From the NCBI RefSeq assembly GCF_000002425.4, contig NC_037256.1, forward strand, positions 13,135,573-13,199,572: a stretch of DNA of 64,000 nt. The letters are read 5' to 3'. Made by a program: the position numbers and the translations under genes. The notes beneath the pieces were generated by a model. It was given only the letters and a program-made list of their open reading frames with translations, was not told the origin of the DNA and made no database searches. The DNA is from Physcomitrium patens. Its lineage: Eukaryota; Streptophyta; Bryopsida; Funariales; Funariaceae. Positions 1 through 64,000 of the stretch are shown here, one piece after another. The first letter of the stretch is position 1, and each line of letters starts with the position of its first letter.

Positions 1-1235
1 CTGACGAGTCAACACAAGGTTCGGAAGTTGCAAATTACTATGGTTGTGGGAATGTTTGCTGTTTCCTCACTTCAAATTCAGCCACTAAGTGCCCCAAGCA
101 CAAAAAGAAAATGAACATTCCGTTCAAGATTGTGGAGAGAAATGTGGCCTCTCAGAGTGACGCTATTGAAGGGAGTGACGAAATCCCTCAGGTTAGGCTA
201 TGGATATTTTGCTCTTATGTATCATCGCAGATGCCATGGAGAGAATTTATTTTCCGTTCTCTCCATGGCATTTGCGATGCTTGCTAATATTAGTAAAATT
301 ATTTTCCAACAAACTCGAAACCAAGCATCACTTGCAAGAATATTGTACCACTGGTGGGATTTGGAAATGCTCTTAGTCGAGAGCGCTGCTATAGAGGTGT
401 CGTGCTGCTTTGCTGTCAATTGTGACGGGTCTAAAAGCTGACAGATTTACAGAACTCTAATTGGGCAGGAGCAGCCAGATACCGAGTCAGTTCATGTTGG
501 TACTAGACTACAGCGTGCACGGCAATGTGCCTCGCAGAGTTGTGGTTCGCCCCGCCTCGCCCCGTCTACCAAGCTTCAGCGCTCTCCAAGTAGAGCTCAA
601 AATAGGCTATCTCTGACAGAGAAACCTGTAGTTTCTGCATTTGACTCTGTTCGAGTGACGAGGGGAAGTCGCGACATGCAGCTGGCATTTTCTACCGCTC
701 CACGAGCTCGTTCTATCGTATGTACTTCGCTGCAAGGGTCCTCGGATCCTGCATCCTTTACATTCCCTTCATTTTTGCATAGGCATACATACATACAAAG
801 TTGGTTGTGGTCATTGCGGGATGAGTTTATCGCTTTAAAGCTTGGCCATATGAAGTTGTGCTTGGCAGAACTTCAGAGGAGGATACGTGAGGGAAGGCAC
901 CAAGTATATGGTCACCAACACTCTTGAAATATACGCAAGCTCTGAGGCAATCAAGGCCCTTATTACCCTTCAGATTATTCGGTCTGAACGAGTTGGTGAC
1001 TTGGACACCATGCCAGTGAAGGTCGTGATAGCCGAGGTGATTACCTTCTTTGTCTCCTTTGTCTCCTTTGACCGAGCTGAGAATATTTTACGAAACAATA
1101 TCGTTCTTGTTAGTGAATACTTGCTGATGGGATTCATTACAGATCTTAGAGCTGTTGAAATTCTCCTTTACTTCCACAAATGTGCTAAACGACGTGTTCG
1201 GCAAGTACTGCACCGATCCTAAAATCGTTGGTTAG
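1..1235 (+). CDS. DUF674 family protein, C-terminal part (5' end outside window)
   Basis: Three exons fit together in phase 0: up to 191 (frame starting at base 3), 869-1036 and 1143-1235, ending in TAG. All junctions are GT-AG (CAG/gttagg, ggcag/AAC, GAG/gtgatt, attacag/ATC). About 149 residues are visible. The first exon holds a cysteine cluster (YYGCGNVCC then KCPKHKKK) like the putative metal-binding centre of plant DUF674 proteins. The second has GYVREGTKYMVTNTLEIY, the family's GYVKxxxxFxVTDDLxV motif. The third has ILELLKFSFTSTNVLNDVF, the closing LLKASLTSKxxLTxVF motif. The N-terminal FAEAGKDFVDxLLSFL half lies left of the window. DUF674 has no established biochemical role. This copy shows no lesion, unlike the related locus at 4.8-7.0 kb. 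Confidence 0.8.
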
Positions 1236-1540
1236 TTCTACACAAGCCTTCCCTCAATCAGTGTGCAAAGTATTTTGTCAGTGTGGTATTACAAGAGGAG
1301 TTGAACATTGTAAGCGAATATCAGAATAGGAGAAATTGGATGCTTGATGTTAATGCCCTGTGTTTGAGCTTGCCGTTTGCCAATGTACAGTCCATGAAGA
1401 AAAGAAGGACGCTTTTTTCCCTCAGTGTATTGACAAGCCTTGCTGCCAGTGTTCTCGTATGGGGACTCCTATGTTGGCCAATAGACCATTTTAACTAGGA
1501 ACAACCAACAGTAGCGAGTTTTCCAAGGCAGGTTATAAAA

Positions 1541-2584
1541 CTGGATCAGGAGCTAAGAGAAGCACATCTCTTGGCGGTCTCACCATCGAACTGTATGAAA
1601 ACAATTTCTGCTAGAAGGTTAAGGTTTTCGAGCATTCAGGAATGAAGATGAGGTTGCAGAACTAAAGTAACGCAAGCAGGGCTTGGAGCACCGCGCTGAT
1701 GAGTTTCAGGGCTGAATAGCTATCTGTGTGGGTGTGAATAAATGTGGACCATTCATGGCAGCATCTGGTGTGGAAACCTTTGGGAATTGCCAGTTGGGGA
1801 CGAACAGCTGAGCCTTCTCTTCACACCCACCTTCGGAAGGTTCAGCCCTCTTGTGAACGATGTGTAAAAGTAGCGTCCTTGGAGCTTCATACCTTCAGCA
1901 ACACTTCAGTTTCCTGCACAGAAACCCCACACTCACCATTTGAATCTCTGCATTACAAATGGTGTCGTCACAAGATTGTGGCTCTTTGACCTGAACTTGA
2001 GGTACATCTCATTCTTTCATCGTCGGTTTTGTTAGTCAACAACAACGTTAACGATTTTTTAGCTGGATCAGGAGCTAAGAGAAGCACATCTCTTGGCGGT
2101 CTCACCATCGAACTGTATGAAAACAATTTCTGCTAGAAGGTTAAGGTTTTCGAGCATTCAGGAATGAAGATGAGGTTGCAGAACTAAAGTAACGCAAGCA
2201 GGGCTTGGAGCACCGCGCTGATGAGTTTCAGGGCTGAATAGCTATCTGTGTGGGTGTGAATAAATGTGGACCATTCATGGCAGCATCTGGTGTGGAAACC
2301 TTTGGGAATTGCCAGTTGGGGACGAACAGCTGAGCCTTCTCTTCACACCCACCTTCGGAAGGTTCAGCCCTCTTGTGAACGATGTGTAAAAGTAGCGTCC
2401 TTGGAGCTTCATACCTTCAGCAACACTTCAGTTTCCTGCACAGAAACCCCACACTCACCATTTGAATCTCTGCATTACAAATGGTGTCGTCACAAGATTG
2501 TGGCTCTTTGACCTGAACTTGAGGTACATCTCATTCTTTCATCGTCGGTTTTGTTAGTCAACAACAACGTTAACGATTTTTTTC
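1541..2584. repeat. 522-bp tandem duplication, two seemingly identical copies
   Basis: Bases 1541-2062 are repeated at 2063 to about 2584 with a period of exactly 522. Both copies begin CTGGATCAGGAGC and end in AACGATTTTTT. I saw no substitution between them by eye. They lie about 300 bases downstream of the DUF674 stop, so they may be part of its 3' region. The 81-codon open frame in each copy (1744-1989 and 2266-2511) matches no family I know and is probably fortuitous. Confidence 0.93.
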
Positions 2585-4740
2585 CTGCCTTTGATGAACC
2601 ACCGTAATGAAACTAGTGTAACCATTGTTAGCCCAATAGGATCAAGTCTTCACCACACCATTTTCAGTGTCAGTCCTTAATTACTAGTGCTGTTCAGTGT
2701 TTGGATTACCACTTTTGGTAAAATTTCTTTCTTGAAATGTAAGTTCTTCTATTAATATTGCTATATTTATCAAATACTGATTTTTTTTTCTTTTATCTTT
2801 TGAATCAATTACCGTTTTGATGTATTCTAATCATGACCTAATTTAAGGTGTGTAGAATTAATATTTTCTAATATTTATATTTTTTATTTTGAATATTTAT
2901 ACAATAGGGCATTTTACACAAATCATCTTGCAAAAGATTTAGTTAAAAATTACATTTATTTCTTATTTTTCAAAATATTAAATATTATAAATCATTATTA
3001 TAGTTATTATAGATAATAACTTAAAATATTGAATTTTAAAACATTGCATTACTAGTGATTATTATCTAAAATAACTCTTTCAATGGATTCCAACAAATAT
3101 TATCTTGAAATTATTATATTGGATGTTCGAGCAAAAACGCTAAGCTTATGATATCTTTTTGAAAATTAACATAACAAAAAGTAGATTAACACTTCACAAT
3201 CTTACAAAGAAATTTTATTGATAAACATAACAATCAGTAATTAAGAAGAGAAGAAGAGAAAAAAAAAAAAAAAAAAAAAAAAAGGTCTTAAATTGGAGAA
3301 GTCAAAATTCCACAAGTATTACCAAAAATAACAACATAATCCATTATAGCATGTACATACTAAAATAGAAATACTACTTTGATTATAATCACTTATTAGT
3401 TAAATAAAATTTATGATATTTTTTAAATAAACATTATGATTAATTTCATTTTTTAGGCATACAATACTTCAATTTATAATTATGAATTTTTTCAATGATA
3501 TTTTGTAGATGATTTGATAAATTTCTTTTTATAAAATATAAATAAAATTTAGCTACTAAGGAAATTTAATTTTTTAATTTTTTATAAAAAAAATGAGCAT
3601 TCTTTATATGCACCCAATGTTTATATTTATGTAGCTTTGATTTATTTTAAAGCTCTCAACAACATTTTTTTAATTTTTATTTTTTTATTGTTGATATGCT
3701 TCTAATAATATCAAAATAGAGATTATTATAAAATAAATTATTTGCTAAAATTTTGTCTTTTAATCTTATTTATTATAAATAATGTTGTTTATGCAATATT
3801 TATCTAGTTGGAAACTTACAAGTTGACATTGTAAATATAAAATGTATGTAAATATTTTGTAACATAATATCTTTGTTAAATAATAAATTTATAACCTAAT
3901 AATAATTAATAATAAAATTCTAAAGTATTGTTTTAGAGTTGGTACATAATGAAAATCATACATTTCTTAAGATATTTTTCCAATCATTCTAAACTACTTA
4001 GAATTCAAATTACATAAGAGTATATTTAATGACATATTTTAAAAATGTTGATACTAATAATTTTTTTCTGAATGTTTTCATGGTTTATTTAAAAAAATAT
4101 ATTTTCTTGTAGAAATAAAGCAATTAAAAGGTTTTAACACCTACAAAAGTAAAATACAACTTCGCCATCATGAATCTAAAATTTCTTGTTGGTATTCTGT
4201 AGTAATAATTCATTAGACTACCATGAATTGCATGTGACTTCATTTACTATCTTTGATATTCCTTTTTGAACAAAAAAGGTTCTAGACACCTTAAGTCTTC
4301 TATTCCATATGTTTTACATTCAACACTTGACTTCTCCTTTTCTCTTTTTTTTCTTTTTTTTTCTTCTAGTCATTTGGAAAATAAACAGTTTTGGGTATTA
4401 TTTAATAATTATTTTTACATACCCATATGATGGTCATTGACTTAAGTGATATTTACAGTGGATGAATGGACATCAAATAAATACTGTTGGAATTTGCTCT
4501 TGAAAAGAACCCACTGAAATATATTTGCCACATCATGTTAAACCAATGAGGTTGCAACTTCGCTGATTGTAGTCACGGAGAGAGAGAAGCAGTGGAATCT
4601 TCATAGTTTCTCCTATCAAATCAGTATAACTACTGCAATTTGTTGCCGCTAACCCACGTCTCTGCTGAAGATGTTCCAACAGCAAAACCCAGCTATGACA
4701 AAACCGTCCTCTTGTTTGCCATACCCATGAACAATGGTAA
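2585..4740. other. AT-rich intergenic DNA without recognisable gene
   Basis: About 2.1 kb of strongly AT-rich sequence with stops in all frames. It contains an uninterrupted run of 25 A (3259-3283). No coding domain, LTR pair or RNA gene could be recognised. It may be an old, unrecognisable transposon remnant. Confidence 0.6.
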
Positions 4741-4812
4741 ACTAGAATTCATTCTCAAGGCTAAAAAATGAAGAAAGACCCGCATGGAGCAAAAAGAAGA
4801 GAATAAAGCGTG

Positions 4813-6968
4813 TCAGAGATGCCAGACTCTGGGAGGTATTCGAACGCGAGAAGTAGAGTGATGAGTAATCCAAGGAGGCTTCACAGTTGGTGGGGCAGAT
4901 CTGGGCTTGGGTGGGTGGTCCAAGGAGGTGAGATGACACACCCTCGCCATCAGCTTGTCCACCTGCTTCTCCAACATGAGCATCTCCTTGCAAGGCCCAG
5001 GCATCGTGTGGTCTCCATTCGATCTGATGGTTTGCTTTGTGCCCACACTAGTGGAGCTTGATCTGCTGGAATGGGACGTGACACTTGAGGCAGGGTAGCT
5101 CAAGTCTCGCAAAACACAGCTGATCCTGTGCTCCCTCTCCTTCTCGTAATTCACAAGGCTGCCGCTGTGAAATGCTGTGTCCTGGATTTCCCTCAAGGCA
5201 GTGTGGAGTCCTTGCCCCCAAATGACGTGCAATTTCCTGGGCCTGTCTCACTGGATTGTGTTGTGGAGCCTGCTCCGACTTCTCTTCCTCGCTGCTGAAG
5301 GTTTTGTATTGTGAAGGTGTCGAGGGAAGGTTCACTTGGTTGGTTGTAATCACACAGGTTTCCCCAAGTGATTTTCCGAACACTTCACTCATGACGTTGA
5401 CGGATGTCAGGGATGCCCTCAGTAGTTGCAACACCTGAAAATGGGGGGGGGGGGTCATTACAATAGAGCCTCGGAGAAATCATTACTATGACTGATGAAT
5501 AGTACTACTCTCATGGGAATGGAATTCAGAATTGTCTCAGTTAATAATCAAGTTTCACTGAAGGCAATGACATCACCCACAATTTCACCATCAACTGCAG
5601 AAAAGCACCCATTTTAGATAGTACATGATGATGACCTGGTTCATACTTTCCTGCCTAAAAGAGTGCTGAATAATTGCTGCCAAGTATATCGATTGTTAAA
5701 GGTGTGAAGATGCTCATGTTCTCCACATTCAGTTTCTTCAGCAAAGCCAAGGATTTGGAGCTGGGAAAGATCTCAAGATTATCAGTCACAAAATATTTGC
5801 TACCGCATTTCACATAACCATTATGTGTCTCAGTATTCGGTGACGTCTCGCTCTCATGCATTATCTTGCATTGCGTGGTTATCTTCTTCTGGTGCCGAGG
5901 GCATTTCGCTCCGCATCTGGTCAAGCAGATAATTTAAAACCTTGAATCCGCGGTGTCACACTCATGAGCTGTGGCTGTGCTCTAAATGAATTGGATTCAC
6001 CAAAATAATTAAGAAATACCTTAAAGGTCATTGGGCTCTAAAGTGGAGAGTATAATCCCCTTAACTGTGTCAGGTTACCTCTTTTCAATCTAAAGTTCAA
6101 ACAAATCTGCCACCCATCAATAATATAAGATGAATTTAATAGTAAGTGTTCAAGTGGAACAACAACAACTGGAACGTGCGTTGGAGAGACAAAGGCGCAA
6201 TGAGAACTTGCGCCGCATAAGAAGAAACTTTGCTCAGAGTTGTTGGGCTCCGAGGTACCCTCTCTCGAACGTCTAATCTCATCCTCTGTAGCCAAGTGAC
6301 CCAGCCCATGCACTGGCTTCAGATCTACGAGCATCATCTTATTGGTACAAAGAGTCTCCTCAGCTTCAAGCCTCTGGATGCTATTGAAAACATTGGCAAT
6401 GCCGCCTACAGCCTTGGGGGTTATCAATGAATCTGCATCATTCCGAGGAACTTCGACATTAAATGTCTCCATTTGTAAGAGAATTCTGCGTAAATGGTCT
6501 CAACTTGCCAGCTCGATCCAGAAATCTATGCGGTGCGCGTGTAGCTCTTAAATACTTGCGCATAAGCACTTCATGCAAGAAACAGACCATCATAATCCGA
6601 GGTCGAGAAGAGAAGGTTTTAGAGAATTGCGACGCCTAAAAAGAAATTGAAGCTGCCACACAATACACGTGACTTAACAAACCCTAATTTCATGAAAACT
6701 TCAGAACCCGACACTGATTCGAATGCAGACCCAACACCGGCAGTAACAAATGAGTTGGCGATCGCAGCTGGGTTTAGAAGAAACGCTCACTGTCGGAGAG
6801 AAGCTTGATGACACGGCCAATGGGCAGGGTTAGGAACCCCAAAACCAGATCCACGAACTCTTTCCCAGCTTCCACAAACAGAATCTGCTGGCTGGTTTTG
6901 CTGTACATGAGGGTCACGAGAATGTTCTTGTCTGTGCACTGGACCATCGGCGTTCCCAATTGTGACAT
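4813..6968 (-). pseudogene. DUF674 family locus, probably inactivated
   Basis: Four conserved blocks are recognisable on the minus strand. The N-terminus starts at an ATG at 6968 (6791-6968; ILFVEAGKEFVDLVLGFL then LPIGRVIKLL). The second block ends near 6300 (GGIANVFNSIQRLE, then FFLCGASSHC). The third, 5655-5924, has KCPRHQKK and GYVKCGSKYFVTDNLEIF. The fourth starts at 5434 (VLQLLRASLTSVNVMSEVF). Lesions: the only phase-compatible continuation of exon 1 crosses an in-frame TGA (6500-6502); block 3 reaches a stop without a canonical GT donor where the intact copy at 1036 has one; and the frame after about 5230 is unclear, because two overlapping frames share the coding-like signal. A further 5' non-coding exon near 7039-7066 is possible. 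A functional gene with unusual splicing or sequence errors remains possible. Confidence 0.65.
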
Positions 6969-7207
6969 TCTCAGAAACGAGAAGCAAACAAGGTCACGAT
7001 CCACCTGCTAATATCATAACCCCACTCTATTCACTCACGCTGCCCGTTTCCCAACGTCAAATTCATGATCAGCTCCTGCTCTACTCCCAGAGATCCTAAA
7101 TATCCCAATTCCAAATCCGCTGCTATAGCTTCTAACGCATCCTGGCACCGACGACACTACAGGCGGAGGATCCCATGCATCGGGGAGAAAGCAAGAAGTG
7201 GTAGCAT

Positions 7208-7240
7208 GTGAGAGAGAGAGAGAGAAAGAGAGGCGATGCA
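7208..7240. repeat. GA-rich microsatellite
   Basis: Purine repeat of mostly GA units, upstream of the minus-strand DUF674 locus. Its complement would form a CT-rich leader or promoter tract, a common feature of plant 5' regions. Confidence 0.7.
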
Positions 7241-7303
7241 GAGCGGCGTGGCGGTTGAGGAGATACCGAGTAGGGTGGGTGGTGGAGCGGGGTGGAGCAA
7301 AGA

Positions 7304-7358
7304 TGTAATGCATTACATTGACTACCTTCCATTACATTATATTACATTACATTACAGT
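7304..7358. repeat. CATTA/ATTAC short tandem repeat
   Basis: An imperfect pentanucleotide array of ATTAC units, interrupted once by an unrelated dozen bases. Confidence 0.75.
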
Positions 7359-7464
7359 ACCGGGAGAGGCGAGAGGATCATCCTTTCCAAGGCTGGCTGG
7401 CCATGAGGCGCATCGTTCCGCCTCCCAACTGCCGCTGGTTCTACCGACTTCGGCCGACACAACT

Positions 7465-7570
7465 GCCAGGGGAACCTGAGAACTCCTCTGAGAACACGAG
7501 AACTGTAAAGGGAACTTGGTAACATGGGAACTGAATTGGGAACGTGAGAACGGATCTGGGAACTAGCAGC
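7465..7570. repeat. degenerate GAAC-containing repeat
   Basis: About ten occurrences of GGAAC or GAGAAC spaced roughly 8-16 bases apart. The pattern suggests an expanded and diverged short tandem repeat, in otherwise unremarkable intergenic DNA. Confidence 0.6.
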
Positions 7571-7599
7571 CTCTGGTTTCTCACTGGGTCGTTACTTGT

Positions 7600-8152
7600 G
7601 CAGTAGGGTTTGTTACTGGTTCTGGATTAAAGAGACTAAAACCCCCTTTTTTAGATTTTTATCTTACTTTTTAGAATAAGTATTATGCTGAAATTATTTA
7701 AGAAATCTATTTTTCTTATAATTTTTAAAAAATTTCCTATAGTTTGGATTCTGATGTTAGCTCATTTGTCATTGCTAGTATTTTTAAATATTGACAGTCC
7801 AGTATTAAAATCTTTAATTTTTTTCTGACATTTAAGAAATTTAGTTTTTTATTTGATTTTTTTTTTATTCTTTAGCAATGGGAAAAAAAATCATAAGTCT
7901 TGTAGTTATTTATTTATTATTTCTTTTAATATGATTCTTATCCTGCCAATATTTTATTTGTTATACCTTCACATTTTAATAATTTTTATGCTGTTTTTTT
8001 AATCTTTATTTCACAAAATTGCTAGAATGATGTGTGCAATAACTTATTTATTTTTGAGTGTTCAAGCAACAATCACTGCTAAAAATTTGAAGAAATTATA
8101 AAATAATAAAGAAGATAAAAAAAAAATACAACAAGAGAAAATATCTGTTTAA

Positions 8153-8183
<31 letters not shown>

Positions 8184-9427
8184 GATATATATATATATAT
8201 ATATATAAGAATTACAAACCATTGTTATTCCTTTTTACAACTAATTTTAAAACTCTATTGAACTTAAATGTAAACTTCATCATTTGTTAATAAATAAGAT
8301 TATATTGATGATTAAATGTCTTGAAAAAAGTATAACCAAGTCAAACATTAATAACTTTTGTAAACATAATCTAATTTTTTTCATTAAACCAAGAAAAGTT
8401 TGAAAATTATTATTATGTTTTTACTATTTTAATATTTATCTTACAAAGATAAAGACGGGAAAGGGATTTGAAAATTTTCGTAAAAAATACCAACGAAAAG
8501 GGTGATCTCATTATTTCACCCCCATTATACACAACGAAATTGATCAAGGAGTCATTCAATGATATAACTATCATAGTTTCATACTAGCAATCTTTTCTAT
8601 CTCATCTTATTGAGCTTGGAGAAATTACATATTCTCCAAAAACTGCCCAGAACACCCTCATTGATTTGGCATCTTACATCACTACGTAGCATTTTAAGCA
8701 GATTAGCAAGGATAATAATAATAATAAAAAAACACCAAGCCTAATCAATTTTGTAAGATAAATATTACAATATTTCCACTAAAATTTCATCTTGCACTGT
8801 ATATTTGATCAAGTGGCTCATGCAAAACTTAATGTCGCTTCTAAACCAATCCCTCACGGAAAATAGCTTCATATGACGAGTTACTTCCTGGGTAATAGAA
8901 TGGTCTTCATCATAAGTCTGAGTTTAATATCCATCTCTTTGGACCTGATGAATCCATGAATATAGAATGAAAGCTAAATGTCTGTCAATCGTGATGACAA
9001 AAAAAAGTATTTATTTTGAACTAATACTGGTTTAGTGGATCTCTGGTTTAACGAGACCCAGAATGATGCGAAATTTTTCGAGTAAAACTTGACGTAATTA
9101 ATGACGACCTCAACCTTGTGGTACTTATGATAATTGAGATGGTTCTGTAGTCGTTGCTTCAGCAACACCATCAGAAGCGATGGTCATTGCAGGACACAAG
9201 CAAAGAAGGTGATGCTCCAATCTGTAGTCTCAACCTTTATTTGTTTGCTTCCTCTTCTTATCTCCACTCTGCTTATTCATAGTCTCTTCCATAATGAATC
9301 ATTACTAAGCAGACAGTAAACATGACAGTTAAATTTGTACTTTTGTTTTGGACATGTAGTGCTAAATTTTTTCTCGCTAACTTCGTGAATGCAATGCTAA
9401 GGCTAAAAAAGTAACGAAGGGAGAATA
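7600..9427. other. AT-rich intergenic DNA with CA/TA microsatellite
   Basis: No coding domain seen. A (CA)n tract at about 8154-8179 runs directly into a (TA)n tract ending near 8207. The remainder is AT-rich unique sequence and the 3' flank of the minus-strand MSAP gene. Confidence 0.6.
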
Positions 9428-11848
9428 TTACAGCTCCCCATGTGAACTTGCCTTCTGCCTAGCACCAGATGATGGGGCAGCCTTTCTAGCTGGCTTCTTG
9501 CCGTTCCACCAACTGCTAATGGTTCGCATTGCTTTGTTCACACTTTTCGACGCAGTTCGAATGGCCTTTTGAGTGCGGGCTCCGACTTCATTACTAAGTT
9601 TAGAAACAGAGTCTCCCCATGTTTTCACCAATGGTTTTTTCACCTGCGGGATTTACGTCACAAAAGTATCAACCAGAAACCTCATCACGTAACATGACAT
9701 TACAGCATCCGGAACCTCAGCAATGGAATCCGGTTTATCTGCAACCTTCTACTGGCTTCCAAATTTCTTCCCTCACTACCACATACATGAGTGATCCTAA
9801 ATAAAGGAATTTTAAAGTGGAACTGGTGCAGCTCAAGCCTAATGAATACGACTTTCAGGAATATTTTAAGCTTTCAAGCAACTAACAACTAGATAACACA
9901 TATATACACAAATATAGGGAAGCAAGCGAGAACAGCCACAATGACCCACGTCGATGTTCAGCCTAGTTTTGTAGTAAAGTTTCTGGGCCTGCGCGCCCTC
10001 ACGGCTAATTAGAAACCAGGAAGGCATGGAGAGTGTTCTATGGAGCCTATAAATCGTAAATACCTGACTCGTCTTAGCGTCAGTTTCACCCTCGTCCTCG
10101 TCCTCGTCCTCTTCCTCATCCTCGGCATCAGGGTCATCAGAGCCGCGGCCACCACCCATTAAACCGGGATTCTTTTGAAGTTCCTCCCTGGAGAACATTT
10201 TCATCGAAGGTGCTCCTGGCACGTCCTGCGCAATAGTTGGGCATAATTGGTAGAAAATTAGGCCGGGAGTTAAATGTAGCAGTTAAGGATTAGCGTTGCT
10301 CTTTAAGTCTAAGATCAAACAGTTGACAAATTGCAATAAACTCACATTGAGAGAGCGCATGAGCTTCTCCATTTCAGCTTCCTTGCCTCCTTTTGGAGTA
10401 AAAGCTTCTCCTGGTACTCTATCCTGCTCATCAACACCACATACAGTCAAAGTTTGTGAGAGAATGTAGCTAATATTATGGAACCCAAATGCGGAAAAGA
10501 CTGCAATCTGAGCTATCTCAACTTTGATACAAATTGATTTGGGTGTCCTCCACTTTGGTGTGAACGTAAGGGTCCAGTATGTAGTATCCACTCAAACAAA
10601 TAAGTTTATGAAGTGATCTAGTACTACCTTGGGCACACGGGGTGTTTTCCCTACACAGGCTTTACTCAAATCCTTGCAGAGCAGTTTCGTCAAGCCAGCT
10701 CGTGTTGCCCCAGCTTTGTAAAGATATTCTGCTAGATCCGTGTCATGATCTCCCATAACCTTCATTAAAACACCAGGTGTTAGAGCTTGTATCCAGCTTA
10801 GTCCAACTAGATCGGACTGCTTGCCATAAAACCGAGGAATCTTGTGTATTTACAAAAGTACCTCAGAAGAGAATGAATTGATTCCTGTCCTTCCTAGAAA
10901 TTCATCAACTGGTCGCCACTAGAAAATGGAAAAAATGCGGGGAAGGAAAATTCTCAACTCAAGCATTGCGGGAAGTTACTGTGGAAAAATGGCAACTTTC
11001 TTCCGAATAATAAAAATGTAAATGTAAGAGGTTGCTAGAAAAGACGATCCCAGTACCTCTCGGCAAGCTCGTTCAATAGTTTTGCACTCTGTGTTGCAAA
11101 CACCTTCCTCCTGTTGCTCTACCAGCTTCAAGACAACGACCACCAAAAATCAATACCGAAGTCAGAAAACAATCGCTCTTAGTGTAGGGTATGTACTATT
11201 CTCTACCTAGCTTTCAATAGAAACGAATTGGAAAATTAACAAGTTAGTACAGCTTTTTCTGCCACAGCAGAAATATTGTACCCTACCTGAAGCTTGTCCC
11301 CTTTCTCCACAATGTCGAGCTTCAAAATCCAGTCACTTTCTTCTTTTTTCATGTTGCAGATATTCTCCGCGACATCGATAATCTCAAGTTCCGTGATCTG
11401 CAGACAATTAAAAAAAATATTGGCATACGTATCCTGAAAACATCTTCAAGCTCACAGAGCGTGACCGGAGAGAGACTCACCAAAATAACATTCTGAACGG
11501 CATTCGACGGCCAACCAGCTATATACTTGTGCACAAGAGAGAGGTTTGTTCCAAACATGAAATAAAGCTGAATCATCAGTGACTCAAGATCTTCGGTGGT
11601 ACGTATACCTTTCGAGGAGCGGCTTTCTCACGCTTATCCTTGACTTGACGCACCAATTGCTTAGCTATGACTTCACACACACTACATTTGATTAATGGGA
11701 TGTCTTCCTTTCTAGCTGTAGCAACCACCTTTTTATCAGCATTTACTTGTTCCAAACCAGAAATGAACACCCCCGCTAGAAGCAGAAGCAAGATCATGGA
11801 GAATCGGCGAGAAGACATAGTTGCTAATCGCACTCCTGGCCCGATCAT
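9428..11848 (-). CDS. Canopy/MSAP-like saposin-type ER protein (DUF3456, TLR4 regulator/MIR-interacting MSAP family)
   Basis: Eight exons join in phase 0 with GT-AG junctions: 11848-11609, 11397-11287, 11125-11057, 10918-10862, 10759-10628, 10423-10346, 10225-10064 and 9643-9428, giving 354 residues. The N-terminus is a signal peptide (second Met at residue 11, then a run of five Leu). The core has the paired cysteines of the saposin-like canopy fold: CSVC at 55-58, NICN, GVCNTEC, ERAC and LLCKDLSKAC. A long acidic Glu/Asp stretch follows, then a basic C-terminus ending HGEL, which resembles the HDEL/KDEL retrieval signal. Family members are ER-lumenal chaperone-like proteins; the plant orthologues are little studied. 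Either of the first two ATGs could be the start; I use the upstream one. The architecture and all splice phases make the model firm. Confidence 0.88.
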
Positions 11849-12653
11849 TCAAGTCCTGCCCTTCAAAACCTGACACGACAAAAAAGAAACACTTACATCA
11901 GGATACGCATCTCGCAGGATACCCTAAGAATTCGCAAGGTTGATAGCTTACAATCAATCAATACCACCGCAAGTTTAAAATAAAAATAAAAAAGTCTATC
12001 AAAACTCGATGGCATAATCGAGCATCAAATCAAACAGAACAAGGCTGAGAAAGCCCGCCAATGACTACTAATGTCAAATCTTTTCACTTCCATCACATTG
12101 AATCAATCATTGTTAATATAAAATGTCACGAGAACAAAACACTCAACCCTCGAGCATCATTCCGCAACTCTCCCCTAAAAAATCAGAAACGCCAGTGATA
12201 AAACCGTGACTACACCCCAGGAATTAATAAAAACACACAACCCAAAAACATCTAAATGTTAAACAACTACAGATGCTATCTACATGAACAAAATTGCTGT
12301 TCTTCCCTTCCACATAAAACAACAGGAACTAGGAAAGATAGAGCAGATCGAGGTAATGGAGCTCCGACCTCGTGAGTAGGCAAATGCGGATGCTTTGGCA
12401 ACCGTAGGAGCACCGGAGAAGACTGGAAACAGACGACTTCGAAGCCAATGCCGAGATAACTCAGATGCGAGAGCAATCGCGGGAACCACTTGGGGGTTGT
12501 ACCGCCATCGTCTTGTGCAAGAATACTCTAGAGCTGTGAAGAAGACGTGCTTCAATCTTGGCAAACTTATACCGGGTATCATTATCCGACATCCTCCACA
12601 TGAGGGTATGTGACACCAATATCAATCCTGGTTAACGAACATTCAACTCTTAC
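11849..12653. other. 5' flank of the MSAP gene
   Basis: No gene could be supported here. The stretch just upstream of 11848 should carry the MSAP leader and promoter. No clear TATA box was identified. Confidence 0.4.
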
Positions 12654-12821
12654 CTTGCGACGCATTTTATTGATTTCGCGTTGGGTGGGTGGTGGGAAAT
12701 GTGAGCGCGGTAACTTACCAAGGACCTGGATTTCTGGTTCCCGCCTACTAAAAAGCCCTGAAGTTACTCTTGCCGCGCCATGTGTCATTCGGAACAGCTT
12801 CGCAGCCCTTCTGGCCTTCAT
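12654..12821 (-). CDS. possible first exon of a small unknown protein
   Basis: An open stretch begins at an ATG (12821-12819), encodes a basic peptide (MKARRAAKLFRMTHG onward, with PPTQREINKMRRK near its end) and reaches a good donor, AAG/GTAAGAG, at 12654. A second donor (G/GTAAGT) lies inside it. Possible continuation exons near 12535-12600 encode a basic peptide with SSRVFLHKTMA, but no junction could be fixed in phase. I do not recognise the family. A basic start suggests a mitochondrial or ribosomal small protein, but that is only a guess. It may not be a gene. Confidence 0.25.
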
Positions 12822-12899
12822 GTACACTGTGAAATCATTTCCGACACAAGATATTGCGGAGGCTTTTCCTTTTTGAAAGAGCTTCGTCGATAGAGTTCA

Positions 12900-13735
12900 C
12901 GATACCCATTGGATTGACCATCTTGCATACGTCCGGGCTGGTAGTCGTTTTGCATCACAACACTTCTGTGATGTTAGTTCGATTCAGAAGCATACTATGT
13001 CGGTCGAAGGACTTTTTGTATGCAGTTTAGAATGATCGGACGAAACAGTAAGGTAGGTTTTCAACTTCTGTATGTACTAGCGGCGCGATGACAGTGATCA
13101 TTTGTGGTGATCAAACACAGTCATAGACGACCACCGTGGGATTAGACACATTCACAAATGAGACTGTACATGCAGTGTGACTATGTTGTCAGGGTGTCCG
13201 TCGGAAAGATAATCTAATGTGGAATTTGTATTTTTGGAACATCGTTTTGATTGTACAGTTGTTTTAGCGGCGCTATGTGGATTATTTGATTTGTAAGGGG
13301 TGCATAAGTGTTCAGTAGAGGGATAAGGTGTTCCCAACTCTGGTAATTGTTGTCACAAGTGAAGGAAAGGTACTTGTCGCTGGTTGGGAGTTTGAGCTGC
13401 TTTAAAATTGTCAGCATCAAGATTTGTTGGGTATGAAGAGGTTTGTGGTGGGGATATTCGAAGGTGAATTGCAAACCATAGAGTCTGGAGGTTTAGGAGA
13501 GGAGGTGATTTTTCTTTTTAAGTGTAAATCTTGTAGTCGAGTATGCTAAGATTGATCATTAATCCAAGGATGGACAAAGGAGTAATTCTTGAAACTTGGT
13601 GAGATTTGGGATTTCTGAACATATCAGGTTCGACATATGTCATTATCTGGGGTTCATATTTGTGGTAAAGTTACCGCGGAAAAAACCTCTTAGCGAATTG
13701 CAGTTTCTCTGTGCTGCCAACAAGAAAGGATTAGA
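12900..13735. other. intergenic region upstream of the CASP-like gene
   Basis: No coding domain in either strand. It should contain the promoter and leader of the CASP-like gene starting at 13736. Confidence 0.5.
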
Positions 13736-15747
13736 ATGGGAACTGTGACGGATTCAAAAGCAGAAGCGGACGAGCATGGAGAGAAAACAGATGGCGGGGT
13801 GGAGTCGATCGATGCGGTTCAGGGACACGGTAATCGGTTGGAATCACCTGATCTAAACAACTTCAAGCCTAATGGAAAAAATGTTGCTTATGTCTCGAGT
13901 AAGATTAGAGCTGGAGTCAAGGTAGATTGGCCAACAGATTCGATCTACCACCAAGGAACCGCAGATGGCCCGGCGGGATCTGAAGATGGGGCACAATCTC
14001 ATGCAAAACGTGTCAATGCTTCACCTGGACGAATCCATATCCATCGTGGCGCAAGTGGAGGCATTCTTCGTGGTCTCAGCGGCGGTATTCATCTCCCTAC
14101 TCTCCAGAGCATCACTTTCGAAATGACACGGCTTCCGGATGACGACGCAGGTCTGCAGATGCACTTTACCGAGACGAAGGAGGTCGAAACTCTGCCAGAA
14201 ACCCCAAGAGGTTCTATAAGAAGAGCGATGGTAGAAGTTCCTTCAAGAAAACAATCCAAGCTGCGCAAGCACTTGACTCCTATGGGAGCCTGCAGCTTCG
14301 GATTCCGCCTCTCACAAATCGTACTTTCTCTTATCTCCATTGTGGTCATGTGCTCCAACTCCCAACGCATGCACACTCCTGAGGTAGACTTCGGCACTTT
14401 GAAATTCAACCACTTCCAGGCTTACAGGTATTATTCCACAAATCACATTTAACGGCGTGACAAACGTTGCCTCAAGTCTTTCTTGTGGATGAAATTTTTT
14501 GGAGATTTATCAGATGACCTTTGTGAAGGTCACAATGAGTCTGTGAAAGGGTCTAATTCTAATTCTAATTTCTGGAGATCCTTGAGTGACCAGCAGAACT
14601 AGCTACAGCTTAAAATGCAAATTAGTGTTTGAGGAGCAAGTCTATTCGGATTTTAATTCCACAGGGTCATTCAGGCTGCTTTGTTTTCCATCCTTCATTG
14701 TAAAGAAATTTATCTGGAGCTTCATATTTGATAAAAAAATTGACACTTGGATGCTCAGTACCTCTGAATTACACAAGTAATATGTGAAGTCTTCATTTCT
14801 GGCCACGACTAGTATTAGTTCTATCTCTTTGAATCAATGGCGTCTATTTGCGTCGACGTACCCATTGGGTTGCATTTCCTTGATTCCATGGAAGTTTTAG
14901 CATGTTGATTGGAATGCTCCGAGATTGAAAATGGTATAGAAGAGGCTAAAATTTTAGTGCAATATTGAGCAGGAGAGGGTGTTGATTCTGCGCCCATGCC
15001 GTAAAGAAGCGACCACATGAAGTTAACCCTGGTGTCTATTCTGGTGTTGCAACCATGAATGTCTCTTGTGTTGTCAAGTGGGTACTAAGTAGCATTGTGT
15101 TAATGAATTTCAAATTCTGGTATTGACGGTTTCAGGCATTTGACACTGTGGTGTAATACTGCCAGATCTCATGCTAACGCAGTCGATCTGTGCTGTGGAT
15201 GCAGGTACTTGATAGCTGTAAATGTGTGTGTTATTTTCTACTCTACTCTGCAGTTTACACAGTTGATGTATATTGTGATTCTAGGCATTTCTTTCATTCC
15301 TTCTATTGTGATCAGCACGTGGACAACTTACGGATTTGATCAGGTTGGTTTTCCTGTATTGCCTTTTTCTTCTAGTTAACGGAGACTTTTTCAGACGTAC
15401 ATATAACTCTTGCTCAGATTTATTTCTACCTCATTCAGTTCAGTTGAAAGTGAGCGTTTCTTCATGCAGTGCTTAAGCTGGGTGTCTTTATGTGTTCGTG
15501 GTGCTTGCATGTGCAGTTATTCACTTATCTCCTTTTGTCTGCAAGCACTTCAGCAGGAACAATAGCCAACATCTCCTACAATGGAGAGATGGGTGTTTCC
15601 TTGTGCTCACGCTTTGATCTTGCTTCCTTCTGCGCTAGGGCAGATGCTGCTGTAACTTTGAGCTTCTTCACTTTTCTGGTGATGTTTTCTTCTACGGCTC
15701 TTGCCGTTTATCGCATTTGTGTGATGATGAGGGAATTTCATAGATGA
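13736..15747 (+). CDS. CASPL: CASP-like (CASPL, DUF588/MARVEL-type) four-span membrane protein
   Basis: Three exons, 13736-14427, 15205-15343 and 15517-15747, join in phase (AG/gtatta, gatgcag/GTAC, CAG/gttggt, tgtgcag/TTA) to give 353 residues. A long hydrophilic N-terminus (1-190) precedes four membrane segments: about 191-207, 232-257, 278-295 and 328-348. Family signatures are visible: an Arg starting span 1 followed by [22 protein letters not shown] before span 2, [18 protein letters not shown] at span 3, and [15 protein letters not shown] at span 4. Relatives polymerise in plasma-membrane domains; the founding CASPs guide Casparian strip deposition in roots. The long N-terminus is like the CASPL4 type. 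A non-root plant would use it in other membrane domains (inference). Both introns fall at conserved positions, just before spans 2 and 3. Confidence 0.88.
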
Positions 15748-16690
15748 TTGCAGATTTTGTGAAATGATTTCATGGGGTTTTTGTAAACATATATATTCAA
15801 TTAAAAGCGAGATGCTTGATATACAGAACCTTAGTGATTTAGTTCATTGTACTGCATTAAAACCCTTCTGTTAGGTTTCTTTTGAAATACTGTTGCATTT
15901 AGAATGGGTTCTATCATGTGATGGGCTTGCTTAAAGTTTGTGTTGTTTTAAATTAAATTCAACAAGAAAGCTTGTATTCCAAAAAGAAATTGATACCACT
16001 TCTTTAATTGATAGCGGAATCCAATCTTTAAGTTGGTGTTTCTTTTCAACTTGCAGACTTTGGGATGTATGTTTGAAAATTTTAATTAATTAAAGTTGAA
16101 GAGTTATGAAATTAATATAAAAATATAGAAGTCTTCATTTAGTTTCAACTAATGCAAGTCAATTTTTTTTCCACATTTATCACAAAAGTCTTTAAAAATC
16201 AAAGATAAATTAATCATAAATATTATGCTAGGAAAGTAAAGACAAAGGTGAAGAAATAAAAATATGATTAAAATGTTAATTTAAATATTTGCTACTTTAA
16301 TTATTGGATAAAGTATAGAAATTTTAGCATTTTTTAAAATGATACATAGATAATTGAATCAAAAAAATCATTAAAAGATGGTTAAATATTGATAAATTTT
16401 TAATAGTTGAATATAATAAGTAGATACCTTCTTCTTCAAAGATGTTTTAAAAGGCATAATTTACATGAAGTTTTATTAACATATCAATTCATACAAACAC
16501 AAAATCAAATATAATTTTAATTATAAAGATTAAAATTTTTAATATATATTTTATAAAAAAACCAAAACATAATCTTATATTAAGTTTTTATTTTATTTTT
16601 TATGAAAATATAAATTCTTATTTTTAATTTTTAAATATATTATTATTTAGAATATTATAAATTATTAATAAAATATTATCAACTTGGGAG
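15748..16690. other. AT-rich intergenic DNA
   Basis: Extremely AT-rich sequence after the CASP-like stop. No gene or domain recognised. The last part probably belongs to the truncated end of the gypsy fragment that follows. Confidence 0.5.
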
Positions 16691-18279
16691 CTGCTATCAT
16701 TATTTGATTTGTTCCTCTCTAACCAAATCTTTGTTTTTAACTTCTTTCAAATAATCAATTGTCACATGCAATGGCTTGAGCAATAAATTGTTCCAAAGAT
16801 TTTGCCTTGGACATTGTCAGTAACAAATCTTTGATATTATTTTTCAATCCATATCGAAATTGATAAATAAGAACTTTGTCATTCCAGTCTACATCAAAAG
16901 TGAGGTTTTGGAATTCAACAGTATATATGGTGGCTGATCGTGATCCTTGTTGTAAAGATAAGAGCTTGGTTTCTACTACTCTTTTTTGATCACTTTCTTT
17001 GAATGTGGCTGTAAACACTTTTAGGAATGAATTCAAATCATAAAGAAGTTACAAAATATTTTTTTATTAAAAGTGCAAACGAAGAGAGAGCTTTTCTTGA
17101 TAGAAGTACACCTACAAATCCAACTTGAGTTAATCTATGAGAATATTGAAAAAGATGCAACCTTAGATAGAGCTTGACTTGTTACAGAAATCCTCAAAAT
17201 TTTGATCTTGTTCCATCAAACTTCTTAGGCATACTAATCATTTTCCTTGTCATACTTGTAGAAGCAAAACTCCTTGGATTTGGTTGTGAGGTCGATCTAT
17301 TTGCTTCTTTCAATTGCACAACTTCTTATTACACACTTTGAACTTTTTCTATAGATGTAGGTATAGTACCTCCATAATTCACGTTAAAAATATACAAGTT
17401 TTCTATTCTTAGATTGTTGACAAGTTCATGAAGATCTACAATAGTTATAAATCTATTCTCACTTCTATTGAGAGTAGCATCTATAATCTTTCCTTCCATA
17501 GACAACTCAAATTAAATCAAAAAGTTAAATTAGAAGAGGGTAATTTGCAACCTCTAATGAAAATTTCCACAAAGAAGGATAATCCACTCTCTTTAAGGAA
17601 CAAATCAATGTTAGAAAATAAGATTTTTTTGTTTAAAGGTAGATAGTCTGCAACCTTCAAAATACAACAATAAAAGTAGGATAATCCACTTACTTTTAAA
17701 ACAAGACAAAAAAAAAAAAAGTTAGCATTCTTGTCAAACTATGCAGGATATAAATCTCAAAGAATGAAAATCCTCAATACACTCTTGTGCCATTGAAAGG
17801 AACTAGAAAGTCACTCAAAGATGATATAATGTTGAACTAGAATGGCTATTGCCAAAAACAAAAAATCTAGGAAGTTTTGAAACAAGACTGAAGATTAGAA
17901 AAGTGTTGACAAGAATAAAGAAGGCTTTATTCTTACCTCCATTTATACTCTTAACTAAGAACTATAAAGAGATATCCTATGGGACTTCAAAAATGTGTTG
18001 ACTTTGTAAGATATGTATTTTAACGTGCATAGCAAGTTTTTTATATGTGTATGACATAGATAGCTTATTTTGTAAGCTACCAACATGTGATTAATTTGTT
18101 GACCAAGTTTCTAATCTGTTAGACAACTACAAATACCTGTAAAGTCAAAGTAGTATCTATGAAGCTTCTAAAAAGCTTCTCTAGAAAGTATTATGAAATT
18201 AATCTATTTTTATTTACTTTTATCTATTTCTATCTAATCATATAGATATTTACTAGAGTACCTATGTATATCTGTGACA
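16690..18279 (-). mobile_element. truncated Ty3/gypsy element: 5' LTR plus gag (family A, copy 1)
   Basis: Read on the minus strand, an LTR of about 555 bp begins TGTCACAGATATACATAGG at 18279 and ends near 17725. A gag-like region follows. At 17290-17150 are MPKKFDGTRSKF and a tryptophan-type stop; at 17036-16755 is an open gag piece with the capsid-like motifs ESDQKR, LLSLQQGS and AKSLEQFIAQAIACDN. It stops near 16690 with no protease, RT or integrase. Several stops replace codons that are sense in relatives. The same LTR start is found at 46054 in the opposite orientation, so this is a copy of element A. Confidence 0.75.
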
Positions 18280-18519
18280 ATTATAACTAGAGAAACTTAT
18301 TTTCTAAGTCATTATTCTCTTTGGCAACCATACTCCTTATTTTGTGATTAAGTTGTTTTTTTGAACAATGTTGAATAGTGTGCTTGAATTCTCCATAATA
18401 TAAGCTTGAATTCTCTATAATATAAGCCTAAACCTTCTTGCTCAATAAGCAATTTAAAATATATTGTGTCATTGTGAATAAGCTCTAATTTAGATGAATA
18501 AGCTTCCAATAAACTTAGA

Positions 18520-20075
18520 AGGTGTCACCATGACTTGACTTGTACCTCACTAATCAAATCTTTATTCTTAGTGTCTTTCAAAGAATCAATTATTGTACAC
18601 AATGGCTTAAAGAATAAATTACTCTAATAAATCTATTTTTGATATAGTAAATAATAAATCTTTAACATTATCTTTCAATTTATATAAAAAATAATTAATA
18701 AGAGCTTTGTTATTCTAATCCATATTACAAGAACATTTTAGAATTTAAGAACATATATGGTGGTTGAACATGATCCTTATTGTAAAGATATGAATTTTGT
18801 GTCTATTATCTTTTTTCAATCACCTTTTTAAAATATAGCCATAAATACTTCTAAGAATAAATTCTTTTCTATTAAATATATAAAAAAAGAGTACTCTAAG
18901 TTAGAAGGATATATATGAATCTGACTTAAATAAATCGATTAGGATATTGAAAAAGATGCAACCTTAGATAGAGCTTCACTTGTAAAAATCCTCAAAATTT
19001 TGATTTTGTTCCATCAAACTTCTTTGGCATACTTATTCTTACCTCCTTCATACTTGTAATAATAAGGTTTCTTGGATTTGATTGAAAATTTGATTTATTT
19101 ACTTTTTTTAATTGTATAAATTTTTAATGTAGTCTTTGAACTTTATTATTGATTTTTTCCATAGGCAAAGAAATAGTATATCTATAATTTATATTAAAAA
19201 TATATAAAATTTCTATTCTAATAATATTGATAAGGTTATAAAGATCTATAATAGTTAAAAATCTATTTTCTAATTAATGGAGAGTAGAATTTATAATTTT
19301 TCCTTCTATTGAAAACTCAAACAAATCCACAAGTCAAATTAGAGGAGGATAATCTACAATATCTAATACTAAATAAAAATTTTCACAAATAAAGATAATT
19401 TATTCTATTTAATTTATTTTAAAAAAAAATTAGAATACTAATTTAAATATAGGTAATCTACAACCTTCAAAACACAACAATAGAAGTGAGATAATCCATT
19501 CATTTTTTAAAACAAAATAAAAACAAAAAATTAGCATTCTTATCAAATTGTTAAGGACATAAATTAGAAAACTAAAAAATCAATATACTCTTATATTATT
19601 CAAAAAGATATAAAAATCACTCAAAGATAGTATAATATTAAACTAAAATGGCTATTGTCAAAGACAAGAAGACTAGAAAGTCTTGAAACAAGACTAAAGA
19701 CTAAAAAGACATTGATAAGAATGAAGAAGACTTTACTCTTGTCTCCATATATACTATTTAACTAAGAGCTACATAGTGATGTTCTATGTGACCTTCAATA
19801 CATGTCTAATTTACAAGACACCTATTTTAACTTGTAAAATAATTTTTCTATATGGATGCCACATTGTTAGCTTTTACTACAAGCTACCTATATATGCGAC
19901 ACATGGTTAACTTATTGGCCAAGTTTTTAACCTACTAATCAACTATAAACATGTTTAATGTCAAATACATGTCTATGAAGCTTCTAAGAACTTTGACATA
20001 AGATAATATCAAATCTATCTATATTTATCTTTTATTTAATACTTCTTAAATAAATAAATATGTATGTCCATGATA
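18520..20075 (-). mobile_element. truncated Ty3/gypsy element: 5' LTR plus gag (family A, copy 2)
   Basis: A second, more decayed copy of the preceding unit lies immediately upstream on the same strand, offset by about 1.8 kb. Matching gag stretches can be followed by eye, for example the CAATGGCTT motif at 16769 and about 18600. The LTR start is recognisable near 20075. No frame remains open. The order is LTR-gag-LTR-gag on the minus strand. Confidence 0.6.
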
Positions 20076-22000
20076 TTATGTTATTATTGTTAGATTTGAA
20101 CTTATTAGTACTATCACTTTCTTTCCACCTCCTATACTTAATCTTCTATGTATTATTTATGAATGTGGAATTTAATATTTGGATTGAATCTTATAATATA
20201 TGTATCCTATAATTTATATAGTTTGATATTGTGTTATTAGTTTTGATTTGTGATTTATGTTGAAGTTGTTGAAATTTATAAGTAAATAGATGTGGTTGAT
20301 AAAGTTTGGAAGTTGTATAAATATATGATTTATAATAATATTTTGTATAGATATTAAATATAGCAAATAGGTTGCTAGATTTACATCTATCTAGTAGTTG
20401 TATTGTAGATCAATGGTTGCCTATACATAGTTCAATTTGAATATGAATTTGATTTAGTTTAGAGCTCATGGCTAATTTTAGGTATAATAAAGAAAACAAT
20501 CAACTGTAATTAGATTTTGTTGTTACAAGCATTAGCCTCGTGCTAAATTGTTGAGTCTAACATAATTCATAGAAAATACACTTGCTCACAATACACAATA
20601 ATAATAATGAAAGATTGATTTAGTTTCTTAATTATAGATCATTGGCATAGGTAGTGATATAAGATGTACAAATATATTTGTAAAATATTTTTTTCTTAGT
20701 CATTTCCTATATTCACTAAAAAAGAGTCATATAGAATTCAAAATAATAGATAGTCTTCTATTGTGTTCTAAAAGAAAGCTTACTCATTCTAAACATGGTT
20801 ACAAAGCTGGTTGCAACTATGATAAAACATCCAAAGACAAGTGCATATGATTGTTCCGATCAATCTTTTAATAATGGTTATGGTGACAAAATGCACTTTA
20901 ACAATCTATTTTCTAATTTTTGATTTATATTCATATTGGTGCAATTTGGTGATGATATAGTTTTTGATGATTTTAATATTGGATGAGTTGTTTTAACAAT
21001 AGATGGGATTGATTTAACATTCTCATATTTAAAATTACCTTGATTGGATGGCAATTAGATAGATATTATCAAATCCATTCAATATCTTAATAATAGCTTT
21101 ATCACTATGATTTTATGATTTTATGATTTTATTATGAAACAACTATTATCTTGTGGATTTTTTAGTTTACAACTCAATATCAATAAATAGAGATGATTCA
21201 TCTTCATGGTTTATATCAATAACAAAAAAAAAAAAAAATTATTCTAAGATTCTATCATGATGGGATTATTTTATCAAAAAATTTGGACAAATTAATAAGA
21301 TGAAAGGCAAATTAGTACGATATAAAGCTTTAACTAATTAATATAAAACCTAAATTTATTTGTAAGTAGAAATCTCTCATGTGTTTCTAAACTTGCTATA
21401 TATATTTTAGTTATATAAGTTTATTTATTTATTAATTTGAGTGTAAATTTTTAGAAAAAGAAATCTTTAGATTAGACCTAAGACAAGTATACTTTACCAA
21501 ATTGCATTAAAATATTTATTATTTTATGTTATTTTATATATTATTAAATCATCATAAAAGAAAATGCTCTTTCTATCAAAGGGCATTTAAAAAAGAGTTC
21601 TTTATAACATTCTTGACTTTTAAATTTCTCACTTTTTGGACCATTGGATTTTTAAATATCTATTCATTCAGAAAGAAAAAGTTTCACCTGTTTACCCATT
21701 TCAAGGTCTATAAAAAAAGGGCCTCGGTGTGATGATCATGGCATGATTATTCAATAAGAAACAAGAAATGGTATTCTCCATCAAAAACTATTTACTGAAG
21801 AGATTTATGTGGGTTCGATTTCATTTCATTTTTTTATTTCAATTCCTAGTTCACTTAATCCACACACTCCAAAATTGTAACCATGCAAGCTCAATTCAAA
21901 GGTAATGAATCTCAAAATCATTTAAAAGCTGAAGTAGGTAAAACCAACAGACAGGACACGACCACCGTGGATGAGGCAGAGTGGTCGATCGACGGCGAGG
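20076..22000. other. AT-rich intergenic DNA
   Basis: No recognisable gene. Short open frames here (for example 21526-21732) are Phe/Lys-rich by composition and match nothing known to me. Confidence 0.5.
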
Positions 22001-23554
22001 GGGATCTGAGTCAGATTGCGAGGGGCTAGCGAGTCCATGGAGGGAAAGGCCAGGGATTCAAACAGGAGTACTGCCAGGCTGGCAGCGGGGGCGGGGGCAC
22101 GTTTGGGGTAGGTTCACCTAGAAAGGGACGCGGTGGTGGGGGCGGGGCAATGCCTCGGCTTCGCTTTCAAAATGCGTTCCTTCCATTCTTCCTTCCTTCC
22201 ATTCTCCCTGCGTACTCCTACTTCTACCTCGGCCTTGGCCTCACCTTGTCTCATTTTTGCCTCTACTTTTACTGCTTTGAATCCGCTGTTCAGGGAAATT
22301 TTGACACCACGTCCACCTGATTTGCTCTCGTCTGCGCACCTACTCCTCCTCCGTGGATGACTGGTCCACGCACACGCGCTGGAGCCTTGGATGACTGGAA
22401 ACCTGGAGCGGAGCACTGTCGGTGTCTCCGTGGAGGACTGACTGCGCGCGCACCAACCCTCGAAACCTTTCCTTCCTGTCTCAATTACGCGAATCTGGGT
22501 TGCCATTCCTCGCCATCATGGTTGGCAGGTGTTCATTAATTTTATCTGGCGTTTTCTTGGACCGGACGTGTGCGAGCCGTACTACAATATGGGTGGTCTT
22601 AGACCACCGGTGAAACCAGTCGACGTTTGTAAGTCTTCCTTTCTTGTCTGTATGGCTCTCTTTACACGTGCACTTGTATGGGCTCATGGATCGACAGGAT
22701 AGTGCAGTCTGGTCCTACAGTAGACCCGAATTTTCGAGGTTGATTTCCTCGGTGTGAGGTCAAGGAATTTAGAGTGCTTTCGTCCTCTTCACGTGCGTGC
22801 AGAACTGTTCGTCGGTCTGTGGGTCTTCTGCGCATTAAAATCACCAGTAGTCGCCCAGCTAGAATTGGTATATAGACTAATTCTTCCTAAATCTTTTCCG
22901 CGTTGTTCAACGTTTACAATTGCTGTGCGTGCTTCTTTGATGCATTGCACCCACTCGGTGTATACATATGGCGCTAATTTTTGTGTAGTTTCGTTGAGGA
23001 AGATCTTTCATCAGGACTCCCTTTGAGATCTAAGCACCCGCATCTGCGGGCGTTGGTGTCGTTCTCAGATTACGAGTTGTCTAGCAGGTAATGGGGATTC
23101 TTCTTGTCACTTCGGGGTGATTGGTGTCGGGCTGGCCTGTGGAAACCGTTGCAAGTGTAGCTTTAGAGTGAACAGCTGAGTTGGTGGTATGAAATAGGGC
23201 TACGGGCGAGAATCTTAAAAGAAAGCACTTCGTCGAATTTGTTACGGTTGAATCGTGCTTTGTTGTGTGCAACGGATGGTTTTTTAGCGAAACAACTTCC
23301 TACATTGGAGGTCTAGGGTACGAAGATTGGCGATGGAGTTTGATAGTGTCAGAGCTAGAGCAGGTAGTTACTTGAGGATTCATTTGGTTGCTACGCGCAA
23401 CCGCGATCTGTATAGGGATTTTGCTTGACATCTTGATCGGAGGCGCTCGAACGGTGCCTTCGTGTTCCTCGAGGATTTTTTCTACGAGATCCTCCTCAAT
23501 GCCCTCGTGGTGAATGTAATGAATTGTTGGGGGTGTGTGTCAGGCTAGCTTAGG
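22000..23554 (+). promoter_or_regulatory. upstream region and leader of the PLC gene
   Basis: Base composition changes sharply near 21950 from AT-rich to GC-rich, which is usual at promoter and leader regions of genes in this window. The short open frames on both strands between 22114 and 23272 look like chance frames of GC-rich DNA. No TATA box could be assigned with confidence. A leader intron is possible. Confidence 0.4.
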
Positions 23555-26500
23555 ATGGTGTCTATTGCGCGATTGAAAGAGGCATGTTCGCATTGCCTAC
23601 CGCCCACCGTAGCGCCCTACCATGCTGTATGTACTCCGCCAGCATTAGTTACAAGAGTTTTTGAGCAGGCGACGATAGGAAGGGATGTACGGGTAATTGG
23701 TCCCGCCGATTTGGCAAAATTTATGACAGATTGGCAGGGCGACAGAAATGCGACCGAAGAGCGCGCGACATCCTTGATGGCTGATTTTAATTTCTTGAAG
23801 TCGACTGCCTCTCGCGCCTTGAGGATTCCTGGGTTAAGTCACAGCTCGAAATATTCCCTTAGCTCCAGGCACAGTGGCTCCAAACACGGTCAATCGGCGC
23901 CAGAGACTCCTACTTTTGACATTGCTACCTTTCTAAAGTTTCTCCTGCATCCTGAATTTAACGGTCACCGAGTACCTGTTTCGAAAACGGTGAACTTTGA
24001 ACTCTCTCGTAAGACTGGGTCAACTGCTGATGCTTTTGAGAACTGTAGTGGTCGCAGAAGCATTTCACTGGATTGCATTGTGTTGCGAGAGGGCTGTGTG
24101 GACACGATTAATCTTTTTCGCTTTGGTCTAAATATTTGTTTTGCGTTTTTATCAGCCGACAGACGACATGAATGCGCCACTATCAGATTACTATATCTTT
24201 TCGAGTCACAATACCTACTTGATGGGAAACCAGTTGTGTAGTCCATCCAGCACTGCCCCCATTGTGAAAGCACTGCTGGATGGATGTCGTGTAATCGAGC
24301 TGGATTGTTGGAATGGCTCTAACAAAAGAATTGATGTCCTTCATGGCGGGTAAGTATCCGTTGCGAATTCACTCGATTTGGAGTATTATGAGTTTATACT
24401 CGTCAAAATGCATTAATGTCTTCCAAAAGTGAATGTGACTGTTTTTGAGGCATTACGCAGCAGTTGCATTTCTTCATTTTCAACTCATATCAGCTTTCAT
24501 CGTTAGCCCTGGCATGTCTTTTGGCTCAACAGGACCTTGACGAAGGCAGTTCCATTTGAGGACTGCGTTAAGGCAATAAAAGACAATGCCTTCACGACTT
24601 CGGCTTATCCTGTCGTTGTTACCATTGAAAGTCACTTGGATCTAGAGCACCAGAAGGAAGCCGCCAGGGTAAGTTGAATATTTCAATTGGATGATCATCC
24701 ACTGATTTACTTCTTCAACACAGAGGATTCCTTAGTATGCAGTTTCATTTTGTGACTTACCGTGTTCTCTTACGGACTGCAGGTGTTAAACAAGATACTC
24801 GGTAATATCATGTTTGTCCCCCCTCCCAATGAACTTCCACCCCAATCTTTTCGATCACCTGAGCAGTTGAAGCATCGCATTATCATTTCTGATAAACCTC
24901 CGGGTGACGCACTTTTAAGTCAGGTATAAAATATTATCGCAGCATTGAAACTAACTGTTACAGCGATGTAGTCTGCCAGACTTCAGTATTCTCTGTTCTA
25001 CGCAAGGGTGTCTAACTCAAACGAATTGAAGAACCTTATTCTTGTTATTTTAGGAATACAATGGCAGGAAACTGAGCAAAGTATTATCATTTCTCTGCAG
25101 GCTGCAAATGAGCCTGAATTTGCACAGCAGACGCTATTGCATGAAGTGGTGAGAGACCCCAGCCCAGACAACAGACATGAACACAGACATGGACGGAGGG
25201 GGAAGAAGAAGAAGCTACGCAGACGTCAAAGCCAAATCGCTGAAAGCAGGATACAGAAACTGCCCTCAGGAAAACTTGGTGACTCTGGCAGGCCAGCCAT
25301 AGCCAATGATCCTGCGTTTGATGAATTATTATACATTCATTGTCAAAAACCCACAGAAATGGCTACCGAGCAAAAGAAAGGTGGCCCATTGATTAAAGGA
25401 CAACATGCAATAATGGCTAATCTAAGCGAATCACAACTCGATGACCTTATTGAGGATCACACCGATTCTCTGATAGAGTAAGTACTCTTACATTGTGACC
25501 CCTAAAAGTCTTATTTTGATTTTGGACTCGTTGTATGAATGAAATTACACACATATCAGCACATACGTGTCAGTATGTTGAGTCCATTTCGCCCATGGTT
25601 ATGTGGGATATGTGGTATGGCGATGGTTTGCCAGGTTCTCGAAGACCAATTTGACTAGAGTGTACCCATTTGGACTTCGGGTTACTTCATCAAATGCAGA
25701 CCCTATGGACGCTTGGGAGCATGGAGTTCAAGTTGCAGCTATAAATATGCAAGGACGAGATCGACCTGTATGGATATCCAAAGCAATATTTAGTAGGAAC
25801 GGTGGTTGCGGCTACGTCAAGAAGCCCGATATTCTTCTACCTGAATCTAATATGGACCATAAAAGCCTAATGAATTTGCAACCAAAGCTTGAGCTGAAGG
25901 TTAGTCCTCTACTGACCAGTTGATTTCGCAAATGGATTGCCAATTCTTGGTATAACCTAATTATTGCAACTCGCCACACGGAAGCAAAGCGATTCACACT
26001 TTTACATTTTGAGATCGTTTTGCAACATTGAAAACCTTCCATTTACAGTTCTTTTTCACGTCAATTTAGGTCGGAACTCCGTAACGAATTATGACTATAG
26101 GTTTATCCAAAGGTGAATACAAGGTTCAATTTATCACGCCGATAGCCTTCTGAATGGTGAAACTGAGTGAACCTGCTGTTTAGTACTTGAGCAGCGTCTT
26201 AACCTTCCTACATTGTACACTTGATGTAGGTGACGGTTCTATTGGGGACCGACTGGCACAAAAACTATGACGTCTTCAAGAAACCAGACTATTTTGTGAA
26301 GGTACTTTGCGTAGTCTTGTCTTCAGAAGCAGTAAAGGATTTTCAATCTGTTAAATCATTTAGATGCTTCATCCTCATCCTGAATGAAATATTATCAACT
26401 TACATCACTGAGGGTTGACAGTTTTTGAGTGCAAGTCATGTCAGGAACTTTTAGTCATTCAGGATACAGAACGAACGCTTTCAGAAAAATTGCATGTTGA

Positions 26501-26980
26501 CCTGGTTCTTAAAATATTTTGATCATCAGGTTGCCATACATGGCATGCATGACGATGAGCAGAAGTTCAAAACACATGTGTGCAAACGGTCTCGGGAACC
26601 TCACTGGGAGGATGAAGAATTTGTATTTCAAATTCGAGGTGAAGTCCCATGTTTTTAGTTAAGCAATCGCAAGCATTGATGATCCTGTGATCCAATTGTT
26701 GCTTCTGTCAAGAAATCATTGAAGTAGAGAAACATGCTTAGAAGACTCATGGGGTGGATCTAATGTTTAAAGTGTAAATTTGTTTTCAGTGCCGGAGCTA
26801 GCAATACTCAGGTTGGAGGTGAGGGAGTATGACAGAATCGTCCGAGATGATATGGTTGGCCAATCTTGCGTACCCGTCACTGAGCTCCGGCAGGGAATTC
26901 GTGCTGTGCAACTGGCATCTAAAAAGGGAGAGCCTCGGAGCTCGAAGCTCTTGTGCCACTTCATCACACGTACATTATGA
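23555..26980 (+). CDS. PLC: Phosphoinositide-specific phospholipase C (plant PI-PLC)
   Basis: Nine exons join in phase: 23555-23989, 24156-24349, 24533-24668, 24783-24923, 25101-25477, 25635-25899, 26230-26301, 26530-26638 and 26790-26980 (639 residues). Order: an EF-hand-like N-terminus as in plant PLCs (about 30-145), the X domain (146-302) with the two catalytic histidines (H163 in FSSHNTYL, H208 in DVLHGG) and [11 protein letters not shown], a basic Lys/Arg-rich linker (303-425), the Y domain (428-516; [19 protein letters not shown] and [11 protein letters not shown]), and a C2 domain to the end ([34 protein letters not shown]). It hydrolyses PtdIns(4,5)P2 to IP3 and diacylglycerol, with Ca2+ bound through the C2 and catalytic site. 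A potential extra exon at 25054-25080 is left out because only 20 bases separate it from the next one. Confidence 0.92.
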
Positions 26981-29211
26981 GTTCGCACCAAGTAATTTAC
27001 TGATTTGGTAGCTGATTTGATAGCTGATTTCTTATAATTCAAGTTTCCATTGTTTTGAGTGTTTATTTCATGAATATTCAGAAGGAGCTCCTCCATGGTT
27101 GCATTATTCTTCTTTTGAAGCAATCCTTGACCATGGCCGCAATATTGTAAATAAATTCTTTCTCCTAATCAACGAATTCCAGTAGTGACGTAGGTAGCAG
27201 GATATTGTTCCTTACGTATCCAATTTATAAATCAAATCTCATCTGTTGAGTAAATTAATTAGACTTTCGGCACTCACCGTCATGTCATTCAGTTCTACAT
27301 CCAATTCCATTTGTAATTTGGAATCAATTGTTTCCTCCTCGGCTTGATCATCCTTGGTGCTGTCTTCACTTTAATTGTGGTTTTCAAAGTGATCAAATGT
27401 CAATTAGTCTACTTACGTACTAATTGCTCTATGTATGACAAACAACCATTTATCTATTTATTATAAATTTTAATATGGAATAATTTGATTCTCTTTAAAA
27501 ATGTATAATTTAACCAGTTTGCATGCGAATCTCTATGTGCGTTTTTTTAAACATAAAACATAAATTAATTGTTAAAGGGAGTAGTAGTACGTGTTAGTTT
27601 GTTACATTTTCTAAGAAATGTTAATGAAAAAGAACGAAATTTAGTTTACCTTGACAAAATATTAAGTTATTAATGGATGAGATAAAGAGGATTTGAAGCA
27701 TCATAGTAGATATTACAACATAGTATATAACATCATACTGTAATATTTATCTGTACTATTCTTTTTAAGCTTGATAGCTCAAGTATTACATTAAAAAGAA
27801 ACAAACACTTGATATTAATTTTGATTAAAGGTAATTTAATGCACATAATGAATTATTATTAATTATGTTTATATATAACACATTATTTATTTAATTTAAT
27901 CATGATTGGAACACTTTTAAAGGATAGTATAATAATGTTCGTATGAAATAATTATTGTGCAAAATTTCTTCCACATCTCAGATCAAATATAATTGGAACC
28001 CAATTGCATTAATAATAAAATTGGTATACATTGATTCATGTTTTTTTTTCTACGTCTTTTTATTTTATTTATTCTTGTTTTTTAAAAGTAATTCAATTGA
28101 GGAAAATTTAAGCTACATCCTATTTCTAATGTGGCCTACACAAACTCACTAATTCTCTGCACACGCTCACATTTTTCTTTAATGTTCCTGATTAGTTACA
28201 AAAATGTGTATCAACTAACAAAAGATCATCACATCACACACAACTAATTAAATAGCATGATTTGCAGTTTTACATTTTAATTTTTGAATTTCACGTCATG
28301 AAATATCAACTTGAATTCTTCTGTTCTTCATCAATTTAGAGCACAAAACTTGAATGTGTTCACAGCTTGTCACATTCTGTGACTCCTTGTACAAGGAAAA
28401 ACATGGTTGGAAAAGTGTACTCTCCACATAGTGCACTTTACCATATCAGCAAATAGCTTCTTGCAACAACTCCCAAATTATCATTCTCTTTCTCACCCAT
28501 TGCCCTGAGACAGCTGCTAAAGAAGAGCACACAATTGTTTTGCAATAAGCTACGAAAGGGGCATTTATTGCAAAATATCTGTGATGTGGATACAACTCCA
28601 ACGCTGGCTGCATCCCCAAGCAATCCATATTCTTTTTATACAAGGAGTGCATCCAATGGTTTAAAATGTTCAATTGTCCCGAGCATGACACTTGCAATCA
28701 GCTCTCGTGGCCTACATCTTTCACTCTTCGACCAGAGTCACTTTCAATTGACGCTTGTGTGACCACTGTTGATTAGTAAAATACTATATTTCTTATCAGA
28801 CCCATTCGTCATCTGGTTTGGGGATTCATGTACAATTCAAGCTGTTCAAGGTCCACTTGGATAAGGCTGCATTTTGAATGAAAACTCCACACACTGAAAC
28901 TATGGCTTACATCATGAGAACTGCTGATTCTGAAAATGCATACCGAGATATCATCAACGTCAGTCCCTCAAGTGAGATATCATCAGCACCGTTTGGCAAC
29001 TAGGTGAAATTCTAAAATGACTCTCAAACCAGAAGTAGAGAAAATTTAAGTCTTAGTTCAGGAGGCATTAAATTCTAGGCTACAGAAAGACACTTCGAAT
29101 CACGGTTGAATTGCTCCTAGCTTAACACAAAAAAAAGTGTCGTAGGACTAGAATTTGCGTGCATTCTATCATGAGTAGATGACGAATTCAAAGATTCCAC
29201 GATATCCCACA
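26981..29211. other. intergenic region between PLC and SET genes
   Basis: 3' flanks of two convergent genes. The AT-rich centre (27180-28300) has no domain. No tRNA or repeat noticed. Confidence 0.55.
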
Positions 29212-32200
29212 CTACTTTTGCAGGATGTCAATATCCCATTTAAACAATCCGAACAGACCTCCATTTTTACGCTGTGCCTTCCCCTTTGCGCCTCCACTCA
29301 TGTTCTCTGTGGCGGGCAAGGTACGAAGTCCCCGCAGGTCTGTTCGTAGAATCTGTTGCAGCCACAGCCCCAGATGACAAAGCATCAGAAATTCTGTCAT
29401 CATTCTGATAAGATGAAAATTACATTCTAGAGGATGAGAAGGGTAGCTTACTGACATGTTGTAATCTAAAGAGCATCCGCTGCTCATTTTTACAAAGGGA
29501 CACCGCCAACTGCTGTAACATTCGAGTTCTGCTGACACGTGTGCTGGTATCCGAATTCATTACTTCATCCAACTCGTGTGCCTGGAGAAGATTGATTTGC
29601 ATGGAAAACCACAAAAATGATGAGCATTCGGAAAACAGCCGATACAAAACGAAACACACTCTTTTGATGATTAATCCTTGTAGGGCTTACCTCCAGAAAC
29701 TTGGTATACTCTGCGATGGAATTCTCACAGACTGCCAGAACTCGCTCGTAAGCGTTCGTTTCTTCCTCAGCAGAGAGCATGGCTATCACATCAGAATCGT
29801 CCTTTTCCGTTGCGTTTGCTTCAGTGGCTGCTCTAGCAATCTATCTGGGCATTCCGAATTCCGGCAATAAATAACAAACAAAATGAGCCTAAGCAACCCC
29901 AAATTGATGTACGAGAGAAGAAATCAAGTAGGTTCTTAGTAAAATAGCTGCAAGTATAAACCATACCCGAGACAGTTGAGCAGGGTCTGAAGTTCGGCTC
30001 GCAATAAGTCTAGCATATGCAAGTAATTGTGCTGGAAAACCATCTTTCCTTACTGGAAATCTCTGAGGCCTATTTCCGTCAAGGATCCAACCTTTACCGT
30101 CTAAAGTAAAGCATACAGACCTAAAGAATTTTCCTTCAAGAATCACTAGCGGAACTTTTCAGAGTAAAGGAAAAGCATAAATTCAAATATATCAAAGTAA
30201 TGATGAATGATACGAAGAAAGGCCTTGTTCGTTTGCTGCTCTCAACTTGGCTTCGAATGAAGGGTCGTCGCTGTCTATTTCCATTTCCAGTTCCACAGAA
30301 TCATGTACATTTAATTCTGATGGAATGAAGCCGTATGCGAGGAAGAGCTCCCCACTTGATCGTTTGCCGTAGGAAATGAATACCTGTTTAATATCTCTTC
30401 CTGAATCCCCATATCTTGGCCAATGCGGAGCAAACCTATTCGAACACAAATTTGAATCTATTGCATATTCTCTACTAATCGCTAAAGAAAAGCAGATACT
30501 ACTTATTTACTGAACGACGATAATGCAACACAATATTAAATGCATGATTTAAAAGTCTGGGAGTTAATACTTGTTCTCCAGATTGATAAGCGCGATCAGT
30601 GACGGTCACAACCGACTTTGCATTGTTCTGATCGAAATCCAAGAAAGAATCTACCTGCAAATTCCTGGCACGGTGCTTCAGTGGCAAGAAATACTCACCA
30701 TCTTTGACTCTAACTACGAACTTTATTCTATGGTTGACTCAGATCACGGAGCTCACCAAAACAAACAATCCGGCACAGATATCTTGCTGTAACGCTTTCT
30801 CAAAAAAAAAAAAGACAAGATCTAGAACGCCGAAAATACGAGATGGTACCTGAGGGCTGTGGTTTAACATGTCCGCCCAGGGTACAAGGGCCAATTTTCC
30901 AACCGACGGAAGCCTTACCTGTCAAATCCATAGAAAATGTATCAACAGTGACGTTTCTCACACTTGGCTTACCTACTATGAACACAGCTTCAAACAAGTC
31001 AGTAAATCAATTCTAAAAAGTCAACAGCTAAATTGTTAAGTTGCCATGATACACTACCACACACAATGGGGAACAAGATCGGACTTACGAGGCGAGAAAA
31101 GAGTATTCCAAAAGCCCATTTGAAGGCCGCCAGAGTGTAAACCTGAGATCAGGCATTGCTGAACGTCAAAAATTGAAAGATCAACGCCATTTTATGGGAA
31201 TTAGCATGAGCGATCTCACAAACAGCCACAACTCTCGATGTAATGGAAGAATTGTGAAGGGAACCTAGAGAAGTAGAAATAAAACACTAGTGACCTCTGA
31301 AATACCTGAGAAGGGAATACTTCGGGATGCTTGAGGAAAATGGTCGCCCGGAGATCTCGATATCTGTTCAAAGACCGAAACGCTGTTAATATCTCATGTG
31401 CAACTTGTTATGAAAACTTCACGACTGACGACGCAATAGATCGTCCTTAAGTTCCACACGACTTTGCAATTTGAGTGGTCAATATTCTTACGTCTCTGTC
31501 ACATCTCTGATGCACTCCAAAGCTTTCTCTCTGACAGGTGATGCTGTCAACCATGTGTTCACTTCTTCCTCGGTCCTGTTCCGAAATCCCAACAGGCCTC
31601 TTAGGGTTTAGGTTAACGAAGAAAGTGCAAAATTTTCGCCAATGCGACCCTGCCTAGACTAAAGATACTTCTACGGGCTCTAAGAGCAAGAGTTACACCT
31701 CAGGGTCTGAACATGTACAAGAACTGACCATTGCAAGATTGACGAAGGTGTCTTCGGCAAGGTGGCGAAGTAAGGAAACCAACGAGATGACTCTTCTCGA
31801 CTGGCCTCACTGATAAGAAATATTGCTAGCATGGGCCATTCTGGGAGTCCGGCTTCCTTAATTATTCTGCCCGTTTCAGCACACCCCCACTCCTGCCACA
31901 CCATAAATCAAGACAATGTAATGCACCGTTCACAAACATTTCAAGCGAATTCTCGACCATAAACCACAGTGCAGCTAGCTCTACACGAAGGAGATATTCC
32001 AAATTACTTAACATCATTCCACTCCATTCCATGATTCAGTAAATCGCCAGAGGAATGAACTCACCGAATCAGCAGTGATAAGAAGCCCAGATGGCACAAA
32101 CAACAGCCGTTCACCCTGACGCAGGCTCTGCGTTGCTACAAGACCCCTGCCACCAGAATCTACTCTGTCCAACACCAGCTTCTGTTTCGCAAGTCCTTCC

Positions 32201-33092
32201 TTCATCAACCAATCTTGCAGCAACGACCCTTTCTCTATGGATTGAGGATCGCACCCCCAGTTCACGCCTGTCCTCTTCCTGGAAAGAGATTTTATTCCAA
32301 TTCATATGTGCTATCAAATCCTTTGACAACTATACTATCCAACTGGCAATATTGTCATCGTCAACTGCCTAATTCAATACTCTGGATTTCTTCACGAAAT
32401 GCCGATGTTCAAAATTTCGATTGATCAAAAACAGCGACCTGATTGAGAGCGTGAAGGAGTAGTCGAGGGAGGAATATAGAAGAGCAGTTGTAAGCCACTT
32501 GTTTCCAGTTTTCAAATTGAGAAACTATTCTCAGTATCAACAAAGAACTGTTATGAAAGACTTTTAGTAATTTCAACTACTAGCTAAACGTATCCATAAA
32601 CCCTGACGTAGAACCAAAGTCTAGTACAACACAGCAGGCCAATACAATACAATCCCTGAATGTGACAATAAAAAAAAGCTCTAATCCATCTCTTGCCGAT
32701 TCGGAAACAAAAAGAGCCCAAACTCGGGGCACGAACAATGTCACAATTCGACAATCTCTGGAGCTCCTGTCCACGGCGCCTGGTACCATCTGCTCAACTC
32801 GACCGCTGCTCTAACCAACTCCAATCCAAAAATTCATACGACAAAAATCTTCAAAGACGCCAAACAGGGAGTGTAAGGAAAAAAACGAGGGTGAAAATGC
32901 CAAGTAAAGGAGGGGGTAAGGAGGTAAAAACCTGTCCTCCGCAGTACTCTGCAAAGAAGAGAGAATTGGAAATCGAACGACACAGGGGGATGCAAGCGGT
33001 GAAGAAGACGAAGAAAAAGTCACGGCGAGAGAGGAAGTCGGGGGCAGGAAGGAAGAACGCAGGGAGATGGCGTGGAATGCGAAAGAAGCCAT
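29212..33092 (-). CDS. Plastid SET-domain protein methyltransferase, Rubisco LSMT-like
   Basis: Thirteen exons join in phase: 33092-32932, 32278-32065, 31892-31729, 31575-31492, 31363-31306, 31142-31089, 30918-30850, 30654-30571, 30383-30214, 30069-29967, 29840-29691, 29581-29452 and 29393-29212 (540 residues). Residues 1-53 are Ser-rich with few acids, like a chloroplast transit peptide. The split SET domain follows, with GGRGLVATQSLRQGERLLFV at its start, NHS at 264-266 and GEQVFISYG (Tyr 301) as cofactor and catalytic motifs. The C-terminus is the Rubisco-LSMT substrate-binding domain (QRFPVRKDGFPAQLLAYARL; QQILRTDLRGLRTL). It looks orthologous to the Arabidopsis At5g14260 group rather than to LSMT itself, so the substrate is uncertain. 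The last exon needs an acceptor a few bases inside the more obvious one. The mRNA leader next to the ATG is CT-rich. Confidence 0.88.
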
Positions 33093-33570
33093 GGTGAGAG
33101 AGAGAGAAAGAGAGAAATCGCGGTGTCGGGTGAAGAAGATAGTCGGAGAATCGCAACGGCAGCCGCAGTAAGAGAAACTCTTCAACGCGGTGCTACTGCG
33201 TTGGAACAGAGGGCTTCAAGCCGGCGGGACAAGAAGGGGAGAGCGAGCGAGAGAGGAAGCTCGGCGAGTGATGCTTGCAATTGCAAGAGGAGCTGTGAAA
33301 CAGCAGCAGCAGCTCACTCACTCACTCACGCACGCATTCGCTCTCCATCACGCTCGCGCTCGGCCTGCCGCTTGCCTATCCACTTTCAAGGTCCAGACAC
33401 AGGTCTTGTTCCACGTTGGCGTTTCGGGATCCATTCACACCGTCGTTTAACAACCACGGGGGACTGGATTCTCGGCTTAAGACCTCGTTCCATCAGGTCG
33501 ATGACAGTCTTCGTTTTCTACACGGCTACTTGCTTGAATGTGGTACACAAAATTATGTGTAGACTCGAAA
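33093..33570 (-). promoter_or_regulatory. 5' leader/promoter region of the SET gene
   Basis: Directly before the ATG, the transcribed strand has a CT tract (GA repeats on the plus strand at 33095-33118). A GC-richer region extends to about 33570, where composition turns AT-rich. Such pyrimidine tracts are typical of plant core promoters and leaders. Confidence 0.45.
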
Positions 33571-33729
33571 TTCGTGAATGAAAAGTGTTTGAAATTTTTT
33601 ATGATTTTTTTGGAATGATATGTAAATGTAAGGATGTATTTTTAAAAATGACATTTCATGGTATTTTTCTTTTAACCTTATTACAATTTAAACTCATTAA
33701 CGAAATGGATGTATGAATAATTATAGTAG

Positions 33730-33985
33730 TTTATATATATATATATATATATATTAATGGAAACCCGCATTTTTGGCCTCAAAAAAGTTGAAAAATCTTA
33801 ATTTGTGGTTGTTTAGTCAAAAATTGATCACTCTTAAAAAAATATTGACAAAGAAAAATAAAAATAAAAAAGAATATATGCATAAAAAATATTGACCAAG
33901 AAAAATAAAAATAAAAAATAATATATGCATAAAAAATATTGACCAAGAAAAATAAAAATAAAAAAGAATATATACATAACAATGG
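33730..33985. repeat. (TA)n tract and three copies of a 47-bp repeat
   Basis: A (TA)n tract lies at about 33733-33754. From about 33836 a unit containing AAAAATATTGAC and AAAAATAAAAATAAAAAA is repeated three times with period 47, with small differences between copies. Confidence 0.75.
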
Positions 33986-34129
33986 AACCATTTATGTTTC
34001 TTCATTTTAATTGAGAAAAATATTTTTTTATATTCTATATAAATAACAACTAAAATAACTAAGTTAAAAGAACTTCAAGATAAACTACATTTATGGTGGT
34101 ATTTTTGACTTCATTATTTTTAAGATTTA

Positions 34130-36560
34130 GGATCTTAATCATGTTCAGAAAAGTGCATCAAGAAAGGACAACATACAATTGCCTATGAGCAAATATAAAG
34201 GTTCTAAGATCTATTCCTACATTCTTTGACAATTGTTCTTGAGATTTGTTAATGGCTATTGCAAATCTCACTTTTATTAGAAATTACCTTTGTTGCTCAT
34301 TGAACAAAATCTTTGCAAATAATGGATATAATATGATCATTGGAAGAAAAGCCTATAGTTCTTTGTAGTCTCCAGATAAAAATCTTGCCTTTGTATCTTA
34401 ATCAATCAATTGTATAGTAACCAAACATGATCTATTGCAAAGTCCTTGACATTGAGCAATTTTTTGTAATAATATAATAGGACATCCAATCTTGAGTCCT
34501 AAGCTAAATGATGGCAATCTAGATAGGCTTAAGCTATTCAAATACTTGGTTGGATAATAATTATCTTATGGGCATTATCTTCTAGAATTTTTACATCTAT
34601 GCTAAGATAAACATATGAAACTCCATGAAATCTCTATATAGTACACTTGTTTAAATTATCAATATTATATTTTCAAGAAAATAAAATAAATTTATTATTG
34701 GAATATTCATCTTTAAGTATCATATCATCATCCAATTCCAAATAAACAACTTGAATCAAATCATTTGATGTTGGACCTACTTTCATACATTTTAGAAGAA
34801 TTTTGGTATTTTTCAATGGATCCACAATTTTTAATTTATTTCTAATTTGTAAATAAAAAAATTTCTTAGATATATTAAATAAAGATATCGTATCATAAAA
34901 AAAAACTTTCAAATGTAATAGTCTTATACAATGCATATCTTCAAGAGCTCTTCAATAAATGATTGATACTCGTTAGATACACCTTTTAAATGCTCATATT
35001 TGGTCAACTTGCATACTTTAATATTAAACCAGATATTTGATTGTTGCAAAGAAGCATCAAAATCTCTTCTTCTAAGCCTTTAACAACAACATAAAGAATT
35101 TATTAAAAATATCTACAAAAAACTATAGTAATTTTGCCAAATAACTTGTTAGTACCATTTATGCCTTAAAGAGCTCTATCAACTATCTTAATACAATGGC
35201 AATATTGCATTAGTACCTCATCATAAATAAAAAGAATTATCTTTCTTAGCACATTTGTATATGGTATATTCTTTGCAATATTATAAAACAAATCTTTATC
35301 AAGATGGAGTGCAATTTTTAACATAGGGTGTGTAGTCCACCTAATGCTTATAAGTTGTGTTGCAATTTAAGAAGAAGCAATATACAAAATAAATTTTCCA
35401 TCATCCCAAAACTTTATTGTTGTTGTACTATAGATAAATATTTTTCCACTTCTTGTTGGTTCTTCTAAAAAATGTATCTTTCTAAGATTGTTATCTATTA
35501 AAGCAAGGATATCAAAATATATAGTACGTTATTCATCATTCAACATTAACGTACATTCTTCTACTATTTATTTTAGCTTTTTATGATTCTATGTCATATA
35601 TTCTATAAACATTCAATTTTTAGCAATTTTATTCTAATTTCTTTTTCACAATAGCATCAATAGAAAATTAATAAATATTTTATTTGATTCTTAAAGAATT
35701 TTATTAAGAAGAAATAGTCTATAATCTAATATATTTCTTTTTGTTGGCTTTTTAATTCTATAATTTTGAATCAATTGATAACTTACATCATCACAAAAAA
35801 ATTCTTTAAACTTATTCTATAGCTCTTTTCAATGTGTAAGTGAACACTGAAGAAGAATAATAACAAATAATGCTCTTAACTGCTTCCTCGTTTTTATTAT
35901 GGAGGATTTTTCTAATTATTGATTCCACTCTTTGTCATCTTACAACAATCCCATTTGTAAATGCACTCTTGAAATTTGATTGAAGCACTCTATTTACAAT
36001 ACATAGATCTTCAAATGAATGTAGTTGAAGTACTATCAATAGAAGAAGCCAAAGATAGAATCTTTCTCTCATAATAAGATCAATAAATATAACATTAAAA
36101 TTTTTTGCTTTAATTTAGCACTTATACTTTCTACTAAGAATTGGATTGTATGGAACAACATCTCAATTGTCTACAACATAATTGCCAATGTTGAAAGTTC
36201 TTCTACTATTTTTTTATAATATTGATAATAGCCATCACCATTCATTGATATTACTTCTTGATATTCTTTTAAATATATCTTTTGATATATTCTATGTTTC
36301 ATATATAGAACTTATATATTTTAAGGTCCACATGGACTATAAACAATGCAAGTAATAATTGTCTCAAATAGTAATGGATCTTCTTCTTTAATAGGGAACT
36401 TTGTACAAATAATTCTATTAATATTGATTGGATCTTTTACTTTACTATTTTGTTCAAAAAAGAGTAAAAAAATGCTTGTACAGAAGACCTTGCTTTTGAA
36501 ACTCAATAGTATGTACTCTTGTAAGTGCACGTCCTAAAATGTAATTCTTATAGATGTCTT
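34130..36560 (-). mobile_element. degraded Helitron (Rep/helicase remnant)
   Basis: Conserved blocks of the plant Helitron RepHel protein can be read in order on the minus strand. At 36530-36321 is CTKFPIKEEDPLLFE followed by a VYSPCGP block (family MVHGPCG). Near 36040 is SFEDLCIVNRVL. At about 35470-35440 is a ruined Walker A (EPTRSGKIF for GPGGTGKTF) and, further on, IASS followed by a stop and IA (family VASSGIA). At about 34265-34150 are [14 protein letters not shown] and [10 protein letters not shown] (families NKSQGQT and SHGQLYVALSR). Stops and frameshifts abound. The 5' TC and 3' CTRR hairpin ends were not located. It cannot encode a working protein. Confidence 0.8.
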
Positions 36561-37977
36561 TAATCAATGGACAATGCTTAAGTTCAAATACTCTTGCTAC
36601 CAAGTCAAGAAGATCAAGTGATATAACTTTTTAAGAAGTGAAAAATCTTTAAAAATATAATAAGATACTTATAAATATATTAAATAAATATCTTATCAAA
36701 TAAATTATAATTATAATTTTTTTTTTAAAAACATCCAAATAAAAAATGACTAAAAAAAAACTTAAACATATTTGAGATTTTTTACTTAATATGTAGCAAG
36801 CTAATATAGTGCATCAGACATTAGTCTTTTAAGATGTTGAATAATAACAATAACATAGAAATTTTATTTATATAATTAAAAAAGTTTTCATTTACAAACC
36901 TTTAATATGTTTTTAGTACATTGAAGCTTTTTTAAAGTAGATACAGAATAAAAAGCATGAATTTTTGCATGATTTAATAAGTTTATAGTTCACTAAATAT
37001 ATTCATTTACATCCATGTATTTATGCCTAAATATTATTCTTTTTATTTTACTTTAATTTTCGGTTGTATTGAATTTACATCCTCTAATTACCATTATTTA
37101 CCATTATATATATCAATGAAATTTTTTATTCCATCAAATTTAGTAGTGTTTGAGTATAGGTTGAAAAACACAACTATTGTAATTTTACAAATTTGTTTGT
37201 ACTAAATGATTACAATAGTCCTTGAATTTAAAAAAATAGTGATACAGGAACTAAAAGTGAAGCACAATACCATGTACTTTTTAAATGTATTTTGAGCAAT
37301 CACATTTACATCAGACAAAAATCTTTTAATGGCAATCTAGACGAATAACATTACATGGTGGTTGAATCATTGGAACAACATAAACAAGCAATTAAGGCCT
37401 GCATTGCAAAAACAATTTGAAGATGGCAACCTCCCAAAAAACAAAAAACAAAAAAAAACAACAACAACAGAACAAACAAACAAACAAACAAACACATTCA
37501 TAAATACCAGAACCCCTTGCACTACCATTCCTGAATCAAAAAGATGTGCTGAGTCGTTTCAAGAGACACATTGACAAGTGTGGCGTTAGCCATATACGTT
37601 TCCATGCAAATCAAACACTATCATTTGTGCACAATGGCATATTTCAAGTGTTGCACTACAGTGATTATCAACATTAAAAGACCAATCTGAATTGTACTGG
37701 AATCCCACAATGAAAAGAAACATCTCCCATCCAAATGGAAATATTATGCACACGGTAGGGCGAATCTGGTCCTCTTCCTTGGTAATGAAATGATCAGCGC
37801 AACTCTGGGTTCTGTGGTTAACTGTCGCCATTACATGAACATGAAGAGCCAGTAAAAGGAATGACATTTGGAGGAGTAAACATAAATATAAACTTCATAA
37901 AGACGCACCATGCATTTTGGTTCCATTAAATAATACAAACACAAGATTCTGGACTTACAAAACATCTACACAACCGA
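36561..37977. other. AT-rich intergenic DNA and 3' flank of the DUF642-like gene
   Basis: No gene recognised. An A-rich region with AAAC units lies at about 37436-37494. The stretch 37580-37977 is less AT-rich and probably holds the 3' untranslated region of the minus-strand gene. Confidence 0.5.
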
Positions 37978-38913
37978 TTAGAGTAGGTATTGAGCTGCTT
38001 CCCTGAAGAGGAGCACATCTTGTGGCTGCACAACGACGATGAAGGCGAAGGCGGTGAAGATGGGACACAACCACTGCCACAGAGCAAGCATGCGAGCTGG
38101 AGGGCCAAGGTCGTGAAGTATGTGGACCCCCTGCTGGAGGACGATGTTGTCGATGATGGGTCCATACTTCTCCGACATACTCTCGAACCGGATGCTAGTG
38201 AGAGCGCCGGTGCCCATGAAGAGAAAGCTTTTCCGGGTCCAGGTGATTTGCTTAGGAGTGTCTGTGATGTTATACCTCGATGTGTGAATCGTGTAGTAAT
38301 TGGTCGTAAGCCCCGTCATCGAGGAGACCTTCAAAGTGGTCACCAGGTTGAGAGGTCCGTCAGGCATCCGCGCGCAGTCATACTGCACCGTATATAATGT
38401 GGCAGGTTTGGGATTTGCAGGCAAGTTCATGGTGGATATCGAACCTTGAGTGCTGTTACCCGCAGAGAAAGGGTTGTTCAGGTGTATGGCGAACACACCT
38501 CCGGCGAAGGTCGACATCTGGTATGATGCGCTCTGAAGGATTTGGACCCCCGCTCCACCAGGCAACCAGTTGGGAATTATGGTGGGAAGGGTCGTATCCG
38601 CGAGGACAGTGACGTTGCTTGTTACAGTGGTTAGTTCGAAGTCACTATTCAGAACAAAAATGTGCTTCGGAGGTAGATGGGCAGATAGGGCTGTTGTTAC
38701 GTTGCCATCAAAGACCTCGATGGGAGGAGAGGAATAATCAACGACGTCCTCGAAATTCCAGCCTGTTTCCGTCTCTACCAAATCTAAGGCTAGACCCCGG
38801 GCGAAGGTCCCCACATTGATCCACAATACTGCCCACTGCAGCAAAACGCAAGCAAGCATCCTTGCCAGTGACCACATTCCAAAAACGTTGCTTCTCCAAC
38901 TTCGAATCTTCAT
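37978..38913 (-). CDS. DUF642-like cell-surface protein with galactose-binding-like fold (putative)
   Basis: An uninterrupted frame of 311 codons from an ATG at 38913 to TAA at 37978. The frame stays open to 38979 without an ATG, and an acceptor-like TTTACAG sits just before the ATG, so an upstream exon is possible. A hydrophobic segment (MWSLARMLACVLLQWAVLWINV) acts as a signal peptide or anchor. The central part has features I associate with DUF642 proteins: LNSDFELT (family NGDFE), LPTIIPNWLPGGAGVQIL, GGVFAIHLNN, TLYTVQYDCARMPDGPLNL and GPIIDNIVLQQ. A second hydrophobic segment lies near the C-terminus (LWQWLCPIFTAFAFIVVV), so the protein may be membrane-anchored. DUF642 proteins are cell-wall proteins of seed and non-seed plants. 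The family call is from motif memory only. Confidence 0.6.
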   Translation of the reverse strand: MKIRSWRSNVFGMWSLARMLACVLLQWAVLWINVGTFARGLALDLVETETGWNFEDVVDYSSPPIEVFDGNVTTALSAHLPPKHIFVLNSDFELTTVTSNVTVLADTTLPTIIPNWLPGGAGVQILQSASYQMSTFAGGVFAIHLNNPFSAGNSTQGSISTMNLPANPKPATLYTVQYDCARMPDGPLNLVTTLKVSSMTGLTTNYYTIHTSRYNITDTPKQITWTRKSFLFMGTGALTSIRFESMSEKYGPIIDNIVLQQGVHILHDLGPPARMLALWQWLCPIFTAFAFIVVVQPQDVLLFREAAQYLL

Positions 38914-40075
38914 TGGGCCTGTAAACCTCAATTTCAGAACTCTGCATTTCCCCTTGTGCCTGAATCCTGCGAGTAACACCCTCTGAAGTGTGACAGATTA
39001 TCGTGTACCGCTTGATTTTTCTCCGTCTCTATAGGGGTTCGCTTGTCCTTGAAGGTTGATTCTACTAAATTGGAGCTTTATCGTGTCAGATGCGGAGCCA
39101 TAGATGCTGCCTCCAGACGAGCAACCCCGAGATTGGCAGCATTTTCTTAAAAATCTGTAACTACCACCACCGACAGCACTACAACCAGTGAATCACTTCC
39201 ACTGGTTCCTGGTCAAAGCATAACTACTGTCAATATAGTTATCATAAAGAGAAGCAAACGTAGACCCGCACATCGATTCAAGCAGCTTCATTCCCCTTTC
39301 CACGGCTGCAATTTCGAGTTAATTTACAAGCCTAATCAGCTCCCTCATTCACGCTCTCAAAGAAACCGAGAAGAGAGATAGGACGGTGGGCTGCTTTGTT
39401 CATTCATATCTCGGCCTGGTTCTTGTTCATATCACAAGAGAGTAGATTGCGTCATCTAACGAATCTTCAAGTAGTGAACTCACCATCGAACCCCAATAGA
39501 AACTTTCCTTCCCTGTTTCTCTTCGAGTCAGAAAAGACACACCTTGCCAGTTACATCACACTAGCAGAATCCCGACCTGCATCAGTATGGGAAAGATAAT
39601 GACCTCGTAATGTTAGCGTAATGAATCTAAATTTTGTGCAGAACACAATCCTCAACGAAAGAGCCAACCTCACAAGATAGATACAATAAGATATTTAGAA
39701 GTACAAGGAAGCAGGGAACCAACTGATAAGTACCCAGGTAAGCCAGCAGAATATCAGGAGTAGCAGAAACAATCTTTGCAAGACAAGAAGTCACGCAGTT
39801 GGGAAGTTGGCAAATTAAAGTCCAGCGAATTTAAATATACATCTGTGCAAGGAGTACCAACTCTGCTAGATCACAATTCAAGTAATAAGGTCTCCACATC
39901 TTGCCTTCGAAATCAAATCTCAGTTCTACGACCTGTGGTCTGAGAGCTATGGTGAGAGCGCTCTGGCCACTGTTGTATGCTAGGCACAGCCTAATGTGTA
40001 CACTACATGTAAATAAATTGGACCTTGGTCTTCAACTTGTATACGAGCCCCGTCCTCAACAACCGCTTCCAAAAC
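38914..40075. other. intergenic region between DUF642-like and SnRK1 beta genes
   Basis: Contains the leader and promoter of the DUF642-like gene and the 3' region of the SnRK1 beta gene. No additional gene is supported. Confidence 0.5.
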
Positions 40076-42570
40076 TCATATCAAGCGCTTGTACAGTGCA
40101 GTCGTCACGTACTTCGATCGAAAACGATTTGTGGTACCAAGCACAACGACAGAAAGGTTGTCTGTGGTTGTCTGCTTCTCAACGTACAAGTGGTTTAAAA
40201 TTACATGTTGTGGCCGAGGAAGATTTGCTGAGGTCTCGTTTTGTTGAGGCATGTTCAATGGTGTCAAACGCAGTTGTGAGGGCAAGGATGGAGGCTCCTT
40301 ACCAAAATCTTCAGGACCAGGCAGTGGATCGTTATAGCTGGAATCAGGTGATCGTGGTGGATCAAACCCAGCAACACTGTCCAGGTTCTCTGGTACGTAG
40401 TCCTACAATTGTGTTTGTACAATACAGCACTCAGAAATAGTCTATTTGGTAAACAAGGCAGCATGGCGACAAGTGGAAATGAGAAAAAAGATTTAACAAG
40501 TGAAAAGGAAAGGTACTGTAACAAAGAAAGATCCGAAATAGATCTTTCTATTAGTGCCAGTTTCAGATGGCACTTATTTGAATTACTCTGCATTGATCGA
40601 CCAGACAGCATCGACTAGAGCCTAGATAGTGCATCACAAAAATGCTCATTACCACATGCATATGATGCCCTTGAAGGGGCACACAAATACATACTCGAGG
40701 TAGTTTTTCAAACAGATTAGAGAGTAAGGACTGAATGTAATGAAGTCTATAAATACACTTACTTGCACGTCCAGCATATTGTTTAAGTTGTTAGGGCCAT
40801 CTGAAACTGCAGGTAAATCGGGTGAGTACCTCCAGTGTCCATCAACCCAGAACTTGTATTGATAAACTCCTGGGGGAAGTACCTTGACCAATGTGAAATC
40901 CCTACCAGATCTCTGGAGTGATTGCCTGTGGTACAACACAGAATAACTCAACTCATTCACTCTCTGCCATCGCATGAAAGTCAGAAAATATCATCCATAC
41001 TATGTCGGGTGCAAAATCTCACGACAATAACCAGTTCTATGCAGTCACCAACATATGAACAAAGGAGGAGACACGAAACGTGTGACACATAAACTGAAGT
41101 GGCAATTTTTGCTCCGCAAGGCTGACAGCCATCTATTTCTACGTTGCTGAGACACTAGAGGAACGAAAATTCCGCACCTTACTTGCCAATTATCCCAGGA
41201 GCCTATGACACCAACATGGACGCCCCCATGACTCCACACTATCATGGTAGCCACCTCCTTTTCAGGCTCTCCGTACAGACACGTCTCATAATAATTTTGC
41301 TGTTGAGTGCGCTTCGCTTGTGCATATCCTCCCAAATTCAACTCATTTGGTTTAGAAATGGGCACCATGGGCACCTGCGACATGCACACGAAACCTCTCT
41401 ACCCCGATGAGTAGAAGCAGAAATTATAACACCAAAACAATTCATCAACTTCGATGATTCTGTAAACTGAATCCATTCTTTGACCTAGTTTTAAAAAATT
41501 TAAGGAAAACCTAACCAGTTGAAAGACTTCGGAACCCTACAATCGTTCGATGAACACTTACAGCATATCTCCGCATAAGATTAGGAGCGGACGCCAATTT
41601 GACATCAATGACAGATTAAACTGGCTCCTTTCATTAGTAAAGAAGTTGGGGTTGGCCAAAGATTTGTAAATTATATTTTCAATCTGTATTAATCACATTT
41701 CAATGCACCAAAAAGTGTTTACGATGGCCGAAGCTAATGAACTATACCATCAATCTGACTAAGTCAATGCTCTGCAGCTGTGCAGCATGAATTTTCTCGG
41801 GCATCAAGTATGCTTGGCCTGTACTCATAGTTGAATGCGGCCATAATTCGAGCGGATGTGCTGTCGGAAACATTGACCCATTGGAAACTAGTAACACAAA
41901 CCTAGTGACCTAAACTTCCGAATCGTTGTAACTCAAGTAATTACAGAAACAACAACTCAGCCCAAGCCCTAAAGAAAAAGGGGACCGACTCCGTCGCAAA
42001 ATATTCTATTTCAATTTTCACCCTCTTCATTTGCAAAACTAACTCGTGCCTCATTTGTCATTTCCCGTGACCAACCCAATTCCCACAACAACACCTGGCG
42101 CAATAAACGCAGTTGTCTCTGAGCTTCTACAGTCAAAAATGCCCATCACTTCGACAAATTAAAAACCAATCGCCAACTGATCTCAGCCTACGGATCGAAC
42201 CCCAGAGGATCATCCACACAAACGAGAGAGCGAGAGAAGAATATTTCCTGACCTGAGGATTGAACGTGAGAGGCGATCGCGCGACGCTGCCAGGGCTCCC
42301 AGACGGGCTTTGATTCATACTCTCAGTGGACGGCGCATGCCCAAACCTCGGCTGATCACGCATCGGCTGCGCTTGCGAATGCGCACGAATCCCATGTCCC
42401 GAGGGGCCTCCTCGCTGCTGCTGCTGTTGCTGCCCACCCGATACTGCAGCATGAAACCCCACGGGAGGCTGCTGATGCGGATGGTGATGCTGACCAACCC
42501 CTCCCCCTCCTTCTGCTCCTGCTACGCCTACACTACCTCCGCCTCCTTCTCGCACACTTGCGTTTCCCAT
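40076..42570 (-). CDS. AKINB: SnRK1 (SNF1/AMPK) beta regulatory subunit
   Basis: Four exons join in phase: 42570-42253, 41374-41178, 40925-40763 and 40402-40076 (334 residues). The start MGNASV is an N-myristoylation signal. Residues 2-106 are rich in Gly, His, Gln and Ser. A CBM48/glycogen-binding domain covers about 150-226 ([41 protein letters not shown]). The C-terminal beta-gamma binding domain follows ([29 protein letters not shown]). The protein would tether the SnRK1 kinase and gamma-type subunits in the energy-stress complex. At exon 2 there are two donors four and five bases apart; the downstream AAG/GTGCGG keeps the frame and gives the family-like [14 protein letters not shown], so I chose it. 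Exon 4 starts at TAG/GACTAC, giving [13 protein letters not shown]. Confidence 0.92.
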
Positions 42571-43290
42571 CCCCCCCCCCTGCTCACACCGCCTGCTTCA
42601 CCGCAATCTCTCCCCCTAGTCCCACCTCTCGATCAACGCTCCAGGCTCTGGAATGGAATGTAGCAGGGATTAAGCGAGTGAGACCCCGCTGGTGCTGCAA
42701 GCTCTGCGGACAAAACCCAAATCAGCAGCAGAAGCAGAGAGTCGGGGAGAGCGGGGGATCTCAGTCCCAACAGCGTGGCGGCGATGGATCATCGCTGCTG
42801 TTGTTGCTGCTGCTGAATCCTCACCAATCAAACAATCAATCAATCAATCGATCTCGGCTCCTCGTCGTCCTCGTCCGCCTTCTACTGCTTCTTCTTCTTC
42901 TTCTACTTCTTCACCACTCTTCCTCGTCTACCTCGTCTACCTCGTCTTCCTCCGCTCTGCTTTTCCTCTGCAATTAATTGTGTGCCACAGCCAGCTCTTT
43001 TTGCTTGTTCCTGATTAGGCAGGGGAGGAGCTCGTTCTTCCTCTTTTCGCTCTCTCTCTCTCCCTTCTTTGCCTTCGTCCGTGCGTTGTTGTTGTTGTTG
43101 TTGTTGTTGTTTGTTTTTTTCTTTTCTTTTCTTTTTCCTTTCTAGGTGGATTGTTTCCTTCTTTGTTCTTTTTTTTTTTTTTTTTTTTTTTTTGTAATAT
43201 TTTCTGTTCCTTTGTTGGTTGGTTTATTCTTTCTCCTTTTCTTTTTCTAGACGAGGTTTCCTTTTCTTTCCTTTTCTGTAGCAGAATCAA
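42571..43290 (-). promoter_or_regulatory. leader/promoter of SnRK1 beta gene with microsatellites
   Basis: GC-richer DNA with many simple repeats: CTG/CAG units near 42800, CTT near 42890-42910, TCTC near 43050, TTG near 43085-43110, and a run of about 23 T near 43170-43193. Open frames here on either strand are low-complexity (poly-Ser/Leu, poly-Lys/Thr) and not credible genes. Confidence 0.5.
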
Positions 43291-43399
43291 TATTCGATTA
43301 TATCATATGAAAGGTAAAAAAGATTTAGAGTGGCTTTTAACAAGCGCCTTCTTCATGGTAGCATCGTGAGCTAGCACAAGGTCATACTATTTTTTTGAG

Positions 43400-44530
43400 C
43401 ACCAATATTCACAGACACACCATTCTGGACTATAAATAGGCTTTAAAAACTAGGATCAGAAACTGCATACTTTGTATCACCATTAAATTTTATTGAACAA
43501 AATTCATATTTCTAATGTTTTAGTATGCTTCAATATGTGGTATCAAATTTTGGAGTCTAATCTAGTCTTTCCATTGATTAATCCATTGTAAAGAGTCTTA
43601 GATTTCTCTCCCTTGGTTTCTTCACGTGGTAAGTTTTAATGTACATTTGTAGAGAAATGAAGTAAAACTAATAAAATTATATTCAATATTGTTTAAGGGA
43701 TGTGAACTAGTATAAGTACACAAGCTTCAAAGGGTGCCAAGAAATAAACTTGAAAAACTAACTTACAATAAATAACTAACAACTAATAATAAAGTAATAT
43801 TTATTAGCTAAAAATAATAACTATTCCAACTCCCTCCCTTGCTACAAAATAGCTAGTAGGACCAAATGATCCTATTTTCTAAGAGAAATAAAAAAGGAGA
43901 AAGCTGGCCTTCAGCATGGAAGTACATAATAATCACTTGACTTAATGAGAGGGAATCATAGATAAAATAGTAGAGGAGCAGACATGATGCCATATTATAC
44001 GAGCTATAATAAGAAGTTTTGATTAGATTAAGGAGAGACACAATGTGAGACTCCTAATAATTATCAACATGTATTTAAAGATATAGATGGGCCCAATATA
44101 CTATCATTGTTGTTTGTACAAGAAGACTCAAATGATGATAAGTACAAAGATGCTACAAAAAATGAGCCTCTAGAGTTAGAAGAAATAAAAGAACCAAGAA
44201 TAATGAACATGTTTCTTGAAGGAATACTAGAAGAGATAATACAAGCTTAGATTTTGTATAAGATACTTGCAAATGCAAGCATCTAAATGAAGATCAAAAG
44301 AATATCATTTCTTAAGTCAATATGCAAAGCCTAGTAAGATTGGATACTCAATTATGAAGATTGGAAACAAGGAATTTCATGCCTATTATGAAGAGAGCTA
44401 TATTAGCACAACAATAGCTTATGATAGGAATAAAGACCCAGTAAACTGGAATTTTGATAAGTAGATAGATGAGTATTTATTTGATTGTAGCCAAAAAAAT
44501 TTAGATGTAGGTTTAGAGGTGATACTTGAA
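43400..44530. other. AT-rich DNA flanking a copia remnant
   Basis: No gene found. By position it may include the LTR or 3' end of the copia element to its right, but no LTR boundary was identified. Confidence 0.4.
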
Positions 44531-46000
44531 TTAGCATATTGACTTTAGTTGTTTCATCTCTGCAACATTCTTGAAGTTATACATGTTAAGTAAAATATAA
44601 TTTTTTTCATATAAGACTCTGTCTAAAAGCTTGGTAAAAATGTCTACAATATAATCAATTGATTGCATGTAATCTAAGAAAATATCTTTTTTCTCAATCT
44701 TGTCTCTATTAAAGTAAAAATTTATAGACATTTATTTTGTTTAAAGATTAATATCAAGATTGGTTGCCATTCTCATATTGGCTTCATTATCACATCTAAT
44801 TAGTACTAGCTTTGTAATCTTTAGTCTTAGGTCTTGCAATAGTTTCTCTAACCAAGTTGATTCACAAGTAGGAGTGGATAAATCCATATATTCTACCTCC
44901 AAAGAAAAGAGAGCTACAATGGATTATTTTTTTAATTAGTCATATAAATAGAGCAATTCCAAGACAAAACTTAAATCTTATTGTAAATTTTCCATACTCC
45001 AAATTTTCCACCCAATTAGTGTTAGTATAGTCCAAAATTTGTAAATAATTTATTTTGGGATAAAATTTTTTGAATTCCTTTGTTTTAATTACATAGCAAA
45101 GAATTTTCTTAGCTATTTGGAAGCAAAGAATTTCTATACATTGCATATATTTACAAAATTTTTGACAATATAAGACATATCAATCTTAATGTGGATTAGA
45201 TAAATATTTTTACCTACCATCTTGCCATAGAAAATTGAATCGATGTACAATGTATTCATATCAAGTCTCAACTTCAATCTTGCTACAATTGATATAGATG
45301 CCAACAAATAGTTGGTTAATTTAAGAATTTTGAGAGTCTAAATTACATATGCCTTTTGTATAAGAAAGATCTATCTTGGTACTAGTATGCATTTAGCCTT
45401 CAAAAATAGCATCATGTCTCTTTTACTTAGCTTTGATATGTCAAAGCAATACTCTTATTACTACTTGAACCAAACTATCTATTTGGAATAATTTCTCATA
45501 AATTATAAGTCATTTACATATAGGGCTAAAAGTAGGATCTTGTCATTATTATATACAACATATAAATTGTTGTCTCTCTCAACCTTTATAAAACCTTGTT
45601 TGCAAAGAAATGAATTAATTTTCTTGTATCAAGCTTTGGAAACTTAACATAAGTCATATATTATTTTTTGTAAATGATAGATCAAGTGCTCACTATTTAG
45701 TAAAATATTTTGAATTGTATGATGAAGATTTCTTCATTTAGATTGCTATAAAAAAACAAAATTTATACATCCATATGATATAATTTCTATTAGCATAGAG
45801 ATACAAAAACAAGAAGCAACTTTATTATCTTTTACTTTACTATTAGTACAAAAGTGTCTTCATAGTTGAAACCTTCTTTTTTCTTGAGACCTTGGATAAT
45901 AAATTGAGTCTTTTTCTTTTGTAAAATATTATCAAGACAAAATTTTATTTTATACATCTATTTTATAAAAATAAGTACTTTTCTCAGTAATAAAGTCTCT
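44531..46000 (-). mobile_element. Ty1/copia retrotransposon remnant (RT to RNase H)
   Basis: On the minus strand, the start of the copia RT domain is legible near 45900 (QGLKKKEGFNYEDTF, family AKGFxQKEGIDYxETF). The RNase H region is at 45146-44940 (AKKILCYVIKTKEFKKFYP; DYTNTNWVENLE; FCLG) and its C-terminal tail at 44731-44531 (INFYFNRDKIEK; DYMQSIDYIVDIFTKLLDR, family LADIFTKPL). Frames are broken between the blocks. Gag and integrase were not found. The element ends just before the LTR of element A at 46054. Confidence 0.78.
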
Positions 46001-46053
46001 AATCTTTAGGTTTGGTTTTTTTATATAGAAAATATTTTATCTTCTATTGATCC

Positions 46054-46620
46054 TGTCACAAACATATACATGTAAACCAATAATTATTTATATGATTTAG
46101 ATAATAGTAAGTAAAAGTAGGTCAATTCCATAATATCTTTTATAGAAACTTCCTACAAGCTGGATAGACACTGCTTTGATTTTATAGGTGTCTTTAATTG
46201 ACTTTTTAAATTAGAAACGTGATCAACAAGTTGGCTATGTGCCACATATGTTGATAGCTTGAAGAACAAGCTAACTATGTGGCCCACATATAAAAAACTT
46301 GCCTTGTAAGCTAAAACATGTGTTGTGTAAAGTCAACACATATTAGAGGACCTATAGAACATCGCCATGTAGCTATTAATTAGATAGTATATATAGAAGC
46401 AAGAGTGAAGCCCTCTTCACTCTTGTCAATTTCTTTCTTACTTCTAGTCTAGTTTCAAGAGTCTCAAGTTTTCTTGTCTTTTGGCAATAAGTAAGTCTAG
46501 TTTTTTTTTTTAATATATGTACTTCTTTATTTTTATTTTATCACTTTTTCTTTGGCATGGATTTTATTGGTTTATGTATCATCTTTTAATTCATGTCCTT
46601 GACAAATTGACAAGAGTCCA
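46054..46620 (+). repeat. 5' LTR of chromovirus A
   Basis: It starts TGTCACAAACATATACATG, matching the LTR starts (inverted) at 18279 and near 20075, and ends ...GTCCA at 46620. A TATATATA box lies at about 46388-46395, followed by a transcribed part. The length of about 567 bp agrees with the copy at 17725-18279. Unlike the LTR of element C, no heat-shock-element cluster is seen. Confidence 0.65.
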
Positions 46621-49600
46621 CTTATAATATCAGAGCTTTGTCTTATCTTGATTAAGAGTAGATTATCCTCTTTTGATGATAAGACATAAGCATATTAGAA
46701 GTTGTTGATTATCCTCTTCTAAACTGATATTGTTTTTAGTATCTTCTTTGTGCTCAAGTCCTTTCTTCTACTTGTCTTGAGTGGTATTAGATATTTTTCT
46801 GAGTATTATTATGGCAAAGCTTGTTAAAATGAAGAGTACAATGGCACAAATGTAAGAGCAATTGAGGGAGTTGATGCTTGCGATGCATCAACTTAGCTTA
46901 CTACCACAAGGATCAATAAGAATGGCAGAAAGTGAGGATATAGAGATGATTAGAGCTATGTCAACATCTGCACCAAATCATGTCCTTCTATCCACAATGG
47001 AATATCCTTCAAGTATTAAAGAACCAAGAGTTGTCTGGCTTGAGAAATTTGATGGTATAAAATCCAAATTTTGAAGTTTTATCAACCAAGTATAACTTGT
47101 GATTGAACTTCAACCTCAAAGCTATCCAATTCTATGATCACAAGTTAGATTTATTGGTACACTTCTTTCAAATTCAACACTATCGTAGTTTTCATCTTTT
47201 CTTGAAGAACAAGATCCAATATTAGATAATCTAGAGATATTTTTGGAATTTTTTTGATCCATGTATAAAAAACATGATGCAACTTGTGTTACAACCAAAA
47301 AGATTTGTATTTTGTGACAAGGCAATCGATTAATAATATTATATGCTTCATAGTTTTGACAACTTACAACTAATATCAAGTAAGATGATATTGCACTTAT
47401 TAGCCAATTTTCCTATGGATTATAATATGAAGTAAAGAAATTGATGCTCAACTTACTTGATCCTCAAACATTGAGTCAAAAAATTGACTTTGGTATGAAG
47501 TACAATAATTGGCTTTTTGAATTTCAATCTGAGAATTACATAAGTACATCTCAACATTACTACAATTTGATGGCAATATCAAGATCTCATCAATACATAC
47601 ATTCAAAAATAGATGTTATGTAAATTGATACAGTATGTTTTAAATCTCTTATTGAGCAAGAAAAGATTTATTGCTATTAAGAAGGATTGTGCTTATATTA
47701 TGGAGAATCTAAATACACTGCTCAACATTGTCCAAAAAAGTAAAAAACCACAAAATAAGGAGCACAATTGTCAAAAAAGACAATGTGTTGGAAAACAAAT
47801 TTTTCTAGCTATAATAGGGACTGTGCAACTATAATCTTGTACAATTTTTAATGAAAGTCCTATCTTCTCCTCAGAACCCTATCCTTATTTTATAATAGAT
47901 GTGCATTTAGGACCTAATAATTTTAAAGCCTCCATCTTGATAGATTCAAGAGCCTCAACTTCTTTCTTAGACGTAGAATTTATTAAAAATCATAAAATAT
48001 CATTATTACAAAAAACTAAACCTGTTCATGTAGAAGTCATAGATGGTCATCCGTTGTCTTATAGAAATATTACTTATGAAATATTTTCTATAGATGTAGT
48101 AATAAATGTTCATAGTAGTTGTATAATCTTTAATATAATTAGATCTTCCTTTAATCCAATCATTTTAGATTTATCGTGGTTAGAAAAATATAATCTTTGC
48201 ATAGATTGGATTTTTCGTACTCTTGACTTCTCTAAAAGTATAATTGAGAGTGAAATTAATCCAATAGAAAGTCATAAGTCTACTACAATAAAACCTATAT
48301 TTGTAGGTGTGAGAGCTTTCTTGCATGCTACAAAAAAAAGATTATCTTGTATCATTTATGCCACACCTATTTTTAATAATGCAAAGGCTTCAAGTAGCAT
48401 TTCAAGCTAGTATCAAGAGTTTCAAGATGTATTCGAGAAGAAAAATGCGGATACTCTTCCAGAATATCATTCCTATGACTACTCAATTGATCTTCAAGAA
48501 GGAGCACAACTGCCATTTGGACCAATCTATAGTTTATCACAAAATGAATTAACACAACTCAAGAAATATATTGAAGTAAATTTGGCCAAGAATTTCATAC
48601 ACCATATTAAATTGCCAGTAGGAGCTCCAATCTTATTTGTGAATAAGAAAGATGGATTATTGCGAATGTGTGTTGATTATCAAGGACTCAACAAGATCAC
48701 CATCAAGAATAAATACCCTCTATCTTTGATATTTATACTTCTCCATCAACTGAATCAAGCTAAAATCTACACAAAAATAAATCTACAGAGAGTATACAAT
48801 TTAATATATATTAAAAAAAGAAATGAGTGGAAGATTACATTTTGAACTAAGTATGGACATTTTGAATACAACATCATGCCTTTTGGACTTACAAATACAC
48901 TAGCAGCTTTTTAACATCTAATGAATGATGTTTTTTGAGAGTTTTTGGACGATTTTGTTATCTGTAATCTAAAAAATATCTTGATCTATTCTAAGAACGT
49001 AGATGAACATGAATTTCATGTTCATAGTGTGTTACAAAAATTAAGAGATACGAGATTCTATGCCAAGATAGAAAAGTGTATATTCTATAATATTTAAATC
49101 GACTTCTTAGGATACATCATTTCAAATGATGGACTTATGATGGATCTTAAGAAAGTTCAAACTATTATAGATTGAAAGATTCTAAAAATAATAAAAGATG
49201 TTCAATTCTTTTTAGACTTTTTCAACTATTATTGGATCTTTACCAAAGACTTCTCTTGAATTAGAACTCCACTTACACATTTAACTTGCAAAGACAAACT
49301 TGAGTAGAAAAAAGAAGCTGAAGTATCTTTTGAAGCTTTGCGGTTAGCCTTTATTTTTACACTAATCTTATATTACGTTGAATTTTTTGAGGCATTTTTT
49401 ATGGAAATAGATGCATTAGACTTTGCTTTGGATGTCGTATTATCATAAATGGAAATAGTTGATAAACTTCACCTACTAGCTTTTCATTCTAGAAAATTTT
49501 TAGCAACCAAGATTAACTTTGAAATCTATAATAAAAAGCTTCTTGCAATCCTAGATTTATTTCAAGAATGGCGTCATCATCTAGAAGACGCTTCTAAACT

Positions 49601-51320
49601 AGTTACCATGTATATGAACTATAAGAATCTCAAGTACTTCATGTCAATATATGTTTTGAATTGTTGCCAAGCCCATTAAAACATGTCCTTATCAAGATTT
49701 GATTTTAAGATCACGTATTGACTTGGAAAACAATAAGGTTTATTAGACGTCTTTTTTAGACATTCTTATCTTCTACCAAAAGAAGAAGATGCATCTTTTC
49801 ATCAACAAAGAATGATTTTCTTGAAGCCAAAGCATTTTAATCTTCAAGTAATGAAATCAACATTAACTGTTGATTCAACCCTTGTGAAACAAATCTAATC
49901 AAACATGTCTTTTGATTCTTTTTTTTTAATATCAAGAATCCTTCTTCTAAGTCTCAAGATACTTCTAATTTTGAGTTCAAAACAACCTACTCTATTTCTA
50001 AGGTCGATTATATGTTCCAAAAGGAGAAGCACAATTACGTGTTCTTCGAGCATGTCACAACTTTTCAACAACAAAACATTTTGAATACAATAAGACTTTA
50101 GAGCTTATATCTAGAGATTTTTAGTGGCTACAAATGTGGAAGGGTATAAAAGACTTTGTTTAGTCATGCAACATTTCTTCAAGATAAAAAATTCCTTGAC
50201 ATCAATCTTACGGACTTTTTCAACCATTATCCATTCCAGAACAACCATGGTCTTTTGTTTCTATAGATTTCATCATGGATCTTTGAATCTCAGATTTTTG
50301 TGACTCTATATTTGTGATAATAGATCGTTTTACTAAGATGGCATATTTTGTACTATATACAAAATCTATTACAAGTAAAAAAATAGCTAAAATCTTTCTT
50401 AACAACATCTATCGCTATTATAGATTATTCAAGGATATTAGATCGGATAGGAGAACTTAATTTGTATTAAGATTTTAGTAGACTCTTTTCAAGATTTTAA
50501 GAGTGGATATAAAAATATCTTTGGCATTCCATCTTCAAATTGATGGACAAATGAAGCATGTTAATCAAGTTTTTGAGCAGTATTTAAGATGTACCATCAA
50601 CTACTAAGAAGATGATTGAAAAATTCTTTTACCATTGGGAGAGTTTACTTATGATAATACAATACATTCTTCTATAAAATAAATGTCTTTCTTTACTAAT
50701 TATAGTTATCATCCATAATTTCATACTTTTCACTTTTCAAAAGCAGATAATCATGGGGTAGAAGATTTGGCAAATTGTTTGTCAAGCTACATGCAACAAT
50801 AAAGGCGTAGTTAAAAGAAGCTCAAAAATAATAAAAGATCAATACGGATGTCTATCAAAAGGAATAACTACCATTCTATGTGGGTGACAAGATATGGTTA
50901 CTTTATTGTAATATCAATACTACTCGTCCTTGTGACAACTTGAACTATCGTAAGCTTAGACCATTTCTTATTTTTATACAAATCAATCTAGTTGCATATC
51001 ATTTATACCTACCAGAGTCAATAAAAATCCATCCAATATTCCACATATTTCTTCTTGAACCATACAAGACGGTGGACATATCAAGAAGAAGACAAGTGCC
51101 ACTTCCTCCTATAAAAGTGGACAATAATGAAGAATTTGAAGTAGAAGAAGTCTTAGACTCAAGGTTGCGACAAAATAAGTTGAAATATCTTATTCATTAG
51201 TGCAGATTTAATATTAGTGAATACACATGGAAGCCAACAAAGAAGCTTAGAAATGCAGCAAAGAAGGTGGAGGTTTTTTATCAAAAACATCCATCAAAAT
51301 CAAGATGAAGACTTTTCTTA
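46621..51320 (+). mobile_element. internal region of Ty3/gypsy chromovirus A, heavily mutated
   Basis: The full pol order is legible. Gag, 46862 to about 47830: KFDGIKSKF, ELQPQSYP, DPILDNLEIFLEFF. Protease, 47901-48410: LIDSRAST, where the catalytic DSG reads DSR. Reverse transcriptase from 48582: APILFVNKKDGLLRMCVDYQ; YGHFEYNIMPFGL; the YLDD box reads NLKN. RNase H, 49330-49680: LLAFHSRKFLATKINFEIYNKKLLAIL. Integrase, about 50050-50760: IDFIMDL, DRFTKMAYFV, DGQMKHVNQVFEQYLRC. Chromodomain, 51125-51308: FEVEEVLDSR, NKLKYLIH, YTWKPTKKL. More than twenty stops interrupt it, mostly at former Trp, Gln and Arg codons. No 3' LTR was identified after 51320. Confidence 0.85.
46625..46636 (+). other. 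primer-binding site of element A (initiator-Met tRNA type, mutated)
   Basis: TAATATCAGAGC differs from the common plant initiator-Met PBS TGGTATCAGAGC only by two G-to-A changes. It sits four bases after the LTR end, where a PBS is expected. Confidence 0.6.
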
Positions 51321-52720
51321 TAAAAAGAATAAAATCTATGCAAGATAATATTCTATTTTCAATTTTTATTCATAGCTTCTTTGTATTTGTGATACTAAAA
51401 AGATGAAAAATCAATAACTAGTGGATTCAATTGAAGAGCCTTCATTTACTAACTTATCGGTGTCGTACTGTAAATGCTTAGGGTATATAAAAATTAGTTA
51501 AAACATATTATATGTTGATAAATCTAGATGTATGTTAGAGTGATTAGTAGATTAAATTAAAAGGAGTTGGAATAAGAAACTTTACTTTGTTTCTTTATTT
51601 CTTTTGATTTTGACATTAATATATATATATATATATAGGACCTAAATGTTTAGTACGAAACCTTGAAAAAAGGTGGAAACCTAAGGATGAAAATCTAAAC
51701 TAGTAGGAAGCTAATTAGGAGGGATGAAAGCAAGGCATGGTCGGATGAAGGCAAGGAATGGAGAACTTCATCCCTATTGGTCGAATACTATGCCTAATGG
51801 GCTTTGAGGAGGCTGTCCGCGACCTTAAGAAGGGTTTCGGTGACTTCAAAGGAGGCATTCGGAGATTAAAAGCTAGGATTGTAAAGTTTAGAATTTGGAG
51901 AAGAATTTGTGTACAAAAATTAGAGGATTTGGAGTTAGAGTAAAAAAGTTATAACCGTTTGAAGTTAAGGTATTTATTTTAGATATACTATTACTCTTTT
52001 GAGAGTACGAGGAATTTTACAAAAGCTTTTGAAGATCGGAAGGTGCGACTAGAACGGAAATTTCAAGGCCTACATCTTTTATGAAAGAATTATTGCTTTT
52101 GGAGTTCATATGAAGGAGTTGTAAGGAGTTGAAGGTGACGCTTCCAAATCAAAAGCAGTAAGTAAACGAGTTTGTTTGTAGTAATGGTTGAAGTCATAAC
52201 TTGAGTATTTAGATGAATTTTTGGCTCAAACTTTGAGAGAGTGTAAAGTTTTGTGTTCAAAAGCTAAATATACAAATTTCGTGGCATTTGAGCTTATATT
52301 TTGTGAGATATGAAGAAAATTGTACGCAGGTATATAAAGATAAGGGTTTGAAGCGGGTGTTAGGGATTTCAAGATATCTCAAGATTTGCAATGAATTTGC
52401 ACTTGAAAATTGTTGTAGAAGTTAATTAGAATACATCAGTACCTCATGTAAAATTTGAGTTTTTTTGGACGGTCGGATTAAGAGATATGAGGTGTTGAAG
52501 TTCTGAAAAATCTCCACATAAGAATAAACAAGGATTTAGAAGATTTTATAATATTTTGGAAGTTGTGGGTTACTTGAGGATTGTATATTTGGTATAATTA
52601 CTCAAAAAGAGAAAAATTATATACAAACTTAGGGCTTCTCTTATTTTTAAGCTTAATTGAATAATTAGTGATAGCCAGAAGCCCAGCGTTTTCTTGAAGC
52701 AAACTCTCTCTACCCCGACA
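51321..52720 (+). other. possible 5' LTR/leader of element B
   Basis: A non-coding stretch between element A and the gag of element B, with a (TA)n tract near 51620-51640, a TATA-like motif near 52618, and a candidate LTR end ...CCGACA at 52720. The left LTR border was not determined, because the matching 3' LTR lies outside the window beyond the nested insertions. Confidence 0.35.
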
Positions 52721-52774
52721 TATTAGTGCTTCCACTAAGAGAGCCTTAAGGCACTGATTTTTCAACAAGTTGAA

Positions 52775-55700
52775 ATGGGGGATCAAAATCCAGGGTTTGG
52801 ATTATCAAGAGGAGTGGATGTCCATGATTTATTCAGGGCATTTACTCAATTTATGGTAGAAAAACAATAGGTGCATGGAGAGGATAGAAACACTACTAAG
52901 GCCTTACAAGTAGTAGTGGATAAAGTTGGGAGGTTTGATGGAAGGAATATCACCAAGTTCTTAAGGATTTACACATGTGAAATGGAGGTGCATCAAGTTT
53001 CAGAGATGAAGATGATTACCACCTTTGATTTGGCAGTGGTACCAGAAATCAGAGAAAGGGTGCAAGAGTTATATTCTGAGATTATATCATGGAAGAAATT
53101 TGAAGAACTCTTGAAAGATGAATTTTTTGAAGAAGATTCAAAAAAAATGACAAGACAGACTTTTTTTGGAGTGGATTGAACAAAGGCCAGGGAATCAATT
53201 GGCTCCAAATAAATTAATTAGAGAATTTGAGACCAAGTTTGGGCAATTACCTCAGCAAGAGAGGTAGCTCTTGGAAACAAGGAAAATTGGATTATTTTTA
53301 CAAACAACTGATGAATATTTGGAAGACAAGCTTTTCTTTTATCTAGTAGATAAGACATCTGAGAGTGGTTTTATAAGTAATTGGAAGCTAGTAAAAGAGA
53401 CTGTGGAACTTTTGGCTAAACAACAGAAGATTAAGACTCGTGGTTTAATATCGAGATTGGAACCAGTTCATACATCTCAGAATCAAGGACCACCTCAAAA
53501 GATGATCAAGACTATTAATGATGGTACTCTTGAAGAATTGATTATGAGTATACAAGATTTGAAGGTGGAAATGATTGAGTTGAAGAAATTCCAAATAGCA
53601 AATTCATCAAAGACAATTGAAGGCTCAAAGGGATTTGTAGAGAGATGTATGTGATGTGACAATCCAAACCACAAGCGTGGTGAATGTGATAGCTACAAAG
53701 GTGCAATCAAGGATGGTATTGTATACTTCAAAGAGGGCAGGATAAGACTCACAGGGTCAGATGAACCTTTAAAGATTAATTTTGGAAAGGGTGACATGAA
53801 AAAATTGGTAGAAGAGCATATATGAAGAAATAATGCCATATAAAGAGAAGGAACTGAGTCTTACTCTATTACAATTGAACAAAAAGCACTTAAGGCTATT
53901 TCACTACCAACTATAGAAGTCATCATCAGGGGAGCTGAAGCTATCAAAAAAATGACTGGGTGGAATGATTCAGTTGATGCTATTAGTATTAAAGCATATT
54001 TATGCGGAGATAAATATAATGATGATTTACACGATGCCATGGTTGAAAAAAAAAGAGATAGAGCTATTCATGAAGAAGATGTTATTGAGCCTGAAAATAA
54101 GAAAAGATCTCCAAGAAACAAAGAAGCTTTTAAGGAGCAAAAATTTGAAAAAATGCCTTCTTCTACTCATCCTGGTGGTGCACCATTACCAAAAGAGTGG
54201 TGGGAGAAGAGCAAAGAGAAAGAAAAAGATGATGCAAGCAAATCTAAAGGTAAAAATCTTGCTTATAAGCTTCAATCTGACATTGAAACATCTACAGATA
54301 TGAAGAGTATTTTGGAAGAAAAGATCTTAGATGCAAAAATTGAATTCACTCTGAGAGAGGCTCTTCGTATAGCTAAAAAGGATTTTCATGAGTTGATCAT
54401 CAATGTAATAAAGAGGAAGAAGCAAATGACAGCTGAAGCTATTATGATAGAGGCATTGGATACTTGGGTAACTATGGATGAGGAAGAAGAGATAGGGCAA
54501 GTATTTACACAATTTGCAATACCAAAAGCTGGAATTAAGGTTGATATGGAGAATGAAGCTTTAAATAAATATGAAGAAGCTATAGATGAGCATCAAATGA
54601 AATATACATCTATGAAAATTACTAGGATAAAGAAGAATGCACAAGAAGCATGTATGAATACTTGTTCTAAATGTAATAATGATGGAATGGAAAGTAGTAG
54701 CTATTCAATTCTTTATTAGGCAAGAGCTACTACGGAGATATATGTGAGGTTAGGAGACTCTAAAGATTCAATTTTGGCTTTAGTTAATCATGGATCAGAA
54801 ATCAATATCATGTCAAGGCGAATATATAAGAAAAATAAGTGGCCAATTGATACCAATCATGGTTATGTAATTAGAGCTGCAAACAACCAACAAGGTGATT
54901 TATATGGAGCTTGCTCAGCTGTAAGGACTAGAATTAGAGATGTGGAAGTGGAGCAAAATTTCTTCATGGAAAACTCTGCTACATACCCGGTAATACTTGG
55001 TCAATCTTATATTACAGCTGTTAGAATGGAAACTAGAGTCTTGGATGATGATTCACATTATGCTAAGATTCGTAGTTGGAATGGAAGGAAAGCTGTGCAG
55101 TTTATTACTGTGAAATTCATTCATGAAAGGTATAGAGAACAATTAAGAGGGATGCCTTTGGAGCCAGGAAACAACTTTGTGGATTTCTAGAAAGCACCCT
55201 TGTAGAATGGAGACACATGGGTACAAATAAGTCATCTGCAAACTCCATTGTAGATAATATGAATTTTGGATTTTTAAACTTGACTAATAATGGATTTGTA
55301 AATATTCGAAAGATTAAAGATTTAGATTCTATATATAGAAGAAGGGTGAAGAAACAAGAGAAAAACTTAAAAAGAGTGGGTTTAGTTTCAAGTCATGAAG
55401 CCATAGTTGGAGTAATAGAAGAAATAGGTTTAGAAGATGATTTGATAAAGGTTCTTGAAAATTTAGCTATAAGCATAGATGGAAATGCTATAGTAGAAAT
55501 ATATTCAAGAGAAACTTATGAAGAATTAGAAAAGATAGTGGTAATTGGTGGACTTGCTACAAGCTATGGATTGAAACATGATGCTAGAGTATAAACTAAA
55601 TATAAAGCTGTAGCAAGAAAGGTAAAGCCTATAGCTACTCAATTACCAGTTGATACTATGGATCATATCAACCAAGCAATTAAGGAGTCAAGTCTAAGAG

Positions 55701-57782
55701 AAGGACGTGGAATTGGGCATCAATTTACTTAAGAAACATTAATTAAATTGAAGATTGAAGGAGGTGATTTCTTGACATCAATAGAAAAAATTATATTTCA
55801 AGAAATGCTTATTAGGCATGGTAAGGCATTTGCCTCAACTCCTAATGAAATTGGATGTGTGGATCCTAATGTTGTAGTACCTATGGTAATCTTTACTGTG
55901 CCGCATGTTCTATGGGATTTAAAGCCTATACCTGTGCCCAGAGCTTTACTTCCAAAGTTGATAGAACTACTTAAAGACAAGGTGAAGATGGATATTTTAG
56001 AACCTTCAATTACTCCCTATTCTAATAGATGGTTCACAGTACCCAAGAAGTCAGGGGCATTAAGGTTTATTCAGGATATGCAATCTACAAATAGAGTAAC
56101 TATTCGAAATATGAGATCAGGTCATATAGTAGATGAAGTGGCTGAACAATTTGCAAGTCATGCCATCTATTCTATTGGAGACTTATATTTGGGATATGAC
56201 CAATTTCAATTGGCTAAAGAGAGTAGGGACTTAACTACCATTAAGACTCCTTTGGGTTTAATGAGGATGTGTACCTTACTTCAAGGTGCAACCAACTCAG
56301 TGGCTCATATGCAAAATGCTATGAACCAAATATTGAAAGAATTTATTTCTGAAAAAACCATACCGTTTTTGGATGATATACCTATAAAAGGAGATAAAGA
56401 AGAAGACAAGGATGAGACCATGGAGGTTGGAGGTTGTAGAAAGTTTGTTAAGAGGCATATTAAAGATGTGGCTCGAATATTGGAGAGATTGGAATCAGTT
56501 AATCTTACGTTATCTTTGAAGAAATCAAGCTTTGGAGTTGATGAAATTCTAGTGGTGGGACACATATGTGGCAGGTATGGTAGGAAACCAAACCTTGATA
56601 AAATTGATGCTATATCTAGAATAAAGGCTTGTAAAAATGTTATAGAAACCAGAAGGTTTTTAGGAGCATGTGTATTCTATCACATTTGAGTACCTCACTT
56701 TGTTCATATCTCAAAGCGACTATATAAATTATTAAGGAAGGATAAACGATTTGTTTGGGAAGAAGAAGAAAAAATAGCTATGGAAAATCTAAAAAAGATG
56801 TTGAGTTCACCACCTGTGCTTAGACAAGTAGATTATCAATGTGGGAGACCAATGGTTGTAACAATAGATATAAGCCCTATAGTAATTCGATGGGCTATTG
56901 GACAAGATGATGTAGAAGGGAGAAGATTTGCTATAAGGTTTGGAGCTAGAATTCTTACAAAGAGGCAAAGGGCTTATCCACAAGTTAAAAGAGAGCTTTT
57001 GGGAGCACTCATCGCTTTAAAGGTTGAGAGGAGCTATTTGATTGGAGTAAATATGGTTTTGGAAACAGACTGTTTGCCATTACTTAGAATGATAATTAAC
57101 TATACTATTCCAGATATTGCCATATTAAGATGGATAGCCTACATAAGAACATTGAATCCTGTTTTAGTACATATCACTGGCAAAGAAAACTTGGTGGCGG
57201 ATATGTTGTCTAGAGCTAGATATACCTTCAAAGAGGAAATGATGGCACACGAAGAAGGTGAAGATGAAGAAGAGAAGAGTTATGGAAATTCATTTGCTAC
57301 TGGTGGAATGGATTTTGGTAATAAGGTTCAAAAATTCTATGAAGGTTTGTATGAAGGCAGATTAAAGGATATTAGAATTTATTTAAGTACAATGAAGAAA
57401 CAAGAAGGGTGGATGGGTAAAATCTTCAAAGATATTAGACATCAATCCTATGGTTATTTGCTCAGAGATAGATTCCTATGGAAGAGGCCAAAACGAGGAG
57501 ATAAAATCTCATTGAGGATAGTAGGAGATCTTGAAACTAAGTTTAAGGTTTTAAGAGAATATTATGATACACTTTCGGCAGGGCACAGAGGAATTTGGGC
57601 TACATATACTAAGATCAAGGAAAGGTATTGGTGGAAGGCTTTATACAAGGATGTCGAAGACTTTGTTAGCTCCTGCACAGAGTGTCAACTACAATCTAAA
57701 GTTAGGTATAGAAATCGATTACATCCTACTTATCTACCTTCAATATATTTTCAATGGGTGATTGATTTGGTAGCTATGCCAT
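52775..57782 (+). mobile_element. Ty3/gypsy element B, gag to integrase, interrupted at 57782
   Basis: Gag starts at ATG 52775 and carries a TAG (52868), a frameshift in a T run near 53161 and a second TAG near 53266. A zinc knuckle C-x2-C-x4-H-x4-C lies near 53647, with a TGA at its Trp. A long Lys/Glu-rich segment follows (53952-54719). Protease: 54744-55190, where the catalytic Asp of the expected DHGSEIN motif reads Asn (NHGSEIN). RT: 55748-56689, with VPKKSGALRFIQDMQ and an FLDDIPIKG active site. RNase H: 56780-57230, with LETDCLPLLRMI and TGKENLVADMLSR. Integrase zinc finger: about 57560-57700, with H-x3-H and CTECQ. The core starts WVIDLVAMPL and is cut after 57782 by element C. The reading frame is better preserved than in element A. 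Confidence 0.87.
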
Positions 57783-57946
57783 TGTCACGGATACAAAAAA
57801 ACAAACTCGAGATCTAACAAGAAGTTCAAGAAGAACTGGCAAGAACTAGATTAATCAGATGAATACAAGAACAACACCAGAGAGGTGAGCTAGAGCTCTA
57901 AGAGATGTGTTGTCGAGACTAAAGAACTCTTCAGTCTCGATTCCAA

Positions 57947-57952
57947 TATATA
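57947..57952 (-). promoter_or_regulatory. TATA box of element C LTR
   Basis: GAGTATATATTGG on the minus strand, 12 bases downstream of the nearest heat-shock element. Transcription would be expected to start about 25-35 bases further on, near 57915-57925, leaving an R-U5 part of about 135 bp. Confidence 0.65.
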
Positions 57953-57963
57953 CTCTTATTTAG

Positions 57964-58208
57964 GAAGCTTCTCAAGTAACTTCTACCAACTAGGAAGCTT
58001 CTAGAAGGTTCCAGAGACTTGCTTCTAGAAGGTTCTAGAAACTTATCTCTAGAAGGTTCTAGAAACTTATCTCTAGAAGGTTCTAGAAACTTATCTCTAG
58101 AAGGTTCTAAAGACTATATCCCTAACATCTTCTACCAACAAAAAAACTTCTAGAAGGTTCCAGAGACTTGCTTCTAGAAGGTTCTAGAAACTTATCTCTA
58201 GAAGGTTC
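57964..58208 (-). promoter_or_regulatory. array of perfect heat-shock elements in the LTR of element C
   Basis: Alternating GAA and TTC triplets separated by two bases (nGAAnnTTCnnGAAn) occur in nine clusters holding about 27 units. The clusters start at 57964, 57994, 58023, 58052, 58076, 58100, 58148, 58172 and 58201. Several clusters have three or four contiguous units, the canonical high-affinity HSF site. A 24-bp period (CTAGAAGGTTCTAGAAAC core) links four of the clusters. The array lies immediately upstream of a TATA box in the element's sense orientation. Confidence 0.88.
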
Positions 58209-58231
58209 TAAGGACTATGTCCCTAACATCA

Positions 58232-58244
58232 CCCCCTCTTTTAG
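58232..58244 (-). other. polypurine tract of element C
   Basis: CTAAAAGAGGGGG directly precedes the TG of the 3' LTR on the minus strand, the usual primer for plus-strand DNA synthesis. Confidence 0.8.
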
Positions 58245-61231
58245 CTTCGAGGTCTCTGAGAAGCAATGTTATTATTAATCAGTATCAACGTAAGAAAATA
58301 AAGATCTGTCGCATAACGTCTGCTATGAACTCCAACTGTTATTCATGAGGCAAGTAGTTCATCGGCCCTTGAAGCTAACGGTAGTGGCCCACTCCTTCAA
58401 CTTCTGACCAAGCATGAACTTCCGTGTCCTCATTGTAAAATTGTCCTGCAAACATGCCTTTTGGCTGACCATCGTAAGCAAGCTCGGACTCAAATACAAT
58501 CACCAGTGATCGGTTACTCAGTATCTTCCGTCGTCGTCGTGGTGTAGGCAATTCTTCATCTCGGGGTCGCCTTCGTGAGCTAGTCGGTTGAGATAATCTG
58601 ATTGGCATAGTATCTATCTCTTGGTTATCCATATCAGAACACTAAACTATGGCTACTAAAAAAATTCTATTTTATCTTGGAAAAAATAACTACATCAATT
58701 GCAAATTTTGGTAGTGCTCTCCCCCTTTCTTATATTCTCAGGTGAACAAGCTTTAGAAGGAAGCTTTTGTCAAACCGGCGTAGGTTTATGAGGATGTTGT
58801 TGATGAAACTCTTGTACCTTTTGTGGCACATTGGCGAGATTTTCAGCTGGCTCCCACGTTCGCTCATTAATGTCATAGCTGCGCCAATGAATAAGATACT
58901 TCAACTTTCCCCACCTTCACTGTCAATTGAGCACCTTTTCAACCTTGTATTTCTCGTGGTTCTCAATCTCAATACTAGGTGGCAGACATTGCACTCTTCT
59001 AGGAAAAGATGACTCTCGATAAGGCTCCAACAGAGAAACATAAAGACTGGATGTACCTTCATAGAAACCGATAATTCCAGATGGTACGCCACTAGATTGA
59101 TTTGCTTCTGGATGATAAATGGTCCCAATCTTTGATAGTCCAACTTATCACATGGTCGCTTGGTCTTGATATTCTATCGAAGAAGTCATGCTTTATCTCT
59201 AATTTTGAAAGTAGGTGCTTGATTCCAAAATCTATCTGCAGATGCCTTATAGGATTCTTGAGCGGATTGTAATTGAAGCTTCAACGTATTTTGAAGCTCT
59301 AATAGTTGTTTCGCAAATCCTTCAGTTGTTGGATTGTTATTTATTGACGGACTCAATAAATCAAGCTTTGGATGATACCCATAGTTGAAAAAGAATGGTG
59401 TGTATTGAATCAACGCATGGAGGGTATTATTATATGCAAACTTGGCTAGCGACAGATATGTGGTCTAATCATCTTATTGATAGTTGATGCTGCATCGTAA
59501 GTGTTGTTCCAAGACTTGGTTCACCCGTTCTGTTTGGCCGTCAGTTTGAGGATGAAAAGTCGAAGAAAGCTTGATATCCACCTTTAGTATCTCAAAGAGA
59601 GATCTCCAAAACTTTGATACGAATTAGGTTCCTTAATCTGATATGATATCATCTAGTAGTCCATGATATCGATATTTATTATCGAGAAAGAGCCTTGCTG
59701 TGACTTCACTGGACGATATCTTCTTGCAAGGGACAAAGTGCGCCATCTTTGTAAGCCGATCTACCACAACAAAGATGTTGTCAAATGAGTTCGATGATGG
59801 CAGGTCCATGATGAAGTCCATGGAAATTGAAGACCATAGTCGACGTGGAATCGGTAATGGCTGTAGGAATCCATAAGGGTGATGTTAAGGATTCTTGGAT
59901 CTTGAACAGATGTCGTAGGAGACGACAAAATCTTTTACATCCTTCCACATTTGGGGCCACCAAAAATCTTGAGAAATAAGCTCTAAGATCTTGTTGAATC
60001 CAAAATGTCCCGCAGTTGGAAAATCGTGGCGAGATTGAAGAACTCGGAGTCGTGCTGGTCCTTTTGGGATATATAACGGCTCCTCAAAGTATAAAAGATC
60101 TCCCTCCACCTTGAACTTGTCATCATTGGCACGTTACTTAATATCAATGGCTACTGAATCTTCAATGGTCGAGGCACGTACTTGATTCAGGAAGTCAGCA
60201 TGAATTGGCACAATAGTAGCGCAAAGGTGAAATTGCTCTGGCTTCAACAATATCGTACATTGTTGATCAAACGCTGCTTCTCCAACCTTTGGTACAAGAT
60301 ACAATCTCCTCGATAAGATATCAGATAGTCCTTGCTGCTTTCCATGTCGATAAGTGATAACAAAATCAAACCTAGATAGCAACATACTCCATCGAGCTTG
60401 ACGTCGATTTAGAACTCGAGCTCACATGAAATATTCCAAATTCTTGTAATCTGTATATACGGTCACTAGGTGTGCAGCTCCTTCAAGAAAGTGATGCCAT
60501 TCTAGGAAAGAATCCACTATAGCAAGAAGTTCCTTACCGTGGATCTCATAATTGATTTCAGCAGCAAAGAACTTTTGAGAATAGAATGCAACCTGATAGA
60601 GCTTCTTGTCTTCTCCCATTTGTGAAAGTACAGCTCTCAAAGCAAAATCCGAAGCATCAGTTTCTAAATAAAAGGCCTTTGTAAAGTCTGGATGTACCAA
60701 GATTGGAGTCGTAGTAAATGTGGTCTTCAGGTCTTAAAACGCCTTCTCCGCTAGAGGTCCCCATTCCAGCTTATCCTTGCATGTCAACCGAGTAAGAAAA
60801 GCAACAACTTGAGAGTAATTCTTGATAAAGATTCGATAGAAGTTGGCAAAACCAAGAAAGCATTATACGTCTTTAACCGTCTTCGGAACCTCCCAAGACA
60901 TGATTGCTTCCACCTTCTTGGAGTCCATCTTCAAGCCTTTCGTAGTCGCAACGAACTCTAGAAACTCCATCTCTATTTAGTGAAATAAATACTTCTCCAA
61001 CTTGGCATATAGTCCTCACTCGCGTAGTTTCTCCAAGACCAAACGAACGTACTTTTCATGCTCTTCCTCATTTTTGGAGAATATCAAAATATCATCCAAA
61101 TAGATGACAACAAAATCGTCAAGGTGCTCTCGAAAAATGTCATTCATCATATGTTGAAAGACTGCTGGAGCATTGATAAGACCAAAGGGCATGACATTAT
61201 ACTCAAAATGGCCATACCTTGTATGAAACGC
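58245..61231 (-). mobile_element. internal region of Ty3/gypsy chromovirus C (RT to chromodomain), 5' part displaced
   Basis: In minus-strand order: RT from 61231 ([28 protein letters not shown] intact), RNase H 60700-60422 (HPDFTKAFYLETDASDFALRA), the [13 protein letters not shown] block at 60385-60134, integrase zinc finger 60109-59885 (second half reads SYDIC, so one expected Cys is Tyr), integrase core 59821-59500 (FIMDLPSSNSFDNIFVVVDR; TDGQTERVNQVLEQHLRC), and a chromodomain 58958-58770 ([40 protein letters not shown]). A handful of stops (for example near 60980, 60735 and 59636) make it non-autonomous. It is clearly younger than element A, its close relative. The 5' half should continue beyond the nested insertion, outside the window. 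Confidence 0.86.
58375..58632 (-). CDS. extra small ORF between the chromodomain and 3' LTR of element C
   Basis: An 85-codon frame with an ATG start (MDNQEIDTMPIRLSQP) and a stop 143 bases before the LTR. It contains a strongly basic patch (SRRRPRDEE then PRRRRK), like a nuclear localisation signal, followed by an acidic half. It lies after the chromodomain stop (58770), in the position of an accessory or env-type ORF. I recognise no homologue. It could be a chance frame, but it is intact in an element whose pol frame has several stops. Confidence 0.4.
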   Translation of the reverse strand: MDNQEIDTMPIRLSQPTSSRRRPRDEELPTPRRRRKILSNRSLVIVFESELAYDGQPKGMFAGQFYNEDTEVHAWSEVEGVGHYR

Positions 61232-62327
61232 TGTCGTGTTGTAACACAAGTATACCGTAAAAATATAAAGAAAAGGAACTTTTATTAATATTCAGTTACC
61301 TCGAATATTGGGAGCAATGATCGATTCCAGTGCCAATATTCAAGGGCCAGTTCAGACATCCCATCATAGTCGGTCAGGGCAGACTTACCAATAACGAAAT
61401 GCTCCGTTTGAGTCCAATAGTGGGAGTCAACAGAATTGAAAGGACTAAATCGATGACTGAGCGAGCCTCACGTGAAGGACCAATTTGATCCAATTATAGA
61501 AACATCCAGGTCTTACTACGGGCCTCTTAGCCAATATGAAACCTGAATTAGTCCGGCGACTTAATGTGGTCCTGATTACGAGAGTTCCGATTCCGTTTCA
61601 GGTTGTTCCGTCCTTTGTGCCGTTCCAAGAACGTCCTTTCAGTAAAAGGATCTCTTAAAGGTAAAAACAGAGGAAAAAGCTTTAACGACGGAGCCAATTC
61701 CGGATCCAAGATGGAAGATTGAAGAAATTCAGAGGCTAGGATTTGAAAGAGGGGAGAATTAGGGTTAAAGGGGAGGATATGTTAAGAAATGAAGGAAGGA
61801 ATAAGGGATTTTAAGGGTCAAAGAGCTAGCTTCATGCCTCGGGGGGAGGGGAGAAAAGATAGAGATTTGGGGTTTTTTTTCTTCATAGGGTTTTGGGAAG
61901 ATTGAGGCAATCATTGCTGAAGTCAGTGTTGTACTAATGAATCGGGATTTTTAATGAAGTGGGTTTGATTACTCTTGACTGTTTTGTGAAATCGAAGTAA
62001 CATCTGTGATTGAGGAATTAAAAGGGTGTCTACAAGATTGAGTATGCGAAGTGAATGAAATTTTTTGGATTAATCTAACAAGACAGTCAGTGGATACAAG
62101 ATCGTGAGTATAAAGCGGTATCGAAGATTAGCAGTTTGGGTTGTTCAGGGTTCTTAGTAACGTCTAAAGACCTACTGGCTGGGGTAAAAAGGACTTCGGC
62201 GAGCAGTCGAAGGGCATCCGTATAAATTTACGGTGTATTCTTGTAGTTGTTTGTATTCCAACAGTCAAAAACCGATAAACTGCTTGAATATTGGTAAAAC
62301 TCCATACTACCTTCTACAGCCAGATGC
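61232..62327 (+). repeat. LTR of element E (plus orientation), truncated by element D
   Basis: Starts TGTCGTGTTGTAAC in the middle of element C's RT, just before the codons for AFHTRYG (family KTAFRTRYG). It is the inverted counterpart of the LTR at 62328-63585 and can be followed to CAGCCAGATGC at 62327, about 43 bases short of the expected LTR end. Differences from the other arm look mostly like transitions. Whether it is a solo LTR or the 5' LTR of a full element cannot be decided within the window. Confidence 0.78.
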
Positions 62328-63585
62328 TGTCGTATTACGTGCTTTTTTGCTCGAGAACGCACCAGGCGTCTGGCTGTAGAAGGTAGTATGGAGTTTCGCC
62401 AATATTTAAGCAGTTTATCGGTTTTTGATTGATGGAATACAAACAACTACAAGAATACACCGTAAATCTATACGGATGCCCTTCGACTGCTTGTTGAAGT
62501 CCTTTTTGCCCCAGCCGGTAGATCTCTAGACGTTACAGAGAACCCCGAACAATCCAAACTGCTAATCTTCAATATCGCTTTATACTCACGATCTTGTATC
62601 CACTAACTGTCTTATTAGATTAACCCAATAAATTTTATTCACTCTGCATACTCAATCCTATAGACACTCTTTTAACTCTTCATCACAAACGTAACTCGAT
62701 TTCACAAAACAGTCAAGAGTAATCAAACCCACTTCATTAAAAATTCCGATTCACCATTACAACACTGACTTTAGCAACGATTGCCTCAGTCTTCTCAAAC
62801 CCTATGAAGAAAAAAAACCCAATTCTCTATCTTTTTTCCCCACCCGAAGCATGAAGCTAGCTCTCTCCTATCTTCAAAACCTCCCTAAAAAACTTATTAT
62901 CTCCCCTAACCTTATCCTCTGAATTTCTTTAATCTTCCGTCTTGGATCTGGAATTGGCTCCCACCGTCAGAGCTTGGATCCAAAATTGGCTCTCGTCGTT
63001 AGAGCTTTCTCTCCCATTTTTACCTTAAAGAGATTCTTTTACCGAAAACAACATTTTTCGAAACGGCATTGAGAACAGGACAGCCTAAAACAGAATCAAA
63101 ACCTCGTAATCGGGACTACATTGAGTCGCCCGACCAATTCAGGTCTCATATTGGCTAAGAGCCCAGTAGTAAGACCCGGATGTCCCCGTAATTGGATCAA
63201 ATTGGTCCTTCGCGTCAGATTGGCTGAGACCCGTAGTAAGACCTGGATTTTCCTGTAATTAGACTGCATTGGGTTGCCCGGCCAATTCAGGTCTCATATT
63301 AGATAAGAGGACCCGGATTGGATTCTTGAAATTGGATCCAATTGGCTCTTCGAACCAGGCTCACCCGTCGTGTGAATTGGTCCTTTCTCTTCTTGCTGAC
63401 TCCCGTTATTAGAATCGAATGAAGCATTTCAGTATGCCCCGGCTGACTGTAACGGGGTGACTAAACCTGGCCACTCAGTATTTGCACTGGAGTTGGTCGC
63501 TGCTCCCAATATTCGAGGTAACTGAACATTAATAAAAGTCCCCTTTCTTTATATTTTCACGGTATACTCGTATTACAACACGACA
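62328..63585 (-). repeat. 3' LTR of element D (1258 bp)
   Basis: On the minus strand it begins TGTCGTGTTGTAATACG at 63585 and ends CGTAATACGACA at 62328, so it has matched TGTCGT...ACGACA ends. It is preceded by the purine tract GTTCAGAGGGGGTAGA (63586-63601), a polypurine tract. It is the complete reference copy of this LTR family in the window. Confidence 0.82.
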
Positions 63586-64000
63586 TCTACCCCCTCTGAA
63601 CCTGTGCATCCTCCGGTATGCACCAATTTATCCAATTGCTGTTTGATTCAAAACATATTCTCTACGTCTTTGTACAGTTCGTCTTCGTCACCTTCATTAT
63701 CTAAATCACTTTCATCTTCTTGCTGCGGAATCTGTATACCTTCATTAAGGTCTTCCATATTCATCTCTACGTGTCTTCGTTTAAATATTTTTACTCGCTT
63801 TCCTGCAATTGGTATTTTCAATTTTGTACCATCTAACTCTCGTAATGAGTAAGTCGCATTATCATGAACAGTTGTTACCACATATGGTCCAAACCAACGT
63901 TTTGAAATTTCCGCAAAGTACTATGTTGATTATCCAGACTATTGTCATAAACAAGTACCCAGTCACCTTCCTCGATTGCTTTTGGTCTCAATCGATGTTG
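63586..64000 (-). mobile_element. Ty3/gypsy element D, 3' end of pol (integrase GPY/F module)
   Basis: Minus-strand coding reads RLRPKAIEEGDWVLVYD, then (after a one-base frameshift near 63910) RWFGPYVVTTVHDNATYSL and ELDGTKLKIPIAGKRVKIF, the integrase C-terminal GPY/F module. The frame ends at 63648 with an acidic tail and no chromodomain. The rest of the element lies to the right of the window. Confidence 0.78.

Follow-up and report, generated by a model that had tools for sequence, protein, structure and literature searches.

A widely shared array of heat-shock-type elements in the LTRs of a Physcomitrium patens gypsy chromovirus, a probable heat-responsive promoter enhancer

What does a dense array of heat-shock-type elements do in the long terminal repeat (LTR) of a moss retrotransposon, and is it the accident of one copy or the property of a family? 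The question is raised by a 64-kb stretch of Physcomitrium patens DNA, which we call the window; it contains an LTR, belonging to an insertion here named element C, in which GAA and TTC triplets alternate just in front of a TATA box. The reading that we regard as quite probable, from comparison of the sequences, is that the array is a heat-responsive promoter enhancer, driven by heat-shock factors (HSFs), of a moss chromovirus that probably belongs to the Tcn1 clade.

A strict count at 5-bp steps finds 27 perfect alternating GAA/TTC units in nine clusters, packed into 245 bp of U3 at 57964..58208 on the minus strand, with successive runs of 2, 4, 4, 3, 3, 2, 3, 4 and 2 units (three runs each of four, three and two); the number, clustering and span upstream of the TATA box given in an earlier note on this DNA are thereby reproduced. 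Twenty-one of the units lie in runs of at least three; when the LTR was shuffled 2000 times with its dinucleotides preserved, this number averaged 0.05 and never exceeded 4, and none of the other pairs of reverse-complement trimers rose above zero in the test. The sequence CTnGAAnnTTCnAG, which we take to be the classical heat-shock consensus, is matched perfectly six times in the array and not once in the rest of the 64 kb. Beyond the element C LTR the window has a single run of three (at 27067) and no run of four, while 20 simulated 64-kb windows gave 0.05 runs of four and 1.35 runs of three per window.

The repeat units to which the earlier note ascribed the growth of U3, a 24-bp repeat and a larger block, are both present. 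At 58036..58107 (minus strand) the 24-bp unit stands three times without a difference, its 12-bp core is found in eight copies within 58000-58208, and Tandem Repeats Finder (TRF, period 101), blastn and block comparison all recover a 101-bp duplication, whose outer copy, block A, lies at 58130..58230 (minus strand). The LTR head falls within block A, and the block duplication has brought a second LTR head into the middle of U3, at 58129. Placed as they are in a 24-bp minisatellite and in larger duplicated blocks, the sites change easily in number. We also considered CpG depletion of the kind described for the element ONSEN; the U3 has no CG at all, but the same is true of 193 of 1275 window stretches of equal size, and the feature is unremarkable. 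Exact matches to two LTR patterns, one tried in viral contigs and the other in prokaryote genome contigs, were not found.

The TATA box, TATATATT (57945..57952, minus strand), starts at 57952, 11 bp after the last heat-shock-element (HSE) unit, and the sense strand of the LTR is the minus strand, so that the array does stand directly before the TATA box in sense orientation, as had been claimed. This arrangement recurs in the 40 genomic copies scored with the full LTR as query (described below): the TATA region has 0-2 mismatches over 12 bp in all 40, and the distance from the last HSE unit is 11 bp in 36 copies and 41-46 bp in the other four. The LTR is the 3' LTR of element C, runs from TGTTAGGGA to GTGACA and measures 446 bp (57783..58228, minus strand). 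A span of 57783..58231 had been proposed for it, of which the end at 57783 stands, being the point at which element B's integrase frame ceases to follow its homologues, and the start does not: the 5-bp target duplications of complete relatives rule out a beginning at TGATG (58231) and place it at TGTTAGGGA, at 58228. Three nucleotides (TGA, 58229-58231) accordingly sit between the LTR and the adjoining polypurine tract at 58232..58242 (minus strand). A purine tract occupies the equivalent place in 25 of the same 40 copies, namely the ones scored as 3' LTRs.

The coding remains of element C agree with the gypsy chromovirus that had been named as the carrier of this LTR. On the minus strand we find pieces of reverse transcriptase (61016..61291, Pfam RVT_1), RNase H (60422..60733, PF17919/PF17917) and the H2C2 zinc-binding part of integrase (59885..60133, PF17921, E 2.3e-18), and then a chromodomain (58773..58916, Chromo PF00385, E 2.9e-12) in a frame different from that of reverse transcriptase and integrase. 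This order of domains is that of a gypsy element and not of Ty1/copia, and the chromodomain stands at the C-terminal end of integrase, as in chromoviruses. Three aromatic residues occupy what are presumably the cage positions of the chromodomain, in a stretch that holds stops. Pfam gave no match for four of eight frames examined in element C. Relatives of the RNase H piece are up to 83% identical to it, with no informative name among the 120 of 372 matches listed, and its comparison with viral contigs returned six pattern stretches, none of them confirmed. The reverse transcriptase-integrase frame (61291-59174) keeps its phase through 13 in-frame stops, which means that the window copy of element C is dead. 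Many of these stops look like C-to-T or G-to-A changes (uncounted), as in methylation-linked decay.

Element C interrupts element B, a gypsy pol frame with RNase H and integrase H2C2 parts at 56690..57782 (plus strand). The motif that precedes the break is present in 37 of 115 homologues, and 23 of the 25 listed continue with integrase sequence, the exceptions being P0154, which ends there, and P0193, which departs shortly after. The 5' LTR of element C is absent from the window, and on our reading of the sequence its 5' half appears to be interrupted at 61232 by another insertion. The remaining LTR may still have promoter activity, directed into element B. Within element C, positions 61232-63585 hold two inverted copies of a sequence of roughly 1.1-1.2 kb, about 74-90% alike in pieces; they look like the LTRs of a further nested gypsy element, the 3' coding end of which may lie at 63648-63920, in a frame without a Pfam match.

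Other parts of the window have features of their own. Among named relatives, the best match of a DUF642 gene at 37978-38979 comes from the moss Ceratodon purpureus (62% identical, with 84% of the query covered), and a minus-strand frame at 42133-42597 has a start, MGNAS, that is reminiscent of plant SnRK1 beta subunits. An exact 520-bp tandem duplication (100% identity) at 1541-2582 is either recent or an assembly artefact, and the stretches 16678-20064 and 46026-47815 have AT-rich repeats in common that are about 70-74% alike.

Whether the array belongs to one copy or to the family was addressed across the 470-Mb assembly (101 contigs). With the full LTR as query there were 2725 first-look candidates, of which 40 were scored, the window copy included; since the query itself contains the array this sample is biased, and all 40 copies have the array within 330 bp upstream of the TATA box, with 7-26 units (mean 16.9) in runs of at least three, 13-32 units in runs of at least two, and one to six runs of four or more in each copy. 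An array-free query, the R-U5 part at 57783-57952, gave 1360 candidates, 40 of which were scored. One was the window copy, and the other 39 are best matches (95-98% identity) rather than a random draw from the 1360; within 330 bp upstream of the TATA box, 38 of these 39 have a run of at least three and 37 a run of at least four, with a mean of 12.2 units in runs of at least three (range 0-22). One copy, L060, is without a run of three, and another, L086, has only one. A third set was drawn from 12 stretches of 9-10 kb around 5' LTRs, one of them around a pair already among the 40, in which partner 3' LTRs were located with the array-free R-U5 part. Ten were new (the L049 stretch yielded none), all with a run of at least three and nine with a run of at least four.

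When all sets are pooled, 88 of 89 distinct LTR copies have a run of at least three units and 86 a run of at least four. The family thus has 3P/4P sites of HSF type in its LTR promoter, as ONSEN-type elements do, and these counts of HSE units across genomic copies show that the array first noticed in a single LTR is present in nearly all family members examined; a one-off microsatellite expansion, one of the outcomes that the earlier note had named as fatal to its proposal, is ruled out. LTR DNA (29 kb) contains 147 runs of four or more, against no run of four and eight runs of three in 211 kb of non-LTR DNA, where the mask was drawn by whole-LTR similarity with the array included, such that an array alone would count as LTR, and 14 loci that duplicate others were excluded. 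A three-unit HSE-like motif, GAACTTTCGAGAA or its complement, occurs outside the LTRs in the stretches around the complete copies L041, L042, L043, L046, L048 and L050.

Where would transcription from such a promoter begin? The conserved stretch that follows the 5' LTRs of the family begins GTTTGTCGAGACT, and 11 nt of it are complementary to 11 nt at TATA+32, which in the window LTR lie at 57910..57920 (minus strand) and would form the 5' end of the RNA. Of the 15 LTRs that are candidates for the 5' position, 13 pair with their own primer site with one mismatch at most, seven of them perfectly. In L012 a change on one side of the pairing is compensated on the other, and L023 and L027 do not fit it; the LTR start was not found in L033 and L035 and is doubtful in L023. 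Since the primer site is complementary to this position, transcription probably starts there, the 11 nt pointing to a start at about TATA+32. Judged from this complementarity to its own RNA, the family appears to have the self-priming that in the Tcn1 clade takes the place of a tRNA primer site, and self-priming together with the chromodomain suggests that element C and its relatives are members of that clade. In the sections available of PMC6317226 and PMC3350952, self-priming is predicted for most Tcn1-clade chromoviruses; for the Selaginella Tcn1 element, the part of PMC2864245 that we consulted reports neither kind of primer site.

The array is far from constant in length. Target duplications of 5 bp are exact in seven of ten LTR pairs, match at 4/5 positions in two and at 3/5 in one, the L051 pair being left out of this measurement as its 5' end is not set. 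Divergence within the ten pairs is 2.6-13.7%, with 225 of the 294 differences being transitions, and the copies measured are therefore not recent. In nine of the ten pairs the two LTRs of an element are unequal in length, and in four of these the difference is exactly 48 or 120 bp, which indicates that the array is lengthened or shortened upon insertion or later. As the 5' members were picked for good long-array matches, the shortness of the 3' partners may in part be an effect of this sampling. Such unequal pairs are seen (L041-L052) although reverse transcription should make both LTRs identical at insertion. Across copies, the units in runs of at least two range from 6 to 32.

Among the 24-bp units of the window copy, five of the 12 positions are different between the two internal spacer types, and none of the 12 varies between cores (p = 0.037, two-sided Fisher test); a contrast of 11/12 against 0/12 between unit halves was dropped, since the halves after the last core of a block are flank and not spacer. 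In 279 units from 40 copies, departures amount to 1.8% in GAA/TTC, 1.7% in the intervening bases and 11.7% in the spacer half, block-end flanks included. The promoter-proximal HSE columns vary slightly less than the others, and not significantly so (variability 0.040 against 0.067, p = 0.13, 40 copies), and a repeat of the test on HSE columns gave 0.037 against 0.060 (p = 0.11) in 72 of 79 copies, seven that were too different for a gap-free comparison having been dropped. The 12-bp core is conserved as a block, and the HSF contact positions are not singled out. The suggestion that site number had grown as if selected is for these reasons not sustained: unit number and array length vary widely, and the HSE columns are not significantly more conserved.

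The same variation in unit number, the length differences of exactly 48 or 120 bp and the HSE columns without significant extra conservation all speak for a neutral U3 minisatellite, in which HSE-like triplets arose by chance in the 24-bp unit and were multiplied by slippage, with no HSF-dependent function. A minisatellite core would bring its HSEs along, and this is a counterpoint to the heat-enhancer reading. We nevertheless consider the neutral explanation unlikely. A run of at least three arises in only 0.045% of 200,000 shuffled 24-bp units placed in tandem, the four-unit run next to the TATA box has a spacer unlike that of the inner units, a run of four is kept in nearly all copies chosen without the array, and the differences between units of the window copy fall in spacers and not in cores.

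Tandem U3 repeats are common enhancers, and the array might in principle serve another factor, or work as a generic tandem enhancer, either constitutive or responsive to stress of the ABA/dehydration type. Physcomitrium RLG2, which responds to ABA besides heat according to the consulted portion of PMC7466625, lends this some support, but the six perfect consensus matches and an exact fit to the 3P/4P definition of HSF sites, as given in the text available of PMC5059998, make it improbable. Still further down in likelihood, and in our view very improbable, is that what counts is a hairpin formed by the array with itself, either in single-stranded cDNA or at the RNA 3' end (for instance as a small-RNA source), and that the HSE pattern is a by-product of the palindromes. 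The U3 does fold at z = -7.8, better than all of 200 shuffles; alternating GAA/TTC arrays are, however, self-complementary by construction, and a hairpin needs neither strict 5-bp GAA/TTC steps nor a position next to the TATA box.

On the preferred reading, that of a heat-responsive, HSF-driven enhancer, heat stress would lead the host HSFs to trimerise and to bind the U3 runs of three to four alternating GAA/TTC units; the bound factors would bring RNA polymerase II to the TATA box alongside, element RNA would start about 32 nt downstream of that box, and reverse transcription would be self-primed by pairing of the first 11 nt of this RNA with the primer site that directly follows the 5' LTR. 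Thirteen candidates for the HSF DNA-binding domain were scored in the genome, and eight of them pass the Pfam cut-off. From an anatomy that is strong and an analogy with ONSEN that is close we infer the function, namely HSF binding, heat induction and a benefit to the element.

ONSEN (ATCOPIA78) is the nearest known system, having HSF-type sites that include a 4P run in its LTR promoter (PMC5059998, PMC3907296, both consulted in part). According to the excerpts of the former, heat induction of Brassicaceae COPIA elements reaches about 1000-fold with 4P and about 100-fold with 3P, and the 4P of ONSEN arose by duplication of a proto-site; the excerpts of PMC3907296 describe binding of the ONSEN LTR by HSFA2. 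The sources as consulted present ONSEN as a Ty1/copia element of a flowering plant with one 4P and one gap HRE in its Arabidopsis copies, whereas the moss family is a gypsy chromovirus with a minisatellite array of up to 32 units.

Heat response in gypsy elements is not new in itself, as the published cases show within the parts of the literature available to us. In Physcomitrium, RLG2 (gypsy) is strongly induced by heat and ABA, and RLG1, the most abundant gypsy family, is heat-repressed (PMC7466625, in part), so that moss gypsy elements are not heat-activated as a rule. RLG2 resembles our family as a heat-induced moss gypsy LTR element, a likeness by description only, and the words HSE, motif and chromovirus do not occur in the accessible text of that paper. 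Fungal parallels are MAGGY of Magnaporthe, a gypsy element listed with Tf1/Sushi-related chromoviruses in a table of PMC6317226 and cited for stress-induced promoter activation in PMC3978060, where the text consulted has neither HSE nor heat shock element, and TCN3 and TCN12 of Cryptococcus. The latter two have putative HSEs in the LTR and, in the studies concerned, move only or almost only at 37 C; the portion consulted of PMC12810828 gives two putative HSEs for TCN3, a Ty3/gypsy element, and one for TCN12, and no large array is seen there.

The Tcn1-clade elements of mosses and club-mosses share with element C the chromodomain after integrase and a non-seed-plant host (PMC6317226, PMC3350952); no heat-shock array was seen in them, and the word heat is absent from the available text of PMC2864245 and PMC3350952. 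A Caenorhabditis Helitron family has tandem-looking HSEs as well and differs in being a DNA transposon of nematodes (PMC6927752, in part). Bamboo PHRE1/2 are heat-responsive, temperature-responsive elements being named for PHRE2 and HSE not occurring in the part of PMC8656106 consulted. Further heat-responsive gypsy elements are mentioned for conifers and other plants in the sections available of a review (PMC9780303), and HSF motifs in Arabidopsis gypsy elements near proteotoxic-stress genes in those of PMC8725346. In the literature searched, which was mostly without subscription journals and partly in excerpt, we found neither a heat-shock array in any moss LTR nor an array of this size in an LTR of any kind. 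What appears to be new, in that we have not seen it in print in these sources, is that a Tcn1-type chromovirus, a moss host and an array reaching 32 units, variable in length and retained by almost every copy studied, occur together.

Among LTR elements, the copia elements of Brassicaceae are established cases of HSF capture, and a heat-driven gypsy chromovirus in a moss, with a larger and length-variable array, would show an independent origin of this capture far away from them. The array suggests a possible cause for the published heat induction of RLG2, and the copies amount to many natural promoters with different site numbers within one genome. A more speculative extension, which we hold to be doubtful, is that the number of sites, set copy by copy through slippage of the 24-bp unit, makes heat sensitivity a rapidly varying trait of the family, with thousands of HSF sites in the genome if most of the 1360 candidates are real. 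If that is true, thousands of strong HSF sites could confer heat induction on neighbouring genes, or titrate the HSFs.
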